64,000 nt of DNA from an uncultured Ruminococcus sp. (GTDB taxonomy: Bacteria > Bacillota > Clostridia > Oscillospirales > Acutalibacteraceae). The stretch is from contig CADACB010000009.1 in assembly GCA_902786345.1 (NCBI GenBank), positions 1-64,000 of the forward strand, written 5' to 3'. The translations under genes and the position numbers were made by a program. This document shows, one piece after another, positions 1 to 64,000 of the stretch; within the stretch, counting starts at the first letter, position 1; the number at the start of each line of letters is the position of its first letter. The notes beneath the pieces are model-generated. The model saw nothing but the letters and a program-made list of their open reading frames with translations. It made no database searches and was not told the DNA's origin.

Positions 1-26
1 TGAACTAAAAACAGGATATCTCTATC

Positions 27-54
27 ACACTCGGCTTATTTGTCGGGTGTTTTT
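27..54 (+). terminator. Rho-independent terminator of an upstream plus-strand gene
   Basis: A nine-pair stem (ACACTCGGC at 27-35 with GTCGGGTGT at 42-50, including G-T pairs) is followed directly by TTTTCTTTT. The T-tract is on the plus strand, so it most likely ends a plus-strand gene lying left of the window. The rest of 55-170 holds nothing I recognise. Confidence 0.6.
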
Positions 55-170
55 CTTTTGAATCCGATATTTTTTCGATATATGCGGTGTTGCCTTAGAT
101 ATTTCAACACCTGCACTTAGGATAAAAGGTATGCAGTTTTCGATAAAACTCCTGAATAACTGAATTGAGC

Positions 171-812
171 TCACCTGCGCTTACCATCGGATCTGTACAA
201 TGGAACCTCAATCATTCCTACATCACAAACAAGAACAAATCCTGTAAGAGAACCGTTAATACAATATAATTCCTCAAAACAGAACATACGGTCAACGACA
301 GCGTTCTGATCAACTATTTTAAAATCCTCTCCCCTGATACTGCTGCCATTCCTGTTGACTACGGCGTGTATCCTTGTTTTCTGATCACGATATTTAAGCG
401 TATCACCCGAAATTTCAATTTCAGTGAATTTATCTTTATCGAACCATTTGCCTTGAACCGTGTCAAGAAGCTTATCGTCTATGATAACATTACCATAGCG
501 TGAGTTATCTGTAGGCATAAGTATGTCTTCACTTATACCGGAGATGGGAAAGTTTTTTTTACAATGCAGCTTGCCCTCAAGGAAATAAAGCTCCTCAACA
601 GTTGCATAGTCGCTGCCGTATTCATAACGAAGTCCGTTTTTCTTAAGCTTAAGGATGATACGGCCATCAGGCTGAAGATCTGTTTTAAATGTAGTTGTAA
701 GAACAGGACTGCTTCTCCACAGAAAAATTATTTCTGAACCTTCAATTTCAATACGTGTTCCGATAACTCCTCGTTCTTCCCAATTGCCTTCAAGCATTTT
801 CTTTATATCCAT
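171..812 (-). CDS. Hypothetical protein made of two similar halves
   Basis: This 213-residue protein has no signal peptide or membrane segment, so it is probably cytoplasmic. It is an internal duplication. Each half (about residues 7-105 and 118-209) begins with a G-x-W motif (GNW, GKW), continues through an IEI-G strand, and later repeats an EELY-x-x-x-G-x-L strand. The pattern suggests a small all-beta, lipocalin-like fold in two copies, but I do not recognise the family and infer no function. It starts 32 bases after the pyrF stop on the same strand, with a GAGG-type ribosome site about 10 bases before the ATG, so it is probably the last gene of the pyrimidine transcript. That position may be incidental. 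Confidence 0.75.
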   Translation of the reverse strand: MDIKKMLEGNWEERGVIGTRIEIEGSEIIFLWRSSPVLTTTFKTDLQPDGRIILKLKKNGLRYEYGSDYATVEELYFLEGKLHCKKNFPISGISEDILMPTDNSRYGNVIIDDKLLDTVQGKWFDKDKFTEIEISGDTLKYRDQKTRIHAVVNRNGSSIRGEDFKIVDQNAVVDRMFCFEELYCINGSLTGFVLVCDVGMIEVPLYRSDGKRR

Positions 813-844
813 ATCATCGCATCCTCATCTCTGATCAGTCAATA

Positions 845-1780
845 TTACTTTTCAGAAAAAACAAGCTCTGCGGTTATCTCATCTCTCATACGTATAGCCT
901 CACGTCTTGCTGCCTGAGCATAGTCCTTTGGATCAATACCCTCTTCTTTTTTCCATGCACACATAATTCCTCTTGAAGAATTAATTATTGCACCAAGACC
1001 GTTTTCATCAAAAGCCGGAAGAACATCCTTAGCACCGCCGCCCTGTGCACCATAGCCGGGAACAAGAAAGAACGTATGAGGAAGTGCTTTTCTCAGTTCA
1101 CCAAGCTGTTCGGGATATGTTGCTCCTACAACAGCGCCTACACCTGAATAACCGTATTCTCCCGGAAGCTCCTCTCCCCACTTTTCACACATATTTCCCA
1201 TTGTGCGATAGATAGAAAGTTCATCATCAAGTTTTCTGTCCTGGAGCTCACCGGACGAGGGATTTGATGTTTTCACAAGTATAAACATTCCCTTATCGTT
1301 TTCTTTACAAACATTAATAACCGGCTTTACTCCATCTGTACCAAGATAGCCGTTGACTGTCAGCGCATCTGAGCCGAACGGCTCAAAGTTCTCTCCTTCA
1401 ACCTCAGTTGAACCAAGATGTGCCTTTGCATAAGCTTCCATTGTTGTGCCTATATCATTTCTTTTACCATCAGTAATTACAAACATTCCCTTGCTTTTTG
1501 CGTATGAGATAGTACGCTCAAGTGCTCTGACACCCTGCCAGCCATACATTTCATAATATGCTGCCTGCGGCTTTACGGCAGGAACAATGTCACAAAGAGC
1601 ATCAATAAGTCCCTTATTAAACTCGTAAAGTGCCTCTGCCGCACCCTCAAGAGTTCTTCCGTATTTTTCATATGCCGTTTCCTTTATATAGTCCGGAATG
1701 TAATCAAGCTTAGGATCAAGTCCTGCTACCGTTGGATTTTTTGTTTTTATAATTCCTTTTATCATTCTGTCAAAAGACAT
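845..1780 (-). CDS. pyrF: Orotidine 5'-phosphate decarboxylase, PyrF type 2
   Basis: It catalyses the last step of UMP synthesis, decarboxylating OMP in the cytoplasm. The protein is 311 residues, the length of the long (type 2) PyrF group rather than the roughly 230-residue type 1. The catalytic signature DGKRNDI is at residues 104-110, and an N-terminal AGLDPKLD motif at about 19-26 fits the phosphate-barrel fold. The start is an ATG behind a clear GGAGG. It lies 51 bases after pyrC on the same strand, so the two are probably cotranscribed. No other pyr genes (pyrB, pyrD, pyrE, carAB) are in the window, so the pathway is split on this chromosome. Confidence 0.95.
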   Translation of the reverse strand: MSFDRMIKGIIKTKNPTVAGLDPKLDYIPDYIKETAYEKYGRTLEGAAEALYEFNKGLIDALCDIVPAVKPQAAYYEMYGWQGVRALERTISYAKSKGMFVITDGKRNDIGTTMEAYAKAHLGSTEVEGENFEPFGSDALTVNGYLGTDGVKPVINVCKENDKGMFILVKTSNPSSGELQDRKLDDELSIYRTMGNMCEKWGEELPGEYGYSGVGAVVGATYPEQLGELRKALPHTFFLVPGYGAQGGGAKDVLPAFDENGLGAIINSSRGIMCAWKKEEGIDPKDYAQAARREAIRMRDEITAELVFSEK

Positions 1781-1831
1781 ATAAATTCCTCCGTAAATTT
1801 ATTATTTTAAAGATAAAGAATATTTTTAATA

Positions 1832-3112
1832 CTATATTCTCTCATCAAATACAATTTTTCCGCCGCAAATAGTAAGCTTCACCTTTGCACTCATTGTAAG
1901 ACCCTTAAAAGGTGTATTTTTCGATTTTCCGTGCAGCTTTTCAGGATCTACGATCCATTCCTCTTCCTTATAAAGGAAAATATCAGCAGGCTCTCCAATG
2001 CTCAGTTTTCCTCCGGGAATGTTAAGTATTCTTGCCGGATTGCACGACATCTTTTCGACCAGTTCTTCTTCCGTAAGGATATTTCCCTTTACAAGAACCG
2101 TATATGAAGCCGCAAATGAGGTTTCCATACCAACAGAGCCATTCGGCGCTGACACGAAATCAGCTTTTTCCTGAGGTGTATGTGGTGCATGATCGGTCGC
2201 AATTGCATCTATAGTTCCATCTTTCAGACCTTCTATCATTGCAAATCTGTCACGCTCGGTTCTGAGCGGTGGGTTCATCCTGTAATCGGCGTCCCTTTTC
2301 CACAGTTCCTTTTCGGTAAGCATTATATAATGGGGTGCAGTTTCTGCAGTAACCTTAACCCCCCTGCGTTTTGCATCTCTTATCATATCAGCAGATGTAT
2401 AGGTACTGACATGACAAATATGTACAGGCAGATCATATGCCGCAGCAAGAGAAATCTCTCTTGCCGTACCTGCATCCTCAGCTGCTCTCGGCATACCCTT
2501 GACTTCTAACGCCTCAGAAAGTTCTCCTTCGTTGACCTTTCCGCCTGCCAGATATGGATCCTCACAATGGGCTGTTACAGGTATGTTAAGCTCAGCAGCT
2601 TTCTTCATAGCCTTTACCATAATTGATGTATCAAGCACCGGTCTGCCGTCATCAGAAAGAGCCGAAATACCTGCCTCATAAAGCTCATCAATATCCGTTG
2701 CCTCGTGACCGTTAAGACCCTTTGTTATCGAACCCACAACATACACATTTGCATCTGCCTTTTTTGCCTTGTCAAGAATATATCTGACTGTTTCCGGGGA
2801 ATCGACCGTAGGCTCTGTATTCGGCATGCAAAGCAGGCTTGTAACGCCGCCTGCTGCTGCCGCCCTGCATCCGGTGATTATATCCTCCTTTTCTGTCTGT
2901 CCGGGATCGCGAAGGTGTACATGAAGATCAACAAGTCCCGGGGCAGCCTTATAGCCCGTACCTTCTATAACAAGCTCACTGCCGTCAGCCTCTGCCGGAT
3001 TGGCAAAGCACCCGTCCTTTATGAATATATCCGCTGTTCCGTCATCTCTTACGCCATATGCAGTTTTTAAAGGATCTGTAACGTATACATTTTTTATAAG
3101 TATATTCTTCAA
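1832..3112 (-). CDS. pyrC: Dihydroorotase
   Basis: This zinc-dependent amidohydrolase closes carbamoyl-aspartate to dihydroorotate in pyrimidine synthesis. The 426-residue length and sequence fit the class I enzymes of Gram-positive bacteria. The metal-binding motif DLHVHLRDPG lies at about residues 62-71, and a second motif ATDHAPH, holding the catalytic Asp, is near residue 305. The chosen start is TTG, with AGGAGGG six bases upstream; no better ATG exists at the N-terminus. The gene begins 22 bases after the stop of the long membrane protein gene, which makes a shared transcript likely. I see no PyrR-type leader in front of it. Confidence 0.94.
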   Translation of the reverse strand: MKNILIKNVYVTDPLKTAYGVRDDGTADIFIKDGCFANPAEADGSELVIEGTGYKAAPGLVDLHVHLRDPGQTEKEDIITGCRAAAAGGVTSLLCMPNTEPTVDSPETVRYILDKAKKADANVYVVGSITKGLNGHEATDIDELYEAGISALSDDGRPVLDTSIMVKAMKKAAELNIPVTAHCEDPYLAGGKVNEGELSEALEVKGMPRAAEDAGTAREISLAAAYDLPVHICHVSTYTSADMIRDAKRRGVKVTAETAPHYIMLTEKELWKRDADYRMNPPLRTERDRFAMIEGLKDGTIDAIATDHAPHTPQEKADFVSAPNGSVGMETSFAASYTVLVKGNILTEEELVEKMSCNPARILNIPGGKLSIGEPADIFLYKEEEWIVDPEKLHGKSKNTPFKGLTMSAKVKLTICGGKIVFDERI

Positions 3113-3134
3113 TTCTTACCCTCCTGACTTATTA

Positions 3135-6100
3135 TCAGTTATCCTCCTCATCCTCCGGAACATCACCGGAGAAAAATTTGCCGAAGGATTTCTTGAATCT
3201 GCTCCCGACTGACCCTTTGTTTTTCTTATGATCCTTGATCAGTATTTCCTCATTCTGATAAGCCTGATTTGTGAACGGATCTTCTTCCTCATAGCCCTTA
3301 TAAAACTCTATGACATCATCACTTTTCTTTTGGAGAGGTGTTTTCTTTGAACCGTTCTTTTTTACAGGTTTTTTTGTCTTAGCTTTATTATTGACACTCT
3401 GTACCGGCTCAGTCTTTGTTTCAGGTACTGCAGGCTTTGCTGTCGGCTGAGAACTCTGTGCACCTGTAAAACGCTGTGCATATGCCTGATTCTTTGGCAT
3501 TGACTTTTTCATTTCCTCATATTGTCTGTTATATTCTTCCGCATTCACACTTTCAAGTCTGGGTATATTTGTAAATGCTGTTTTCATAGGCTGTACAGAC
3601 TGCTTTGGTTTCTGTGCGTGCTCGAATATAATGCCTGATTCACGTTCAAACATAAATTCTTCCCTCCTTGATTTCTGTACATCATTACTCTTACCCGTTT
3701 CTTCTCTCTTACTCTTTTCTTCGGTTTTATTTACCGACTTTATTTCAGTTTTTTCGGAAAGCTTTTTATCTGCCTTCACGCCTTCTAAGAACTCCGCTTC
3801 GGTTTCAGGTCTGGTTGGTTCTGAAGAAGACTTCTTTCCCTTGGATTTTTCAGCCTTACCGAAAACAGCTTCAACAGCCTTGGTTCCTGCTGCCGCAGCA
3901 GTAACAACAGCTGAACCTGTGACTGCTGCTACTGTATTATCAGATACAATCTCTTTTGCTGCTCCTGCGGCTACTGCTTCCACGGCAGCCGAAGACGACT
4001 GATTTCTGTTTTTACCAAACCGCTTCTCAAATGCCGACTCTTCAAAATCAGATTCTTCAGCCGATGTATCCGGCGCATCCTCTTTGATTACCTTTAAATC
4101 TGTATTCTTTTCTCTGTCAGCACCAAAAAGCTTATCAAATCTTGAGGTATTATCATCATCCTCAGTTACCTTCTTAGCCTTAACAGTAAAGCCCTCCTTC
4201 ATTATAGCTTCACTGCGGTCATATATCTGATTGCTGTCTGCGCTTTCAAGCCCCAGGTTTTCTATTTCCTTGCGTCGTTCTGATTTGAGATCAGCCGAAT
4301 CCTTTATTTTAATATTGATTGGTTTTCCGCTGTTCTCATTAAGCGCTCCTATTATAAGATTTCCATCCGGAGATTTGGAAATTTCAAGCTCTATATTATT
4401 ACTCTGTGGTTTTTCAATGTTCTCCTGTGGCTTCTCTTCTGATATTTGAGTCTGCTCAGGCTCTGATTTATCATTTTCTGTATTTATTTCCTGCTGCTCA
4501 TTATTGGACGTTTCATCATCTGTCAGCTTTTCTGTTTTCTTTTCCTCAAAGAAAGACGGCTGTTCATCAATATCCTCTACATTGTGATTTTTAAGCTTAT
4601 CTATCAGCTTAGTGAACAGTTTATTCTCAGTAACATCCTCCTGTTTTTTCTCCTCATTCTCAGCAGCTTCACTCTCCTGAAGCTGTGTTCCGGCTTCATT
4701 ATTCTGCATTTCAGCTGAAAGCTTATCTGCTTTGCTGTCAGATTCCGAAGAAACCGTTTCAGTCAAAGCAGGCTCGGGCATTTCCTCAGGTTTTACTGCC
4801 GGAGTAAGCTTTCCGAAATGCTTTTCAAATTTAGACGCTCTCTTTTCATCTGTATTTACTATCATAATATCGGGAGATGCCGCAGCGGAAGCTGTTACAG
4901 CAGGTGTTGTTCTCTTCTTGCCAAAACGCTTTTCATATGCTGAAAGTTCCTCGTTGGTATCTTCTTCATCAGACTGCTCTGTATTTTGTTCCTCGGTATA
5001 AGGTTCTGAGATCCCTATCTGCTCAATTTCAGTATGTCTCTTTTCAGTTATTTCAGCAAAAACAACATCATCCTCAGCATTCGGATTTTTTTCGGAATAC
5101 TCTTCATATTCAGCATAGTCAGTACCGTCATAATCATACAGTCCTTCCTGCTGTTCACTATAATACTCACCATCTGTCAGATTTGAGTATCCGGACATTT
5201 CCTCAGAAGAAGGACTTGCTTTTATTTCCGTAAATCCCTCAGGCTTTGTACTTCTTAAAGTATAGGAATCATGATCATATGCGGGAGTTTCCTCAGGCAG
5301 TTCTGTCACACTGACATTATTTTCATCAATACTTCCTAATGCAAATTCCTGTTCTTCAATTTTTTCATACGTCAAGGGAGCAACCGGTATATTATCATCA
5401 GTGTAAAGTTCTCCTGCTTCACTTGATTTTTCTATCTCAGAATCCGAGAAAATGTCCTCCGGCTCATTATTATCGTCGGATTCATTATCAACCAGTGCAG
5501 TTGTATTTCTCTCTATTTTTGTTCCGGAAATCTCTGTCTCTTCATCATCCTGAGCTGCTGCAAGCCTTTTGGATTTTTTATATTTCATTCCTGCTATTAT
5601 CATTATAAGAAGTGCTGCAAGTGCTATAGTAGACGCTATTATAATGTATATGTATCTTATGTCTATCTCATTAACAACCAGCGAATTATTTGAAGATGAC
5701 TGAGGTTCTGCTTCAACACCGTCAAATTTTATGCTGTTCATAACCTCCTTGAACATATTTTTTTCTGCTTCATCAATTTCTCCGTCATATGCTTGGAATG
5801 TTATAATAACGCGTCTGCCGTTTATTATTGTATACTCCTGTATACCGCTGATTTTAGTATCGTTGGACTCATCCTCCATTGTTAGTGTAAGGAAAAGAGT
5901 ATTATTATATGATGTTTTTGAGCAGCCCTTATACACATCCTGTTTCAACAGGTTATCTATAACACTCTGAAGCTCATTATCACTCAGAGAAGAAAGATTC
6001 TTTACCGCCTCTGTGTCACCGTTTTCGACTACAGTTACAGTTATATCGCATGAAAAATCCTTCTCACTTGCCTTTATGTATATATCGGATTCCTTGAAGC

Positions 6101-6527
6101 TTTCCATAATTTCATTTTTGGAACGCTTATAATTTTCAAATGCCGGATCATCGGCATTTGTATCCCTTGTTATAACATACATATTATCAGGCAGTGAAAT
6201 GTTCATTTCAGCTTCTTCTACCCTGAATGCCTTTAATGAAGCTTTTTTTGTGTCTTCACTGTTATTTTTTTCGGATACTTCAACGTCAGATGTTTTTTTG
6301 TCGGTTTTTTCTTCCTTACTCTTTTCATCAGTTTTTTCTTCACTCTTACTGCTTTCGCTTTTTGAAGCTTCATTATCCGAATTTTCGGCACTGCTTTCAT
6401 CAGACTGCTGCGTGCTCTGCTGAACAGACGCTTCCTCTGTACTGCCTTCGCTCGGCTCTGCATAAACGGGCATTGATACCGTAAGTGCTATCAATGCCGT
6501 TGCAACTATCGCAGATAATTTTTTCAT
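3135..6527 (-). CDS. Single-pass membrane protein with long acidic, repeat-motif cytoplasmic tail
   Basis: The 1130-residue protein has a signal peptide ending near VYA (residue 23). A Ser/Glu/Lys-rich linker follows, then an extracellular domain of about 160 residues (roughly 108-280), a single hydrophobic helix at about 292-314, and about 800 residues of very acidic, low-complexity sequence. In the tail a short motif recurs, [F/Y]-[E/D]-K-x-F-G: YEKRFG near 530, FEKHFG near 563, FDKLFG near 797, FEKRFG near 834, and a variant FKKSFG near 1113. Spaced short motifs in disordered sequence are typical of multivalent protein binding, so a scaffold or tether role is possible. I do not recognise the family. 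GAGGGGG precedes the ATG, and pyrC follows 22 bases after the stop. Confidence 0.8.
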   Translation of the reverse strand: MKKLSAIVATALIALTVSMPVYAEPSEGSTEEASVQQSTQQSDESSAENSDNEASKSESSKSEEKTDEKSKEEKTDKKTSDVEVSEKNNSEDTKKASLKAFRVEEAEMNISLPDNMYVITRDTNADDPAFENYKRSKNEIMESFKESDIYIKASEKDFSCDITVTVVENGDTEAVKNLSSLSDNELQSVIDNLLKQDVYKGCSKTSYNNTLFLTLTMEDESNDTKISGIQEYTIINGRRVIITFQAYDGEIDEAEKNMFKEVMNSIKFDGVEAEPQSSSNNSLVVNEIDIRYIYIIIASTIALAALLIMIIAGMKYKKSKRLAAAQDDEETEISGTKIERNTTALVDNESDDNNEPEDIFSDSEIEKSSEAGELYTDDNIPVAPLTYEKIEEQEFALGSIDENNVSVTELPEETPAYDHDSYTLRSTKPEGFTEIKASPSSEEMSGYSNLTDGEYYSEQQEGLYDYDGTDYAEYEEYSEKNPNAEDDVVFAEITEKRHTEIEQIGISEPYTEEQNTEQSDEEDTNEELSAYEKRFGKKRTTPAVTASAAASPDIMIVNTDEKRASKFEKHFGKLTPAVKPEEMPEPALTETVSSESDSKADKLSAEMQNNEAGTQLQESEAAENEEKKQEDVTENKLFTKLIDKLKNHNVEDIDEQPSFFEEKKTEKLTDDETSNNEQQEINTENDKSEPEQTQISEEKPQENIEKPQSNNIELEISKSPDGNLIIGALNENSGKPINIKIKDSADLKSERRKEIENLGLESADSNQIYDRSEAIMKEGFTVKAKKVTEDDDNTSRFDKLFGADREKNTDLKVIKEDAPDTSAEESDFEESAFEKRFGKNRNQSSSAAVEAVAAGAAKEIVSDNTVAAVTGSAVVTAAAAGTKAVEAVFGKAEKSKGKKSSSEPTRPETEAEFLEGVKADKKLSEKTEIKSVNKTEEKSKREETGKSNDVQKSRREEFMFERESGIIFEHAQKPKQSVQPMKTAFTNIPRLESVNAEEYNRQYEEMKKSMPKNQAYAQRFTGAQSSQPTAKPAVPETKTEPVQSVNNKAKTKKPVKKNGSKKTPLQKKSDDVIEFYKGYEEEDPFTNQAYQNEEILIKDHKKNKGSVGSRFKKSFGKFFSGDVPEDEEDN

Positions 6528-6594
6528 TAATGTATCCCCCTCAATAAATCTGATTTTTCAGCAATATTTAAAACAACATATCTATACATTGTAT

Positions 6595-6623
6595 ATTATA
6601 CTGTAATCATGTAAAAAAAACAA
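6595..6623 (-). promoter_or_regulatory. Sigma-A-type promoter of the membrane protein-pyrC-pyrF unit
   Basis: On the minus strand TTGTTT (6618-6623) and TATAAT (6595-6600) are separated by exactly 17 bases. They lie about 70 bases upstream of the long membrane protein gene. The -10 is a perfect match and the -35 matches four of six. No attenuator or repressor site is obvious between the promoter and the start codon. Confidence 0.55.
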
Positions 6624-6720
6624 GGCTACATTTTCACGATAAAACGCATTTATTAAAAAACTTTTTCTATATTTGACATATTTTAAGAGGGATTATATTC
6701 AAATCAGAAATATACTGTTT

Positions 6721-7257
6721 TCAAGAATTAAATGATAAGCCGGCACTATTGCTGCAAAGCAATACTGAACAAGCTGCAAGAAAAGGAAAAACAGGCATTT
6801 CTCTGCTTACCCTTATTTTCAACTCACATGGTTCTATAATATCTCCGCTTATTGTAGGAATGCTTCTTTGAATACATAATAATCTGTAATCGTCATCAAT
6901 ACAGGAAACACTTACCGAATCACGTGACGACATAGAGCAGCCTATCACAGGTCTTCCACAGTTTTTAAGCAGTCTGAGTGCATATTGGTTTTCGCTGTCT
7001 GTAATTACAAGTCTGCTTTTTATGCTTATGCTTCTGCAGGACTCAGGTGATATATTGCCGCCTATCACTGCAATACCATTAAAATCCGCATTTGTTATAC
7101 TGCGTGAAACTATTATCAGATATTCAGGTGAAGCACATGTTTCATAGATCCCCGAATCGTCAGATACGAATGCTCCCCCATTACGTGAGCAAAAACCAAT
7201 TATGGTATCAGAAAGAATGTGTCTGTTGTCATCTCCGTATATTATAACTTTTTTCAA
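6721..7257 (-). CDS. Hypothetical protein, Rossmann-like N-terminus
   Basis: The protein is 178 residues. It starts with a KKVIIYGDD strand-turn typical of nucleotide-binding alpha/beta folds and contains further alternating hydrophobic strands (YLIIVSRSI, IAVIGGNIS). No signature is complete enough to name a family, and no membrane segment is clear. The start is TTG, ten bases after GGGGAGG. It is divergent from the CHAP-domain gene and separated from the next minus-strand gene by 193 bases that contain a promoter, so it is probably transcribed alone. The coding assignment rests on its open length, ribosome site and normal composition. Confidence 0.6.
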   Translation of the reverse strand: MKKVIIYGDDNRHILSDTIIGFCSRNGGAFVSDDSGIYETCASPEYLIIVSRSITNADFNGIAVIGGNISPESCRSISIKSRLVITDSENQYALRLLKNCGRPVIGCSMSSRDSVSVSCIDDDYRLLCIQRSIPTISGDIIEPCELKIRVSREMPVFPFLAACSVLLCSNSAGLSFNS

Positions 7258-7449
7258 AGATGCTATACCTCCCCATAATTATCTATCCTTCGCTTATATT
7301 TAGTATTGTCATCTAAAAAAAAAAAATTCACATACTCATAAAAGCTTAAAATCATATAATACATATAAATAATAACTTAATATCCATTGATTTTTTGTAT
7401 ATTATATTGTAATATTATCTTATTATATTAATATCGGGAGAGTAATCGT

Positions 7450-10065
7450 ATGCTTAAAAAAATAATTTGCGGCATTGTTTCAATAATGATCACATCGGGG
7501 ATAATAAGTGCCTCACATACGATTAATATTACAAACACAAATGCAGACGCAGCCGTTCCGTTTGCATATTCTATTGAACCGCAAAGCTGCTCAGATGAAT
7601 TTGCAGCATCGGAATTCTACCGGAAGCTTACCGCTGCCAAGTCTGAACATTCAAAAGACAGCCTTATGCAAAGGACACTTGCCATTGCAAAATCTCAGGA
7701 CGGATATAAAAACTATTCTCTTGACGGAATAAGCATTGAAAGAGCAAGGCAAGAAGGAAAACTCTGGACAGGAAGAATCCAGCGTGATAACAACGATGAA
7801 ACAGGCAACACGGAATATACAAGATGGATGCAGACGTATGTTGTCGGCAGCAATTCATCATCACAGTATTTCAGCCTTGACTGGTGTGCAATATTTGTAA
7901 GCTGGTGTATGTATCAGGCTGGATATTATTCGGAAGATAAGGATCGCTCTTATTACTATTCTTATTGTGCCGATCCCCGTGTAGAAAATCAATATAACTA
8001 TTGGATAGAGTCATTCAATTTTGATCAGAGCAGAGTGTGGTACACACCTATTGCACAAAGCAAGCTTAATGCATACAGTAAATGGAACAATTTCGTAAAT
8101 ACAAATATTGATCCCTATGATATTCCATATAAACCCGGTGGTCTTATATTCTTCTGCTGGGACGGTGACGGGAAATATTTTGATCACGTAGGTATTGTAG
8201 TTAACTTCAATGCCGGAACACACACACTTACCTATATCAGCGGCAACGATGACGGACAGGTAAGGATACGAAATTATGATTTTGAAGACACCAAATATAA
8301 AGAACAGCCCCGTATAAGAAATACCAACCGCATAATGGCATATGCTGAATACGGAGAAAAGGATAATACCGTACCAAAAACAATAACCGCCGAAAGCACA
8401 AGCTTTGACTGCGAAAGAAACAACAATAACGGTATTACCATTAAAACCAATTCAGAATCAAAAACAGTGTCAATAAGAAAAAACAACACGATCATTGCAG
8501 ACTATAAAAACAGAAATATAACAATAGGCAACGGTATTATCGGAATCGGTGACAAAATTATCAACAGCCTTGATGACGGGGAAAATATTCTTACGCTCTT
8601 TTTAGAGGATGGTCAGATAAACATTACAGTAAATATGACTGAACCTAAAAACAAAGTCATCAGTGCTTCGCCAAATTATATGGAGTGGGACAGATCTTCT
8701 CCGTCAGGTCTTGTTATACAGACAAACTCTGACTCTGATCTTATCGACATATTCAGGAATAACGATCGTCTGGCAACAATAAATACCAACGGTCTTGACA
8801 TACATAACGGTCTTATAGAAATATCGACTGACGTACTTAATGATATTCTTGTTGACGGCACAAATTATCTTCAGATACTTTTGCTTGACGGATCTGTATA
8901 TGTAACGATAGATGTCACTAATGTGAACAGAAAAATATTTGCCGACAACACAAGCTTCACCCGGGAAAAAGGCTCAGAATACGGTATTGAGATACATACA
9001 AGCTCCGGTTCAGATAACCTCAGTCTTATTATGAACGGCATTACCACAGCAAAATCAGACGACAGAAGTCTTTATATAAGAAACGGTACAGTAACAATAA
9101 GCCCGTCAGTTCTGAACAGCATACTCAATGACGGAGAAAACAACATAACTCTTGTGCTTGAAGATGGTCTTCTTGACATTTCTGTATACTCTACAATACC
9201 ACAAAGAGAAATAAACATTGAAAAAAGTTTGTATGAATGGGAAACCACATCAACATACGGTCTTAGAATAAGGACCGACTCAGACTCAGACTCCGTAACT
9301 CTTGACTGTAACAGCAAAAATATTTCCTCAACATATACAAACGGTATTGCAATTACAAGCGGTACAGTTTATATAAGTCCCGACATACTCAGAAATATAC
9401 TTGCCGAAGGTCAGAACAAAGCATCTCTGAGATTCAGTGACGGAAGTGCTGAAATTACAGTGAATTGTATCATACCTGCAAAAACATTGACATCAGATAA
9501 AACAAAATACCTCATAAGAAGCTCACTGGACAGAGATATAATTATCGAAACAAACTCAGATTCAGAAAATGTGACATTAACTTTAAACAGCAAAACCTTC
9601 AGCACTGCCTCTGATAAAAGAATCACTATTAGCAAAGGGAAAGTCACAATAAAAAAATCAATGGTAAAAGATATACTCAACAAAGGAGAAAACAAGGCAG
9701 TTCTTGAATTTGATGACGGTACTCTGAACCTGATTTTCAGATTCATAGACGATGCTTTAAGCCCGACATCTCAACATCAGAATACTAAGAACACTGACAC
9801 CTCTGAACCATCTGAACAAGCAAGTTCATCCGAAGCTTCGGAAAAATCCGCTGCTTCATCAAATAACGGCGATAACGAGCTGCCAATAAATATATCTGAT
9901 ACCTCAGATATATCCTCAGCTGAGTCTTCCGGCAACAGCAATCCGGCAAATATTCCTGATAACAGAACCTCAAACAACACCGTTATCATTCTTTTGATGA
10001 TCGCCTCGGCAGCGTTTGCAGCGGCAGCAGTTGTGTTCATTATTATAAGAAAAACAAAAAAATGA
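7450..10065 (+). CDS. Membrane-anchored CHAP-type peptidoglycan hydrolase with five X2-like modules
   Basis: The 871-residue protein probably cleaves peptide bonds in the cell wall. A signal peptide occupies about residues 1-35. The catalytic domain (about 70-305) has the CHAP/NlpC-type Cys in DWCAIFVSWC (Cys146), the His in DHVGIV (His246) and a polar third position in SGNDD (about 265-268). Five repeats of about 90 residues follow (roughly 310-775). Each ends in a pattern such as VTISPSVLNSIL then DGENNITLVLEDG, matching the X2 Ig-like module found in clostridial wall and cellulosome proteins. A Ser/Glu-rich spacer leads to a C-terminal membrane helix (about 840-865) ending RKTKK. There is no LPXTG motif. 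The start follows GGGAG by eight bases. A weak promoter (TTGATT/TAATAT, 7387-7415) may lie upstream. Confidence 0.85.
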   Translation: MLKKIICGIVSIMITSGIISASHTINITNTNADAAVPFAYSIEPQSCSDEFAASEFYRKLTAAKSEHSKDSLMQRTLAIAKSQDGYKNYSLDGISIERARQEGKLWTGRIQRDNNDETGNTEYTRWMQTYVVGSNSSSQYFSLDWCAIFVSWCMYQAGYYSEDKDRSYYYSYCADPRVENQYNYWIESFNFDQSRVWYTPIAQSKLNAYSKWNNFVNTNIDPYDIPYKPGGLIFFCWDGDGKYFDHVGIVVNFNAGTHTLTYISGNDDGQVRIRNYDFEDTKYKEQPRIRNTNRIMAYAEYGEKDNTVPKTITAESTSFDCERNNNNGITIKTNSESKTVSIRKNNTIIADYKNRNITIGNGIIGIGDKIINSLDDGENILTLFLEDGQINITVNMTEPKNKVISASPNYMEWDRSSPSGLVIQTNSDSDLIDIFRNNDRLATINTNGLDIHNGLIEISTDVLNDILVDGTNYLQILLLDGSVYVTIDVTNVNRKIFADNTSFTREKGSEYGIEIHTSSGSDNLSLIMNGITTAKSDDRSLYIRNGTVTISPSVLNSILNDGENNITLVLEDGLLDISVYSTIPQREINIEKSLYEWETTSTYGLRIRTDSDSDSVTLDCNSKNISSTYTNGIAITSGTVYISPDILRNILAEGQNKASLRFSDGSAEITVNCIIPAKTLTSDKTKYLIRSSLDRDIIIETNSDSENVTLTLNSKTFSTASDKRITISKGKVTIKKSMVKDILNKGENKAVLEFDDGTLNLIFRFIDDALSPTSQHQNTKNTDTSEPSEQASSSEASEKSAASSNNGDNELPINISDTSDISSAESSGNSNPANIPDNRTSNNTVIILLMIASAAFAAAAVVFIIIRKTKK

Positions 10066-10146
10066 TTTCAAATATCATCAAATCAGCTGTAAAATAATTT
10101 ATGTAAGTTTTTATCTGTATTTATCTGCCCGTTTACACATCATCCC

Positions 10147-10287
10147 TTCCGGAAGCATGATGTCAGGAGTGTGTGGAAGGAAAACCGCGATCGGCGTATG
10201 TTTGGTTAGGATAGACTAAGTGAGCGTTAGCGAACGCAATCGCGAACACGGGTGCGGCAGCTTGCCGCCTCGACAGTTGGCGGGCAA
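10147..10287 (+). repeat. GC-rich palindromic dispersed repeat, copy 1
   Basis: This non-coding block resembles the reverse complement of 30503-30675. Both share CCGCGATCGGCGT (10185-10197 here), a GAGCGT-AGCGAACG stretch and a GGGxGCGGCAGCTTGCCGCC block (to 10269). Internal palindromes (GCGTT/AACGC and GCGGCA/TGCCGC) would fold into hairpins. It is visibly richer in GC than its surroundings. The left and right ends carry TGCCCG and CGGGCA. It has no coding capacity, and lies between the CHAP gene and the pheST promoter; 10066-10146 shows nothing else. Confidence 0.7.
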
Positions 10288-10294
10288 ATAATAC

Positions 10295-10324
10295 TTGAAA
10301 ATTGGTATGCAGCTGTGCTATAAT
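10295..10324 (+). promoter_or_regulatory. Promoter of the pheST T-box operon
   Basis: TTGAAA (10295-10300) and TATAAT (10319-10324) are 18 bases apart and sit just before the T-box leader. The position puts the RNA start at about 10331, which fits the first bases of the leader. Confidence 0.7.
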
Positions 10325-10330
10325 ACTTTA

Positions 10331-10588
10331 TATAATGAAACACATTGACGAAGAGAGTAGTTGAAGATCGGAAAGCTTCAGAGAATGTCCGTCACAGGCT
10401 GAAAGCGGACAGCTTTTCACTTTGATGAAGTTCGCTTCTGAGTGGTGCTGCTGAACATTATAGAATTGAAGTAGGCAGCAACGGTTGGCGTCGTTATCCG
10501 CTGAGAGGTGTTTGCTTTCCCGCAAAAATAAGGGTGGTACCGCGGAATTCTGTATTTTCGTCCCTACGTTTTGACGTAGGGACTTTTT
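10331..10588 (+). ncRNA. T-box leader (phenylalanine-responsive), upstream of pheST
   Basis: The leader senses uncharged tRNA and lets transcription continue into pheST when charged tRNA-Phe is scarce. It has the conserved T-box core AGGGTGGTACCGCGG at 10531-10545, preceded by stem I elements (GAAGAGAGTAG near 10349) and followed by an intrinsic terminator. A Phe codon, TTC, lies in the expected specifier region at 10431-10433, with a second TTC at 10436-10438; which one is used needs folding. The amino acid assignment rests on the TTC triplet and the downstream genes. Confidence 0.93.
10560..10588 (+). terminator. T-box regulated terminator
   Basis: A perfect ten-pair stem, GTCCCTACGT (10560-10569) with ACGTAGGGAC (10574-10583), a four-base loop and five T residues form the default terminator. 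In this family the antiterminator pairs the T-box core with the left arm of this hairpin. Confidence 0.9.
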
Positions 10589-10664
10589 ATATCTATACAG
10601 CATCACAGCACACGCACTATCGCAAACACATTACATAATGTACATTATTTTTCAGGAGGTTACT

Positions 10665-11717
10665 ATGGACGACAAAATTCTAAAATTGAAAGAGGAAATC
10701 GAAAATAAGCTTTCAGATACAGTCGATCTCTCTGAGCTTGATAAGCTAAGAGTAAGCTATCTGGGCAAAAAAGGCAGCATTACCGCCCTTCTTAAGGGAA
10801 TGAAAGAGCTTGCTGCCGAACAAAAAAAAGCATTCGGCGCTGATGTAAACAAGCTTAAAGAATTTGCTGCCGCTAAAATCGAAGAAAAAAATAACGAGCT
10901 TAAGAAAAAACAGGTAGAACTAGAGATAAAGGCTATGCCAAAATTTGATATATCATCTCCGGCAAAGTGTGCCTGCGGCTCTTATCATCCGATAACACTG
11001 GTTCAAAGACAGTGTGAAACTATTTTTAAGTCAATGGGCTTTACTGTTGAAGATTACTCTGAGGTCGTTACTGACTATGAATGCTTTGAATCACTCAATA
11101 TTCCAAAGCATCACCCCGCAAGAGATATGCAGGATACATATTATCTTGAAAACGGTCAGCTGCTTAAATCTCAGACTTCGGCAGCTCAGAATGCAATTCT
11201 CAGAAAATACGGTCCTGAGCTTATAAAAAACGGTACTCCGATTAGAGCCATTTTCCCCGGAAGATGCTTCCGCAACGAAGCTACAGACGCTTGCCACGAA
11301 AACACCTTCTTCCAGATGGAGGGTGTTATGGTAGATAAGAACATCTCTATTTCTAACCTTATATACTTTATGAAAACAATGCTTTCTGAGGTATTCAGAA
11401 AGGATATAAATGTAAGACTTCGTCCGGGTTTCTTCCCCTTTGTGGAGCCGGGTTTTGAGCTTGATATAAGCTGTCTTATCTGCGGCGGCGAGGGTTGTCC
11501 GTCATGTAAACACAGCGGATGGCTGGAGCTTTGCCCATGCGGTATGATCCACCCGAACGTACTGCGTGAGGGCGGAATAGACCCGGACGAATATACAGGC
11601 TTTGCGTTCGGACTCGGACTGACAAGACTTGCAATGATGAAATATGAAATCAAGGATATAAGAGATCTTAACAGTGGCAGCCTTAAAGCATTGTCGCAGT
11701 TCACGGATGACGAATAA
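10665..11717 (+). CDS. pheS: Phenylalanyl-tRNA synthetase alpha subunit
   Basis: PheS is the catalytic subunit of the alpha2-beta2 enzyme that charges tRNA-Phe. The start chosen is the ATG at 10665, seven bases behind AGGAGG; an upstream in-frame ATG at 10638 would add nine residues but has no ribosome site. The resulting 350 residues match the family. An N-terminal coiled coil (about 1-85) is followed by the class II aminoacylation core with motif 2 (GRCFRNEATDACHENTFF, around 203-220) and motif 3 (GFAFGLGLTRLAM, near 325). A Cys-rich CxxCGGxGCxxC segment near 275-290 is usual in bacterial PheS. pheT follows after 14 bases. Confidence 0.96.
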   Translation: MDDKILKLKEEIENKLSDTVDLSELDKLRVSYLGKKGSITALLKGMKELAAEQKKAFGADVNKLKEFAAAKIEEKNNELKKKQVELEIKAMPKFDISSPAKCACGSYHPITLVQRQCETIFKSMGFTVEDYSEVVTDYECFESLNIPKHHPARDMQDTYYLENGQLLKSQTSAAQNAILRKYGPELIKNGTPIRAIFPGRCFRNEATDACHENTFFQMEGVMVDKNISISNLIYFMKTMLSEVFRKDINVRLRPGFFPFVEPGFELDISCLICGGEGCPSCKHSGWLELCPCGMIHPNVLREGGIDPDEYTGFAFGLGLTRLAMMKYEIKDIRDLNSGSLKALSQFTDDE

Positions 11718-11731
11718 GGGAGGAAAAAACT

Positions 11732-14110
11732 ATGTTTTTATCAATGAATTGGATCGAGGACTTTGTTGATCTGAGCGGTATTGACAAGGTTGAGCTTATA
11801 CACAGATTTTCTCTCTCTACTGCAGAGGTTGAAAATGAAATATTCTTTAAAGGCAAGGATATTTCCGGAATAGTTGTTGCCGAGATCAAGTCGGTAGAGG
11901 AACATCCAAAATCAAAGAAGCTGCACCTTCTTAAGGTAGACACCGGCAGCGGTGAGCTTACTGATGTTGTTTGCGGTGCACCAAATGTCAGGGTAGGTAT
12001 GAAAACTGCATTCGCACAGCTTGGTGCAAAAATAGGCGAAATCACTATTGCGCCAAGAGAGCTTGCAGGCTATACCTCATATGGTATGTGCTGCGGTGAA
12101 AGCGAAATAGGCATAAGTGATGATAATTCAGGCATTATGGAGATAACCGATGATGTACCTCTCGGAACTGATATAAAATCTATATATGATGTTGAAGATA
12201 TTATATTCGAGGTTGATAACAAATCACTTACAAACCGTCCCGATCTGTGGGGACATTATGGTATTGCAAGAGAATTCGCTGCCCTTGCAGGCAGAGAGCT
12301 TAAACCATTGGAGTGCACAGAGTTGTCTGTTTACGATAACCTACCCGATGTAGATATGAAGATTGAAGACAAGCTTTGCAAAAGATACAGCACCATAAAA
12401 GTTGAGAATATAAGCAGAAATATAAGCCCCGTAAACATCCGAATCAGACTTTATTACTGCGGTATGAGAGCAATAAATTTCCTTGCTGACCTGACTAACT
12501 ATCTTATGCTTGAAATGGGACAGCCGATGCACGCTTTCGATTCAAGAAAAGTTGAAAAAATCAGAATCAAACGCTTTGACGCCCCCTTTACCTTTAAAAC
12601 ACTTGACGGTGTTGACAGAAATATTGATGAGAATACACTGATGATATGTAACGGTAATACTCCGGTTGCAATTGCCGGAATTATGGGTGGTCTTGATTCG
12701 GAAATCGTAGAAGATACAACAACACTTACTCTTGAATCCGCTAACTTTGACGCAGTTTCTATAAGAAAATCAACAGTTCGTCTTTCTCACAGAACCGATG
12801 CATCTATGAGATACGAAAAAAGTCTTGATCCTGAAATGACAATACCTGCCATAGGACGTTTTCTCTTTCTTCTGCAAAAATACGACAGCGGCGTAAAGGT
12901 TGTTTCTCGTCTTACAGATGAATATGCGGAAAAATTCCCGCCTGTAACACTCAACTTTGATCAGGACTTTGTTGATCGTTATACAGGAATCAAAATTGAT
13001 TGTGACACTATTGTCAACACACTTGAAGGTCTTGGATTTAAGGTTGCACTCGATAACGGAAACTATACGGTTGACGTTCCCTCGTGGAGAATCACAAAGG
13101 ACGTTACTATGAATGCTGATATAATTGAGGAGATAACAAGAATTTACGGATATGATAATTTTGAAGTAAATACTACCCTCTCTCCCCTTTATCCCGTAAG
13201 AATGACCGCAGTTAAAACCAATGAAGAGAAAATCAAGGATATTCTTGTAAAGAAATTCAATCTTCACGAACTGCATTCATACGTATGGGCATACAATGAC
13301 GAGCTGAAAGAGCTTGGAATTGAGACCGAAAACAATATAAAGCTTGCTAACGCAACAAACCCGAATATAGAAACTCTCAGAAATTCCATCATCCCAACAC
13401 AGCTCTGCCAGGTAAAGAGCAATTTATCATATGCTCCGGAGTTCGGTATTTTTGAGATTGGCAGAGTGGTAAACGGTGTGGATGAAAATAATCTCTGCAT
13501 TGAAAACAAAAAACTTGCAATCACTCTTTTCAGCAAGACAACAAATATTAAGGAGCTGTATTTCAGACTTCGTGATATTCTCTCATTCCTCTCACTTGAT
13601 CTCAAGCACACAGAGCTTACCTTTAGTACAGCTGAACCCACACACAGCTATGAGCATCCCGTTAACCTTAACAAGATCATACTTGGCAGCAAAGAAATCG
13701 GCATAATGGGTATTGTTCATCCTGTTGTCAATAAAAACATTGATAAAAAAGGCAATGTTGTATTTGCCGAACTTGATGTTGATATGTTTGCCGAAAGTGC
13801 AGATAAGGGAATTACATATAATGAGCCATCAAAATATCCTTCAATGGAATACGATCTGAGTCTTGATATTCCGGCTGAAATTTTCTATTCTGACCTTAAG
13901 AAGTGCTGGGATGATGAAGGAAAGGATATTCTCAGAAATGTGAGTGTCATTGATACATATGATACCGAAACCATCCACAGAATTACGATCAGATTTGAAT
14001 TTTCATCAAACGAAAGAACTCTTTCTTCGGCTGAGGTTCAGGAAATCATTGATAATATCACTGCAAATCTCAGCAAGATCAATGTTACAATACCTAATTA
14101 TTCTTCATAA
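11732..14110 (+). CDS. pheT: Phenylalanyl-tRNA synthetase beta subunit
   Basis: PheT pairs with PheS, binds the tRNA and edits mischarged tyrosine. The 792-residue length is normal. Visible parts in order are an EMAP/tRNA-binding OB fold (about 40-150, with ASVVGA-like PNVRVG strands), the B3/4 editing region (about 210-375), B5 (about 400-475, ending DIIEEITRIYGYDN), a catalytic-like core and a C-terminal anticodon-binding FDX-ACB domain (about 700-792). The start follows GGGAGG. It is cotranscribed with pheS under T-box control. Confidence 0.96.
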   Translation: MFLSMNWIEDFVDLSGIDKVELIHRFSLSTAEVENEIFFKGKDISGIVVAEIKSVEEHPKSKKLHLLKVDTGSGELTDVVCGAPNVRVGMKTAFAQLGAKIGEITIAPRELAGYTSYGMCCGESEIGISDDNSGIMEITDDVPLGTDIKSIYDVEDIIFEVDNKSLTNRPDLWGHYGIAREFAALAGRELKPLECTELSVYDNLPDVDMKIEDKLCKRYSTIKVENISRNISPVNIRIRLYYCGMRAINFLADLTNYLMLEMGQPMHAFDSRKVEKIRIKRFDAPFTFKTLDGVDRNIDENTLMICNGNTPVAIAGIMGGLDSEIVEDTTTLTLESANFDAVSIRKSTVRLSHRTDASMRYEKSLDPEMTIPAIGRFLFLLQKYDSGVKVVSRLTDEYAEKFPPVTLNFDQDFVDRYTGIKIDCDTIVNTLEGLGFKVALDNGNYTVDVPSWRITKDVTMNADIIEEITRIYGYDNFEVNTTLSPLYPVRMTAVKTNEEKIKDILVKKFNLHELHSYVWAYNDELKELGIETENNIKLANATNPNIETLRNSIIPTQLCQVKSNLSYAPEFGIFEIGRVVNGVDENNLCIENKKLAITLFSKTTNIKELYFRLRDILSFLSLDLKHTELTFSTAEPTHSYEHPVNLNKIILGSKEIGIMGIVHPVVNKNIDKKGNVVFAELDVDMFAESADKGITYNEPSKYPSMEYDLSLDIPAEIFYSDLKKCWDDEGKDILRNVSVIDTYDTETIHRITIRFEFSSNERTLSSAEVQEIIDNITANLSKINVTIPNYSS

Positions 14111-14259
14111 AATATCTGTATGATTCGGATATGCAGCTGATTCATGCGGATCTGATGTACCATTTTCGGGACAAAATAAGTTTTATTATTAAATTTAATA
14201 AAATTCTATTGTAATTCGATTCAGCTTGTGTTAAAATAACTAAGACGGAGGTGGTATAA

Positions 14260-14505
14260 GTGCACGATAAAACAATGATATTTTCTATTTCAGACAATCG
14301 TGATGAGAGTATAAGATCTATTCTCACAACAGTATATAACGCACTTGAGGAAAAAGGATACAATCCGATTAATCAGATAGTAGGTTATATTTTGTCTGAG
14401 GATCCAACATATATCACCACTCATAATAACGCGAGATCCCTGATCCGCAAAATCGACAGAGACGATCTTCTTGAGGTACTGTTGAAAAACTACCTTAAGT
14501 CGTGA
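14260..14505 (+). CDS. ireB: IreB-family regulatory phosphoprotein (UPF0297)
   Basis: The 81-residue protein belongs to the IreB/YrzL family, small cytoplasmic targets of the PASTA kinase IreK in enterococci. The sequence shows the family core DKTMIFS near the N-terminus, [20 protein letters not shown] at about 34-53 and the ending [13 protein letters not shown]. It starts with GTG seven bases after GGAGGTG. In many Firmicutes this gene heads an ireB-yqgF-DUF1292 cluster; here an unrelated small gene follows instead. Confidence 0.9.
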
Positions 14506-14533
14506 TCTTATAAATCAGAAACGGAGGGTGAGT

Positions 14534-14845
14534 ATGTCTGAAAAAAAAAGCAGCTTCTTCTGTTATAAAGGCAAGCCGCTTGTTCGCTGCGGCGATACAC
14601 TTTATTACGGTGATATGAAAGACAAATACGTTATAAAATTAGAGATTAAATCAAAACAAAAGTCTGGAGATATGGAACTTGCTGATAAGGTTTCAGTAAA
14701 ATTGATGAATACCGATCCGGATATAAGTCCCAGAAAGGCTATTGTTAAAACAAGCGAGAAGCCTAGTCTTTATCTCGCAATTGACATTGGAAACGTATGG
14801 CTTCAAAAAGCTCTTAAGGAAGCCAAAAAAGAACAAGGTGCATAA
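14534..14845 (+). CDS. Small hypothetical protein downstream of ireB
   Basis: The protein is 103 residues, lacks membrane segments and is rich in Lys. I do not recognise the family. Features are an N-terminal SSFFCYKGKPLVRCGDTLYYGD stretch with two Cys and a C-terminal LYLAIDIGNVWLQKAL helix. The ATG at 14534 is five bases after GGAGGG; an in-frame GTG at 14528 overlaps that site and is a poorer start. It sits 28 bases after ireB and before a terminator, so ireB and this gene form a short unit, possibly read from pheST. Confidence 0.7.
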   Translation: MSEKKSSFFCYKGKPLVRCGDTLYYGDMKDKYVIKLEIKSKQKSGDMELADKVSVKLMNTDPDISPRKAIVKTSEKPSLYLAIDIGNVWLQKALKEAKKEQGA

Positions 14846-14924
14846 AATCAATAATCAGTGAAAACATAAACAGACCGTTATATTAATGGATCAAGAGTAT
14901 TTCACATCTTCATTTTTCACCTCT

Positions 14925-14965
14925 GAACAGACACAGCCGCTGTAAAGCTGCTGTGTCTGTTCTTT
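14925..14965 (+). terminator. Terminator after the ireB unit
   Basis: A 13-pair stem, GAACAGACACAGC (14925-14937) with GCTGTGTCTGTTC (14950-14962), is followed by a short T-run. It separates the ireB unit from the ATPase operon. The weak T-run lowers certainty about efficiency. Confidence 0.7.
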
Positions 14966-15009
14966 ATGTAAAACAGATGTGAGAAACTACAGATTGACAG
15001 AATTGTCTC

Positions 15010-15038
15010 TTGTAAAATTGAAAAATGTGGAGTATAAT
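15010..15038 (+). promoter_or_regulatory. Promoter of the V/A-ATPase operon
   Basis: TTGTAA (15010-15015) and a perfect TATAAT (15033-15038) are 17 bases apart. A better -35 match, TTGACA at 14994, is 33 bases from the -10 and therefore cannot pair with it. Confidence 0.5.
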
Positions 15039-15044
15039 GAGGGG

Positions 15045-15264
15045 TGGAAATAAGGGTTGAAACAGTATGCTGAAATGCTGCTTCTTTACCCTGTAGATTG
15101 AAGTCCGGCAGATTATTTGAATCTTGTGATTCTTTGTTGGTTGCACTGATATGTCGTTTGAATCAAGGGCATATTTTACGGCATTCAAGGACAATTAAAA
15201 TAATACGGACAAATTGATTTGCCGCTTTTCTGTTTCCAGTTGATCAAAGGGAGGTGTCTCAGCT
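15045..15264 (+). other. Untranslated leader of the V/A-ATPase operon
   Basis: About 220 bases lie between the inferred RNA start and the GTG of the first ATPase gene. I found no riboswitch signature, intrinsic terminator or convincing open frame. It ends with the ribosome site AAAGGGAGGTG (15246-15256). Confidence 0.35.
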
Positions 15265-15576
15265 GTGGAGGATATGATCGCCAAAATTGTCGAAATGGAC
15301 AAAAAGGCTCGCGATATGACAGACGAGGCTCAGCAAAATAAACTTGATTATGAACAGCATATCATCAGAAAAAAAGAAAAAATCAAGAATGAATACCTCG
15401 AACGTGCCAAAAAACGTATTGCCATAAATCAACAGTCTGCTCAGAAAAAAGCCGACGAATACCTGATGGTGATAGAAAAACGCGACAGTGCTGTTATTAA
15501 AGAGCTTGACAGCACATATGAAAAAAACTGCGACAAATGGGTTGACAGTATTGTTGCCCGTGTTGCCGACGGATAA
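15265..15576 (+). CDS. ntpF: V/A-type ATPase subunit H-like peripheral stalk protein
   Basis: The 103-residue, Lys/Glu-rich protein is predicted to be one long helix. It fits the small stalk subunit (AhaH/NtpF/G) that pairs with subunit E to hold the catalytic head against rotation. The start is GTG, nine bases after AAAGGGAGGTG. It heads the operon, 18 bases before subunit C. Sequence alone is weakly diagnostic for such helices, so the call rests on length, charge and position. Confidence 0.8.
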   Translation: MEDMIAKIVEMDKKARDMTDEAQQNKLDYEQHIIRKKEKIKNEYLERAKKRIAINQQSAQKKADEYLMVIEKRDSAVIKELDSTYEKNCDKWVDSIVARVADG

Positions 15577-15594
15577 AGGAATGGTGAGCTTTTA

Positions 15595-16629
15595 ATGTCT
15601 TCAAAATCTTCTAATGCAGTACTCGCCAAGGCTCGTGCGATGTATGGAAGATGTCTGAAAGATAATGACTACCGTCAGCTTGCAGATTGCCGCACCGTAC
15701 CGGAAATTGCCGCATACCTCAAAACAAGAACCTCTTACGGAAGAGCTCTTACAGGTCTTGTGGACGGTGAAATTCACCGGGGTCAGCTTGAACCTATGCT
15801 GCGCCAGAATCTCTACCTTGATATTTATGCGCTGTCAAGATATACCTCGGATAAATCTGTGGCTTTTTCTGAATTTATCATTTCTAAGATGGAAATAGAG
15901 CAGATAATACGCTTCCTTATGCTGCTTAATATAAACAGACCTGAGGATTATGCATATTCAATGCCACTGTCTCTTGATAAATTTGCTGCCCTTAGCTTTG
16001 GTGAAATGGCAAAGGCAAGATCTTATGACGATCTTCTTGCTTCGCTTCGCAATACCAAGTATTTTTCCGTTCTCAGCGAGTTCAGTCCTCGTGAAAACGA
16101 AAGAATAAAAATTACTGAAATTGAGCTTGCACTTAATATAAAAAACTATGCCTCTGCAATTGAGGCTATGTCAGCATCCAAAAGTAAAACCGAACAAAAG
16201 GAACTGACAAATATCTTTAATGCAATGCTTGATTTTGAAAACCTCGCAAGAATACTGCGACTCAAAAAGTATTACGGCTTTGAGACTGACAAAATAAGGT
16301 CTATGCTCATTCCCTACGGCAAGCTTTCCAAAAAAACGCTTGATGAACTGTGCTCGGCTGATAACGTTAACGACGTTTATGATCTTGCACGTTCAACTTA
16401 TCTGGGAAAAATGCTGACAAAGCTGCAATACAGTAATCCCGGTCAGATAACCGATGCCCTTGTCAATGTTTACTGTAAGCATCATCTGCGTCTGTCGCCA
16501 AATCCGACAATCGTTATGATCTCATACGTTTATTTAAAAGAGATCGAGCTGCATAACATTGTAAACATAATAGAGGCAACACGCTACGGTATGTCTGCAG
16601 ATGAGAAGCTCAAGCTTCCCGTCAGATAA
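15595..16629 (+). CDS. ntpC: V/A-type ATPase subunit C
   Basis: Subunit C (344 residues, the usual size; called d in some systems) is the funnel-shaped socket joining the central stalk to the membrane c-ring. The largely helical sequence, the early ARAMYGR segment and the repeated Leu-rich helices match the family. GGAATGGTGAG precedes the ATG. It lies between subunits H and I in the operon. Confidence 0.9.
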   Translation: MSSKSSNAVLAKARAMYGRCLKDNDYRQLADCRTVPEIAAYLKTRTSYGRALTGLVDGEIHRGQLEPMLRQNLYLDIYALSRYTSDKSVAFSEFIISKMEIEQIIRFLMLLNINRPEDYAYSMPLSLDKFAALSFGEMAKARSYDDLLASLRNTKYFSVLSEFSPRENERIKITEIELALNIKNYASAIEAMSASKSKTEQKELTNIFNAMLDFENLARILRLKKYYGFETDKIRSMLIPYGKLSKKTLDELCSADNVNDVYDLARSTYLGKMLTKLQYSNPGQITDALVNVYCKHHLRLSPNPTIVMISYVYLKEIELHNIVNIIEATRYGMSADEKLKLPVR

Positions 16630-16647
16630 TATTAAGGAGGTGATTTT

Positions 16648-18588
16648 TTGTCTGTCAGACCTGTAAAAGCCATCAGCATCATTGGTATGATGTCTGAGCT
16701 TGATAAAGTTATAAGATTCTGCGGCGACTCACAGGTGTTTCATCCGGATGACGCTATGTCATTTTACTCCGACACAAAAAACTTTCTGCCGCTGAGTAAT
16801 AAAAATCCCTATGCAACCCCTATGCAGGAACTTAAGAACGCAGCTGATCTTGCAGGCTTTAAGCTTGAATACGTTCAATCGGATAATAAGGATGATAACA
16901 TTGATAACACGCTTGAATATATTTCTGCCTTTGTTTCAAAAACAGAAGCAATGGTCAACAAAAAGCTTAAGCTTGAACAGGATATTGATGCCTGTAAAAG
17001 AACGATCGAGCAGGTCGATCATTTCTCGGGGTGTGATATTGATTTTACCGAAATCAATGACTGCCGCTTCATAACACCGAATTTCGGCAGACTGCCTAAG
17101 GAAAGCTTTGAAAAGCTCTCTCAGTTTTCGGATAACCAATATGCGCTGTTCTTCCCGTTTACTAATGACGAGACTCATTACTGGGGTGCATATTTCACCA
17201 TTCCCGAGGAAAAGGAGAACATTGACCGTATCTTCTCTTCCATTTATTTTGAAAGACTTGATATTCCGCCTATCGCCGGAACTCCGGACGATTATATGAA
17301 AAAGCTGAAGCAAGAGCTTTCGGAATATGAAGATGAGCTGTCAACACTGAAGAACAAAATTGACAGCTTCTGGAAAAGCGAAAAAGATAAGTGTCTTTTC
17401 CACTACAGCAAGCTTGAAGAAATGGACGCCTATAACGAGATAAAACGTTATGTATATAAATATCACAAGAACTTCATTCTCGTTGGCTGGATACCTGCGG
17501 ACAAAGAACAATATTTCGCAAAGAGGCTTGATGAGATAAAGAGTGTTGAATACTCTCTCAGTGACGGAAAGGACGAGCTTAAACACTCTCCGCCTGTAAT
17601 AATAAAAAATCCGCCGTTCTTCAAGCTTTATGAATTCTATGTAAAGATGTACGGAATGCCTTGCTATAACGAAATAGACCCTACGGTGTTTGTAGCCTTC
17701 ACCTATACGTTATTCTTCGGAATAATGTTCGGTGATGTGGGACAAGGACTTGTGGTTGCCATTGTCGGTGCACTGATGTATAAGTTCAAGAAGATGGAGG
17801 TCGGAAGAATTCTTATTCCCTGCGGAATTATGGGTATGATCTTCGGCTTTCTCTATGGATCTGTATTCGGCTTTGAGGAGTTGCTCACACCGGTTCATCA
17901 AAAGCTTTTTGGCACACAAGGCAAACTGATTGAGGTTATGGAGCCGAATAGTATCAACCTTATCATTTACGGCTCGGTTGCAATAGGCTTTGTTACAATA
18001 GCAATTGCTATGATAACCAATATCTGCTCGTCACTTCGACGGCGTGATTTTGAAAGCGCCTTCTTTGGTGCTAACGGAGTTGCCGGCTTTGTCTTCTATG
18101 TTTCGCTTGTAGTCGGACTTGTTTGTCAGATGTTCCTTAACGTTCAGCTTATGAACGGGGCATATATTGTAGGTCTGATAATAATACCGCTGATACTTAT
18201 GTTCCTCAGAGAACCTCTTGGCAGACTTGCAGAAGGAAAAAAACAATGGCAGCCTAAAAAATGGGGCGAATATTGCGTTCAAAGCTTTTTTGAGCTGTTT
18301 GAAATGTGCCTGAGTTACGTTACAAACACAATGTCCTTCCTTCGTGTAGGTGCATATATACTTGTTCACGCAGGTATGATGCTTGTTGTGTTTACGCTTG
18401 CCGAGATGGTGGGAGGAAATATCGGATATACGGTGGTGGTAATCATCGGTAACGGTATTGTTATGGCACTGGAAGCACTTCTTGTTGCCATTCAGGTATT
18501 AAGACTCGACTACTATGAGATATTCAGCCGTTTTTATGTAGGCGACGGACGTCCGTTTACACCGGTTACGGCAAGAAAACTTAAATAG
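16648..18588 (+). CDS. ntpI: V/A-type ATPase subunit I (membrane a-subunit)
   Basis: Subunit I forms the stator half-channels that pass ions to the rotor and anchors the peripheral stalks. The 646-residue length is typical. The first 330 or so residues are soluble with coiled coils; the rest holds about eight membrane helices, including FGIMFGDVGQGL (about 352-363) and a conserved SFLRVGAYILVHAGMML stretch near 567-583 that carries the essential Arg. The start is TTG, seven bases after AAGGAGG. Confidence 0.95.
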   Translation: MSVRPVKAISIIGMMSELDKVIRFCGDSQVFHPDDAMSFYSDTKNFLPLSNKNPYATPMQELKNAADLAGFKLEYVQSDNKDDNIDNTLEYISAFVSKTEAMVNKKLKLEQDIDACKRTIEQVDHFSGCDIDFTEINDCRFITPNFGRLPKESFEKLSQFSDNQYALFFPFTNDETHYWGAYFTIPEEKENIDRIFSSIYFERLDIPPIAGTPDDYMKKLKQELSEYEDELSTLKNKIDSFWKSEKDKCLFHYSKLEEMDAYNEIKRYVYKYHKNFILVGWIPADKEQYFAKRLDEIKSVEYSLSDGKDELKHSPPVIIKNPPFFKLYEFYVKMYGMPCYNEIDPTVFVAFTYTLFFGIMFGDVGQGLVVAIVGALMYKFKKMEVGRILIPCGIMGMIFGFLYGSVFGFEELLTPVHQKLFGTQGKLIEVMEPNSINLIIYGSVAIGFVTIAIAMITNICSSLRRRDFESAFFGANGVAGFVFYVSLVVGLVCQMFLNVQLMNGAYIVGLIIIPLILMFLREPLGRLAEGKKQWQPKKWGEYCVQSFFELFEMCLSYVTNTMSFLRVGAYILVHAGMMLVVFTLAEMVGGNIGYTVVVIIGNGIVMALEALLVAIQVLRLDYYEIFSRFYVGDGRPFTPVTARKLK

Positions 18589-18652
18589 TCAGGACATATT
18601 GCCGGCAGGTTCGGCATAGGATTTTCAAATAAATATTACGGAGGATTCAGAT

Positions 18653-19078
18653 ATGTTAGAATATATTTTAATGATAGTACCCGTTGCATTTGTTGTAGGC
18701 TCTGTTTACTATGCCTATAAGACAGTTTCATCAGGTAAAAGAACAAGAAAAAGAGCAGTACTCTCTCAGATTGCAGCCTTTGCTGCCGTAAGCGTTGTTT
18801 GCCTTGTTACAGCAATGACTGTATTTGCTGCGCCGGAAGCAGCTGAGAGTGCTCCCGAAAGCCTTAACCTTGGCATCTCAATGATAGCTGCTGCACTTGC
18901 AACAGGCTTATCGGGTATTGGCGGCGGTCTTGCCGTAGGCGGTGCTGCTCCTGCAGCTATCGGTGCAACAAGCGAAGATCCTAAGGCATTCGGTAAGGCT
19001 CTTATATTCGTAGCACTTGGCGAAGGTGTTGCTCTATACGGACTTCTTGTTTCTATTCTTATCATCAGCAAGGTTTGA
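18653..19078 (+). CDS. ntpK: V/A-type ATPase subunit K (proteolipid c-ring)
   Basis: The 141-residue rotor proteolipid carries the ion-binding carboxylate, here Glu124 in ALGEGVALYG. The usual V-type 16-kDa proteolipid has two glycine-rich hairpins. Here only the C-terminal half (about 73-141) has that glycine-rich hairpin. The N-terminal half has two hydrophobic helices (about 2-21 and 39-60) separated by a basic loop, and the second ends in VFAAPEA, which looks like a signal-cleavage site. The ring may therefore use one carboxylate per protein. I see no Gln partner in the first helix of the hairpin; coupling-ion choice cannot be decided from that. Confidence 0.92.
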   Translation: MLEYILMIVPVAFVVGSVYYAYKTVSSGKRTRKRAVLSQIAAFAAVSVVCLVTAMTVFAAPEAAESAPESLNLGISMIAAALATGLSGIGGGLAVGGAAPAAIGATSEDPKAFGKALIFVALGEGVALYGLLVSILIISKV

Positions 19079-19099
19079 TATTTTAAGGTTGGTGAGCTT

Positions 19100-19408
19100 A
19101 TGAAATTCTATTTAATAAGCGATAATGTAGATACACTTATGGGTATGCACCTTGCAGGAATAAGCGGAGTTGTTGTACACGAAGACGGTGAGGTGCGCGA
19201 CGCCCTGAAAAAAGCTATGGAGATGGAGGATGTTGCAGTCATTCTTATGACAGAACGACTTGTCCAGCTTTGCCCTGAGCTTGTTTATGATCTTAAGCTC
19301 AAATGCAAGCAGCCGTTGATTGTTGAGATTCCCGACAGACACGGCAGCGGAAGAAGCAGAGATTCCATAACCCGTTACGTAAGAGAAGCTATCGGCATTA
19401 AAATTTAA
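19100..19408 (+). CDS. ntpG: V/A-type ATPase subunit F
   Basis: This 102-residue protein is the Rossmann-like central stalk subunit that binds subunit D and is often thought to tune activity. The opening MKFYLISDNVDTLMGMHLAG and the central VAVILMTERLVQ are characteristic. It starts 21 bases after subunit K with GGTGAG before the ATG. Confidence 0.92.
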   Translation: MKFYLISDNVDTLMGMHLAGISGVVVHEDGEVRDALKKAMEMEDVAVILMTERLVQLCPELVYDLKLKCKQPLIVEIPDRHGSGRSRDSITRYVREAIGIKI

Positions 19409-19428
19409 GCATCTGCGGAGGTGAAAAT

Positions 19429-20028
19429 ATGCCCGATACAACAAGTAAAACAGATAATTTTTTAAAGGCAATAGAAAAATATGCTGAGGAACAGCGTACT
19501 AAGATGAAATCGGAAGCAGAAGTCTTTAAAGCCAAGGAACTTAACAGAGCCGAGGAAGAAGGTCTGAAAGAGGCTTATGTTCTTATTCAGAGAAAAATGT
19601 CTGAAATCAACAATAAAATCTCAAGTGAGATTTCAAAAGCCGAAACAGCCAGCAAAAAGAAGATTTTTTTAAGACGCAAGGAAATTGAAAACGATGTTTT
19701 TGCCAAGGCAGAAAAAAAGCTCATTGAATATACGGCAACAGACAAATATGCTGCTTCACTGGTAAAGAGCGCTGCTGAAATCAGCAAGCTGCTTACTGCC
19801 AATGACGTTACTCTTTATGTTAAGAAAAACGATCTTAAATATAAAGACAAGCTTGTTAAGGCATTCGGCAGAAGCTGTGAGGTTGCTGTTTCCGAAGATA
19901 TAAAAATAGGTGGAATAACAGGACTGAGCCGCAGCATGGGACTTATTGCCGATGAAACACTGGACACCAGACTTTCGGGTCAGCACGAATGGTTCTGTGA
20001 AAACTCTGGTTTGAAAGTGACTGATTAA
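19429..20028 (+). CDS. ntpE: V/A-type ATPase subunit E
   Basis: Subunit E is the long peripheral stalk partner of H. The 199 residues are a charged helix of about 100 residues followed by a globular C-terminal domain that contains the family-like IKIGGITGLSRSMGLIADETL stretch near 161-181. GGAGGTG precedes the ATG. Confidence 0.9.
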   Translation: MPDTTSKTDNFLKAIEKYAEEQRTKMKSEAEVFKAKELNRAEEEGLKEAYVLIQRKMSEINNKISSEISKAETASKKKIFLRRKEIENDVFAKAEKKLIEYTATDKYAASLVKSAAEISKLLTANDVTLYVKKNDLKYKDKLVKAFGRSCEVAVSEDIKIGGITGLSRSMGLIADETLDTRLSGQHEWFCENSGLKVTD

Positions 20029-20051
20029 ATAAAGATGGGATGAGTTATTAA

Positions 20052-21809
20052 ATGACAACTAATGATGTTATTTACGGTATAAACGGTCCTGTTGTTACTG
20101 TCAGAAATACACGCAGCTTTTCTATGATGGAAATGGTGTATGTTGGCGAATCCCGTCTTGTCGGCGAAATTATCGGCATTAACGATAATCTGACGACGAT
20201 TCAGGTATATGAGGAAACAACAGGTCTTAAGCCCGGAGATCCGGTTTATGGCACAGGCGCGCCTATGAACGTGCTTCTCGGTCCGGGAATAATTGACAAT
20301 ATATTCGACGGTATTGAACGTCCTCTTAAAGCTATTGAGAAAACAAGCGGTTCTTTCATTTCAAGGGGTGCCGCTGTTTCTGCCCTTGATCTTGACAAGC
20401 AGTGGAATGTAACCATAAATGTCACGGTCGGAGATGAACTCAATGAGGGTATGATCTATGCCACCTGCCCCGAAACGGCAATAATTGAACACCGCTTTAT
20501 TGTTCCGCCGGGCATAAACGGTAAAGTTACAAGTGTGAAACCAAGCGGTAAATACAAGCTTATGGATACGATCGTTACACTTGAAGACAATAACGGCAAA
20601 AAATACGATCTGACACTTTGTCAGAAATGGCCTATAAGAACGGCACGTCCGTGTAAGAACAGACTTCCGGCAACTGTACCGCTGATTACCGGTCAGCGTG
20701 TCATTGATACTATGTTCCCTGTTTCAAAGGGCGGTACGGCAGCTATTCCGGGAGGATTCGGAACAGGAAAAACAATGACACAGCACCAACTTGCCAAATG
20801 GTGTGATGCAGATATAATCGTATATGTAGGCTGTGGTGAACGAGGAAACGAAATGAGTCAGGTGCTTGATGAGTTTTCTGAGCTTATCGACCCAAAATCT
20901 GGTCGTCCTATGACAGACAGAACGGTGCTTATCGCTAACACCTCAAATATGCCTGTTGCTGCTCGTGAGGCTTCAATTTATACAGGTCTGACACTGGCAG
21001 AATACTATCGTGATATGGGTTATCACGTGGCAATTATGGCTGATTCAACATCAAGATGGGCAGAGGCGCTCAGAGAGATTTCGGGCAGACTTGAAGAAAT
21101 GCCTGCTGAAGAAGGTTTCCCTGCATATTTGCCGTCAAGACTTTCTGAGTTCTATGAACGTGCCGGACGTGTTGACGCACTTTGTGGTTCGGAAGGCTCC
21201 GTTACTATTATAGGTGCGGTTTCTCCGCAAGGCTCCGACTTCTCTGAGCCCGTAACTCAGAATACAAAGCGTTTTACACGCTGCTTCTGGGCACTTGACA
21301 AATCTCTTGCCTATGCAAGACACTATCCTGCAATAAACTGGATGAACAGCTACAGCGAGTATTTCACAGATCTTGATCCTTGGTTCAGGGAAAACCTCGG
21401 CGATGATTTTATCAAATACAGAAACAGGATCACAACCATACTCCACGAAGAAAGCTCTCTTATGGAAATAGTAAAGCTTATAGGCTCAGACGTTCTGCCT
21501 GACGACCAGAAACTTGTAATTGAAACAGCAAAGGCTATACGCGTAGGATTTTTGCAGCAGAACGCTTTTCACGCCGATGATACGTTCGTACCTCTTGAAA
21601 AACAAAAGCTTATGATGAAAGCAATTCTTCATCTGTACAATAAGGCAAAAACCATCATTGCAGCTGCTATTCCGATCTCAAGCATTATGGAACTTGGTCT
21701 TTTTGAAAAGCTGGCAAAAATGAAGTACGACATTCCCAACAATAAGCCTGAGATGTTTGACGATCTGATCTCAGACATAGATACGGCACTTGCCGCCTTG
21801 ACTTCATAA
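20052..21809 (+). CDS. ntpA: V/A-type ATPase catalytic subunit A
   Basis: Subunit A hydrolyses or makes ATP in the A3B3 head. The 585-residue length is typical. The Walker A motif GGFGTGKT is at about residues 234-241, after the bulge (non-homologous) region that separates A from F-type beta. GCGERGNEM and the Walker B-like strand near [22 protein letters not shown] are present. It precedes subunit B by 85 bases, the longest gap in the operon. Confidence 0.97.
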
Positions 21810-21894
21810 TACCGTAGGCTTATACAAACTGACAGGGATAAGCCGGAGGGTTTATCCGCTTTATATAAATAGTATTAATGAGGAAGTGAAATGA

Positions 21895-23343
21895 ATGATT
21901 CTTGATTATGTCGGTGTTAAGGAGATCAACGGATCTCTGATTGTGCTTGATAATGTTGATAATGCTTCTTTTGAAGAAATGGTCGATATTCGTCTTGACG
22001 ACGGCACTTACCGCCACGGAAGAATAGTTCAGATAGAGGGCAAACGTATTGTTGTTCAGGTGTTTGAGGGTACAAAGTCTATCTCACTTGACAACACAAG
22101 AACACGGCTGAAAGCTCATCCTATGGAGCTTTCCCTTTCGCCCGAAATTATGGGACGTGTTTTCAGCGGTGCCGGCAGACCAATAGACGGTCTTGGAGAA
22201 GTATATCCGGAAAAGAAAGCTAACGTCAACGGCACTCCGATGAACCCTGTTTCCCGTGTTTATCCAAGAAACTATATCAATACCGGTATTTCTACAATTG
22301 ATACGCTTATGACGCTTATCAGAGGTCAGAAGCTGCCGATCTTCTCAGGCTCAGGTATGAAACATAACGAACTTGCAGTACAGATAGTCCGTCAGGCTAA
22401 GATAGCCGATGAGGGCGGTGACAATAAATTTGGTATTGTATTTGCAGCTATGGGTGTTAAAAACGATGTTGCGGATTATTTTCGCAGAAGTTTTGACGAA
22501 AGCGGCGTTCTTTCAAGGGTTGTTATGTTCTTGAACCTTGCAAACGATCCTATCATTGAAAGAATACTCACACCTAAGTGTGCACTTACGGCTGCTGAGT
22601 ATCTCGCATTTGAATGTAATATGCACGTTCTCGTTATTATGACAGATATGACGTCATATGCCGAGGCTTTGCGTGAATTCTCGTCTTCAAAGGGCGAGAT
22701 TCCCGGAAGAAAGGGATTCCCGGGTTATCTTTATTCCGACCTTGCAGCTCTTTATGAGCGTGCGGGAATGATAAAGGGCAGCAGCGGTTCTGTTACACAA
22801 ATACCGATCCTGACAATGCCAAACGACGACATCACCCATCCTGTTCCGGACCTTACCGGATATATTACAGAGGGTCAGATCGTTCTTGACAGACAGCTTG
22901 AGGGTTCAGGATTGTATCCGCCTGTTTCTGTTCTCCCCTCTCTTTCACGTCTTATGAAGGACGGTATTGGCGAGGGATATACCAGAGCTGACCACCAACC
23001 ACTTGCTAACCAGCTTTTTGCGTCATACGCAAGAGTACAGGACGCACGTTCTCTTGCCTCTGTTATCGGCGAGGAAGAACTTTCTCCTGTTGACAAAAAA
23101 TATATGGAATTCGGTAAGCTGTTTGAGCAATATTTTGTAAATCAGGGTTATCACGAAAACCGTACTATTGAACAAAGTCTCGATCTTGGCTGGAAACTTC
23201 TTTCCACTCTCCCGAGAACTGAGCTTGACAGAGTAGATGATGCACTGCTCGACAAATATTATATTGAAGACAAAGAAAATCTTAACTTCAATACCTTCTC
23301 TACAGAAACTGAGGATAATAAATCATCTGATGATGATGTATAA
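21895..23343 (+). CDS. ntpB: V/A-type ATPase regulatory subunit B
   Basis: Subunit B is the non-catalytic nucleotide-binding-like partner of A. The 482-residue protein has the degenerate loop [12 protein letters not shown] in place of a Walker A, plus [31 protein letters not shown], both family hallmarks. The C-terminus extends with an acidic tail rich in Asp and Ser. The ATG follows a GAGGAAGTG site. Confidence 0.97.
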
Positions 23344-23366
23344 AATAACGCAGTGAGGTGAAAAGA

Positions 23367-23993
23367 ATGGCTGTTCAGGCTGTGCCTACAAAAGGTAATC
23401 TGATCACATCAAAAAAATCCCTTTCGCTTGCAAAAAAAGGTTATGAGCTGCTTGACAAAAAGCGTAATATACTTGTGCGTGAGATGATGACTCTTATTGA
23501 CAGAGCTTCAGAAATACAAGACAAGATCGATGTAACCTACAGCAAGGCATATCTCGCACTTCAGCGTGCAAACATCACACTCGGATATATTGACGATCTT
23601 GCACGATCTATTCCCGAGGATGACTCGCTTAAACTCTCCTACAGAAGTGTTATGGGTGTTGAGATACCAATTGTAACCATTGATAAAGAAACTCAGGAAA
23701 ACGGTCTGTTCTTTGGACTTGACACAACTAATGCAGCTTTTGACGAGGCTTATATGTGTTTCAGTGAGGTAAAGCGGCTCACAGCCGACCTTGCAGAGGT
23801 TGAAAACAGCGTTTATCGTCTTGCCGATGCAATAAAGAAAACTCAGAAACGGGCAAACGCTCTTAAAAATATTATGATACCCCGTTTTGAGGAAACGGTA
23901 AAATTTATTACTGACGCTCTTGAAGAAAAGGACCGTGAGGAATTCTCAAGACTTAAGGTAATAAAAGCTCAGAAACAGAAAAATAACGATTGA
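23367..23993 (+). CDS. ntpD: V/A-type ATPase subunit D
   Basis: Subunit D is the central rotor shaft. The protein is 208 residues from the ATG at 23367, six bases after GTGAGGTG; an in-frame GTG at 23358 lies inside that ribosome site and is unlikely. The sequence begins AVQAVPTKGNLITSKKSLSLAKKGYELLDKKRNILV, the conserved shaft helix, and ends in a second long helix. It closes the operon before a strong terminator. Confidence 0.95.
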   Translation: MAVQAVPTKGNLITSKKSLSLAKKGYELLDKKRNILVREMMTLIDRASEIQDKIDVTYSKAYLALQRANITLGYIDDLARSIPEDDSLKLSYRSVMGVEIPIVTIDKETQENGLFFGLDTTNAAFDEAYMCFSEVKRLTADLAEVENSVYRLADAIKKTQKRANALKNIMIPRFEETVKFITDALEEKDREEFSRLKVIKAQKQKNND

Positions 23994-24016
23994 TAATAAT
24001 AAGTATTTATCAAAAT

Positions 24017-24067
24017 AAAAATACAGACAAGGTAATCTTTAAACAGAATTACCCTGTCTGTATTTTT
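24017..24067 (+). terminator. Terminator of the V/A-ATPase operon
   Basis: The arms AAAATACAGACA-A-GGTAAT (24017-24035) and ATTACC-C-TGTCTGTATTTT pair almost perfectly, followed by a T-run reaching 24067. The A-run on the left makes it usable from both sides, so it may also stop reads from the convergent ABC transporter genes. Confidence 0.85.
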
Positions 24068-24070
24068 TGC

Positions 24071-24262
24071 TTTTATCACTTTAAACGATGATATAGTCAT
24101 GATTTTGCCCTGAAACTCACCACATTTCATTATGCATAAACTTCCGTCAGTCAATCAGCGGTTGCCTTCGGATTCGCTTCTTGGATCATCAATTATCACC
24201 CTTCAAGTTCTCGGCAGAGGCTCAGTCCCAGCACACCCGTCAACTTTAAAAGACTATTCAAT
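24071..24262 (-). repeat. Stop-codon-flanking dispersed repeat, copy A
   Basis: This non-coding block shares with 35601-35811 the stretch GCTGATTG-CTG-CGGAAGTT and, 3' of it, AATGAAATG (minus-strand sense). With 53693-53879 it shares GTTTAAAGTGATAA at the far end and the ATATAGTCA block. Its right end, TCTTTTAAA (minus strand), overlaps the stop codon of the ABC permease. It is the most diverged of the three copies. Confidence 0.55.
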
Positions 24263-27200
24263 GCTTTTAAGAGATTCTACCATACTGATCTTATTCATTT
24301 TGAAATACATAATGAAATTTACAAACATTGAGAACAAAAATGTAAGTATAAAACCAAGGAAATAGGTAAGCGGTGTGATAACCTTCGGGAACATAACATT
24401 ATCCATCTGTATGGCATCAACAATAAAAACAGACAGCATATTTCCAAGGAACAAACCTACAAACGCACCAACTGCCGTGAGTACAATATTCTCTCGATAA
24501 ATAAAGTTAGCCGTTTCAAGACTATAGAATCCAAGTACCTTTATTGTTGCAATCTCACGTACTCTTTCTGCTATGTTAATGTTTGTAAGATTATAGAGAA
24601 CTACAACCGCAAGTAAACCGGCACAGAACACCATAACGAAAATTATTACATTCAGCGATTGAAGCATATCAAGTATGGCATTGACCTGTTCTGTTGTTGA
24701 GGATACTGTCATTATATCCTCATTTTTCATCCAGTCATTTGCAATTTCGTTTTCCTCTGATTTATATTCCTCTGATATATGTGTAAATACAACTCCATAT
24801 TTTGGATCATTACCCGTAAGCTCACGATAATATTCCGGCGTCATATAGAAAAAGTTACCAGAATAGTTTTCGGTAAGGGCTGTTATTTTACATATATAGT
24901 TATTATCCTCGAGATTAAGGGTTATACTATCGCCCTGTCTGACCCTAAGAACATCTCCCAACCGCTCATTTATTATGATACCTTCATTGCCCAGAGTGTA
25001 TTCTTCCCCACTCTTTCTGTCACGGAGCTTAAACATTGTTTTATAATCATCATTGGCAAATATCAATGTCCTGCCTACAATCATCTCCTTGTGATTTTCA
25101 GAGCATGCCTTGCTCCATCCGATATATCCGAGAGCCGCATTTTCAATACGTTCATCAGCATGTATCTGTGACATCAAATAGGCTTTTTTATCTGCTGATT
25201 GAGATTCGGAAAGTGCATAAACCTGATCATAGCTTGTAACTCCCTTGAATTGCTTATCGGCAATATCAGTAATTGAGTCACGCAGTCCGAATGCCGCAAC
25301 AATAAGTGCGGTACATCCTGCAACACCTATTACCGTCATAAGAAAACGTGCCTTATATCTGAAAAGGTTTCTTGCAGTTACTTTTGAGGTAAAATTCATA
25401 TGCTTCCATATGGGTCTGATATGCTCAAGTAAGATCCTTTTGCCAGGCTTAGGAGCTTTCGGACGCATAAGGATTGCAGGTGCTATTTTTAGATCGTGAT
25501 AGCAGGCAGCAAGTGATACTATACATATACAGAAGACGCCTATTATTGACGAGGCTAACAGACTGCTCCATGAAACAACAAGCTTTGTTGCCGGAAGAGT
25601 ATACATAATTCCATATGTCTGTACAATAATATAAGGAAGAGTGAAAACTCCTATAACTGAGCCTACAATAGATCCGCTTAATGCTGCAGTGCCGGAATAA
25701 ATGAAGTATTTTGAAGCAATTGCAGCATTTGAATATCCAAGTGCTTTCAGCGTGCCGATCTCTGTTCTTCGTTCCTCAACCATTCTCGTCATAGTGGTAA
25801 GGCAAACCAAAGCGGCAACTAAAAGAAAGAATATCGGGAATACCCTTGCAATGCTGTCAACACGGTTTGCATCATCAACAAGACCGGAATATCCGGGATT
25901 GCTGTCACGATCATTTACTATCCATTTTGCTTCATCAAGCTTATCAAGCTTTTCCTGTGCGTCATTCAGTTTTTCTTCGGCTTCACTCAACTGAATATAT
26001 GCATCATATCTGCCCTTTTCAAGCTGTTCCCTTGATTTCTTAAGCTTTTGAAGTCCAAGCAGCTTTTGATTTTCAAAATCCGTCTTACCATCATAAAGCT
26101 GTTTTTCTCCCTCTGTAATTTCTGCCTGTGCAGTCTGAAGGTCAAGCAATCCTGTTGTCATTGCGGTTTCATATTCAAGCTTTCCGGTTTCCAGCTGACT
26201 TTCTGCACTGTCAAGCTGGTTTTTTGCATCGTTAAGCTGAACAGCACCGTTTGTTTTTTGTGTTTCAAGCTCAAGAACAGCAGCATCAAGCTTTGCCTTT
26301 GCTTCATTCAGCTGTCTTTCCCCTTCTGCAAGCTGATTTGTTCCCTCATCATACCTGAGCTGATACTCAGAAAGCTTTTCACTGTATTCATCAAGCTTGC
26401 TTTCAAGTGAGATCACCTCATCACTTAAAGCTTCACCAATAATACCATCATGTTTAATTTCGTCAAGCCTTTGCTGAGATCTTGAAATTATTTCATCGCA
26501 CAAATTAATTCCTGCTTTAAGAAGTGCAAGCTTATTTTCCGCCTGAGGCTTTGTTGTAAAATAGAAAAGCTGATATTGTGTGTCAAATTCCTTTTGTGCG
26601 GAATTAAGCTGATTTTCAGCTTCACGTATTTTTGTGTCATATTCAAGCTTTGCATCATTGTATTTTTTCAGCCCATCACTGTATTGCGTTTGTGCATCAC
26701 TGAGCTTATTTCGTGCTTCTTCAATACCATCCTTATAGTCCTTTTGCCCTTGTTCAAGTTTTTTCTTTCCTTCCTCAAGCTTTGCTTCGGCTTCATCAAG
26801 CTTTCTTTGAGCGTCAGCAATCTGATTGTTATATTCCTCTTCACCTTTATGAAGTTTACTTGCGCCGTCTGACATCTTATCAAACGTTTCCTGTTTTTTA
26901 TCGGCATATTCTTTTTTGGCATCTGAAAGTTCTTTTTTTGAATCCGCAAGAACTGTTTTGTTGAAACGATCAATACATTTATCGGATATACCCTCAAATT
27001 CCTCTTTCTCGTCTGCAACCATATCCTTATATTCATCAGAAAAATCAGAATATCCGTTGACTGAAGCCTTTGTGCGTACATATACGTTAGTATAGCGTTC
27101 GTAAGCAAACTCGTCTGACGGTATCATCATATAGAATGTGATACTGCCGTCACCTACGGTAGAATTGCCCCTTGCATATGTCAGATACATAGGTGAATCA

Positions 27201-27766
27201 ATAATACCTACAATTTTATACTCAAGATGCTTTACATAATCTGAGGTTGCATTCCCCTCAACAGTAGAATTAAACTTTACAGTATCACCAAGCTTATAAC
27301 CCGACAACGCAAGAAAATAGTTTTCAATTACGCATTCTCCCTCGTTCTGCGGCATACGTCCGTCAACAAGAACAGGTTCATTCAGCTTTATCTTGTTGGT
27401 ATCACTTTTTTCCGGTACAGAATAAACACGTACTACAGAATCCGTTTTATCCTGAGATATGATAAGATCTGCCATATATCCGGGCATTACCTGTTCTGCG
27501 CTTTCAAGTGCATATATATCCTTTATGTCATCGTCATCAAAGCCTACCGTTGACATAATATTAATATCTGTAAGATGCTGAGAAGAAAAATACTGACGTC
27601 CAGTTTCTATCATACTCGGGCAGGCTGATTTTAAACCGGTGAAAAAACCTACACTTATCCCGATGATTGCAAATATGGAAAAAAATCTTGATTTTGTACG
27701 TGAAATTTCCCTTATGATATTTTTTCTTAAGGATTTTTTTGATTTACCTTTACTTTGAATATCCAG
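24254..27766 (-). CDS. ABC transporter permease, FtsX-like, with large coiled-coil insert; CTG start
   Basis: The protein (1170 residues from the start chosen here) is the membrane half of a MacB/FtsX-type ABC system. The first in-frame ATG (27613) would omit 51 residues that contain a clear first membrane helix (SRFFSIFAIIGISVGFFTG). Reading the frame upstream gives no ATG, GTG or TTG before a TGA, but a CTG at 27766 sits seven bases behind GAGGTG, so CTG is the likely start. After helix 1 comes an extracellular domain, then a long heptad-type coiled coil (about 255-615), an FtsX domain with three helices starting near 640, a second outer domain, and a final FtsX domain (about 1040-1165). 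The stop codon lies in a dispersed repeat. Confidence 0.85.
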   Translation of the reverse strand: MDIQSKGKSKKSLRKNIIREISRTKSRFFSIFAIIGISVGFFTGLKSACPSMIETGRQYFSSQHLTDINIMSTVGFDDDDIKDIYALESAEQVMPGYMADLIISQDKTDSVVRVYSVPEKSDTNKIKLNEPVLVDGRMPQNEGECVIENYFLALSGYKLGDTVKFNSTVEGNATSDYVKHLEYKIVGIIDSPMYLTYARGNSTVGDGSITFYMMIPSDEFAYERYTNVYVRTKASVNGYSDFSDEYKDMVADEKEEFEGISDKCIDRFNKTVLADSKKELSDAKKEYADKKQETFDKMSDGASKLHKGEEEYNNQIADAQRKLDEAEAKLEEGKKKLEQGQKDYKDGIEEARNKLSDAQTQYSDGLKKYNDAKLEYDTKIREAENQLNSAQKEFDTQYQLFYFTTKPQAENKLALLKAGINLCDEIISRSQQRLDEIKHDGIIGEALSDEVISLESKLDEYSEKLSEYQLRYDEGTNQLAEGERQLNEAKAKLDAAVLELETQKTNGAVQLNDAKNQLDSAESQLETGKLEYETAMTTGLLDLQTAQAEITEGEKQLYDGKTDFENQKLLGLQKLKKSREQLEKGRYDAYIQLSEAEEKLNDAQEKLDKLDEAKWIVNDRDSNPGYSGLVDDANRVDSIARVFPIFFLLVAALVCLTTMTRMVEERRTEIGTLKALGYSNAAIASKYFIYSGTAALSGSIVGSVIGVFTLPYIIVQTYGIMYTLPATKLVVSWSSLLASSIIGVFCICIVSLAACYHDLKIAPAILMRPKAPKPGKRILLEHIRPIWKHMNFTSKVTARNLFRYKARFLMTVIGVAGCTALIVAAFGLRDSITDIADKQFKGVTSYDQVYALSESQSADKKAYLMSQIHADERIENAALGYIGWSKACSENHKEMIVGRTLIFANDDYKTMFKLRDRKSGEEYTLGNEGIIINERLGDVLRVRQGDSITLNLEDNNYICKITALTENYSGNFFYMTPEYYRELTGNDPKYGVVFTHISEEYKSEENEIANDWMKNEDIMTVSSTTEQVNAILDMLQSLNVIIFVMVFCAGLLAVVVLYNLTNINIAERVREIATIKVLGFYSLETANFIYRENIVLTAVGAFVGLFLGNMLSVFIVDAIQMDNVMFPKVITPLTYFLGFILTFLFSMFVNFIMYFKMNKISMVESLKSIE

Positions 27767-27801
27767 ATATAATCACCTCTTTTCACAGTCAAATTCAGAA
27801 T

Positions 27802-28509
27802 TTACCATTCTATCTGATCTACCGGAACAGGGCTGTCATTTACAACATTACTGACAACCTTACCGCTTCGCATACTTATTACACGATTTGCCATTGGTGT
27901 TATAGCTGAGTTATGAGTGATAAGAACAACCGTCATACCGTCATCTATGCACTTATTCTGCAGGAGCCTGAGAATGTTTTTGCCGGTATTATAGTCAAGT
28001 GCACCGGTAGGCTCGTCACATAGAAGCAGCTTTGGTTTCTTGGCAAGTGCCCTTGCAATTGAAACTCTTTGCTGTTCACCACCCGAAAGCTGTGAAGGAA
28101 AGTTATTTTTACGCTCTGATAAGCCTACACTGTCCAGTGCCGTATCCGCATCAATAGACTCCCTGCATATCTGTGTTGCAAGCTCTACATTCTCCTTGGC
28201 TGTCAGATTAGGTATAAGATTATAAAACTGGAAGACAAAACCTATATCATAACGTCTGTATGAGGCAAGATCATGTTTGTTCAAATGGCTTATATCCTTA
28301 CCGCCAACCATTATCCTGCCCTCGTCACAGCTGTCTATCCCCCCAAGAATATTCAATACAGTAGTTTTTCCTGCACCGGAAAGTCCTACAACAACAGCAA
28401 ACTCACCTTCATCTATAGAAAATGATACTCCGTCTGCCGCCGTAATTGTAACCTCTCCCATTTTATAACGTTTATATACATTATCAAACTGAACAAAATT
28501 CTTCATCAT
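27802..28509 (-). CDS. ABC transporter ATP-binding protein (MacB/LolD-like)
   Basis: The 235-residue ATPase powers the permease encoded 35 bases downstream. Walker [10 protein letters not shown] is at about 43-51, the signature LSGGEQQR near 140-147, and Walker [13 protein letters not shown] follows near 165. The [11 protein letters not shown] form and the permease type place it with the MacB/LolD/FtsE group, which moves peptides, lipoproteins or drugs or signals across the membrane rather than importing solutes. Two adjacent ATG codons are possible starts. The substrate is unknown. Confidence 0.93.
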
Positions 28510-28744
28510 AATTTTTCACCGATCCCTGAAACTTTTACAACAGCCTTGATTTATCCTGTTTTTATTCCACTTACAATTTTATGTTGTTCTATTGATCTGA
28601 AATGCTTAAAATATACAAATGCATATTTTAAATCAACATACCTTTTATGTGTGATTTTTTTATTCAATAAGCTAATAATACAGGACAAAATATATTGATC
28701 AGATATTTAGTGTCGTAATACTTGCACAATACCGTATAACTGGT

Positions 28745-30433
28745 TTATATCCCGTTGCTGTCAAGCCACTCACCAGCATTTTCGGCAACCTCTTTAAGTG
28801 CGTCCCCTTCAAAAGGAGACTTCAGACCTGCGGTATCTATAAGTTCAATAAAGGTTTGTATGCCTGCTTTTCTTACAAGCCTCATATAACGCTGCCATGC
28901 TTCTTCGTGGCTTTTCTGCATAACAGTCCAGAATTCAAGTGCCGCAGTTTGTGCAAAGCAATAATCAATATAATAGAACGGATTTTCATATATATGAAGC
29001 TGTCTTTGCCAACCCTTGCCTTCACCATAGAAAGGTGAACCGTCAAGCTTCATCCACGGCATATACACTCTTAACAATTCACGCCATACCTGATGTCTCT
29101 GATCGGGAGCCATTTCCGGATTTTCATATACCAGATGCTGAAAATGATCAACCATTGTTCCGTAAGGAATAAATGTTATAGCACCAAACAGATGACTGTA
29201 ACGGAACTTTGCTGCATCTTTACCAAAAAATTCGTCACTTTTATGCCAACCGAAAAATTCCATTGTCATAGAGTGTACCTCACAGGCTTCAAGCGTAGGA
29301 CTCTGGTTATCTGAAGGTACAATATTTCTTGCAATGTAATATGCAAATGCGTGTCCTGCTTCATGTGTTATAACCTCAACGTCATCCGCAGTGCCGTTAA
29401 AGTTTGCAAATATGAACGGAACCTTATAATCTGCAAGCTGAGTGCAATATCCGCCGCCGGCCTTACCCTTTTTGCTTAACACATCCATAAGCTCATTGTC
29501 AAGCATAACATCAATAAATTCTGCACTTTCATCAGAAAGCTCGTGATAAAGCTTTTTTCCTGTTTCGAGTATTTCCTCGGGAGTGCCCTGAGGTTTCGGA
29601 TTACCGTCACGAAAACGCAGGGAAGCGTCTGCAAAAGTCAAAGGATATTCAAGTCCTGTTCGTTTTGCCTGTTCACGGTATAACCTGTCAGCCAACGGTA
29701 CTATATATTTAACCACTGCCTTTCGAAATTTATCAACATCCTCGGCCGTATAGCAATTTCTGTTCATTTGAAGATAACCAAGCTTTACAAAATTATCATA
29801 TCCAAGCTTTTTGGCTTTTTTGTCGCGGAGCTTTACAAGCTTATCATAAATCTCATCAAGTTCCTTTCCGTGTTCGCTATAGAAGCCTGCCTCTGCGCTC
29901 CACGCTGAACGGCGTATTTCATCATCAGGTGACTGTTTATATGGAAAAAGCTGTGAGATAGTTTTCTTTTCACCGTCAAAATCTATCTGTGCAGAAGCTA
30001 TCAGCTTCTGATATTCAGTTTCAAGCTTATTAGTTTCCTGAGTTTCGGGGATTATCTCGGGAGAGAAGGCTTTAAGAAAAATCTCTGCATTTTTAAACAT
30101 AAGGCTTCCATATTTTTCTTCAAGCTGAGGGCGGAATCTGCTGTTTACAACAAGCTTTACAAAGCTATGCTGTATATCTGTAAACACGGGAGAAAACTCA
30201 TCTATATATTCCACTTCTTTTTCATAATATTCGTCAGTCGTATCTATAGAGCTTCGTGTATATGCAAGACTCATCATAGTGTCAATATGCAATGTAAATT
30301 TATCCCATTCCATAAAAGCCTTATCAGCGGCTTCAAAGCTCTTGGCATCAATAAATTTTTGTTTGATCTGACCTGCATATTTCTTTGACGCTTCAATATC
30401 CGGACGTTCATATTTCATTTCTGAAAACTTCAT
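28745..30433 (-). CDS. M3-family oligoendopeptidase (PepF-like)
   Basis: This zinc metallopeptidase degrades short peptides in the cytoplasm. The active-site motif HEAGH lies near residues 353-357, within VITHEAGHAFAYYIARN, and the Glu ligand follows in LEACEVHSMTMEFF. The 562-residue length fits the M3B group. The start at 30433 (MKFSEMKYERPD) is nine bases behind GGGAGG; an ATG two codons earlier is too close to the site and one 20 codons earlier reads through a hydrophobic stretch unlikely to be translated. The gene is flanked by non-coding stretches (28510-28744 shows nothing), so it is probably transcribed alone. Confidence 0.93.
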   Translation of the reverse strand: MKFSEMKYERPDIEASKKYAGQIKQKFIDAKSFEAADKAFMEWDKFTLHIDTMMSLAYTRSSIDTTDEYYEKEVEYIDEFSPVFTDIQHSFVKLVVNSRFRPQLEEKYGSLMFKNAEIFLKAFSPEIIPETQETNKLETEYQKLIASAQIDFDGEKKTISQLFPYKQSPDDEIRRSAWSAEAGFYSEHGKELDEIYDKLVKLRDKKAKKLGYDNFVKLGYLQMNRNCYTAEDVDKFRKAVVKYIVPLADRLYREQAKRTGLEYPLTFADASLRFRDGNPKPQGTPEEILETGKKLYHELSDESAEFIDVMLDNELMDVLSKKGKAGGGYCTQLADYKVPFIFANFNGTADDVEVITHEAGHAFAYYIARNIVPSDNQSPTLEACEVHSMTMEFFGWHKSDEFFGKDAAKFRYSHLFGAITFIPYGTMVDHFQHLVYENPEMAPDQRHQVWRELLRVYMPWMKLDGSPFYGEGKGWQRQLHIYENPFYYIDYCFAQTAALEFWTVMQKSHEEAWQRYMRLVRKAGIQTFIELIDTAGLKSPFEGDALKEVAENAGEWLDSNGI

Positions 30434-30502
30434 ACACATATTCCTCCCTTGAATGATATATATAATTTTACAACATACTATAAAAAAAATCAATCAAATT
30501 AT

Positions 30503-30675
30503 CTGCGTTCGACGGCAAGTTGGCGGCAAGCTGCCGCTCCCGATTCGCGCTTACGTTCGCTTACGCTCTCTCTGTTTATCTAAACTAATAAAACGCCGAT
30601 CGCGGCATCCGGCACATCAAATCTTTCTATATCCGCCGACACAGCCTGTTCATCGGGCTGCTTTCCGGCTGTTTA
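30503..30675 (-). repeat. GC-rich palindromic dispersed repeat, copy 2
   Basis: Its reverse complement aligns by eye with 10147-10287: CCGGAA-GCA near the start, then GATG, CAGG, GTGT, then CCGCGATCGGCGT, then GCGTAAGCGAACG and GGGAGCGGCAGCTTGCCGCC. The arms GGCGGCA/TGCCGC form a hairpin at 30522-30537, and a further inverted repeat, CCGGAAAGCAGCCCG-type, lies at 30650-30670. It lies upstream of the peptidase. The following AT-rich stretch, 30676-30884, holds nothing I recognise. Confidence 0.65.
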
Positions 30676-30884
30676 ACTAATATCTCCCATATTATTTTTC
30701 TACTTCACCTTACCGTGCCTGCTGATTTAATTAATAATTTATAATTGCGTTCACTCTTTTTACGGCATTTGGCTTACTTCCGCATTTTATACATTATAAA
30801 TTACATAAACCTCCTATTGATTTTTCCTGCTTATGAAGATGTTATCGTTTTATGATATTTTCAACAAAAATCATAAGCTCAGTA

Positions 30885-30913
30885 TTGACTTTTTTAAAAA
30901 TACAGTATATAAT
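30885..30913 (+). promoter_or_regulatory. Strong sigma-A-type promoter for the structured RNA/49-residue peptide unit
   Basis: TTGACT (30885-30890) and TATAAT (30908-30913) are exactly 17 bases apart, one mismatch from consensus. No gene begins for more than 300 bases downstream, which means the product begins with a long untranslated RNA. Confidence 0.75.
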
Positions 30914-30919
30914 TAAGTA

Positions 30920-31182
30920 AGATTTTAACATAAGTGAATAAGGATTCCTGTGTCTGTTCAGTCATAGCGATGAATTGTTCGCTAATGTAAACTTACTTGC
31001 CTGTTTGATGCAATGTAAGTTAGTTATTTTAAAATCAATAAAAAGGGTTCAAGGGCTGCCCGTAAAGTAATTGCGCCTTTGCACAAGGCCTTAAACAGGT
31101 TACTTGTTAAAACTGTAAGCCCGAAGTTTCGGTATCCTATAAAAATTTCGCTCTGTTGATCAGAGGAGGTTCACCGGGATCT
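30920..31182 (+). ncRNA. Candidate structured RNA of unknown family
   Basis: The segment has no open frame but many complementary arms. GGATTCCTGTG (30942-30952) pairs with CACCGGGATCT (31172-31182) to close the structure. Inside are AGCGA/TCGCT (30966-30983), a long hairpin AACTTAC-TTGC/GCAA-GTAAGTT (30990-31021), GGGCT/AGCCC (31053-31057 with 31118-31122) enclosing AAGTAA/TTACTT (31065-31070 with 31100-31105) and GCCTT/AAGGC (31075-31089), and CTCTG/CAGAG (31151-31165). It could be an independent RNA or the 5' leader of the small gene at 31223; no terminator separates them. It lacks SRP, RNase P and tmRNA signatures. A fragment, AAGGGTTCAAGGG, recalls 6S RNA, but the branched fold does not. 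Confidence 0.5.
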
Positions 31183-31222
31183 TGTCAAAAGCATTTCACT
31201 AGTATTATAAGGAGGCATTGTG

Positions 31223-31372
31223 ATGAATAACAAGTTTTTCGTGATATTCATTTCCGTAGTTGGCGGTGTAGCCGCTATCACTGCAGCATTGACTGCATAT
31301 CTTATAGTAAAGGAAAGACAAAAAAGAGATGAAGAGGAGCTTGAGCATTACCTCGACAGCTCAATTCAATAA
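31223..31372 (+). CDS. 49-residue single-pass membrane peptide
   Basis: The ATG is nine bases behind AAGGAGG. The peptide has three parts: a short MNNK start, one hydrophobic helix (about residues 5-29, FFVIFISVVGG onward) and a highly charged tail KERQKRDEEELEHY. It is likely an inner-membrane peptide with the tail in the cytoplasm. Family and function are unknown. It is the only open frame in a unit bounded by a strong promoter at 30885 and a terminator at 31384, so it is probably real despite its length. The single-helix form is compatible with small membrane regulators; a toxin role is possible but nothing in the sequence shows it. Confidence 0.65.
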   Translation: MNNKFFVIFISVVGGVAAITAALTAYLIVKERQKRDEEELEHYLDSSIQ

Positions 31373-31383
31373 TTTTACTGACT

Positions 31384-31411
31384 GACGGTTGATTATTCAG
31401 CCGTCTTTTTT
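31384..31411 (+). terminator. Terminator of the structured RNA/49-residue peptide unit
   Basis: GACGGTTGA (31384-31392) pairs with TCAGCCGTC (31397-31405) around a TTAT loop, followed by six T residues. Confidence 0.88.
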
Positions 31412-31524
31412 CATTCACGGAAAATAATACTAACAACAACTATGGTATTGTTAAATATGTACATTATTTACAGCATAAGTTTGTTTTTTATGCTAATTGT
31501 AAATTTTTACTTTATTAATTAAAA

Positions 31525-31553
31525 TTGTAATATAGATAGAATGGTCTTAGTAT
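31525..31553 (+). promoter_or_regulatory. Possible promoter of the secreted protease
   Basis: TTGTAA (31525-31530) and TAGTAT (31548-31553) are 17 bases apart and lie just upstream of the protease gene. The -10 is imperfect. Confidence 0.35.
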
Positions 31554-31584
31554 AAGCTGAAAACAATAAGAAAAGGAGCACAAT

Positions 31585-34500
31585 ATGAAAAAATTTTTTT
31601 TATCAGTTTCATCAGGAATGATTGCCGTTGTCATCGCCTTAACATCATCCATTCCTTCATTGGCAGCTTCAGAAAACAATTGTGAACCGGAAACAGAAAA
31701 TACGATTTCTTCTGTGCAGGTGTCAGGTGAAAATTCCAATAGCAAAAATACGTCTGACGGTAAAAAAACAGATGACGATTCTGAGAATACTTCTTCGGAA
31801 TTGTCATATCCGACTGAAGGTGTTATCCCTGATATGGACTACAACCCTGAGGATGACGGATTTAAGGTTATCAAAAATGCCGAGGATTACTATGACTACA
31901 CCTTTGATCCTGATAACGTTAAACCTATGGGCAACAGTTCTCTCCCCTCTTCAGTGGATAACAGCACTTCAAAATATTTTCCGGAGATCGGCTATCAAAG
32001 AGGCGGCTCTTGTATGTTTCACGCCGCTGTATATAACCAATTTACATATACCTACAACAAGGCTCACAATATCAAAACGGATTATAATACAATCTTTTCA
32101 CCCAAATTCCTCTATAATCTGAATAACCAGGGCACAACCGGGGGTACTGTTGTAAGAGACGGATATAATCTGATGAAAAACATCGGCTGTGTAACTATGC
32201 GTGTTGCTCCGTTCGGACACGATTATACGCCCAACGAGGAGCAATATTGCCGTGAAATATGCACTGACGAATATGCATACAGATTTGCTGCAAATCACCG
32301 TATTGAAGACTTCTATTTCTTTGAACAGCCGGGAACAGGAAACAGACAGGTAACATCTCCGGATGACTCCGATCTTTCAGCTATGAAGGCAGCTCTTGCA
32401 AACGGTGAAATTCTTACCTTCTATAGAATAATAGGTTATACAACAAAATTAAAAGCATCTGATAATCCTGATGTAAACAAGGGTGTTGCCGGTGAAACAT
32501 GCGTTTATTGTTCAACCTCAGGTGATGGTGCACACGAAATGGCAATTGTGGGATACAACGATAATATTTGGACAGATGTAAATAATAACGGACAAATAGA
32601 CAGCGGCGAGATGGGTGCATTCAAGATCGCCAATTCCTATGGTCCAAATCAGGATAATAAAGGTTTTTTATGGGTAGCATATGATGCATTGAACGAAAAA
32701 ACCTCTGTAAACGGAGGACCTCAGCCCGAAAAACGAATTGCCCTGTTCTGGGAAATAGTTGGCATCAAGCTTATGCCGGATGAATATGATCCTCACGTTT
32801 TCCTTAAATGGACACTTAATACAAATGACCGATTCAACAGCTATGTTAAGCTTACCGGAACCTACGGCAGCGAACAGTTCACTGAAACTGTTGACCCTAT
32901 CACCTATAGGTCCGATACTCTTGTAAGAGCTTATGACGGCTATGAAGAAGCAACAGACGCTTCGTTTGTATACAATATGGATCAAATACTGAGCAAATTC
33001 AGTACCGACGATTATACCAAAATCAATTGGACTCTTTCCTTTGAACACACTAAAGATAACGGCAGCAGCCTTATTATCAAGGATTGCTATCTCTATGACG
33101 AGAAAACAGGTCGTATGTATAAACCTCAGAATGCTTATCCCATCACAGTAACCACCGGAAGCAGATCTGTTACTCTTCCCACTGACTACAATAATTTTGC
33201 TATTGTTTATTATAAAGGATATAACGATCCGCTAATCAGCTATTCTTTAGGCAATGTAAATTCAGGCTTTACTACAGAAGCGATGACAAGCAATAACGAT
33301 AAAGACTCATATTATTACAAACATTTAATTAATCTTGGAAAAAATGACGCTGCCTATGCATATTTCAGCAACACTTCAGGCAAGGTGGATAAAAACGGTA
33401 CAGTATATTATAAAGTTCAAAAGGGTTTTAACTATTTTACAACATCTTATGCGGCTGAAAAGCTTACTCTGTCCCTAAGAAAAAATCTTGGAAATATATC
33501 TGATACTGATACAAGTCTTAAGATGTACTGCCAGGCTAAGGGCGGATATGGTCCTTATACCTACAAATATACAATCAAAGACCTGAACACTAATGAAGTT
33601 GTATTCAGCAATAATTATATTCATCCACATTTCGATGAACGTGAGATAACTGCAAAGGAATTGGAATATGCTACAAACACAGACAGCACATTCAAGTTTA
33701 CAAAGGAATCAAAATATTATGTCGTTATTGACGCTAAAGACGTAACCGGTGCAACCACCTCTTATTCATTCAACATAGAGATCAAGGATTTGCCATTCAG
33801 AATAGCACAATTCAACATTGAAAATCCGGCTGATAAATATGAATGCGGCAAAGAGCTTACTTTACGTTATATCACAGAAAACGACTCTTTTTCTCCGGCT
33901 CATTTTTTCAGTAATCTGCGTATATTCAAGGATGGAAAACAGGTTTACAAAAAACTTATTTACCCCACAAACAGTTCTGACAGTACCACAAAACGTATGG
34001 ATATTCCCATAAAATGGACACCTACTATCGGAGGTAATTACACCGCTCTTATCAACAGAACCGATAATGACGGTGCATATGTTTGTGAATCAATAAAGTT
34101 CAGTGTAACAAATAATTCTGTTTCTGCTTCAGAAATAAACATAAACCCCGGAAACAATTTATATATTGGTGAAACAGCAAAGCTTAATGTAACAGCTTCA
34201 AACGGAGTTGGTCCTTATCAGTACAAATATTCCTATATAAGATACGGCGAAGAAAAGGAAATCTCAGCATACAATGAAAACAGCAGCTGCGACTTTGCAG
34301 TGCCAAATGAACCTGGAGCTTATACACTCCGTGTCCTTGTTAAAGACAGTACCGGATGTGAAGCACAAAGCTTTAAGGACATCTGGGTAGAGATACCTCA
34401 TCTTACAGATGTTAAAACAAACAAAGATACATTATATACAAACGACAGCATTAACCTGAGTGTATCCGCAGACCGTATGGCATCATCAATGTCAAAAACA

Positions 34501-35049
34501 AATCTTGTCTATACAGTGATCAGTGATGGCAAAGAAACAGCACTCACCACTGAAGACAATCTGACGGCTGTATGGAAACCCGAAAATGCCGGCGAATATA
34601 CCATCACAGCCACTGTTGAATCAACAGACCGTATGTATAAAACAAAAACGGTTTTTGCAAAAACTACCAAGAAATTTACAGTACAGGAACAGATTGATCC
34701 TCATCCGGATAAATACAAAATTGCAGTAGCTGTAATAAACCACATTGAAAACGAAGGCAGACAGTCAAGCTATAAACTCCATTACTGGAACAATAATAAT
34801 ATGACAGGCGATGCGGATTGTGTTAACACCGGAAAAACCGTTAAAGCAGGTGTGGGTTCATCATATTGGGGCGGTGCTCAGCAAACCTTCACAGTTTATG
34901 AAGCGTATATTCCAAAAACTGCTACCGGATTCAAGTTCCATATAGGCGACAGATGGTTTGGTACAGACGGAGTTGTCTCACAAAGCAAAGGAGTTTACAT
35001 CTTCCACTACTCCGGCAACAAGAGCCTTTATACTAATATCACTTATTAA
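31585..35049 (+). CDS. Secreted papain-family (C1A) cysteine protease with beta-sandwich tail
   Basis: The 1154-residue protein is exported by a signal peptide ending near residue 28. An acidic linker leads to a papain-like domain (about 125-395) with Cys143 in YQRGGSCMFHA, His317 in DGAHEMAIVGY and Asn350 in FKIANSYG. Between His and Asn is an EF-hand/dockerin-like calcium loop, DVNNNGQIDSGE (331-342). The remaining 750 residues are repeated Ig-like strands; a GPY-x-YKY strand recurs (GGYGPYTYKYTI near 651, GVGPYQYKYSYI near 875). The C-terminus (about 1045-1154) is a distinct Trp/Gly-rich module that could bind carbohydrate. No anchor motif is seen. The substrate is unknown. The ATG follows AAAAGGAG. 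Confidence 0.88.
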   Translation: MKKFFLSVSSGMIAVVIALTSSIPSLAASENNCEPETENTISSVQVSGENSNSKNTSDGKKTDDDSENTSSELSYPTEGVIPDMDYNPEDDGFKVIKNAEDYYDYTFDPDNVKPMGNSSLPSSVDNSTSKYFPEIGYQRGGSCMFHAAVYNQFTYTYNKAHNIKTDYNTIFSPKFLYNLNNQGTTGGTVVRDGYNLMKNIGCVTMRVAPFGHDYTPNEEQYCREICTDEYAYRFAANHRIEDFYFFEQPGTGNRQVTSPDDSDLSAMKAALANGEILTFYRIIGYTTKLKASDNPDVNKGVAGETCVYCSTSGDGAHEMAIVGYNDNIWTDVNNNGQIDSGEMGAFKIANSYGPNQDNKGFLWVAYDALNEKTSVNGGPQPEKRIALFWEIVGIKLMPDEYDPHVFLKWTLNTNDRFNSYVKLTGTYGSEQFTETVDPITYRSDTLVRAYDGYEEATDASFVYNMDQILSKFSTDDYTKINWTLSFEHTKDNGSSLIIKDCYLYDEKTGRMYKPQNAYPITVTTGSRSVTLPTDYNNFAIVYYKGYNDPLISYSLGNVNSGFTTEAMTSNNDKDSYYYKHLINLGKNDAAYAYFSNTSGKVDKNGTVYYKVQKGFNYFTTSYAAEKLTLSLRKNLGNISDTDTSLKMYCQAKGGYGPYTYKYTIKDLNTNEVVFSNNYIHPHFDEREITAKELEYATNTDSTFKFTKESKYYVVIDAKDVTGATTSYSFNIEIKDLPFRIAQFNIENPADKYECGKELTLRYITENDSFSPAHFFSNLRIFKDGKQVYKKLIYPTNSSDSTTKRMDIPIKWTPTIGGNYTALINRTDNDGAYVCESIKFSVTNNSVSASEININPGNNLYIGETAKLNVTASNGVGPYQYKYSYIRYGEEKEISAYNENSSCDFAVPNEPGAYTLRVLVKDSTGCEAQSFKDIWVEIPHLTDVKTNKDTLYTNDSINLSVSADRMASSMSKTNLVYTVISDGKETALTTEDNLTAVWKPENAGEYTITATVESTDRMYKTKTVFAKTTKKFTVQEQIDPHPDKYKIAVAVINHIENEGRQSSYKLHYWNNNNMTGDADCVNTGKTVKAGVGSSYWGGAQQTFTVYEAYIPKTATGFKFHIGDRWFGTDGVVSQSKGVYIFHYSGNKSLYTNITY

Positions 35050-35081
35050 AAAACATCCCCGGATCTCCGGGGATGTTTTTC
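35050..35081. terminator. Bidirectional terminator between protease and Nim-like gene
   Basis: AACATCCCCGG (35052-35062) pairs perfectly with CCGGGGATGTT (35067-35077). T residues follow on the plus strand and an A-run precedes, so it can end both the protease and the convergent flavoprotein gene. Confidence 0.9.
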
Positions 35082-35091
35082 TGTATTATAA

Positions 35092-35580
35092 TCAATCAGC
35101 ACTTCCGTTTATAGGATTAACCTTAGCTGTAATGTCGAGAACAGTAAGCTTTGCAACGGCTGTATGGTTTACAATTGCCTTATTATATTCAAAATTACGA
35201 GTTTCAGTATATCTTTGCATAATGATATTATCAATTGCGTTTTGTTTCTCTATACCGTCAAGAAAGGTGATAACTGCTGTTCCCATAACAGATTTATATC
35301 TCATCGTTACATCCTTCTTTTCAACAATACATTCCATCTTTAGCGGTATATCCATTTCAAATGAACATATACCATTTGTTTTCATAAGTTCATATTTTCT
35401 TCCTGCCATTGCTCCATGAACATAAAATTCGATCCGGTTTCCGGACACGGTATATGCAAAATTTAACGGCACAATATATGGAAACTCACCATCTGCTAAA
35501 CCGAGTCTGATAATACTGCATTCATCAATAATATCAACTATCCTTTTAAAATCAGTTACTTCCCTGTCTTTTCTTCTCAT
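35092..35580 (-). CDS. Pyridoxamine 5'-phosphate oxidase-like flavoprotein, Nim type
   Basis: The 162-residue protein fits the split-barrel FMN-binding family whose best-known members are the NimA-type nitroimidazole reductases. The N-terminus MRRKDREVTD, followed by I-x-x-CSIIRLGLADGEFPYIVPLNFAY (about 19-44) and YVHGAMAGRKYELM, matches the Nim group closely, including the His that binds substrate in studied members. Cytoplasmic; probably reduces small electrophiles. Drug resistance should not be assumed, as most genomic homologues have no shown role in it. GGAGG precedes the ATG. Confidence 0.85.
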   Translation of the reverse strand: MRRKDREVTDFKRIVDIIDECSIIRLGLADGEFPYIVPLNFAYTVSGNRIEFYVHGAMAGRKYELMKTNGICSFEMDIPLKMECIVEKKDVTMRYKSVMGTAVITFLDGIEKQNAIDNIIMQRYTETRNFEYNKAIVNHTAVAKLTVLDITAKVNPINGSAD

Positions 35581-35600
35581 TTTTCATCCTCCATATATTC

Positions 35601-35811
35601 ATACTATTATCAATTTAAACAATAGGTAGGTCAGAACTTTGTCTCGACACACCATAAGGGCTTCAACTGCATTTCATTTTGCGTAACTTCCGACAGACAA
35701 TCAGCGTTCGACTTCACTCCACTTTATGGGGCATCAGTTTTTACCGGAATCCCTTCACCCGTCTTATTGTTTCATTTATATTTTCTACTGATTTAAAAGA
35801 AAATAGTATCA
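35601..35811 (-). repeat. Stop-codon-flanking dispersed repeat, copy B
   Basis: Terminal inverted repeats are ATACTATTATCAATTTAAAC (35601-35620) and, on the other strand, ATACTATTTTCTTTTAAAT. The right end carries TGATACTATTTTC in minus-strand sense, whose TGA is the stop codon of the rhodanese gene. Internally, TGCCCCATAAA-TGGA and AAGCCCT match copy C, and GCTGATTG-CTG-CGGAAGTT matches copy A. No coding capacity. Confidence 0.7.
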
Positions 35812-36207
35812 ATTTTTTACAATTTCACCTGTCCAGTTATTTATACCTCCGAATTCACGCACGTTAGTATATCCAATATTGGCAAGCTTCTGTGAAGCTG
35901 TTTTGCTTCGGTTTCCGCTTCGGCAATATACCAAAATAAGCTGATCCTTATCAGGCAACTGAGGTATCTCCTTATTTGTAATACTTTCATTCGGAATACA
36001 TATTGCATTCGGGATATGTCCTTGCCTGAATTCCTCCTGCGTCCTTACATCAAGAATAATATATCCGTTCTCTGTTTTCATAAGCTCTGCTGCTTCACTC
36101 TGAGTGATTTGAATATAGTCGTTTTCACTATTTTCGGATATACTGCTACAAGCACAAAATAGTGATACACAAGTTAATATAAGCATTATTATTGTAATTT
36201 TTTTCAT
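35809..36207 (-). CDS. Exported rhodanese-like protein, probable lipoprotein
   Basis: The 132-residue protein starts with a short basic-hydrophobic signal and a Cys-rich end (SLFCAC, Cys20) that is an imperfect lipobox, so lipid anchoring is probable but not sure. The rest is a single rhodanese domain: LDVRTQEEFRQGHIPNA (about 53-69) and an active-site loop CRSGNRS with Cys96. Such domains transfer sulfane sulfur from a persulfide on that Cys. The seven-residue loop is intact, so it should be active. The start follows AAAGGAG. The stop codon lies in a dispersed repeat. Confidence 0.88.
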   Translation of the reverse strand: MKKITIIMLILTCVSLFCACSSISENSENDYIQITQSEAAELMKTENGYIILDVRTQEEFRQGHIPNAICIPNESITNKEIPQLPDKDQLILVYCRSGNRSKTASQKLANIGYTNVREFGGINNWTGEIVKN

Positions 36208-36314
36208 TTATTTCAGTACTCCTTTCTTGGCTATCCATAATATATTGAATTTTTTTTAAAGCAATAATACTGCCTGTCTGTAAAAAAATGTACATTATTT
36301 TAAAAATGCTTATT

Positions 36315-36352
36315 ACAAAAGCCCATGTCTTTTCAGACAGGGGCTTTTGTTT
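36315..36352 (-). terminator. Terminator of the giant surface protein operon
   Basis: CAAAAGCCC-ATGTC (36316-36329) pairs with GACAG-GGGCTTTTG (36336-36349) across a short loop. It lies directly after the stop of the giant gene. T residues flank both sides, so direction is not decisive. Confidence 0.7.
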
Positions 36353-36356
36353 TAGA

Positions 36357-39300
36357 TCAGGAAGTTGATCTTTGAGAATAAACATAGTTATTGAGTAATC
36401 CTCCGCCGTCAACCGAAACATATTTTTTGCCGTTTCGCTCTTCTAGTTTCGCACTATCCGGAGTCCAAAGGTAATTTACTCCCCAAATGGTTTCCTTCTC
36501 ATATTTCAGAACAATTCTTATTTTTAAATCCTGAGCATCCGGGTTACCCATTATAAAACGTTTACCAGTCATACCGTGTCCGGAATCAAGAAGCTTCATA
36601 TAGCTGTCTCCGGCAGGGGCAACCAGATATACATCATAAGTATATCCTGCCGGCAAACTGGTGCTTATATCATATAAGTGAGCCTTAAGATTGTAAATAT
36701 ATGGGCTTGTACCTTTCAACTCATCAGGTGTATTTCCGTCAAACCATTTTGTCTCATAGTTTTCAACTTTGATCGTATTGTCGGAGTTAAGCCTGAGTTC
36801 CTTGATTGTTGCAAAAATCTGTTCGTAACTCTGCATCAGCTCATCATATACCTTTGCACTTTCTTCATATTCTGCTACAATCGGGTCATTATTATCACGA
36901 AGCTCCTGACTAATATCCTTTTCTGCATCAGTAGCAACCTCGAAGCTTATCCTCTTGTTTCTCTTGCTCGGAACAATACTTACTTTATATAGAGTCATTG
37001 TCTCTTTATCCTCTGCTACTACCCTATAATACTTAGTATAATACTTAATATCAGGATCATCGTCAAAGGTATGGTTAAAGTCTTCATCAACAAGACTGTA
37101 ATGCTTATATTCTTCGTTTTCTTCACCGAAGGAATCATCTATCTTGTCAGACATATTTATCCAATGAGAATTATCTCTGTCAAATTGTCCCGTATTTGCA
37201 TCAATCGGACTTTCGCCGTATGCAGGATCCCAGACCTCAACTGTAGCCATATAAGGTGCCTTAAAGGTTAAACTGCTATGATCAATAGGCTTTCCGGTTA
37301 TATCATCTTTACCTATAAATGCCGTTATGTCGAACTTATCAATCCTGTTATCACCGGTTTCATAGTTCTCATAACCTACATAATGTATTTCATTATGCTC
37401 ATCGGACATTATGATATATGTATCTCTCTGTGAAGACTGAGGAATCGTTTTTGCCATAGCATCATCTTCATATATAACCGGCATACCATTATCGTTATCA
37501 ACATCAGCCTCAAGAAGATAGCTTTCATCATTCGGGTAGCTTTCAATTACAAACGGAGAATATGCTATTGTCCATTCAAAAACATTCTTAGCTGCACCTG
37601 TTCCATCAGTATAGTCAGAAGCTGCAATCTTGTTTGCTTCAGATGACTCTACAGACGGTTTAGGATCATATTTAACCAGACTGATCGTTTTGTCGTTATC
37701 AACTGTCATCTTCAGATCTGTATGATAGCTGAAATACGGAATAAACTTATAGCTTCCGCAGGGAGCATATTTATTAAGCTTGAAGGTCCAGTTATTGTTA
37801 TTGTCATAAGAGATAGTATCAACTCTTTTTTCTATTTCAGCATCTGTCATAAGAGTATAATCACTATCTGTTACAGATTTATAATACACTCTTATTTTGA
37901 ACGGTATCTCATTACCATTGTTATCTGTGCGAACTATATTACCGTGAGTAACTGTTGCACCAAAACCATCTTTTTTGAACAATGCCTTAATAACTTCTGC
38001 ATCGGCTTCGCTGTAATTGAAAATCGAAGGATTATAAGTCGAACCGCCGTTCGCATACATAACCTTGTTTCCATAATCTCTTACATTGCTTGATGACCAT
38101 TGTACATTAAAGGTCGGGCTTTCTCTCTCATCGCCTTCAATTTCACCCTTACCATCGGTAACTGTAAAGCCATCCTTTTTAGTGCTGCCGCTAACAATGT
38201 TTATGCTTGCTAAATTACCTCTGTTCCAAGAACCGTCATAGGAATCATAACCGCCGTTGATAACCTCATAATCAACAATGTTGGTATTCTTAGTATCCTC
38301 AGATGTAACAGCACCCTGCCAATGATAGCTTGCAGGATAGAAATCACCTGTTGTCTCATCAATCTTAACATCAATTCGGTTCATTTCGGTTTTCATTGAC
38401 AACGTCTTGACCTTAGATGATTGTTTAGAGTCCTTATTGACCTTATATTCCTCACCAATAACGGTAATAGTTCCTTTGTTGTCGCTGTCATTATAAACAA
38501 CGCCTGAATCCTTATCATATACTCTGTCTGAAGTATCGTCATAAATGGCATATCCGTCATCATCCGTCAGCACGTGATTGAATATAGGATCTCTTTTTAC
38601 CTTATCATATACGTCATACAAGGTCTCCTGATTGTTGTGCTTTTCAGTTTTATATTCGTTATAAACAAGTCTGCCGTCACTCGCCGTTGTCTTATAACCG
38701 TCATAAACTATAGTGTTATCCTTACCGCCGTCAAGAAGTACTCGCCGGCTGCTGCCGTATGCCTTAGGTGAATATGTTGAAACTATACGATTATAAGTAT
38801 AAATTGCCCAATCGTTAACCTCACGCTGTCGTGACGGTGCCGCAAACATAAGTCCTTCCGACCTACCCTTTAATTTCTCATTCATATTTGACAAATATGA
38901 AGCACCAGATTTGGTAATAAATGCATCACTTACAAATGCTGTAGAGAAATTATAATATGTGGTATAAGCCGCTGCATATCCTGAAGAGTAGCCGCCTGTT
39001 GCATTTGCTGTATTTCTATACTTATTTGAAATATTCCCGTTTCCAAGATCGCCCATCCAGTTATAACGATTTTCATAATAATCTTCATTTCTGGTGTTGT
39101 AATGGGCAAAATACTGAGCGTTTTCCGATTCAAACTCCTTCCAGAAGAAAACTGTTGCAAAGTGCTTTGCCGAAGGCCAGCCTTCATCCTTTGAACGCTC
39201 ATAGAACAGGTCAACACGGTAAAGCCCACCGTAGTATATATCTCCGCCAAAAGCATCAGAAAGACTGATCTTAGCATATCCTGTTGACTGTTTTGTAGCA

Positions 39301-42300
39301 TCATCCTCAACATTCAGCTGTGAACGGAGCTTTTTAAGCTTATAACCTCTTCCAGTACCCTCAGGACTTATATCTTTAAGATCTGCCGATTCATCAAGAT
39401 CATTAAGGGTTGCAGCATCATTCCAGAGTGTATCATCATTAAGCTGTGATGCAAGCACGGAGTGTTTACTATCAGGCTCTACGTTTTCCTTGAGCCACTG
39501 GTTATAATCATACCCTTCAAGATATGGTACTCTGTCCTGATATGAAACGTGTGCCCAGATATTTGAATCATCATACTGCTGATTGTTATTCTGATCATAG
39601 CTGGTATGATGTGCAGCGCTATAATCAACCATATTTTTAGTACTTAGCCAAATCTCAACAGCCTTACTTCTGTTGTTATTATTGGAAAAGCTTACAGTTG
39701 AATGCTGAATGTTAACGGTTCCTTCCGGAACGTTCTGTACATCGTCCTTCTTTGCCATAATATCATTTGACAGGAAGTAGTACGTAACGTCATTACGCTG
39801 TACCTCTTTTTCGGTATTGTCATCATTGAGAACAACATTACCGTGTTCATCATAGACGAAATCGGTATCAGTAAGTGACGGCATACCTTTTACAGCAAGC
39901 AGACCGTTATTAGCGCCTATACCCTTCTTCATACCAAAATTCGCATTATAGTTTGCCGTATCTGAAGGATCATCCACTATTACACCTGCGCCGTTGACCT
40001 TATGCCCATTCTCATCGTATTTGCCGCTGTAATAGTTATCAAGGAATCTCTCCATTTCAGGTACACGCTTTGTCTGATTTGTTCTTGTGAAAACATCAGA
40101 GGTTCTTGCAGTTGAATCCGTAGAATTTGTGCTGTAGTAATAGCCTGTATTATTATTGTTTACAAAATTATCTGCATGAATACCAACAGCCTCAACAAGT
40201 GCTGATGGTTTATAATAGTCAACAATAACATTCAAACGAATGATATTATAATGCTTACCGTCCTCTGAAAGCTGAACACCAAATACTTTTGTGTATACAT
40301 TTTTGCTTGTGTTCAGAATTGTTTCACCGTCCGGATTTGTAGTAATATCTATCGGAACAGAAATCTTCCAGATTTCATCATCTGTACGGTCACGGGAATC
40401 GTCAGCAAGCCTTCCGTTTTTGAAATGATACCACAAGGAAGTATCTTCAAGCTTCTCTTTAACGTTATGACCTTTAATCCACATCTCAGACGTATCAATA
40501 CTAAGAATATCATTTTTTATTGTAGTTTCTCTGTCAGATACCTTATCAAAATTCTTATAGCCTGAATCGTTTTTGTCACCCTTTAATACATAGAAATCCG
40601 AATATCTGTTTGACAGATCTATGTTATCAAGACGGAAATCCATATAACCGTTATGATCTACTTCTTTGTAGTATTCATTGAATGAGCTATCGTATGTATA
40701 CTCACTCTTTTTCTCCGCCGCAAGTGAATTATACTTATCCTTGCTGATATAATACCTTGCATTTGCCGACATATCAAGATCATCAACAGCAACGAAATAA
40801 AACAGGTCTGTATAACGAACGTCATCATAGGTCGTCACATACTTATCTCCGGTATCAGCATCTGTTGTGCTTGGAACCTTACCGTCATCATCATTGACGC
40901 CCGGAACATTGAATTTATCCCTTGCCGGATGTACCTCGACTATGTCAATATAATCACGGTAATACTGATATTTTCTTGAATCGCTATTCTTATATCTCAT
41001 AGCAGAGATAGTATGTGAATCATAAACTTCAGCCATTGTGGACTTCTGCACCTGCTGTGCAAACAACATAAGGTCAGTAAATACTGTCCGTGTTTTTCCC
41101 TGTGATTTGAGCAGTGCATCATAAATCTTATATAGTCCTCTGTAGTTACTGAAGCTTCTGTTCTGGGGATCAAGATTAGGTGAAGACGCAAAATCATCTG
41201 ATTTTGTCACTGTTATAGGAGTACTGAGTATCTCATTCTCCGCATCATCCCTAGTAGTGATACCCGGGCTGAAATTATATTCCAATTGTTCAACATCTAC
41301 ACCATTGATCTTTTTTGTTACAGTATGTTCCCATATTATACCGTCCGGCAAAAAGTGGTCTCCGTCTCTTCCGGTTTTTCCTTCACCCTGTACATAATCA
41401 ATATCACCGGCAACGACAACATATGCCCCCATATTTTCGATCTGATACCTTGTTTCGCCAAAAGGATAACCCGGTGTTGTTGTATCTCTGGCAGGGAATC
41501 TTGTCTTAAAATACTCCTTAAGATAATCAGAAAGGTTGTCAAATTCAGTATACATAATAAGGTTTTCACCATTAAAGCTCCATTCAGACTCTTCGTGTAC
41601 AAGCTTTCTTCTGAAAACAAAATCTCCGTAGAAGAATCCTTCTGACTCACAATTTTTATCGTGATCAAAGTTGCTTGATTTATCAAGAGTTATAAGCTTA
41701 ACATTACCTGCATCAGAACCATATTCAGATCTGGTAGTATCTACAGTATACTTATAAAGAGAATAGTTGTAAACAGGATCAAGTCTGTCATCAGGAGTGG
41801 GGTTGGTTACATTCTGCATCTGACCAAAGAGCTTAAGTGTAAAGCTCTGTGTCATAGAATTATTTTTATAAACCATAAGGTCTGCATTGTGTTTGTAATG
41901 TGACTCTCCATCTGATTTAAGTGACACTGAGCCTACAAGTGAGCCTAAGTGTTTGCTTGAATTTGCAGCCATTTGCTGTACTATCGGCTGATCATAGCCA
42001 AAGACCGCACGGTCGTTAAATCCTCCGTAGTTAATGCAATAGGAATAAGAACCGCCTGCAACATCAAGACCTACAAGTCCGCCAAAATACATACCATAGT
42101 CGACATTTGCTGTTCCTTTGAGTTTATTTGATTGAGAAGTTGTACAGAAATCACTGAATTTTCCGCTTTGCAGATGTATATAACCATAGTTTACAGCGCT
42201 TGCTCTTGAGGATGTGGACTTTTCTATACCGGCTATACCTCCGATAGAATATGCCATCTTTTTATCTACTGCATATCTTGAGATAAACGGATTTCCGGCA

Positions 42301-45300
42301 GGATACATAAAGTAAATGCCGCCATAGTTGATGACTGAGTTTACCTTTCCGTCTCCTCCGCAGCCCATTATACCTCCGATACAAGCAAGAGAATACTCAG
42401 ATGTATTCGGACCCGGGCAGATAAGAAAATCTCCAAAATTCTGGCAGCAACGCATAGTTCCTGACTTTCCGCTTATACCTCCCATATAAAGGTCATCTTT
42501 GAATGATGACTTATCAACATTTACAGAGGTCGGCTCAAACAACTGCAATTCAGCAAAGTTATAGCAATTTGTGATTTCCTGACCCTGAATACCGACAATA
42601 CCGGCATAGGTGGTTCTGAGATCAAGAACTCCGCCTGCGGTATTTATTTCACTGAGTCTGCTGTGAACCAAGCCGTAATTTATGCATTCAACAAGCTTAG
42701 CGTCCATTCTTCCTGCAATTCCGCCTGCAACAGATGCAACAGGAACATTATCTATTGTAATAGTTCCGAAGTTGATACTGTCAGTTATATTTTGAGCTGA
42801 AGCAGCCCTCTCATTACACTGATTGCCTATACCGCCGACGATCGGAATAACCCGGTTCAGAGTTTTGTCTGAAGAAGCACGTTCATATGTTGTTCCGCCA
42901 ACAACTGCCTTGTTAAAGTTTTTAACATCTATATCACCGTGATTTTCCATATTAGAGCCTACGGTGTTATAGAGCAACCCGCTTATAAACAACGGAACAT
43001 ATTTTGTTGCAGCATCACTTGTAACGATATTTTCAACCGTTATTTTTCCATAATTAGCGTTTTTATTTCCGCCTGCTCCTCCAATTATTACAGCCTGTGA
43101 GGGAGTTGAACCATCAAACACTACGTTATTGACGTTTATAGGTGCATAATTCTTTGATTCTCTCATTCTTGCCGAAGATATTCCAAAAACACCAAGGCTG
43201 ACATATGTGTAATTATAATTGACGTCTAGTGTTGAAATACCGCCGTTATGTTTGATAATAACATTGTGTATATTATATTCGCCGTTGACTATATTTTTGT
43301 AGTCATTAGTCGGATCAGAAATATAATCATTCCTGTATATACCGCTGACCATAAGCTTGCCATAAGTGCCGGAAATATCAAAAACTCCGTAACGTTTTTC
43401 AGAATCATAATAAGACGTACTTTTGAAATCATCCAGAAATTTCTTGACATTTGCATGCTGACCCTGAGGCAGTTCACAACCTTCATAATAACCGAACATA
43501 TTCATTGCAGCAGCAGGTTGTCCTGAATTATAGAATATATTCTGTATGTATGCTGAACCTTTTACAACAGAATCCTCAGTCACCCTTACATCGCCAAGGT
43601 TTATATTGCTTCTGTTCCAATAACCATTCTGAGCAAGACCTATAGTTGATATTTCAAGATATGTTGTGTTTCCTCTGAATGCAATGTTTCCGGCATTCAT
43701 ACCATATTCATTATAAGCACCAAATGTCAGACCACGAATATACACATTTCTTATTGACTTGCCGGGAACGTCAAGATAAATATCCGCATAATTCGCGTTA
43801 TAATTACAGTTCTCTAAAGGACTTTGAGAATTAACTCCGCAGCCGTACATAAACAGCGATATGGTATCTTTTGTTGCTTTTTTATTTTCTATAAATTCCA
43901 ATATACCATAATTAGCGTTCCAATTCCGGCTTCCCGTTCCCTCCATCGTAACGCCTCTTACGTTGTTATCATAAAATTCAAAATTGTATCTGTCGAAGTC
44001 AACTGTTACCTTTCCGGTGTTTATGTTTCTGGATGTATAGTTTTCTCCAAATCCAAAACGACCGCCGCATCCGCTGACATATATAGCACGAGTCAGACTG
44101 GAAGGTGAAGGAGCTACATATATATGTCCTTCATTGAAGCAGCATTGCGATTGCAATGCTCCTGTACCTACAATATAGTCAATATAATCGTTAGCATTGT
44201 CGCCGCCAAGAATTATTCCGCCATCATAAACATAAATATTTCCTTTGTTATAACATTTGTTGGCACTTCCGTACCAGTCCCAGTCGCTGTGATTTGATAC
44301 ACAGGAAATTCCGGCGATCTGTGAAACACCGGAGAAATCATAAAGAGGTGCATAGTTACTTGCATAGTATGTCCAGCCATCTCTGCCACCGCAGCCGCTG
44401 ATTGCAACCTTCAAGCGTACAACAGAATAAATCTTACCTTTGTTGCACGAACGGTTTGGAGTATGTCGTGAAATTCCAATCAAATCAGAAAGATTAGACC
44501 TTTGAGTATTTGTATTGTGATAGTCAAGAACAGTATAGTCTCCTTCTATCTCAACAGCCTTTGGCTTTGGCGCAACAACCGGCTTGCCGTTTTCATCATA
44601 GGTTTCTTCTTTTATCTCTTTTGAAAGAACATTGCCATTGGTATCAAGCGGATCGCCGTTTTCATTAAGCACTATGGGAGCGTCAAAGATCATTCCGTCA
44701 TTAAACGTATTGCTTGATTGGTTACGGCTTGAACTATTTGGAAGTCTTCCGGCACAAACACCCGCATAATACGAGTTTGTGGTGTACATACTTGCAAGTG
44801 TCTTATTTGAAGGACCGATCAGTACCGTACCCATAACATTTCCGTGATTAGCACAGTTATGAGTCTGACTTACTGTACAGTCGCCAAACAGACCTCCAAA
44901 GAAATAGCTCTCAGCTATTATTTGCGAATTATCAGTCATTGTCTTGTAACGACCCATAACATTACCATTATTGGTGCAGTTTGACGCATTTGTAATATTA
45001 CCTCCGCCGACAATACCGCCCATTGCCGATCGGAACTGCTTACCTGTACCAAGCTTCACTACAGATGAATTGTGAACATTGAAAAAACTTGAATTTCTTG
45101 AATATGCTGCAAAGGTACCTGTAAAAACATAAGTATTTGGTATTGCAGAACTATTATATGCATTATAGTCCGCATTGGTTTTCAGAAGATCATGATCACC
45201 TGTGCTGAAATCTCCGCCGATCATCTGTATGTTCTGTATGGTTGAGTTTTGTGCATAACCAATCATACCCGCAAAATAATAGTCATCCTTTGCCCTTACA

Positions 45301-47018
45301 GTACCGTTTGTTACGCCGGAAGCAGCATTTACATAAAGATATGAAGGCGTGTTGGGAGTAGATGCCGGAGTATCAATATCAAGCTTATATATGATGTGGC
45401 TCTCCTGCATTTGCTGACCATCACTGTTTGTTCCCATATCGTGGTGAACAAATATATTGTTATCTCCATCCTTTACCTCACCCGAAAGGACATTATTATT
45501 GAAGCCCTTATCGTAGCTTTTTCCCCATTCCTTGAGTACAGCACAGGTATTATTGACAGCCATCCCCTGGGTATATGGCTTTACGCTGCTTGTGACAATA
45601 TCACAGCATACCTGAGGCTTATAGATAAAATCACCGACCTCAGTCATATCTATATCAGAGTCAAATCTGAAATATGATTTATTCTCCGAAAAATACTCAA
45701 AGGAATAAGGAAAGTTTATAAGCTGTGCAGGTGTCGATATAATAAAAGGATCAGCCTCTGTACCGCTGCCGGAATATCCATAAATTCTGGGATATAACCA
45801 GTCTGCACTGTTGGTGCTTGTATTACTATAGCTTGTACCAGCTTTACCTGCTCTTAAAGCCTTGAAGCTTGTGTTCTGCATTCCGTTTTCAGAGAAACCA
45901 ACTCTTCTGAGATCTATGCTCGAAATGCCTTTCATTGTATTCTCATCAGAATTATCAGTCCTGATCTGAGGTTTATTTCCAGCCGCAGCATAAACCACGC
46001 CATACTGATATACATCCTTATCATAGTAACAGTTTTCTATTGTTCCTTCATTTGATGGGCAAACAGGATGCTGTATACCAAGGTCATCCGTTGAATGAAT
46101 AACACCTGCAAAGTATGAGTTGCGTAAAACACCTGTAGCTTTATTTTCTGCTATAAGACCTGCTGAAATATGTACCGTTGAGGTACTTAGCTTATTTACG
46201 TTTATCTGTGTGTGATAATATTCATCAACAATAACATATATATCAGAAACAGTACCTTCATTAACAGCAGCTATACCTCCAACTGATGCAGCACTTATCG
46301 AACACTTTATCCACGGATGATAAAGTCCGAAATTCTTAACTTCGCCGCCCTGCCCGATCCAGCCGAACATACCAAACTTTGCTTTTCTGTATACGGAGAG
46401 ATCCGAAACAAAATACAGATCCCTTATTTCAAAGCCGCGACCGTCAAATTTACCTGTAAATTTATGTTCCTCAGCTCCGATGGGAATAAAATATTTACCG
46501 CTCTGGCTCACATCATAATACTCTATATTGTTGCCAAGTATATAATTTGCCGAAAGATAAAAATCCCTCTCATCAGCTTTCGCTCCGTCAAAACCATTAG
46601 AGAGTCTTGAAAGTGTGTAAAGCTCTGCTGCATTACATATCATTATACTATAGCCTGAGCTCATTTTAGAAGAAGCCTTGCCTGTATCAAAGACATCTCC
46701 CGTACCGCATTCTGCTATGAACTCTGTAAGTGAGATCTTCTTTACAGCCTGATGACCGGCAGCATACTGCACAGTTCTCGGAAGCTCCCCAAGTGCTCCC
46801 GTTCCGTCATAAAGCTCCTTCTTGAAAGATATATCATCATATGTAGGAATATCAGCATGAACTGTTGGTTCATCAAGTCCTTCGTCTGCGTTTGCTCTCA
46901 TATTAAATAGAAAGAAGAGATTTTCCGGCATCACAATTGAAAGCATTATTGTTATAATTACCACAGCCGAAACATATCTTCTCATTCTTTTTATATTTTT
47001 TTGTTTTAACCTTTTCAT
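36357..47018 (-). CDS. Giant secreted repetitive protein, beta-helix-like N-terminal half
   Basis: At 3553 residues this is by far the largest gene here. The start chosen (47018, MKRLKQKNIKRMRR) lies eight bases after a G-rich site; the longer frame would overlap the previous gene and lacks a ribosome site. A basic N-terminus and hydrophobic segment (about 14-35) ending MRANADEG indicate export. Residues from about 50 to 1700 hold a loose repeat of the form N-x-G-x-[IV] followed 15-30 residues later by GG[IL]-x-G (for example NCANHGNVMG, NKGNIYVY, VGGIAAVNEG), typical of parallel beta-helices and GLUG-like repeats. An early GSGTEADPFIIST-AQL motif also belongs to that class. The second half is non-repetitive, Tyr/Asp/Asn-rich; near 3360 it has a YYRVVAEDKETMTLYKVSI cadherin-like strand pair. 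I see no LPXTG, SLH or C-terminal helix. Function unknown. Confidence 0.85.
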   Translation of the reverse strand: MKRLKQKNIKRMRRYVSAVVIITIMLSIVMPENLFFLFNMRANADEGLDEPTVHADIPTYDDISFKKELYDGTGALGELPRTVQYAAGHQAVKKISLTEFIAECGTGDVFDTGKASSKMSSGYSIMICNAAELYTLSRLSNGFDGAKADERDFYLSANYILGNNIEYYDVSQSGKYFIPIGAEEHKFTGKFDGRGFEIRDLYFVSDLSVYRKAKFGMFGWIGQGGEVKNFGLYHPWIKCSISAASVGGIAAVNEGTVSDIYVIVDEYYHTQINVNKLSTSTVHISAGLIAENKATGVLRNSYFAGVIHSTDDLGIQHPVCPSNEGTIENCYYDKDVYQYGVVYAAAGNKPQIRTDNSDENTMKGISSIDLRRVGFSENGMQNTSFKALRAGKAGTSYSNTSTNSADWLYPRIYGYSGSGTEADPFIISTPAQLINFPYSFEYFSENKSYFRFDSDIDMTEVGDFIYKPQVCCDIVTSSVKPYTQGMAVNNTCAVLKEWGKSYDKGFNNNVLSGEVKDGDNNIFVHHDMGTNSDGQQMQESHIIYKLDIDTPASTPNTPSYLYVNAASGVTNGTVRAKDDYYFAGMIGYAQNSTIQNIQMIGGDFSTGDHDLLKTNADYNAYNSSAIPNTYVFTGTFAAYSRNSSFFNVHNSSVVKLGTGKQFRSAMGGIVGGGNITNASNCTNNGNVMGRYKTMTDNSQIIAESYFFGGLFGDCTVSQTHNCANHGNVMGTVLIGPSNKTLASMYTTNSYYAGVCAGRLPNSSSRNQSSNTFNDGMIFDAPIVLNENGDPLDTNGNVLSKEIKEETYDENGKPVVAPKPKAVEIEGDYTVLDYHNTNTQRSNLSDLIGISRHTPNRSCNKGKIYSVVRLKVAISGCGGRDGWTYYASNYAPLYDFSGVSQIAGISCVSNHSDWDWYGSANKCYNKGNIYVYDGGIILGGDNANDYIDYIVGTGALQSQCCFNEGHIYVAPSPSSLTRAIYVSGCGGRFGFGENYTSRNINTGKVTVDFDRYNFEFYDNNVRGVTMEGTGSRNWNANYGILEFIENKKATKDTISLFMYGCGVNSQSPLENCNYNANYADIYLDVPGKSIRNVYIRGLTFGAYNEYGMNAGNIAFRGNTTYLEISTIGLAQNGYWNRSNINLGDVRVTEDSVVKGSAYIQNIFYNSGQPAAAMNMFGYYEGCELPQGQHANVKKFLDDFKSTSYYDSEKRYGVFDISGTYGKLMVSGIYRNDYISDPTNDYKNIVNGEYNIHNVIIKHNGGISTLDVNYNYTYVSLGVFGISSARMRESKNYAPINVNNVVFDGSTPSQAVIIGGAGGNKNANYGKITVENIVTSDAATKYVPLFISGLLYNTVGSNMENHGDIDVKNFNKAVVGGTTYERASSDKTLNRVIPIVGGIGNQCNERAASAQNITDSINFGTITIDNVPVASVAGGIAGRMDAKLVECINYGLVHSRLSEINTAGGVLDLRTTYAGIVGIQGQEITNCYNFAELQLFEPTSVNVDKSSFKDDLYMGGISGKSGTMRCCQNFGDFLICPGPNTSEYSLACIGGIMGCGGDGKVNSVINYGGIYFMYPAGNPFISRYAVDKKMAYSIGGIAGIEKSTSSRASAVNYGYIHLQSGKFSDFCTTSQSNKLKGTANVDYGMYFGGLVGLDVAGGSYSYCINYGGFNDRAVFGYDQPIVQQMAANSSKHLGSLVGSVSLKSDGESHYKHNADLMVYKNNSMTQSFTLKLFGQMQNVTNPTPDDRLDPVYNYSLYKYTVDTTRSEYGSDAGNVKLITLDKSSNFDHDKNCESEGFFYGDFVFRRKLVHEESEWSFNGENLIMYTEFDNLSDYLKEYFKTRFPARDTTTPGYPFGETRYQIENMGAYVVVAGDIDYVQGEGKTGRDGDHFLPDGIIWEHTVTKKINGVDVEQLEYNFSPGITTRDDAENEILSTPITVTKSDDFASSPNLDPQNRSFSNYRGLYKIYDALLKSQGKTRTVFTDLMLFAQQVQKSTMAEVYDSHTISAMRYKNSDSRKYQYYRDYIDIVEVHPARDKFNVPGVNDDDGKVPSTTDADTGDKYVTTYDDVRYTDLFYFVAVDDLDMSANARYYISKDKYNSLAAEKKSEYTYDSSFNEYYKEVDHNGYMDFRLDNIDLSNRYSDFYVLKGDKNDSGYKNFDKVSDRETTIKNDILSIDTSEMWIKGHNVKEKLEDTSLWYHFKNGRLADDSRDRTDDEIWKISVPIDITTNPDGETILNTSKNVYTKVFGVQLSEDGKHYNIIRLNVIVDYYKPSALVEAVGIHADNFVNNNNTGYYYSTNSTDSTARTSDVFTRTNQTKRVPEMERFLDNYYSGKYDENGHKVNGAGVIVDDPSDTANYNANFGMKKGIGANNGLLAVKGMPSLTDTDFVYDEHGNVVLNDDNTEKEVQRNDVTYYFLSNDIMAKKDDVQNVPEGTVNIQHSTVSFSNNNNRSKAVEIWLSTKNMVDYSAAHHTSYDQNNNQQYDDSNIWAHVSYQDRVPYLEGYDYNQWLKENVEPDSKHSVLASQLNDDTLWNDAATLNDLDESADLKDISPEGTGRGYKLKKLRSQLNVEDDATKQSTGYAKISLSDAFGGDIYYGGLYRVDLFYERSKDEGWPSAKHFATVFFWKEFESENAQYFAHYNTRNEDYYENRYNWMGDLGNGNISNKYRNTANATGGYSSGYAAAYTTYYNFSTAFVSDAFITKSGASYLSNMNEKLKGRSEGLMFAAPSRQREVNDWAIYTYNRIVSTYSPKAYGSSRRVLLDGGKDNTIVYDGYKTTASDGRLVYNEYKTEKHNNQETLYDVYDKVKRDPIFNHVLTDDDGYAIYDDTSDRVYDKDSGVVYNDSDNKGTITVIGEEYKVNKDSKQSSKVKTLSMKTEMNRIDVKIDETTGDFYPASYHWQGAVTSEDTKNTNIVDYEVINGGYDSYDGSWNRGNLASINIVSGSTKKDGFTVTDGKGEIEGDERESPTFNVQWSSSNVRDYGNKVMYANGGSTYNPSIFNYSEADAEVIKALFKKDGFGATVTHGNIVRTDNNGNEIPFKIRVYYKSVTDSDYTLMTDAEIEKRVDTISYDNNNNWTFKLNKYAPCGSYKFIPYFSYHTDLKMTVDNDKTISLVKYDPKPSVESSEANKIAASDYTDGTGAAKNVFEWTIAYSPFVIESYPNDESYLLEADVDNDNGMPVIYEDDAMAKTIPQSSQRDTYIIMSDEHNEIHYVGYENYETGDNRIDKFDITAFIGKDDITGKPIDHSSLTFKAPYMATVEVWDPAYGESPIDANTGQFDRDNSHWINMSDKIDDSFGEENEEYKHYSLVDEDFNHTFDDDPDIKYYTKYYRVVAEDKETMTLYKVSIVPSKRNKRISFEVATDAEKDISQELRDNNDPIVAEYEESAKVYDELMQSYEQIFATIKELRLNSDNTIKVENYETKWFDGNTPDELKGTSPYIYNLKAHLYDISTSLPAGYTYDVYLVAPAGDSYMKLLDSGHGMTGKRFIMGNPDAQDLKIRIVLKYEKETIWGVNYLWTPDSAKLEERNGKKYVSVDGGGLLNNYVYSQRSTS

Positions 47019-47034
47019 CCTCAGAACCCCCCGA

Positions 47035-47703
47035 TCACTTCCACGGTAGCTTGGCAAGATGCCAAAGCTCTGTTGCCCTGTTATACTGAACACAATCCAG
47101 TGTTACATATATTCTTGCATAGTCAGCCTTATCTCCAACCTCAACAGGATCCTGTACATCCCTATGTGCATGCGTAAGGTTTATGACAGAGATTGTCTTT
47201 TCTTCGTTGTTTTCTCCCAGCGCATTTGTAAAGTAGATCCAGTTGTCAATTTCACGATTATCATATATAGCATCAGGCTCTCCCCATTCATATGTAGGAA
47301 GTTCGTGCAGAATAAGATCATATGTAGAAGAATCATATTGATTAACACGAAGCCAGCTGATGTCCATTCTCATTCTGACATAATTCTTGGCTTCGCCTTT
47401 ATATGTCAAAGAAATGTTAAGATCTTCAAAATCATCAGCAGGGATCTGATAATACCTTTTTGTTTTTCCGTTCACTACCTCTTCGGTAATCGGAAGTTCA
47501 TTATTTAATTTATCATATATTTTTACAGCTGCATAAAATGTTTGCAGCTCATTGCTTCCGTCCTGTCCGTGACTGTATCTGTATTTTGAATTCGTATAGC
47601 TTATCCAAGTCAGCGCTATAGAAATAATCAAGGCAAAGCTGCACACAATAAGAAACGCTCTTTTCTGCGTCAGCTTCACACTGCTGTTTGTTTTTTCAGG
47701 CAT
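47035..47703 (-). CDS. Membrane-anchored or exported protein, middle gene of surface cluster
   Basis: The protein is 222 residues from the ATG at 47703, behind GGGGGTG; the longer frame would overlap the upstream gene. A hydrophobic segment (about 15-35) ends WISYTNSKYRYSHGQDGS, and a domain with many alternating strands follows (TFYAAVKIYDKL, NYVRMRMDISWLR, YARIYVTLDCVQY). The segment followed by SKY and then a charged Gly/Ser stretch is also found in the gene upstream. It resembles the alternate signal peptides of SipW-processed TasA/camelysin-like fibre proteins, but the match is by eye only. The gene sits 16 bases before the giant gene, so the three are probably cotranscribed. Confidence 0.75.
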   Translation of the reverse strand: MPEKTNSSVKLTQKRAFLIVCSFALIISIALTWISYTNSKYRYSHGQDGSNELQTFYAAVKIYDKLNNELPITEEVVNGKTKRYYQIPADDFEDLNISLTYKGEAKNYVRMRMDISWLRVNQYDSSTYDLILHELPTYEWGEPDAIYDNREIDNWIYFTNALGENNEEKTISVINLTHAHRDVQDPVEVGDKADYARIYVTLDCVQYNRATELWHLAKLPWK

Positions 47704-47728
47704 TACATTTGCACCCCCGTTTATTTTA

Positions 47729-48637
47729 TCAGTCATACTGGTCAGCGTTGACACTTAAAGTAAATGTTTCCTTAAGACTTTCATCCTCGTGACCGTCAGC
47801 AAGAAGAATAACAGACGGCTTATTATGAGAAATCCTTGTCTGTGTATCAAGATCAGCGTCAGCCTTATATACATTATCGTGTTCAACCCACGACACAATA
47901 AGAATCGTCCTTGTTGTATTCGGCTCAACCAGAAGCGGACTCGACGAATCTTCTGTTTCAAATTTATATTGTGCAATTTTGTTTGCTGCAAGAACAAGAC
48001 GATTAAGGTAATCTATATCACCAAGCTTGTTTTCATCATAGGTAATGGTGCTGCCATTCCACTGAAAATCAGCATCCGACGCGAAGTTTGACTGCAGCTT
48101 CACAAGCTGTTGTTTTTCTTTTGCATCTTCAACATCAGCAGGGTTTTTATTAAATTCCTCCATCACGGACTTAAGATATGCCTGAACAGATTTGCTTATG
48201 CTGTCATCATGTTCACTGATATAACTTTCATCCGCATCAATTATAAGCTTCGTATACACACTTTTAGTTCTGTCACGTGCATTATCCATTGCAGTATTTA
48301 TTGTAAAGTTATTAAACAGCACACTGGTTTCACTCTTATTTATAAAGTTCACCCTTGTAAATTCACATGTTTCCTGGTTTATCATAGTAGACGGCTCGGA
48401 AAGCTTACTGGTAGCAAGTACGTGTACATGAACGTCATTTTTAAAGGCTTCCGGATTTTCAGGATCATAATTCTTATATATTACAAAATCAGTATCAAAG
48501 TTCGCTACCCTTGCCGTTTCATCGCCGCTTTCCCTGATTATGTATTTTGAATATGCAAAATTTACAAAAACCACCATTATGAAGAACAAGTATAATACCA
48601 GAAATTTAAAATATCTGTTATCTAAAATCTTTTTCAT
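47729..48637 (-). CDS. TasA/camelysin-like exported protein, first gene of surface cluster
   Basis: The protein is 302 residues from the ATG at 48637, eight bases behind GGGAGGTT. A basic start (KKILDNRYFK) and a long hydrophobic segment (about 11-30) end in NFAYSKYIIRESGDETARVANFDTDF. The SKY-x(6)-G-x-x-x-ARVANF pattern is common among clostridial proteins with SipW-type signal sequences. Beyond it lies a mixed beta domain with an inserted acidic helical part (about 150-200). No SipW-type peptidase gene is in the window. It is followed after 25 bases by the next gene of the cluster. Confidence 0.75.
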   Translation of the reverse strand: MKKILDNRYFKFLVLYLFFIMVVFVNFAYSKYIIRESGDETARVANFDTDFVIYKNYDPENPEAFKNDVHVHVLATSKLSEPSTMINQETCEFTRVNFINKSETSVLFNNFTINTAMDNARDRTKSVYTKLIIDADESYISEHDDSISKSVQAYLKSVMEEFNKNPADVEDAKEKQQLVKLQSNFASDADFQWNGSTITYDENKLGDIDYLNRLVLAANKIAQYKFETEDSSSPLLVEPNTTRTILIVSWVEHDNVYKADADLDTQTRISHNKPSVILLADGHEDESLKETFTLSVNADQYD

Positions 48638-49010
48638 TTCAAGAACCTCCCTGATAAGGTTAAATATCCAAAAAATGAACATTAATGTACATGAGTTACA
48701 ATTTTTAATTTTCAGCATTTAAGCAGATTTAAAGCCTGATTCAAGAAAATAAGTGATACTACAATAACACAAGTACAAAAAATACATATAATGAATCGAT
48801 ATTATTTTATCATATTATAATATGAAAATCTATAGGAATTTTTTTTTTGTTAATTGCAACAAATTTAATTATATATTTTTAGATAGGATAGCAAAATTAA
48901 TTAATCTTAAAATAATTATATAATAAAGTTATTAGTTTTGCTGTATTTTCATATGTAACTATTATGCTTTAATACACCCTTTAAATTTCTTGTTTACAAT
49001 TATAAAATAG
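48638..49010. other. AT-rich intergenic stretch upstream of the surface cluster
   Basis: About 370 bases without a gene. A perfect TATAAT on the minus strand (48814-48819) could be the cluster's -10, but nothing like a -35 lies at the right distance (AAAATT at 17 bases), so I do not call a promoter. Otherwise I see only A/T runs. Confidence 0.3.
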
Positions 49011-49055
49011 TTGTCCGCACATACGTATCAATAACGCACATGCGGACAATTTTTA
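49011..49055 (-). terminator. Terminator after asnB
   Basis: TTGTCCGCACATACG (49011-49025) and CGCACATGCGGACAA (49035-49049) pair nearly fully. It lies immediately after the asnB stop. Both flanks are T-rich on their own strand, so it could block traffic both ways. Confidence 0.8.
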
Positions 49056-50888
49056 TACTATTTCAACCGAGTTTTTTCTGAACCAATAATCAAGCTGTAT
49101 AATATAGGCAAGTATCTGAGGTGCTCTCATAAGCTGACCATACCACGGAGAAGATATTTTTTCTGGGTGCTGAATAATTTCTTCAACCCCATTTTTATCA
49201 AGTATGCTGTAAAGCGGTGATGTTTTATCATTTAATATTTCCGTTACGGCAGAAGCACAAAGCTCAAAATACAAGGGATTGTGTGTTTTAGGATAAGGAC
49301 TTTTCTTTCTGTCAATTATACTGTCGGGCAAAAGTCCTCTGAAAGCCTCTCTTACTATGCCCTTTTCTCTTCCGTTGATTGCCTTTATATTCCACGGAAG
49401 ATTAAATGCATATTCAGCTATTCTGTAATCACAGAACGGAACCCTTACTTCTAGACCATTATACATAGACATACGGTCCTTTCTGTCAAGCAGGGTCTGC
49501 ATAAACCAATAAAAATTAAGCGAAAACATTTCCCTCATACGTGCATCAAGCGGAGAATCCGTTGGCAGCTTTTCGGTTGCAGTACAAGTATCAAGATACT
49601 TTTGTCTTACATACTCTTCACCCGAAGGCAAAAAACCATTCTTAAGAATCGAACGCCTTATATCAAGCGACCTCGACCACGGAAAGCTCTCTTCAAAAAG
49701 TATATTTCTGTTATGATACCAAGGGTATCCTCCGAACAGTTCATCTGCACATTCACCTGAAAGTGCAACGGTAAAATCCTCTTTTATTTTATCGCAGAAT
49801 AACAGCAATGACGCGTCTACATCTGTCATACCCGGAAGATCTCTTGCATCAACAGCAAGCTTTAATGCATTGAAAAGATCATAATTATTAATTATTACAC
49901 TGTGATGATGTGAACCTATATCATCAACCATTACACCTATAAAATCGCTGTCCGGAGTAGGCTGAAATAAACTCTTCTGAAAATATCTGTCATTTTCTTC
50001 ATAATCAATAGAATAGGTATCTATCGCTTTAAGACCATTTCTTTTATTGTATTCGGATGCAGTATAAGAAATAATACTTGAGTCAAGTCCTCCGGAAAGA
50101 AAACAGCAAAGCGGAACATCAGATACAAGCTGACGCTCTATTGAATCAATAAGAAGTTCTCTGACCTCCTTAATACTCTGCTGTGCATCTGCTGTGTGTT
50201 CACGTGCGGTGAGCCTGAAATATTTTCTCCGATATAATTTTGTTCCATCATAAAAGGCACATTCTCCGGGAAGAAGTTCTCCTATGTTTTTATAGACTCC
50301 CTGACCAAGCGTCCTTCCCGGACCTATAAGAAATAATTCTGAAAGCCCCTGTTCATCAACAACAGGTCTTACAAGCGGATTTTGCAGCAGACAATTTATT
50401 TCTGAGGCAAAAATAATTCCTTTATCATACTCATAAAAGAATAATGGCTTTACACCTATTCTGTCACGGGCAATGAACATATTACGGCTTTTGCTGTCAT
50501 AAATTGCAAATGCAAATATTCCGTTAAGCTTTTCCACACAATTACCGCCCCAACACATATATGCCGTAAGTACAACTTCTGTATCACTTCGTGTTGAGAA
50601 TTCATATCCGTAAGAAGCAAGCTCCTCCCTGATCTCTGATGTATTATACAGTTCTCCGTTATATACTATTGTACAAGCCCTTTTCCCTTCTACTTTTGTC
50701 ATAGGCTGCCTGCCGTTTTCAACATCTATTACCGCAAGACGGCGATGTATCATACAAACCGGACTGCTAACATATATACCTCCGTCGTCAGGACCTCTTC
50801 TGCCAAGACTTGCTGACATTGCCCCGACCGTTTTTCTATGTTGTGCAAAATCAACACTTCCGTCAAACCAACCTGCAATTCCGCACAT
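49053..50888 (-). CDS. asnB: Asparagine synthase, glutamine-hydrolysing
   Basis: It makes asparagine from aspartate, ATP and glutamine in the cytoplasm. The start at 50888 leaves Cys2 (MCGIAGWF) as the nucleophile of the glutaminase domain once Met is removed; AAGGAGG lies eight bases upstream, and an upstream in-frame ATG would bury the Cys. The N-terminal Ntn domain covers about 1-215; the synthase domain has the PP-loop SGGLDSSI near 266. The 611-residue length is the usual Gram-positive form. It starts 26 bases after ylbJ on the same strand. Homologues of this type also amidate cell-wall precursors in some Firmicutes, so asparagine supply is not the only possible role. Confidence 0.92.
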   Translation of the reverse strand: MCGIAGWFDGSVDFAQHRKTVGAMSASLGRRGPDDGGIYVSSPVCMIHRRLAVIDVENGRQPMTKVEGKRACTIVYNGELYNTSEIREELASYGYEFSTRSDTEVVLTAYMCWGGNCVEKLNGIFAFAIYDSKSRNMFIARDRIGVKPLFFYEYDKGIIFASEINCLLQNPLVRPVVDEQGLSELFLIGPGRTLGQGVYKNIGELLPGECAFYDGTKLYRRKYFRLTAREHTADAQQSIKEVRELLIDSIERQLVSDVPLCCFLSGGLDSSIISYTASEYNKRNGLKAIDTYSIDYEENDRYFQKSLFQPTPDSDFIGVMVDDIGSHHHSVIINNYDLFNALKLAVDARDLPGMTDVDASLLLFCDKIKEDFTVALSGECADELFGGYPWYHNRNILFEESFPWSRSLDIRRSILKNGFLPSGEEYVRQKYLDTCTATEKLPTDSPLDARMREMFSLNFYWFMQTLLDRKDRMSMYNGLEVRVPFCDYRIAEYAFNLPWNIKAINGREKGIVREAFRGLLPDSIIDRKKSPYPKTHNPLYFELCASAVTEILNDKTSPLYSILDKNGVEEIIQHPEKISSPWYGQLMRAPQILAYIIQLDYWFRKNSVEIV

Positions 50889-50914
50889 AAGCTGCCTCCT
50901 TAATAAATTCACAC

Positions 50915-52057
50915 TCATATTCTATGCTGCCGTCTGAAAAGTGTTCTGCTCAGTTCACTTTTCTTCAGCGACAAAACAAAAATCATGCACATTATTACCA
51001 GTCCGACAGCTCCGGCAAACGTTGTTGACGTTAGCTCGGCTTCACCACCGCCGATAAGTGAAAATGTCTCTGATACAGGATTATAAAACCGACAAAGAAT
51101 ATATACAAACGCAGACGATAAACAGGCATTAACAAATCTGAATGCAATGAATTTCACCCTGCTTATCTTTATGTCACCCAAAACAGAAAATATCTGAAAA
51201 TGAACACACAAGCCGCCAAAGCCTGAAGCGAACGCCAAAAGCCATAACGGACACCCGCCGCTGCATATTTTTTTGCATGCTCCTGTCACCTCAAGTATTA
51301 TATTGAACACACAGTCCGCTTCGGGATATTCAAAGCCAAAAGCCATAAGAAACCTGCAAAACAATACTGGAAATTCCGTTTGTTCCATTACGGAAATAAA
51401 CATTGAAAAAAATACAACCATCGCCGTAAGCTGTATTATAGCACCTGCACCGTCAGAGCAGGACAAAATAAATTCATTAATAATACTCTTTTTTCGGTTG
51501 TGGCGGTTTTTTTTCTCATTGACAATTTCATTTTCGGAATATATCAATCCAGATATGATACCAAGGATGATACCTGAGCTGACCTGAGATAAGTATAATA
51601 TAATGCCTGCCTGAATATTCCCCAGCATTAAAACCCCTACCCCTGTTATCAGAAATGCAGGCCCCGAGCATACACAAAACAGCATCATCTGTTCTGCCTG
51701 AGCCTCTGTTATTTTATCTTCATCATACAGCAGTCTGACGCATTTAGCCCCCACCGGAAACCCTCCGATAAAGCTGAGAAAAACAGCTGATGATGCTGCC
51801 TTGGGAAGTCTGAACAAAAATCTTGTAACAGGCGAAAATATACTGCCGGCAATATCAGATACTCCCGAACGTATTATAAATGACGATATTACCATAAACG
51901 GAAACAACGAGGGTATAAGCAGCCTTGCAGAATATTCAAGTCCGCTTGTAATCCCGTTTGATGAGGCGGCGGAATTAAAAAGTATTAAAACGATCACAGA
52001 TAAACAAAATACAGTAATAAAAACAGTACGGAACTTTATACGCAAAACCGTTCCCAT
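50915..52057 (-). CDS. ylbJ: Sporulation integral membrane protein YlbJ
   Basis: The 380-residue protein has about nine membrane helices. LEYSARLLIPSLFPFMVIS (about 41-59) and SFIGGFPVGAKCVRLLYDE (about 94-112) are typical of the YlbJ group with Gate-type (nucleoside-recognition) domains. In Bacillus, YlbJ is made in the mother cell and is needed for a normal spore cortex. The gene is divergent from yqfC, with 89 bases between, so sporulation genes face outward from a shared control region. Confidence 0.88.
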   Translation of the reverse strand: MGTVLRIKFRTVFITVFCLSVIVLILFNSAASSNGITSGLEYSARLLIPSLFPFMVISSFIIRSGVSDIAGSIFSPVTRFLFRLPKAASSAVFLSFIGGFPVGAKCVRLLYDEDKITEAQAEQMMLFCVCSGPAFLITGVGVLMLGNIQAGIILYLSQVSSGIILGIISGLIYSENEIVNEKKNRHNRKKSIINEFILSCSDGAGAIIQLTAMVVFFSMFISVMEQTEFPVLFCRFLMAFGFEYPEADCVFNIILEVTGACKKICSGGCPLWLLAFASGFGGLCVHFQIFSVLGDIKISRVKFIAFRFVNACLSSAFVYILCRFYNPVSETFSLIGGGEAELTSTTFAGAVGLVIMCMIFVLSLKKSELSRTLFRRQHRI

Positions 52058-52146
52058 AGCATCACCCGTTAAAATATATGCACAGAGTGATTTTTATATT
52101 TTTAAAAGCATAAAATTAATTACAATACCAAAAGGGTGGTGAGGCA

Positions 52147-52410
52147 ATGAGAAACAAAAAAGGTAAAAGCAAGCGAGATATTCCTGTTATTGCTGCAAAT
52201 CTTGGATCTCTGCATATGGAAATAAGCGGAAACCGTGAAGTCATCATTGAGGGCAACCGAGGTATTATAGAGTATAACGAGAACTCAATAAAAATAAATG
52301 CAGGCAAATATATTGTTGCATTTTGCGGCAGAGGTCTGCATATAAAATGTATGAACGAATGCGATGTTGTAATACGGGGCTTCATTACCTCAGTAGAATA
52401 TATTATGTGA
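52147..52410 (+). CDS. yqfC: Sporulation protein YqfC
   Basis: The 87-residue protein is the YqfC/YabP-type small beta protein that occurs directly before yqfD in spore formers. The core LHMEISGNREVIIEGNRGIIEYNENSIKI (about 25-53) is characteristic. GGTGAGG precedes the ATG. In Bacillus it is transcribed by the mother-cell sigma-E; no clear site was recognised here. It is separated from yqfD by nine bases. Confidence 0.9.
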   Translation: MRNKKGKSKRDIPVIAANLGSLHMEISGNREVIIEGNRGIIEYNENSIKINAGKYIVAFCGRGLHIKCMNECDVVIRGFITSVEYIM

Positions 52411-52419
52411 GGCGACAAA

Positions 52420-53661
52420 ATGATAATTGTCAGAATGCTGAGATGGATATTTGGATATGTTGAATTTGTGGTTGAGGGAAAATTTCCCGAAAGATTTATA
52501 AATCTTGCCGCAAGAAAGGGGGTTAATATCTGGAAACTAAGAAACAAGGACAATAATATCTGCGGATATTCACGCCGAAGCGAATATCCGGAATTAGAGG
52601 TTTCTGCAAAAAAAACACAAAATTGCATACATATAGTCAGGGAATACGGACTCCCCTTTCTTGTAAATAAATACAAGCACAGATCAGGCTTACTCGCAGG
52701 AATTGTGATCTGTGCAGTGTTCTGCAAATATATGTCCGGATATGTATGGAATATAAAGGTAGAAGTACCGGATATGATAAATGAATATGAAATAAGAAAC
52801 CTGCTTAAGGAATACGGAGTATATGAAGGTGCACGCAGAAACAATATAAATGTTCAGGATGTTATAAGTAAAATGTCGGCTAACGACAAGAGAATAAGCT
52901 GGATGACATTAAATATATCCGGTACAGACGCACAGGTTAAAATAAGCCCGGATATATCAAAAAATATTGAAAAAAATGATCTTACCCGCTCAAGCAATAT
53001 GAAATCTGCGGCTGACGGTACTGTTACACGAGTTAAGGTAAAAAACGGTACAGCAGCCGTCAAGGCAGGCGATGGAATAAGAAAAGGACAGCTTCTCGTC
53101 AGCGGTGTTATGGAATATAATGATGGAACAACGGTGATTGTTGACAGCAACGCAGAAATATTTGCAAAAACGGCAAGATCAGTCAGAATCGATATACCTA
53201 AAACACTTAACAAATATCAGAAAACTGATACCAGTATTATAAAAAACGATATTAATATATTCGGACTTACAGTTCCTGTGTCATTTTCAGATACTCCCAA
53301 AGGCTATGTTACAAAAATAAATGAAAAAAATCAATTTATACTTCTGGATAAGGCTATACCCGTATATGTTCTTTCCGAAAACTGGCAGGAATATAAAAAA
53401 CAGCCTGCCGTTATGAATAAACAGCAAGCTGAACAGCTTTTAAAAAATAAACTGACGCTCTATGAGCTTTTTATGATAAGCAGTACAAAAAGCGGAAAAA
53501 TACTCAGAAAGAATTTTTCTGTAAATGAAGACGATGACAGCTTCACTCTCTATGCAAATTATGAAATTGAAGAGGATGTATGCGTAAAATCAGATATTGA
53601 GGTTATCGAACCTGACGAAGCTGAACCAACAAAGAATGATGAATCAGAAAGCGAAGAATAA
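52420..53661 (+). CDS. yqfD: Sporulation protein YqfD
   Basis: The 413-residue protein matches the YqfD family. It opens with WIFGYVEFVVEGKFPERFINLAARKG, has a membrane segment near 85-100, and then an extracytoplasmic part containing GTVTRVKVKNGTAAVKAGDGI and a C-terminal beta-rich region. The tail is acidic and variable. In Bacillus the protein acts in the mother cell during engulfment or cortex stages. Coupled to yqfC. Confidence 0.92.
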   Translation: MIIVRMLRWIFGYVEFVVEGKFPERFINLAARKGVNIWKLRNKDNNICGYSRRSEYPELEVSAKKTQNCIHIVREYGLPFLVNKYKHRSGLLAGIVICAVFCKYMSGYVWNIKVEVPDMINEYEIRNLLKEYGVYEGARRNNINVQDVISKMSANDKRISWMTLNISGTDAQVKISPDISKNIEKNDLTRSSNMKSAADGTVTRVKVKNGTAAVKAGDGIRKGQLLVSGVMEYNDGTTVIVDSNAEIFAKTARSVRIDIPKTLNKYQKTDTSIIKNDINIFGLTVPVSFSDTPKGYVTKINEKNQFILLDKAIPVYVLSENWQEYKKQPAVMNKQQAEQLLKNKLTLYELFMISSTKSGKILRKNFSVNEDDDSFTLYANYEIEEDVCVKSDIEVIEPDEAEPTKNDESESEE

Positions 53662-53692
53662 CCATTGTGTAAAATTGTTGATATTAACACCA

Positions 53693-53879
53693 AACTATTA
53701 TCACTTTAAACTATAGATATAGTCAGAACTTTTCCTCCGACACCCCACAGGGCTTCGTGCCCTTGACCCCGGCAGGGACGCAATCCATGCATCCATTTTA
53801 TGGGGAGATTTTATTATTTATAAAACATAAGACAGTTATTTCACTTATATTTTTAACTGTTTAAAAGGAAATAGTATCA
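53693..53879 (-). repeat. Stop-codon-flanking dispersed repeat, copy C
   Basis: Inverted terminal sequences are ACTATTATCACTTTAAACTA (from 53695) and, from the other strand, ACTATTTCCTTTTAAACAGT. The TGA at the right end (53877-53879) is the stop codon of the radical SAM gene. In minus-strand sense it folds: CCCCA/TGGGG encloses GGATGCA/TGCGTCC and AGGGC/GCCCT hairpins. The block ATAGTCAGAACTTT matches copy B and, loosely, copy A. Confidence 0.7.
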
Positions 53880-54767
53880 GACTTCAAGTGATGAAACATC
53901 AAAATCGGGAATATACCCCTTTTTAGCAGAAGAAAGCTCCTGAACAAAGCCGTCAAGCCCCAGCATTTCCATATGAAAAAGAACCTTCTCATATTCACGC
54001 TGAGTAATCCTGCGGTTGATTTCACTGAATTCTTCTGCCCTGCCCATCGGAATATATTGTCCCATAAGACTTACCATTATTCTATCATCAAATTCATTCT
54101 TTAATACATCAAGTACGTGAATAGAATTTTTAGTATTTTGCGGCAATATCAGATGACGTACTATAGTACCCTTTTTCATTATGCCATTCTCGTCAAATTC
54201 GGGTTTTCCTGTCTGACGAACCATTTCCCTTATTGCAGGCAATGTATATTTAAAATAATTTTCTGCACCGGAATATTTTTTTGACAGCTCAGAACTGACA
54301 TATTTCAGATCAGGCAGATATATATCCACTATACCTTCAAGCCGTCTGATAGTTTCAACTTTTTCATATCCGCCTGTATTATAAACTATAGGAACAGACG
54401 GACGGTATTTTTCAAAACATTCTATTACAGCTTCAATATACGGAGTGGGACTGACAAGGTTAATATTATGTACTCCCTGATCTTCAAGACTTTTTATGCA
54501 ATCAATGAGTTCGTCAATGCTAACAGTCTTGCCATAGCCGCCCGTACTTATCTTACTGTTCTGGCAAAACACGCAGGACAAAACACAGCCTGAAAAGAAG
54601 ATCGTTCCAGATCCTTTAATGCCGCTGATACAGGGTTCTTCCCACATATGCGGCGCAACCCTTGCAATTTTAGGCATTGTACCCATTCTGCAAAAGCCTT
54701 TTCCTGAGGTTTCATTCCTTACTGCATCGCAGATTCTCGGACATAAATTGCAAACATAATCGCTCAT
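53877..54767 (-). CDS. Radical SAM protein, PflX-like (COG1313)
   Basis: The 296-residue protein carries the radical SAM cluster motif C-x3-C-x2-C at Cys61, Cys65 and Cys68 (GCVLSCVFCQN), and an N-terminal Cys set (YVCNLCPRICD, GFCRMG) that suits extra iron binding. This is the PflX family, related to pyruvate formate-lyase activases but of unproven substrate. The start is the ATG at 54767 with GGTGAT upstream; a longer frame would begin in the adhE terminator. It lies downstream of adhE but behind that gene's terminator, so separate transcription is likely. Confidence 0.9.
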   Translation of the reverse strand: MSDYVCNLCPRICDAVRNETSGKGFCRMGTMPKIARVAPHMWEEPCISGIKGSGTIFFSGCVLSCVFCQNSKISTGGYGKTVSIDELIDCIKSLEDQGVHNINLVSPTPYIEAVIECFEKYRPSVPIVYNTGGYEKVETIRRLEGIVDIYLPDLKYVSSELSKKYSGAENYFKYTLPAIREMVRQTGKPEFDENGIMKKGTIVRHLILPQNTKNSIHVLDVLKNEFDDRIMVSLMGQYIPMGRAEEFSEINRRITQREYEKVLFHMEMLGLDGFVQELSSAKKGYIPDFDVSSLEV

Positions 54768-54782
54768 ACTTATCACCACGCA

Positions 54783-54811
54783 AAAGAGTGCTGCAATACA
54801 CAGCACTCTTT
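54783..54811 (-). terminator. Terminator of adhE
   Basis: GAGTGCTG (54786-54793) and CAGCACTC (54801-54808) form a perfect stem. An A-run on the left gives a T-run on the minus strand, so it ends adhE. Confidence 0.88.
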
Positions 54812-54877
54812 AAATATTAGTTATTCTTTGTTGTTATTTTCCGAATTAAAATCATCCATTTTAAAACAGACTCCGCA

Positions 54878-57508
54878 TTACTTGCCGTAATATGCCTTCA
54901 GATACATTTCCTTTATCTCTGACATAAGCGGATACCTCGGGTTAGCGCCTGTGCACTGATCGTCAAATGCGTTTTCAACCATTTCATCAAGCGATGCAAG
55001 GAAGTCTTCTTCTTTAACCCCATAGTCTGCAATTGTCTTTTTGATTCCACACTTAGTCTTAAGCTCTTCGATCTTTTCGATAAACTTCTCAAGTGTATCC
55101 TGATCATCCTTACCGTTAATACCAAGGAAGTGTGCACACTCGCAATATCTTTCAAGTGTATGAGGATAGGGATATTGTGAAAATGTTCCCATCTTAGGCG
55201 GAACAGGATCGGCATTATATCTCATAACATCTGTAATGAGAAGTGCATTTGCAACACCGTGAGGAATATGGTGATATGCACCGAGCTTATGAGCCATAGA
55301 ATGGCAAACGCCGAGAAATGCATTTGCAAATGCCATACCTGCAAGTGTAGACGCTGTTGCCATTTTTTCTCTTGCAATAGGATCGTTTGCACCGTTCTCA
55401 TATGCAGAAGGAAGATAATCAAAAATATTCTTCATAGCCTTGAGTGCAAGACCATCTGTATATTCTGTTGCCATAATTGATGCATAAGCTTCAAGAGCGT
55501 GTGTAAGTGCGTCAATACCTGATGCACTTGTAAGACCTTTTGGCTGGTTCATCATATTGTCAGCGTCTATGATAGCCATATTCGGAAGAAGCTCATAATC
55601 TGCAAGCGGATATTTGATATTTGTCTGCTCATCAGTAATAACGGCAAAAGGTGTAACCTCAGAGCCTGTACCGGACGAAGTCGGAACAGCAACAAAATAT
55701 GCCTTTTCACCCATTTTCGGGAAGGTATAAATCCTCTTTCTGATGTCCATAAAGCGCATAGCCATATCCATAAAGTCAGCGTCAGGATGCTCATAGAGAA
55801 CCCACATTATTTTAGCAGCATCCATAGCAGAGCCGCCGCCAAGAGCTATAATTACATCAGGCTCAAACAATGTCATAGCAGCTGCACCCTCTTTTGCGGA
55901 AGCAAGCGTAGGATCAGGCTGAACATTATAGAAGCAAGTATGCTGTATACCCATTTCATCAAGCTTTGTTTCTATAGGCTTAACATAACCGTTCTTATAA
56001 AGGAACGAGTCTGTTACAATAAATGCTTTTTTCTTATTCATTACTGTGCCAAGCTCATCAAGAGCAACAGGCATACAGCCTTTTTTGAAATAAACCTTTT
56101 CAGGCGCTCTAAACCAAAGCATATTTTCTCTCCTCTCGGCAACGCTTTTAATATTGATGAGGTGCTTTACGCCAACGTTTTCAGAAACCGAGTTGCCGCC
56201 CCATGAACCACAGCCAAGCGTCATTGACGGAGCAAGAGCAAAGTTGTAGAGGTCGCCTATACCGCCGTGTGATGATGGTGTATTTATGAGAATACGGCAG
56301 GTTTTCATTGCATTATAGTGCTTCTCTATTTTTTCTGTCTGTGAAGGATGAATAAAGAGAGATGATGTATGACCATATCCGCCGTCCGCAACAAGCTGTG
56401 AAGCCTTAGCCAGTGCCTCGTCAAAGGTTTCAGCCTTATACATTGCAAGTACGGGTGAAAGCTTTTCGTGTGCGAACTCCTCGCTGATGTCAACCGATTC
56501 AACCTCACCTATAAGAACCTTAGTATTTTCCGGAACGCTTACACCTGCAAGAGATGCTATTTTATAGGCACTCTGACCAACTATCTTTGCATTGAGCGCA
56601 CCATTAATAATAATGGTTTTTCTTACCTTTTCTGTTTCATCACCCTTAAGGAAATAACAGCCTCTTTCAGCAAATTCCTTTTTAACTGCATCATATACAT
56701 CAGCAAGAACAGTAACGCTCTGCTCAGACGCACATATCATACCGTTATCAAAGGTTTTTGAATGGATTATTGAGTTAACCGCAACCTTTATATCAGCTGT
56801 GCTGTCAATAATAACAGGAGTATTTCCTGCACCAACACCAAGTGCCGGCTTACCTGAGGAATAAGCTGCCTTTACCATTCCCGGTCCGCCTGTTGCAAGA
56901 ATTGTATCGGAATTTTTCATAAGCTCATTTGTAAGCTCCAGTGACGGAACATCGATCCATCCGATTATATTTTCCGGAGCACCTGCCTCAACAGCAGCCT
57001 TAAGAACTATTTTTGCAGCCTCAATTGTTGATTTTTTTGCACGAGGATGAGGACTTATTATAATACCGTTTCTTGTCTTAAGGCACACAAGTGCTTTAAA
57101 AATAGCCGTTGACGTAGGGTTAGTTGTAGGAATTACCGCACCGATAACACCGATTGGTTCAGCAATCTTTTTAAGTCCAAAAGCAGCATCATATTCAATA
57201 ACACCGCAGGTCTTTGTTGACTTGAACTTATTATATATATACTCAGACGCGTAGTGATTCTTGATTATCTTATCCTCAACAACGCCCATTCCTGTTTCCT
57301 CAACCGCCATTTTTGCAAGGGGAATACGTGCCATATTTGCAGCAATTGCAGCTGCCTTGAAAATCTTATCTACCTGTTCCTGTGTGTAGGTTGAAAAAAT
57401 CTTTTGTGCCTCTCTTACCTGCTCCAGCTTTTTGCCAAAGCTCTCAAGATCCTCAACAAGTCCGATCGGTGCTTCTTGAACTTCGACTTCTTTTTCATTC
57501 TTAGCCAT
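54878..57508 (-). CDS. adhE: Bifunctional acetaldehyde-CoA/alcohol dehydrogenase
   Basis: AdhE reduces acetyl-CoA to ethanol in two NADH-dependent steps and forms cytoplasmic filaments (spirosomes). The 876-residue length is typical. The N-terminal aldehyde dehydrogenase (about 15-440) has its nucleophile in NGMICASEQSV (about Cys258); the C-terminal iron-dependent alcohol dehydrogenase (about 460-876) has GGGSAMDAAK, and metal ligands in ALTHALEAYAS and CHSMAHKLGAYHHIPHG. The start at 57508 (MAKNEKEVE) is nine bases behind GGAGG. The upstream promoter overlaps a Rex-like operator, which suggests control by the NADH/NAD ratio. Confidence 0.97.
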   Translation of the reverse strand: MAKNEKEVEVQEAPIGLVEDLESFGKKLEQVREAQKIFSTYTQEQVDKIFKAAAIAANMARIPLAKMAVEETGMGVVEDKIIKNHYASEYIYNKFKSTKTCGVIEYDAAFGLKKIAEPIGVIGAVIPTTNPTSTAIFKALVCLKTRNGIIISPHPRAKKSTIEAAKIVLKAAVEAGAPENIIGWIDVPSLELTNELMKNSDTILATGGPGMVKAAYSSGKPALGVGAGNTPVIIDSTADIKVAVNSIIHSKTFDNGMICASEQSVTVLADVYDAVKKEFAERGCYFLKGDETEKVRKTIIINGALNAKIVGQSAYKIASLAGVSVPENTKVLIGEVESVDISEEFAHEKLSPVLAMYKAETFDEALAKASQLVADGGYGHTSSLFIHPSQTEKIEKHYNAMKTCRILINTPSSHGGIGDLYNFALAPSMTLGCGSWGGNSVSENVGVKHLINIKSVAERRENMLWFRAPEKVYFKKGCMPVALDELGTVMNKKKAFIVTDSFLYKNGYVKPIETKLDEMGIQHTCFYNVQPDPTLASAKEGAAAMTLFEPDVIIALGGGSAMDAAKIMWVLYEHPDADFMDMAMRFMDIRKRIYTFPKMGEKAYFVAVPTSSGTGSEVTPFAVITDEQTNIKYPLADYELLPNMAIIDADNMMNQPKGLTSASGIDALTHALEAYASIMATEYTDGLALKAMKNIFDYLPSAYENGANDPIAREKMATASTLAGMAFANAFLGVCHSMAHKLGAYHHIPHGVANALLITDVMRYNADPVPPKMGTFSQYPYPHTLERYCECAHFLGINGKDDQDTLEKFIEKIEELKTKCGIKKTIADYGVKEEDFLASLDEMVENAFDDQCTGANPRYPLMSEIKEMYLKAYYGK

Positions 57509-57603
57509 AGCTCTCATCCTCCGTTTTATAATTTTATCAAGCTCTAATATTTCAAAACATCTCAACTGTTTTGAAATACTTATCTAACTCTTCTATAGTT
57601 ATA

Positions 57604-57632
57604 ATTATAATAGTTTGTTAAAAACTTGTCAA
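57604..57632 (-). promoter_or_regulatory. adhE promoter overlapping a Rex-like operator
   Basis: Minus strand TTGACA (57627-57632) and TATAAT (57604-57609) are 17 bases apart, both perfect consensus. The -35 is the start of TTGACAAGTTTTTAACAA (57615-57632), which matches the Rex operator pattern TTGTTAA-N4-TTAACAA with two mismatches in one half. Rex represses fermentative genes when NADH is low in other Firmicutes. Confidence 0.75.
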
Positions 57633-57718
57633 TATGAATTTATGTTTTTCTGATTTTTTTCCATAAGCATCATAATATAAAGGTAAGGGTAATTTTTTTT
57701 ATGCATACATATGAATTA

Positions 57719-58639
57719 TCAATTTTCCCCCTTACTTTTTCGCACCTCTATCATTTTTATAATATTTTTTCTTTTTACGGTTTTTCCGTTAAAAAAAACA
57801 TATTCCTCAGGATCACCTTTTGAAAGCGGCTCAAGATCTTCAACAGTCAGCTTATCCTCCTGCTCCTTCTGAATTTGAGTGAGCTTTTCCTCTTTCTGGT
57901 TTTTGAGATATGGATCAATAACGATCCTCTCTATATTTTGATATGAATTATACACAATTATGTATATTATCAGAGCAGGAATAATTGTAACCGTAAGCAC
58001 GCCTATTATACTAAAAGAAACAACTGCATTTCCTGTAAGTGCTGCAACAGAATAAATAAGACTTGCCGTAAATAAGAGAGACATAAAGGTTTTAAGATGA
58101 TTGGTAAATCCACCCAATACCATAATGAATGAATTTTTTACAATCTCAACAGCCTTCAACTCAACCGAAACAGCCATCACAACAGCTGAAAGCTCAGCAA
58201 AAATAAACAGAACAGATGTTATTATCATAACCACCAGATATGACACCGTCTGAAGATTACTCTCATTATTAGCAAAATAGTTCACAGACGCCCAGATACT
58301 CACAGAAAGAATATACAAAAATACAGAGTTTACCGCAAAAAATTTCCAGTTATCTCTTATACCTTCAAAAAAATCCTTTACCGTTCGGAATTCCCCATCA
58401 GCAGTAAGCTTTCTGCATACATTTATCAATCCTGCAAAAAAGGGCGACATAAGCGGTATCAATAAAAAAATTTCAAAAATATTTACTCCGCGGGTCATCA
58501 TTATAATTGCCAATATACCGCAGAATATAGCAAGCGGTACACAGAACATAATATTAACAATAAGAAGCTTTCCAAAATTTCCCATATAGTTTGAGAAAAA
58601 ATCTCCAAGTCCGTATTTACGTTGTTTTGTGTATGACAT
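57719..58639 (-). CDS. DUF624/YesL-like multi-pass membrane protein
   Basis: The protein is 306 residues from the ATG at 58639; the longer frame would overlap the preceding gene. About six membrane helices lie in residues 20-255, followed by a charged cytoplasmic tail (about 270-306). A segment, MSPFFAGLINVCRKLTADGEFRTVKDFFEGIRDNWKFF (about 68-105), resembles the YesL/DUF624 pattern of a loop that carries a small KDFF-type helix between helices. Function is unknown. It begins 16 bases after the SpoIIM-like gene and is probably cotranscribed with it. Confidence 0.7.
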   Translation of the reverse strand: MSYTKQRKYGLGDFFSNYMGNFGKLLIVNIMFCVPLAIFCGILAIIMMTRGVNIFEIFLLIPLMSPFFAGLINVCRKLTADGEFRTVKDFFEGIRDNWKFFAVNSVFLYILSVSIWASVNYFANNESNLQTVSYLVVMIITSVLFIFAELSAVVMAVSVELKAVEIVKNSFIMVLGGFTNHLKTFMSLLFTASLIYSVAALTGNAVVSFSIIGVLTVTIIPALIIYIIVYNSYQNIERIVIDPYLKNQKEEKLTQIQKEQEDKLTVEDLEPLSKGDPEEYVFFNGKTVKRKNIIKMIEVRKSKGEN

Positions 58640-58655
58640 TTTAAACACATCCTGA

Positions 58656-59297
58656 TCAAAAATTAAAAATCCAAGAAAAACATAAAGAACACAGCATATC
58701 GAACACTGCCGAAAAAGCACACATTGCAAGTGCTCTGAGCATTGAAACAAAATAGCCTTTCATCTGCTTTTGAGGATCTTCCTGTAAAGGCGTCCTTATA
58801 AAGCAAGCTGAGATCCTGAGTGAATTCCTGAATGCCTGCAATGCAGCCGCAGCTATTACAGCAGCTGAAATAAAGCTGCCGGGAAGAATAACAAGAATGT
58901 TATAAAAAATCCCCTTCAAGCCATATGCTCCATATAAAAAACCAACAGAAAGACCATAACCATAACCTTTAAAAAAAGGCACAACAGGTGAAATAAACCC
59001 TCCCCAAAGCGATAAGCCCAAAAGAAAAACTACTGTCAGCAGCATTACTGATGAAGCAAACGATGAAACAAAGGCTGAGATCAGCCCTTGACTGCAACGA
59101 ATATTAAAATTTGTCTGAAATATAAAATCCAATCTTTGCAAAAGCTTAATATCCGCATTTCTGCTGCTTACTGCACCAAATATTATCCCGCCAAACAAAA
59201 CAGCACAAAACATCATATAAGACCTGCTTTGTCTCAGACCGGAACTGCCGGATGATGAATATTGCTTCACGGGATTTGAAAATATAATTCTTTTCAT
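58656..59297 (-). CDS. SpoIIM-family membrane protein
   Basis: The 213-residue protein has about five membrane helices and the family-like stretch FFKGYGYGLSVGFLYGAYGLKG (about 107-128), followed by ILPGSFISAAV. SpoIIM works with SpoIID and SpoIIP during engulfment in Bacillus; homologues of this family also occur outside sporulation, so a sporulation role is likely but not proven. GGAG lies eight bases before the ATG at 59297. It is 76 bases after metH and may be on the same transcript. Confidence 0.78.
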   Translation of the reverse strand: MKRIIFSNPVKQYSSSGSSGLRQSRSYMMFCAVLFGGIIFGAVSSRNADIKLLQRLDFIFQTNFNIRCSQGLISAFVSSFASSVMLLTVVFLLGLSLWGGFISPVVPFFKGYGYGLSVGFLYGAYGLKGIFYNILVILPGSFISAAVIAAAALQAFRNSLRISACFIRTPLQEDPQKQMKGYFVSMLRALAMCAFSAVFDMLCSLCFSWIFNF

Positions 59298-59373
59298 AGC
59301 ATTAACTCCATTATTTTTCATTGACTTTGTTAATGTCTATGAAACAAAACACTTTGTTATACGTGTGACAACT

Positions 59374-61728
59374 CTATGAATAAAAGCTCTCGGCATATCT
59401 AACGCTGTCCATTGCGTCTGCACCATAGAAATCCGCTCCTATCATATCTGCATACTCCTGATTCAGCACTGCTCCGCCAACAAGTGTTTTTATTGACTTA
59501 TCCGTCTTATTCAAAAGCTCTATAGTTTCCGCCATAGCAGGCACAGTCGTTGTCATAAGTGCACTCAAGCCAACCAGCCTGCAATTATGCTCCAGTGCAC
59601 AATCCCTTATTTTCTCAGGCGGAACATCCCGTCCAAGATCATACACCGTAAATCCGTAGCTTTCCATAAGTACCTTTACTATATTTTTTCCTATATCGTG
59701 AATATCACCCTTAACGGTTGCCAGTACAATTGCCTTACTGCTGTCAGTCTGCTCTGACGGAATCTTTTTCTTGACCTCCTCAAAGGCAGCCGACGCAGCC
59801 TCAGCACTCATTAAAAGCTGAGGAAGATATGCCTTCTTCTGTTCAAAAGCAGTTCCTATCTCATTCAGAGCCGGTACTATATGAGAATTAATAACATCAA
59901 GAGGCTGTGTATTTTCAAGCAGTATTTCCGCATATTTTACCGCTCCCTCCTTCAAACCCTTTACGATACAAGTATGAAGATCTTCATTCTCTGAAGTCTG
60001 ATTGTCCGTATTAGTCTGCAAAGCCGAAGCATAGTTTATATAATCCACACAGCCCTTATCCAGCATATTCAAGGCCCTGTATGCATAATATGTGTTCATC
60101 ATAGCCTCTGAAAACGGATTCATTATTGCACAGTTCAGTCCGCTTTGAAGTGAGTTTGCATAAAACACTGAGGTTATAAGCTCTCTCTTTGGAAGACCGA
60201 AAGAAATATTTGATATTCCAAGACTTGTTTTCACTCCAAGCTGACGTATAAGTCTTACAGCCTTCAGTGTTACCAATGCACTTTCAGGATTAGATGAAAC
60301 TGTAAGAGCAAGCGGATCAACTATTATATCTTTTTTACCTATTCCATATTCAGCAGCACGGGCAATTATTTTTTCAGCAATTGCAGCTCTGTCCTCAGCT
60401 CTATCGGGAATTCCGCTTTCATCTATCGTGAGTGCAATCAGGCCTCCTCCGTATTTTTGAACTATCGGAAGTACATTTTTCATACTCTCCTCAGTACCGT
60501 TTACAGAATTTACAAGGGGCTTTCCGTTATATATACGCATTGCCGCTTCAAGCGTACGGAAATTTGTTGTATCTATCTGCAGCGGAGCGTCAGTCACAGC
60601 CTGAATCCCAGATACTGCCTTTATCATCATTTCTGTTTCATCAATTTCAGGCAGACCCACGTTGACATCCAGTATATGTACTCCCTTATCCGTCTGTTTT
60701 ACCGCTTCATTCAGAATATAGCTCATATCACCGGAACGCAAAGCTTCTTTCAGCTTTGGTTTGCCTGTAGGGTTGATTCTCTCACCTATAAGTATCGGAT
60801 CATCACCTATTATCACAGAATGGGTATACGAGGACACTGCCGTTATATTTTTTTCTTCCGGATATACAAACGGCAGATCTCTTGTTTTTGCAATTGTTTT
60901 TCTTATGAATTCAGGTGTTGTTCCACAGCAGCCTCCGAGTATAAGTGCACCTCGTTGAGCAAGCTGTTTCATATAGTCGGAAAAATCATCCTCTCCGATA
61001 TTATATACCGTTCTGCCGTCTTTAACCTCCGGAAGACCTGCATTAGGATTTACAATAACAGGAGTTGATGAATATTTCTCAAACTCACCTATTATATTAA
61101 GCATTATATCAGGACCTAAAGAACAATTCATTCCCAAAGCATCAACATGCAGTCCCTCAAGCATAGCTATCATTGCCGACGGTGAAGCTCCTGTCATAAG
61201 CTTTCCGCCTGCATCATAAACATTTGTAACAAAAACCGGCAAACTGCTGTTTTCCTTTACAGCTATAACGGCAGCCTTTGTTTCAAGACTGTCGTTCATA
61301 GTTTCTATCAGAACCAGATCAACCCCGCAGTCAGCCGCCACCCTTACATTATCGGCAAATACAGACACGGCTTCTTCAAACGAAAGATCTCCAAGCGGTT
61401 CAAGCAATCTGCCTGTAGGTCCCATATCGAATGCAACATATTTTTCTGTCCGACCTGATACAGCCTTTTTTGCACAATCTATTCCGGCACGTATAAGTTC
61501 TTCATAATTTGAAAATTTATCCCGGTTTATGCCAAAAGTGTTGGTCTTTATTATATTACATCCTGCATCAAGATAAGAATTATGCAGGCTTATGATCTTT
61601 TCCGGCTCTGATATATTCCAAAGCTCGGGAGGCTGACCGGCAGGAAGCCCCATTCCCTGAAGCACAGTTCCTGTACCTCCGTCAAAATAAACTCTTTTTT
61701 CTTTTATTAGATCAGTAATTTTTTTCAT
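59374..61728 (-). CDS. metH: Cobalamin-dependent methionine synthase, without activation domain
   Basis: MetH moves the methyl group from methyltetrahydrofolate to homocysteine by way of methylcobalamin. The 784-residue protein has the homocysteine domain with zinc Cys residues in MNCSLG (about 200) and GGCCGTTPEF (about 265), the pterin domain (GERINPTGK near 317), the cap, and the B12 domain with GDIHDIGKNIV (about 672-682), where the His ligates cobalt. It stops there; the roughly 300-residue activation domain of the E. coli enzyme is missing. That job appears to be done by the protein encoded three bases upstream. Members of this short form are usual in Clostridia. Confidence 0.95.
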   Translation of the reverse strand: MKKITDLIKEKRVYFDGGTGTVLQGMGLPAGQPPELWNISEPEKIISLHNSYLDAGCNIIKTNTFGINRDKFSNYEELIRAGIDCAKKAVSGRTEKYVAFDMGPTGRLLEPLGDLSFEEAVSVFADNVRVAADCGVDLVLIETMNDSLETKAAVIAVKENSSLPVFVTNVYDAGGKLMTGASPSAMIAMLEGLHVDALGMNCSLGPDIMLNIIGEFEKYSSTPVIVNPNAGLPEVKDGRTVYNIGEDDFSDYMKQLAQRGALILGGCCGTTPEFIRKTIAKTRDLPFVYPEEKNITAVSSYTHSVIIGDDPILIGERINPTGKPKLKEALRSGDMSYILNEAVKQTDKGVHILDVNVGLPEIDETEMMIKAVSGIQAVTDAPLQIDTTNFRTLEAAMRIYNGKPLVNSVNGTEESMKNVLPIVQKYGGGLIALTIDESGIPDRAEDRAAIAEKIIARAAEYGIGKKDIIVDPLALTVSSNPESALVTLKAVRLIRQLGVKTSLGISNISFGLPKRELITSVFYANSLQSGLNCAIMNPFSEAMMNTYYAYRALNMLDKGCVDYINYASALQTNTDNQTSENEDLHTCIVKGLKEGAVKYAEILLENTQPLDVINSHIVPALNEIGTAFEQKKAYLPQLLMSAEAASAAFEEVKKKIPSEQTDSSKAIVLATVKGDIHDIGKNIVKVLMESYGFTVYDLGRDVPPEKIRDCALEHNCRLVGLSALMTTTVPAMAETIELLNKTDKSIKTLVGGAVLNQEYADMIGADFYGADAMDSVRYAESFYS

Positions 61729-61731
61729 ATT

Positions 61732-62328
61732 TCATACCAGCTTTGATTTTATTCCCATTATTGCCGTAATTGATTTCACGGGCGTCATTAAATATGCGGA
61801 ATTGAGTGTTATTCCAAGAATCCGGTCGGCATTTAGCCTTGCAAGCAAAGGCTTCTGTGTTTCAAGAGAAACATCCCCATATCCGGGACTGAATCTGTTG
61901 ACGCATATATATCCCTTGCTCATTTTTTTGCAGGCATAATCGCAGAAGGACTCTATTGCGGCAGACGATAACCCATCCGTTATAAAATGCTCTGCCTGAG
62001 AAAGCATATTAAGCCGTGCAAGAAGTCTGTCAACAGCGATACCTGTAGTCATTGCCATAACAAAAGCTTCTCTGCACCCAAAAAGATTTTTATAAAGCTT
62101 AACGCTCTTAACCTTCATAAAACCGAAATCACACAGATTTTCCTTTGACAGATCTACCTCAGCTTTTATATATGCACATTTATAGTCAATCGCATCAAAA
62201 AGCCTTTGTTTACAGCTTTCAACACTCTCACTATTAAAATCTGCATCGGTCTTCAATCTTGCAGCAAGCTCCCTCTTATTTATCTCTATCTCTTCTGCAT
62301 CAGCAGCAATAATTTCAATTCCGGACAT
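61732..62328 (-). CDS. Stand-alone methionine synthase activation-domain protein
   Basis: The 198-residue protein carries the MetH activation-domain core RFSPGYGD (about 145-152). In the full-length enzyme that domain binds S-adenosylmethionine and re-methylates oxidised cobalamin. Here it is a separate polypeptide, immediately followed by metH, with only three bases between stop and start, so translational coupling and a physical complex are likely. GGAGATG precedes the ATG. It is shorter than the E. coli domain, so part of the fold may be reduced. Confidence 0.88.
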   Translation of the reverse strand: MSGIEIIAADAEEIEINKRELAARLKTDADFNSESVESCKQRLFDAIDYKCAYIKAEVDLSKENLCDFGFMKVKSVKLYKNLFGCREAFVMAMTTGIAVDRLLARLNMLSQAEHFITDGLSSAAIESFCDYACKKMSKGYICVNRFSPGYGDVSLETQKPLLARLNADRILGITLNSAYLMTPVKSITAIMGIKSKLV

Positions 62329-62362
62329 TCTATCCGCATCTCCATATTTTTTATTTTACACA

Positions 62363-62392
62363 ATTATAGCACATTAAATATTTTATTGTAAA
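62363..62392 (-). promoter_or_regulatory. Promoter of the metH operon
   Basis: TTTACA (62387-62392) and TATAAT (62363-62368) on the minus strand are 18 bases apart, 35 bases before the first gene. The leader is too short to hold a SAM or B12 riboswitch. Confidence 0.65.
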
Positions 62393-62510
62393 GCACCCCA
62401 TTGCTTAATCTTACGATTCAGCCGGCACAACCCCTCAGCATAAAAAGATTTGATTTTTGATCAGTAAGTATTGTTCCGCCATATGGGGTCAGCAGCTCAC
62501 TGTCCGAAAA

Positions 62511-62786
62511 TCACCTGTTAATGCTAACGTCATTGGATATTTTTTCGTTTTCATTTCTGATATATTCTATCATCTCGCTTCTCCCTCCGTTAGTCATAGG
62601 AAAAGTACGCTCTGATACTATTGAATCCATACTCTTTTCATAACAGAATACACCATACCATATTTTTACTGTCATTATCTCTTCTTTAACATCGGGAATT
62701 ATTATGTAATGAAATTCATAACTGCATTCCGTATATGGATTATCATTTGTAAACCATTCAATACCGGGTAAACTTTCACAAAGCAT
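62511..62786 (-). CDS. Small hypothetical protein
   Basis: The 91-residue protein has no signal peptide, membrane segment or repeat. It is Glu/Ser/Tyr-rich and contains an N-terminal WFTNDNPYTECSYEFHYIII strand region. AAGGAG lies about ten bases before the ATG. I do not recognise the family. It is isolated between the metH operon and the divergent gshA-type gene. Confidence 0.55.
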   Translation of the reverse strand: MLCESLPGIEWFTNDNPYTECSYEFHYIIIPDVKEEIMTVKIWYGVFCYEKSMDSIVSERTFPMTNGGRSEMIEYIRNENEKISNDVSINR

Positions 62787-62982
62787 AAATTTGCATCTCC
62801 TTTTATTTTTATAGAACCAAAAATATTATATCACGCAGAAGAAAAAAAGTAAAAGTAAAATAGAATAAACAAAAATAATAACAGCTTAATATATTCAGAA
62901 ACCGTAAATTCTTCAGTAAAAAGTTACACATTGTATAACCATCCAACTAAAACTAATTTTCGTGTGATGATATTTTATACTA

Positions 62983-63011
62983 TTGACATAAGGACAACAG
63001 TCTGATATAAT
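62983..63011 (+). promoter_or_regulatory. Consensus promoter of the glutamate-cysteine ligase gene
   Basis: TTGACA (62983-62988) and TATAAT (63006-63011) are 17 bases apart, both perfect. The leader (about 63018-63149) contains a small CCTAT/ATAGG hairpin and an (TA)n run near 63082-63098 but no recognised riboswitch. The rest of the 360-base intergenic stretch is plain AT-rich sequence. Confidence 0.85.
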
Positions 63012-63149
63012 TAATAAAGCCTATTAATTATATAGGTATAGTATAATATATGTATATTGTAATAACTTAAAAGATTTTTTCAATATATATATATATATAT
63101 CATAATACTTTATTTTACAAATACACAACAGATATAAAAGGTGATAAGT

Positions 63150-64000
63150 ATGCTTATGGATTTTAAAGATGCTGCAATAAGAAAACTAAGTATCAAAGCT
63201 GAATATGGTCTTGAAAGAGAATCACTCAGAGTTGACCGGAACGGAAATTTGGCAAAAACCAGTCACCCGTTTTTAGCAGACAAACATATCGACAGGGATT
63301 TCTGTGAAAATCAGATAGAAATAATTACAGACGTTTTTTCTGATTCAAAAAGTATGCTTCATCAACTGAAGAACATACAGAATAAAATTGATAAAACTCT
63401 CTCATCTATGAACGAATTGCTGTGGTGTTTTTCAAACCCTCCGGCATTTTCTGATGAGAATGAAATATGTGTTGCTGTTTTCAACAATGAATTCCGGAAA
63501 AAAAATGAATATCGTGCATATCTTGCAAAAAAATACGGTAAAAAAAAGATGTTATTTTCAGGTATTCATTTTAATTTCTCATTTTCCTCAAGACTCATAA
63601 ACACTGCATTTTTATCCTCGGATTCATCAGATCTCAGAAGCTTTACCGATAAGCTATACCTGAATCTTTCAAAAAGACTGGTACAATATTCATGGCTGGT
63701 TGTGTTTCTGACTGCAGCAAGTCCTGTAACCCACAATTCTCTTGGAATTCCATCCTGCAAATACTCCTCTGTAAGATGCGGTGATGAAGGATATTGGAAC
63801 AATTTTGTCCCGCTCCTCAATTACAACAGCCTTGACAACTATATAGAAAGCATTGAAAAAATGATCAGCAGCGGAAAGCTTGCCTCTGTATCTGAACTGT
63901 ATTACCCTGTGCGTTTAAAGCCAAGGGGCGATAACAGCCTTCAGTCATTAAAGCAAAAAGGCGTCAACCATATAGAACTTCGTGTTTTTGATGTCAATCC
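63150..64000 (+). CDS. gshA: Glutamate-cysteine ligase (GshA/GshF type), 5' part only
   Basis: The frame is open from the ATG at 63150 (AAAGGTG six bases upstream) to the window edge, 283 codons, so the gene is cut at 64000. It joins glutamate and cysteine, the first step of glutathione synthesis. Recognisable parts are EYGLERESLRV (about 16-26), GIHFNFSFS (about 136-144), PVTHNSLG and RLKPRG (about 254-259), then HIELRVFDVNP at the end, all matching the E. coli-type ligase core. The bifunctional GshF fusion is common in Firmicutes, so more than a GshA domain may follow; the window cannot tell. Confidence 0.9.
   Translation, partial: MLMDFKDAAIRKLSIKAEYGLERESLRVDRNGNLAKTSHPFLADKHIDRDFCENQIEIITDVFSDSKSMLHQLKNIQNKIDKTLSSMNELLWCFSNPPAFSDENEICVAVFNNEFRKKNEYRAYLAKKYGKKKMLFSGIHFNFSFSSRLINTAFLSSDSSDLRSFTDKLYLNLSKRLVQYSWLVVFLTAASPVTHNSLGIPSCKYSSVRCGDEGYWNNFVPLLNYNSLDNYIESIEKMISSGKLASVSELYYPVRLKPRGDNSLQSLKQKGVNHIELRVFDVN

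Follow-up and report, generated by a model that had tools for sequence, protein, structure and literature searches.

How a giant exported protein might be held at the surface of a Gram-positive cell without a recognisable wall anchor, and what two small exported proteins encoded next to it have to do with this, is the question raised by a run of three genes in an uncultured Ruminococcus sp. of the Acutalibacteraceae (assembly GCA_902786345.1, contig CADACB010000009.1). We analysed a stretch of 64,000 nucleotides of this contig, hereafter called the window. The genes, named here A, B and the giant gene, follow each other in this order on the (-) strand, with intergenic gaps of 25 bases (A/B) and 16 bases (B/giant). 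These coordinates agree with the original prediction, made from the bare sequence, of three same-strand genes with such short gaps (Table 1). The hairpin found after the asparagine-synthase gene suggests that the trio may form a separate transcription unit, bearing in mind that the region contains 10 such sites and shuffled versions of it 6.9 on average (sd 2.9). None of the three proteins matched a Pfam or NCBIfam family above the cut-off. The gene run of the trio in the window contains no sipW-type or tasA-like gene.

Table 1. Features of the trio locus, with positions counted from the first letter of the window.
Feature	Position	Strand	Description
Gene A, 302-aa exported protein	47729..48637	(-)	ATG start; SipW-type N-terminus, C-terminus ...ADQYD
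Gene B, 222-aa exported protein	47035..47703	(-)	ATG start; C-terminus VQ-x-NR...LW...LPW
Giant gene, 3553 aa	36357..47018	(-)	ATG start; Sec-type signal peptide; two halves, the first with repeats; WGV domain at the C-terminus
Giant, signal peptide	46890..47018	(-)	Hydrophobic stretch at about residues 12-39 by hydropathy; end judged by eye, cleavage site inferred
Giant, residues 60-1770, N-x-G-x-[IV] repeat half	41709..46841	(-)	Kin to GLUG-repeat proteins; likely beta-solenoid
Giant, residues 1771-3448, second part	36675..41708	(-)	Non-repeat, Asp-rich, nearly Cys-free
Giant, C-terminal domain, last 105 residues	36360..36674	(-)	Kept in the giants of other genera; proposed docking module
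WGV motif, residues 3512-3514	36477..36485	(-)	Sole WG[VLI] in the window giant
Terminator-like hairpin, 16 pairs	49011..49049	(-)	Between the upstream asparagine-synthase gene and A

A search with B found it in three of 99 genomes, i.e., its own, G003 and G039, and revealed a second copy in its own genome, on contig C4. The trio is encoded side by side at these four places in the three genomes of the genus. The order is A-B-giant in the window, in G003 and in G039 (where the giant runs off the contig edge), and giant-A-B on contig C4. This second, differently ordered trio had been missed by the original prediction, as had a conserved C-terminal domain of the giant (the WGV domain). The profile of B (A1) matched eight of the 64 genomes of the genus, three of them strongly. 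Inspected by eye, three of the five weakly matched genomes (G012, G011 and G021) do not show SipW loci and the other two (G023 and G009) show SipW-type loci. A scan of 391 genomes gave four matches, a strong one in the own genome and weak ones in G120, G323 and G305, all SipW-type loci by eye.

Profiles of A and B were then applied to 398 genomes of the family. The profile of A (A2) matched 17 of them, three strongly: the own genome, and G567 and G671, which belong to a second genus and carry the order giant-A-B. Among the weak matches, G524, G506, G848 and G643 correspond to SipW-type loci by eye, and G762, G613 and G698 led us to the genus g377. A profile of B that includes rows from g377 (A7) matched 47 genomes, 28 of them with E < 1e-17 and distributed in 10 of the 135 genera; the 19 genomes with only a weak match (E 1e-6 to 1e-3) were left out of the counts. 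Together with G003 and G039, the 29 strong places (28 genomes, the own genome counted twice) make up the 31 B loci analysed below, which share ancestry and whose counts are therefore non-independent. A adjoins B in 29 of the 31 loci, the exceptions being G804 and G749. A large open reading frame on the same strand that lies at most 6 kb from B and carries WG[VLI] among its final 90 residues is found in 27. The four loci without a giant in view lie at contig ends (G603, G812 and G749) or have the giant cut by the edge (G039); for G603 and G039, another contig carries a giant C-terminus that contains the WG motif. Profile scans of viral contigs showed no relative of B, of the giant C-terminus or of A, and a single weak match to the giant N-terminus (L067). 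No match for B was found in plasmids.

Many of these loci encode a fuller set of genes. In G613 (genus g377) one finds, in this order, a giant of 5906 residues, a small exported protein (X), two SipW-type genes, a TasA-like gene, a third SipW-type gene, an A-like gene and a B-like gene. In 23 of the 31 loci, B is preceded within 8 kb by two or three SipW-type genes (three in 18 loci), and a TasA-like gene (E < 1e-8) accompanies such upstream genes in 22. The profiles behind these counts (SipW, TasA, A, B and C-terminal) are home-made, and the loci used as seeds match by construction: G762 for SipW, G762, G613 and G698 for the TasA-like proteins, and nine loci for A and B. Ten SipW-type genes from five loci were also tested with the NCBIfam model TIGR02228, and all of them pass its cut-off. 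The eight loci without upstream SipW-type genes are the two of the own genome, G003, G039, G567 and G671, which form the group of the window, as well as G521 and G570, the latter in a stretch that reads in broken frames. At the six places of the window group, and likewise in G521, the trio is encoded without a TasA-like gene. In G039, the gene immediately after the C-terminal fragment of the giant is of SipW type. Since SipW-type and TasA-like genes are found at most of the homologous B loci, the trio of the window is best read as a reduced SipW/TasA-class operon.

Neither of the two trio copies of the own genome has a SipW gene beside it. Two of the checks proposed along with the original prediction, gene order in relatives and a SipW-type peptidase elsewhere in this genome, came out in its favour: A and the giant stay close to B in the 29 and 27 loci given above, and two genes of the own genome, located together on contig C38, pass the cut-off of TIGR02228. 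The exported proteins encoded beside these two peptidases share with A the N-terminal signature ...KY...SARVAKF. Their mature parts do not match a set of camelysin-like proteins (score 15.2), and we thus name them SipW-type substrates only. SipW-type genes were found in 61 of the 64 genomes of the genus (54 above the cut-off), hence their presence alone is weak evidence.

What, then, are A and B? At the N-terminus of each, a hydrophobic segment precedes SKY, which in A continues to ...ARVANF. The near-identical architecture ascribed to the two N-termini is therefore real at this end of the proteins and goes no further: the profiles of the A and B families align over their first 61 columns only (hhalign probability 82), or over 56 columns in a second comparison (probability 90), with no alignment beyond. 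The mature part of the B family scored 66.2 against a set of TasA/camelysin-like proteins, and 100 column shuffles gave at most 20.7. When its alignment was extended from nine to 31 rows, B scored 77.8 against the camelysin-like set and 48.5 against the TasA-like proteins of the operons (shuffles at most 19.3). Judged by these profile comparisons, B is a distant relative of TasA and camelysin. The Pfam camelysin model (PF12389) matched neither A nor B at E up to 1, nor any other protein of the own genome, and two relatives of B were also under its cut-off. None of nine TasA-like proteins from the larger operons passed it (best 20.3 vs 22.5 bits). Two proteins from the camelysin-like reference set were scanned in the same way: one passed with 40.7 bits, and for the other there was no match.

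The mature part of A scored 22.8 against the TasA-like set (shuffles at most 15.6; hhalign probability 4) and 27.3 against the camelysin-like set (hhalign probability 15.5). At the level of profiles, what A clearly shares is the SipW-type N-terminus, and its mature part has no convincing similarity to TasA-like proteins. The NCBIfam model of the SipW-type signal (TIGR04088) gave a sub-threshold match only, in one relative of B (13.2 vs 19 bits). A structure model of A, computed from two rows (the window and L056), had a mean pLDDT of 39.9 and was set aside. Searches by sequence among solved structures gave no meaningful match for the B profile A1 and the A profile A2; the camelysin-like set (A5) matched TasA (8aur, E 0.05; 5of1, E 0.11), ranked under two antibody chains.

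We favour reading the trio as a surface-fibre system of the SipW/TasA class that has its own dedicated giant adhesin, and we give this reading a probability of about 0.6. SipW processing, fibre formation, docking and adhesion are the steps that we infer. A and B would be exported through Sec and would then probably be trimmed by peptidases of the SipW type, here the two encoded on contig C38, acting in trans. With its TasA-like domain, B would be a fibre or adaptor subunit assembling without sortase, possibly by donor-strand exchange, as analogy with TasA suggests. A may be its partner, a cap or an assembly factor. The giant, exported by its own ordinary signal peptide, would be held on the A/B assembly by the conserved C-terminal WGV domain, and its repeat half would project outwards and bind a surface or another cell.

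The lack of a TasA-like gene beside the trio in the window group and in G521 and the lack of established TasA kinship of A leave room for A and B being a dedicated, non-polymerising pair comparable to TapA or CapP, with the task of anchoring or chaperoning the giant. TapA and CapP are helpers beside the polymer subunit in tasA-type operons (PMC10151520, PMC13082335). We regard such a pair as rather unlikely, given that B is TasA-like by profile and that the TasA-like proteins of Bacillus subtilis and Bacillus cereus polymerise, according to the sections available of PMC9674648 and PMC13082335.

The other half of the question concerns the giant. It had been described as made of two unlike halves and devoid of a recognisable wall anchor, and both points hold. 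Residues 1-1770 contain 17 N-x-G-x-[IV] motifs, where 500 shuffles averaged 2.4 and never exceeded 8; the rest of the protein contains one, the number expected by chance. There are 32 cysteines in the first half vs 2 in the second. Neither an LPXTG-type motif nor a hydrophobic C-terminal segment, the two marks of a sortase anchor, was found in the giant. The repeats themselves resemble GLUG (PF07581) in relatives of the giant. This family has no match in the window giant even at E 10 and scores 19.2 bits in its own-genome paralogue (cut-off 20.5), and is above the Pfam cut-off inside the giants of G613, G762, G703, G842, G627 and G788; at the loosest setting (E up to 10) it also matches nine of 14 control genomes, two above the cut-off. 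Repeats distantly related to GLUG are found in a solved solenoid, 3N6Z, as reported in the accessible part of PMC4021314. A structure model of residues 60-1239 of the giant (two rows) reached a mean pLDDT of 27.6 and was set aside. Because this model failed, the assignment of the repeat half as a beta-solenoid, which we consider likely, rests on the GLUG kinship of the relatives. The beta-helix of the original prediction thus has the GLUG repeats of relatives on its side and draws no support from the structure model. Among solved structures, searches by sequence with the giant N-terminal profile (A4), the window giant and a piece of a g377 giant gave no meaningful match.

Giants vary between loci from 1160 to 5906 residues. 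Profile A4 matches 33 of the 64 genomes of the genus. On nine further contigs with a match to it we found different giants: all nine lack a WG tail, and seven end in a hydrophobic segment followed by a charged tail. One might imagine that the giant itself is the structural fibre, with beta-solenoids placed end to end and A and B serving only to initiate or cap it, as the 5906 residues reached in another genus and the GLUG matches spread along these proteins would allow. This seems improbable to us, as the second half of the window giant lacks the repeat motif and the range of lengths would be unusual for a self-assembling subunit.

If the giant is instead the adhesin of a SipW/TasA-class fibre, as we prefer, its C-terminal WGV domain is the best candidate for docking. 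The C-termini of window-type and other-type giants align over 75 columns, which include LP-x-GY and WGV, with a score of 41.3 (57 shuffles gave at most 15.5), and on this evidence its homology extends across genera. Where the sequence of the 27 giants is in view, WG[VLI] occurs once in 26 and twice in that of G567; eight of these giants had served to define the motif, and the other 19 were found through B. Among 45 control open reading frames of more than 600 aa, three have a WG tail, of which two are giants of the same family on cut contigs (G623 and G603) and one is another protein. The C-terminal region of the giant matches three of the 64 genomes of the genus, and the C-terminal domain matches 13 of the 398 genomes of the family. 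Strict peptide patterns, applied to the genomes of 84,980 species, found the giant C-terminus at one locus, in the uncultured Clostridiales relative RUG291, whose name presumably belongs to a rumen series. We also considered that the WGV tail might mimic the C-terminus of B (LWG..LPW), and this idea is unsupported: the domain scored 16.1 against B over 10 columns (30 shuffles gave at most 14.8). Against A it scored 14.7, barely higher than the 12.0 of shuffles.

The order of the genes has changed in the course of evolution. In the tree of B, the two copies of the own genome are sisters (support 96/95) despite their different gene orders, and the well-supported branches require at least two changes of order. 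In the tree of A the group of the own copies is unresolved and compatible with one origin of the A-B-giant order. We therefore rejected this order as the mark of one lineage, which the tree of A would permit and the tree of B does not. If the tree of B is right, A, B and the giant were kept together through rearrangement. An accidental neighbourhood of three exported proteins, for which the rarity of the trio in its own genus could speak (strong B in three of 64 genomes), is very unlikely given the conservation of this neighbourhood in 10 genera (29 of 31 loci with A next to B, 27 with the giant in view) and in sister copies that differ in order and still have the three genes adjacent.

Comparison with known systems shows which parts of this locus are familiar. 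Like the tapA-sipW-tasA operon of B. subtilis, the fuller relatives of the trio have the genes for exported TasA-like proteins and SipW-type peptidases in a single run, B is distantly TasA-like and the giant has no sortase motif. Unlike that operon, they encode a giant with a WGV C-terminus and the partner family A, with three SipW-type genes in 18 of the 31 loci, and the window trio has no adjacent SipW. In B. cereus, TasA and CalY form heterofilaments with the helper CapP, as far as the accessible text of PMC13082335 describes, and this sipW-tasA/calY/capP region, with two camelysin-type subunits and a helper, is a possible model for A and B. The same text describes no giant adhesin there, and the mature part of A has no convincing camelysin match. 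BsaA of Clostridium perfringens forms polymers and requires a SipW homologue for its secretion (accessible part of PMC7395162). The sipW-bsaABCRSD locus thus resembles ours in having a SipW-dependent polymer protein and further exported proteins in an anaerobic Clostridia host, but in that account it has one sipW and a two-component system, and no giant. Finally, GLUG-repeat (PF07581) proteins and the other giants of the genus are also giant exported proteins, kin over the N-terminal region. They differ at the other end, where the window giant has WGV and the nine other giants have no WG tail, seven of them ending in the hydrophobic segment and charged tail.

The original prediction knew of no such trio, and among the records listed by our literature searches, which covered few subscription papers or preprints, none describes the trio, its operon or the WGV domain. 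The novelty does not extend to all of its parts, as B belongs by profile to the characterised TasA/camelysin superfamily. A bolder proposal, which we put forward tentatively and with less confidence than the reading of the trio itself, is that the WG[VLI] domain could be an undescribed docking signal that fixes giant repeat adhesins to TasA-type fibres without sortase in Gram-positive bacteria. The operon giant-X-SipW-SipW-TasA-like-SipW-A-B would then be a distinct class of surface appendage, spread over 10 genera of one family of Clostridia and using three peptidases for four exported partners.

TasA-type fibres are known chiefly as scaffolds of Bacillus biofilms. Finding several SipW-type peptidases and TasA-like proteins in one conserved operon with giants of up to 5906 residues suggests that, in anaerobes, these fibres may have a further role as carriers of giant adhesins. 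The WGV domain would in turn provide a testable motif for how giants without a wall anchor may be held at the surface of Gram-positive bacteria.

The trio of the window, which comprises a gene with a SipW-type N-terminus (A), a distant relative of TasA/camelysin (B) and a giant of 3553 residues, has a second copy in the same genome. There the giant has 3047 residues, and the B protein shares 34% identity with B of the window. The fuller operons of related genera encode a further small protein, X (21 collected, about 200 to 290 residues), which is a fourth exported partner. We detected no similarity between its mature part and A, B or the TasA-like proteins.

Features of the trio copy, the fuller operons, the window and the separate SipW cluster
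Feature	Location	Strand	Description
Trio copy 2	L007:200-10724		Own genome, contig C4; gene order giant-A-B
X (example)	L179:7621-8247		First small gene past the giant in fuller operons; SipW-type N-terminus
1130-aa protein	window 3135-6527	-	No confident Pfam family
871-aa protein	window 7450-10065	+	CHAP domain match, 25.7 bits, slightly below the Pfam cut-off of 26 bits
1154-aa protein	window 31585-35049	+	No confident Pfam family
Separate SipW cluster	L008:189-6182		On contig C38 of the own genome; exported proteins alongside two SipW-type peptidases

Cysteines of the window giant are concentrated in its repeat half (approximately window 41709-46841): 32 lie within the first 1770 residues and only 2 in the remainder. 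By eye, several immediately precede an N-x-G motif, in the manner of a stacked ladder. Further giants of the genus, of about 1700 to 2400 residues, match the profile of the giant's N-terminal region (loci L057, L058, L059, L061, L062, L065 and L066). They end in a hydrophobic segment followed by a charged tail, and probably represent a different system, held at the wall or membrane. A weak relative of this N-terminal region (31% identity) is also encoded on a contig from a viral collection (L067:1901-2452).

SipW-type peptidases also occur apart from the trio. In the C38 cluster, the neighbouring exported proteins carry KY...SARVAKF at the N-terminus and had no match in the camelysin-like reference set. 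Another genome of the same class, from a different family (G323), clusters two SipW-type genes with four small exported proteins (L025:6594-10193). By eye, these four have a camelysin-like look, and the cluster looks like a larger locus of the fibre type, beyond the family of the window's organism.
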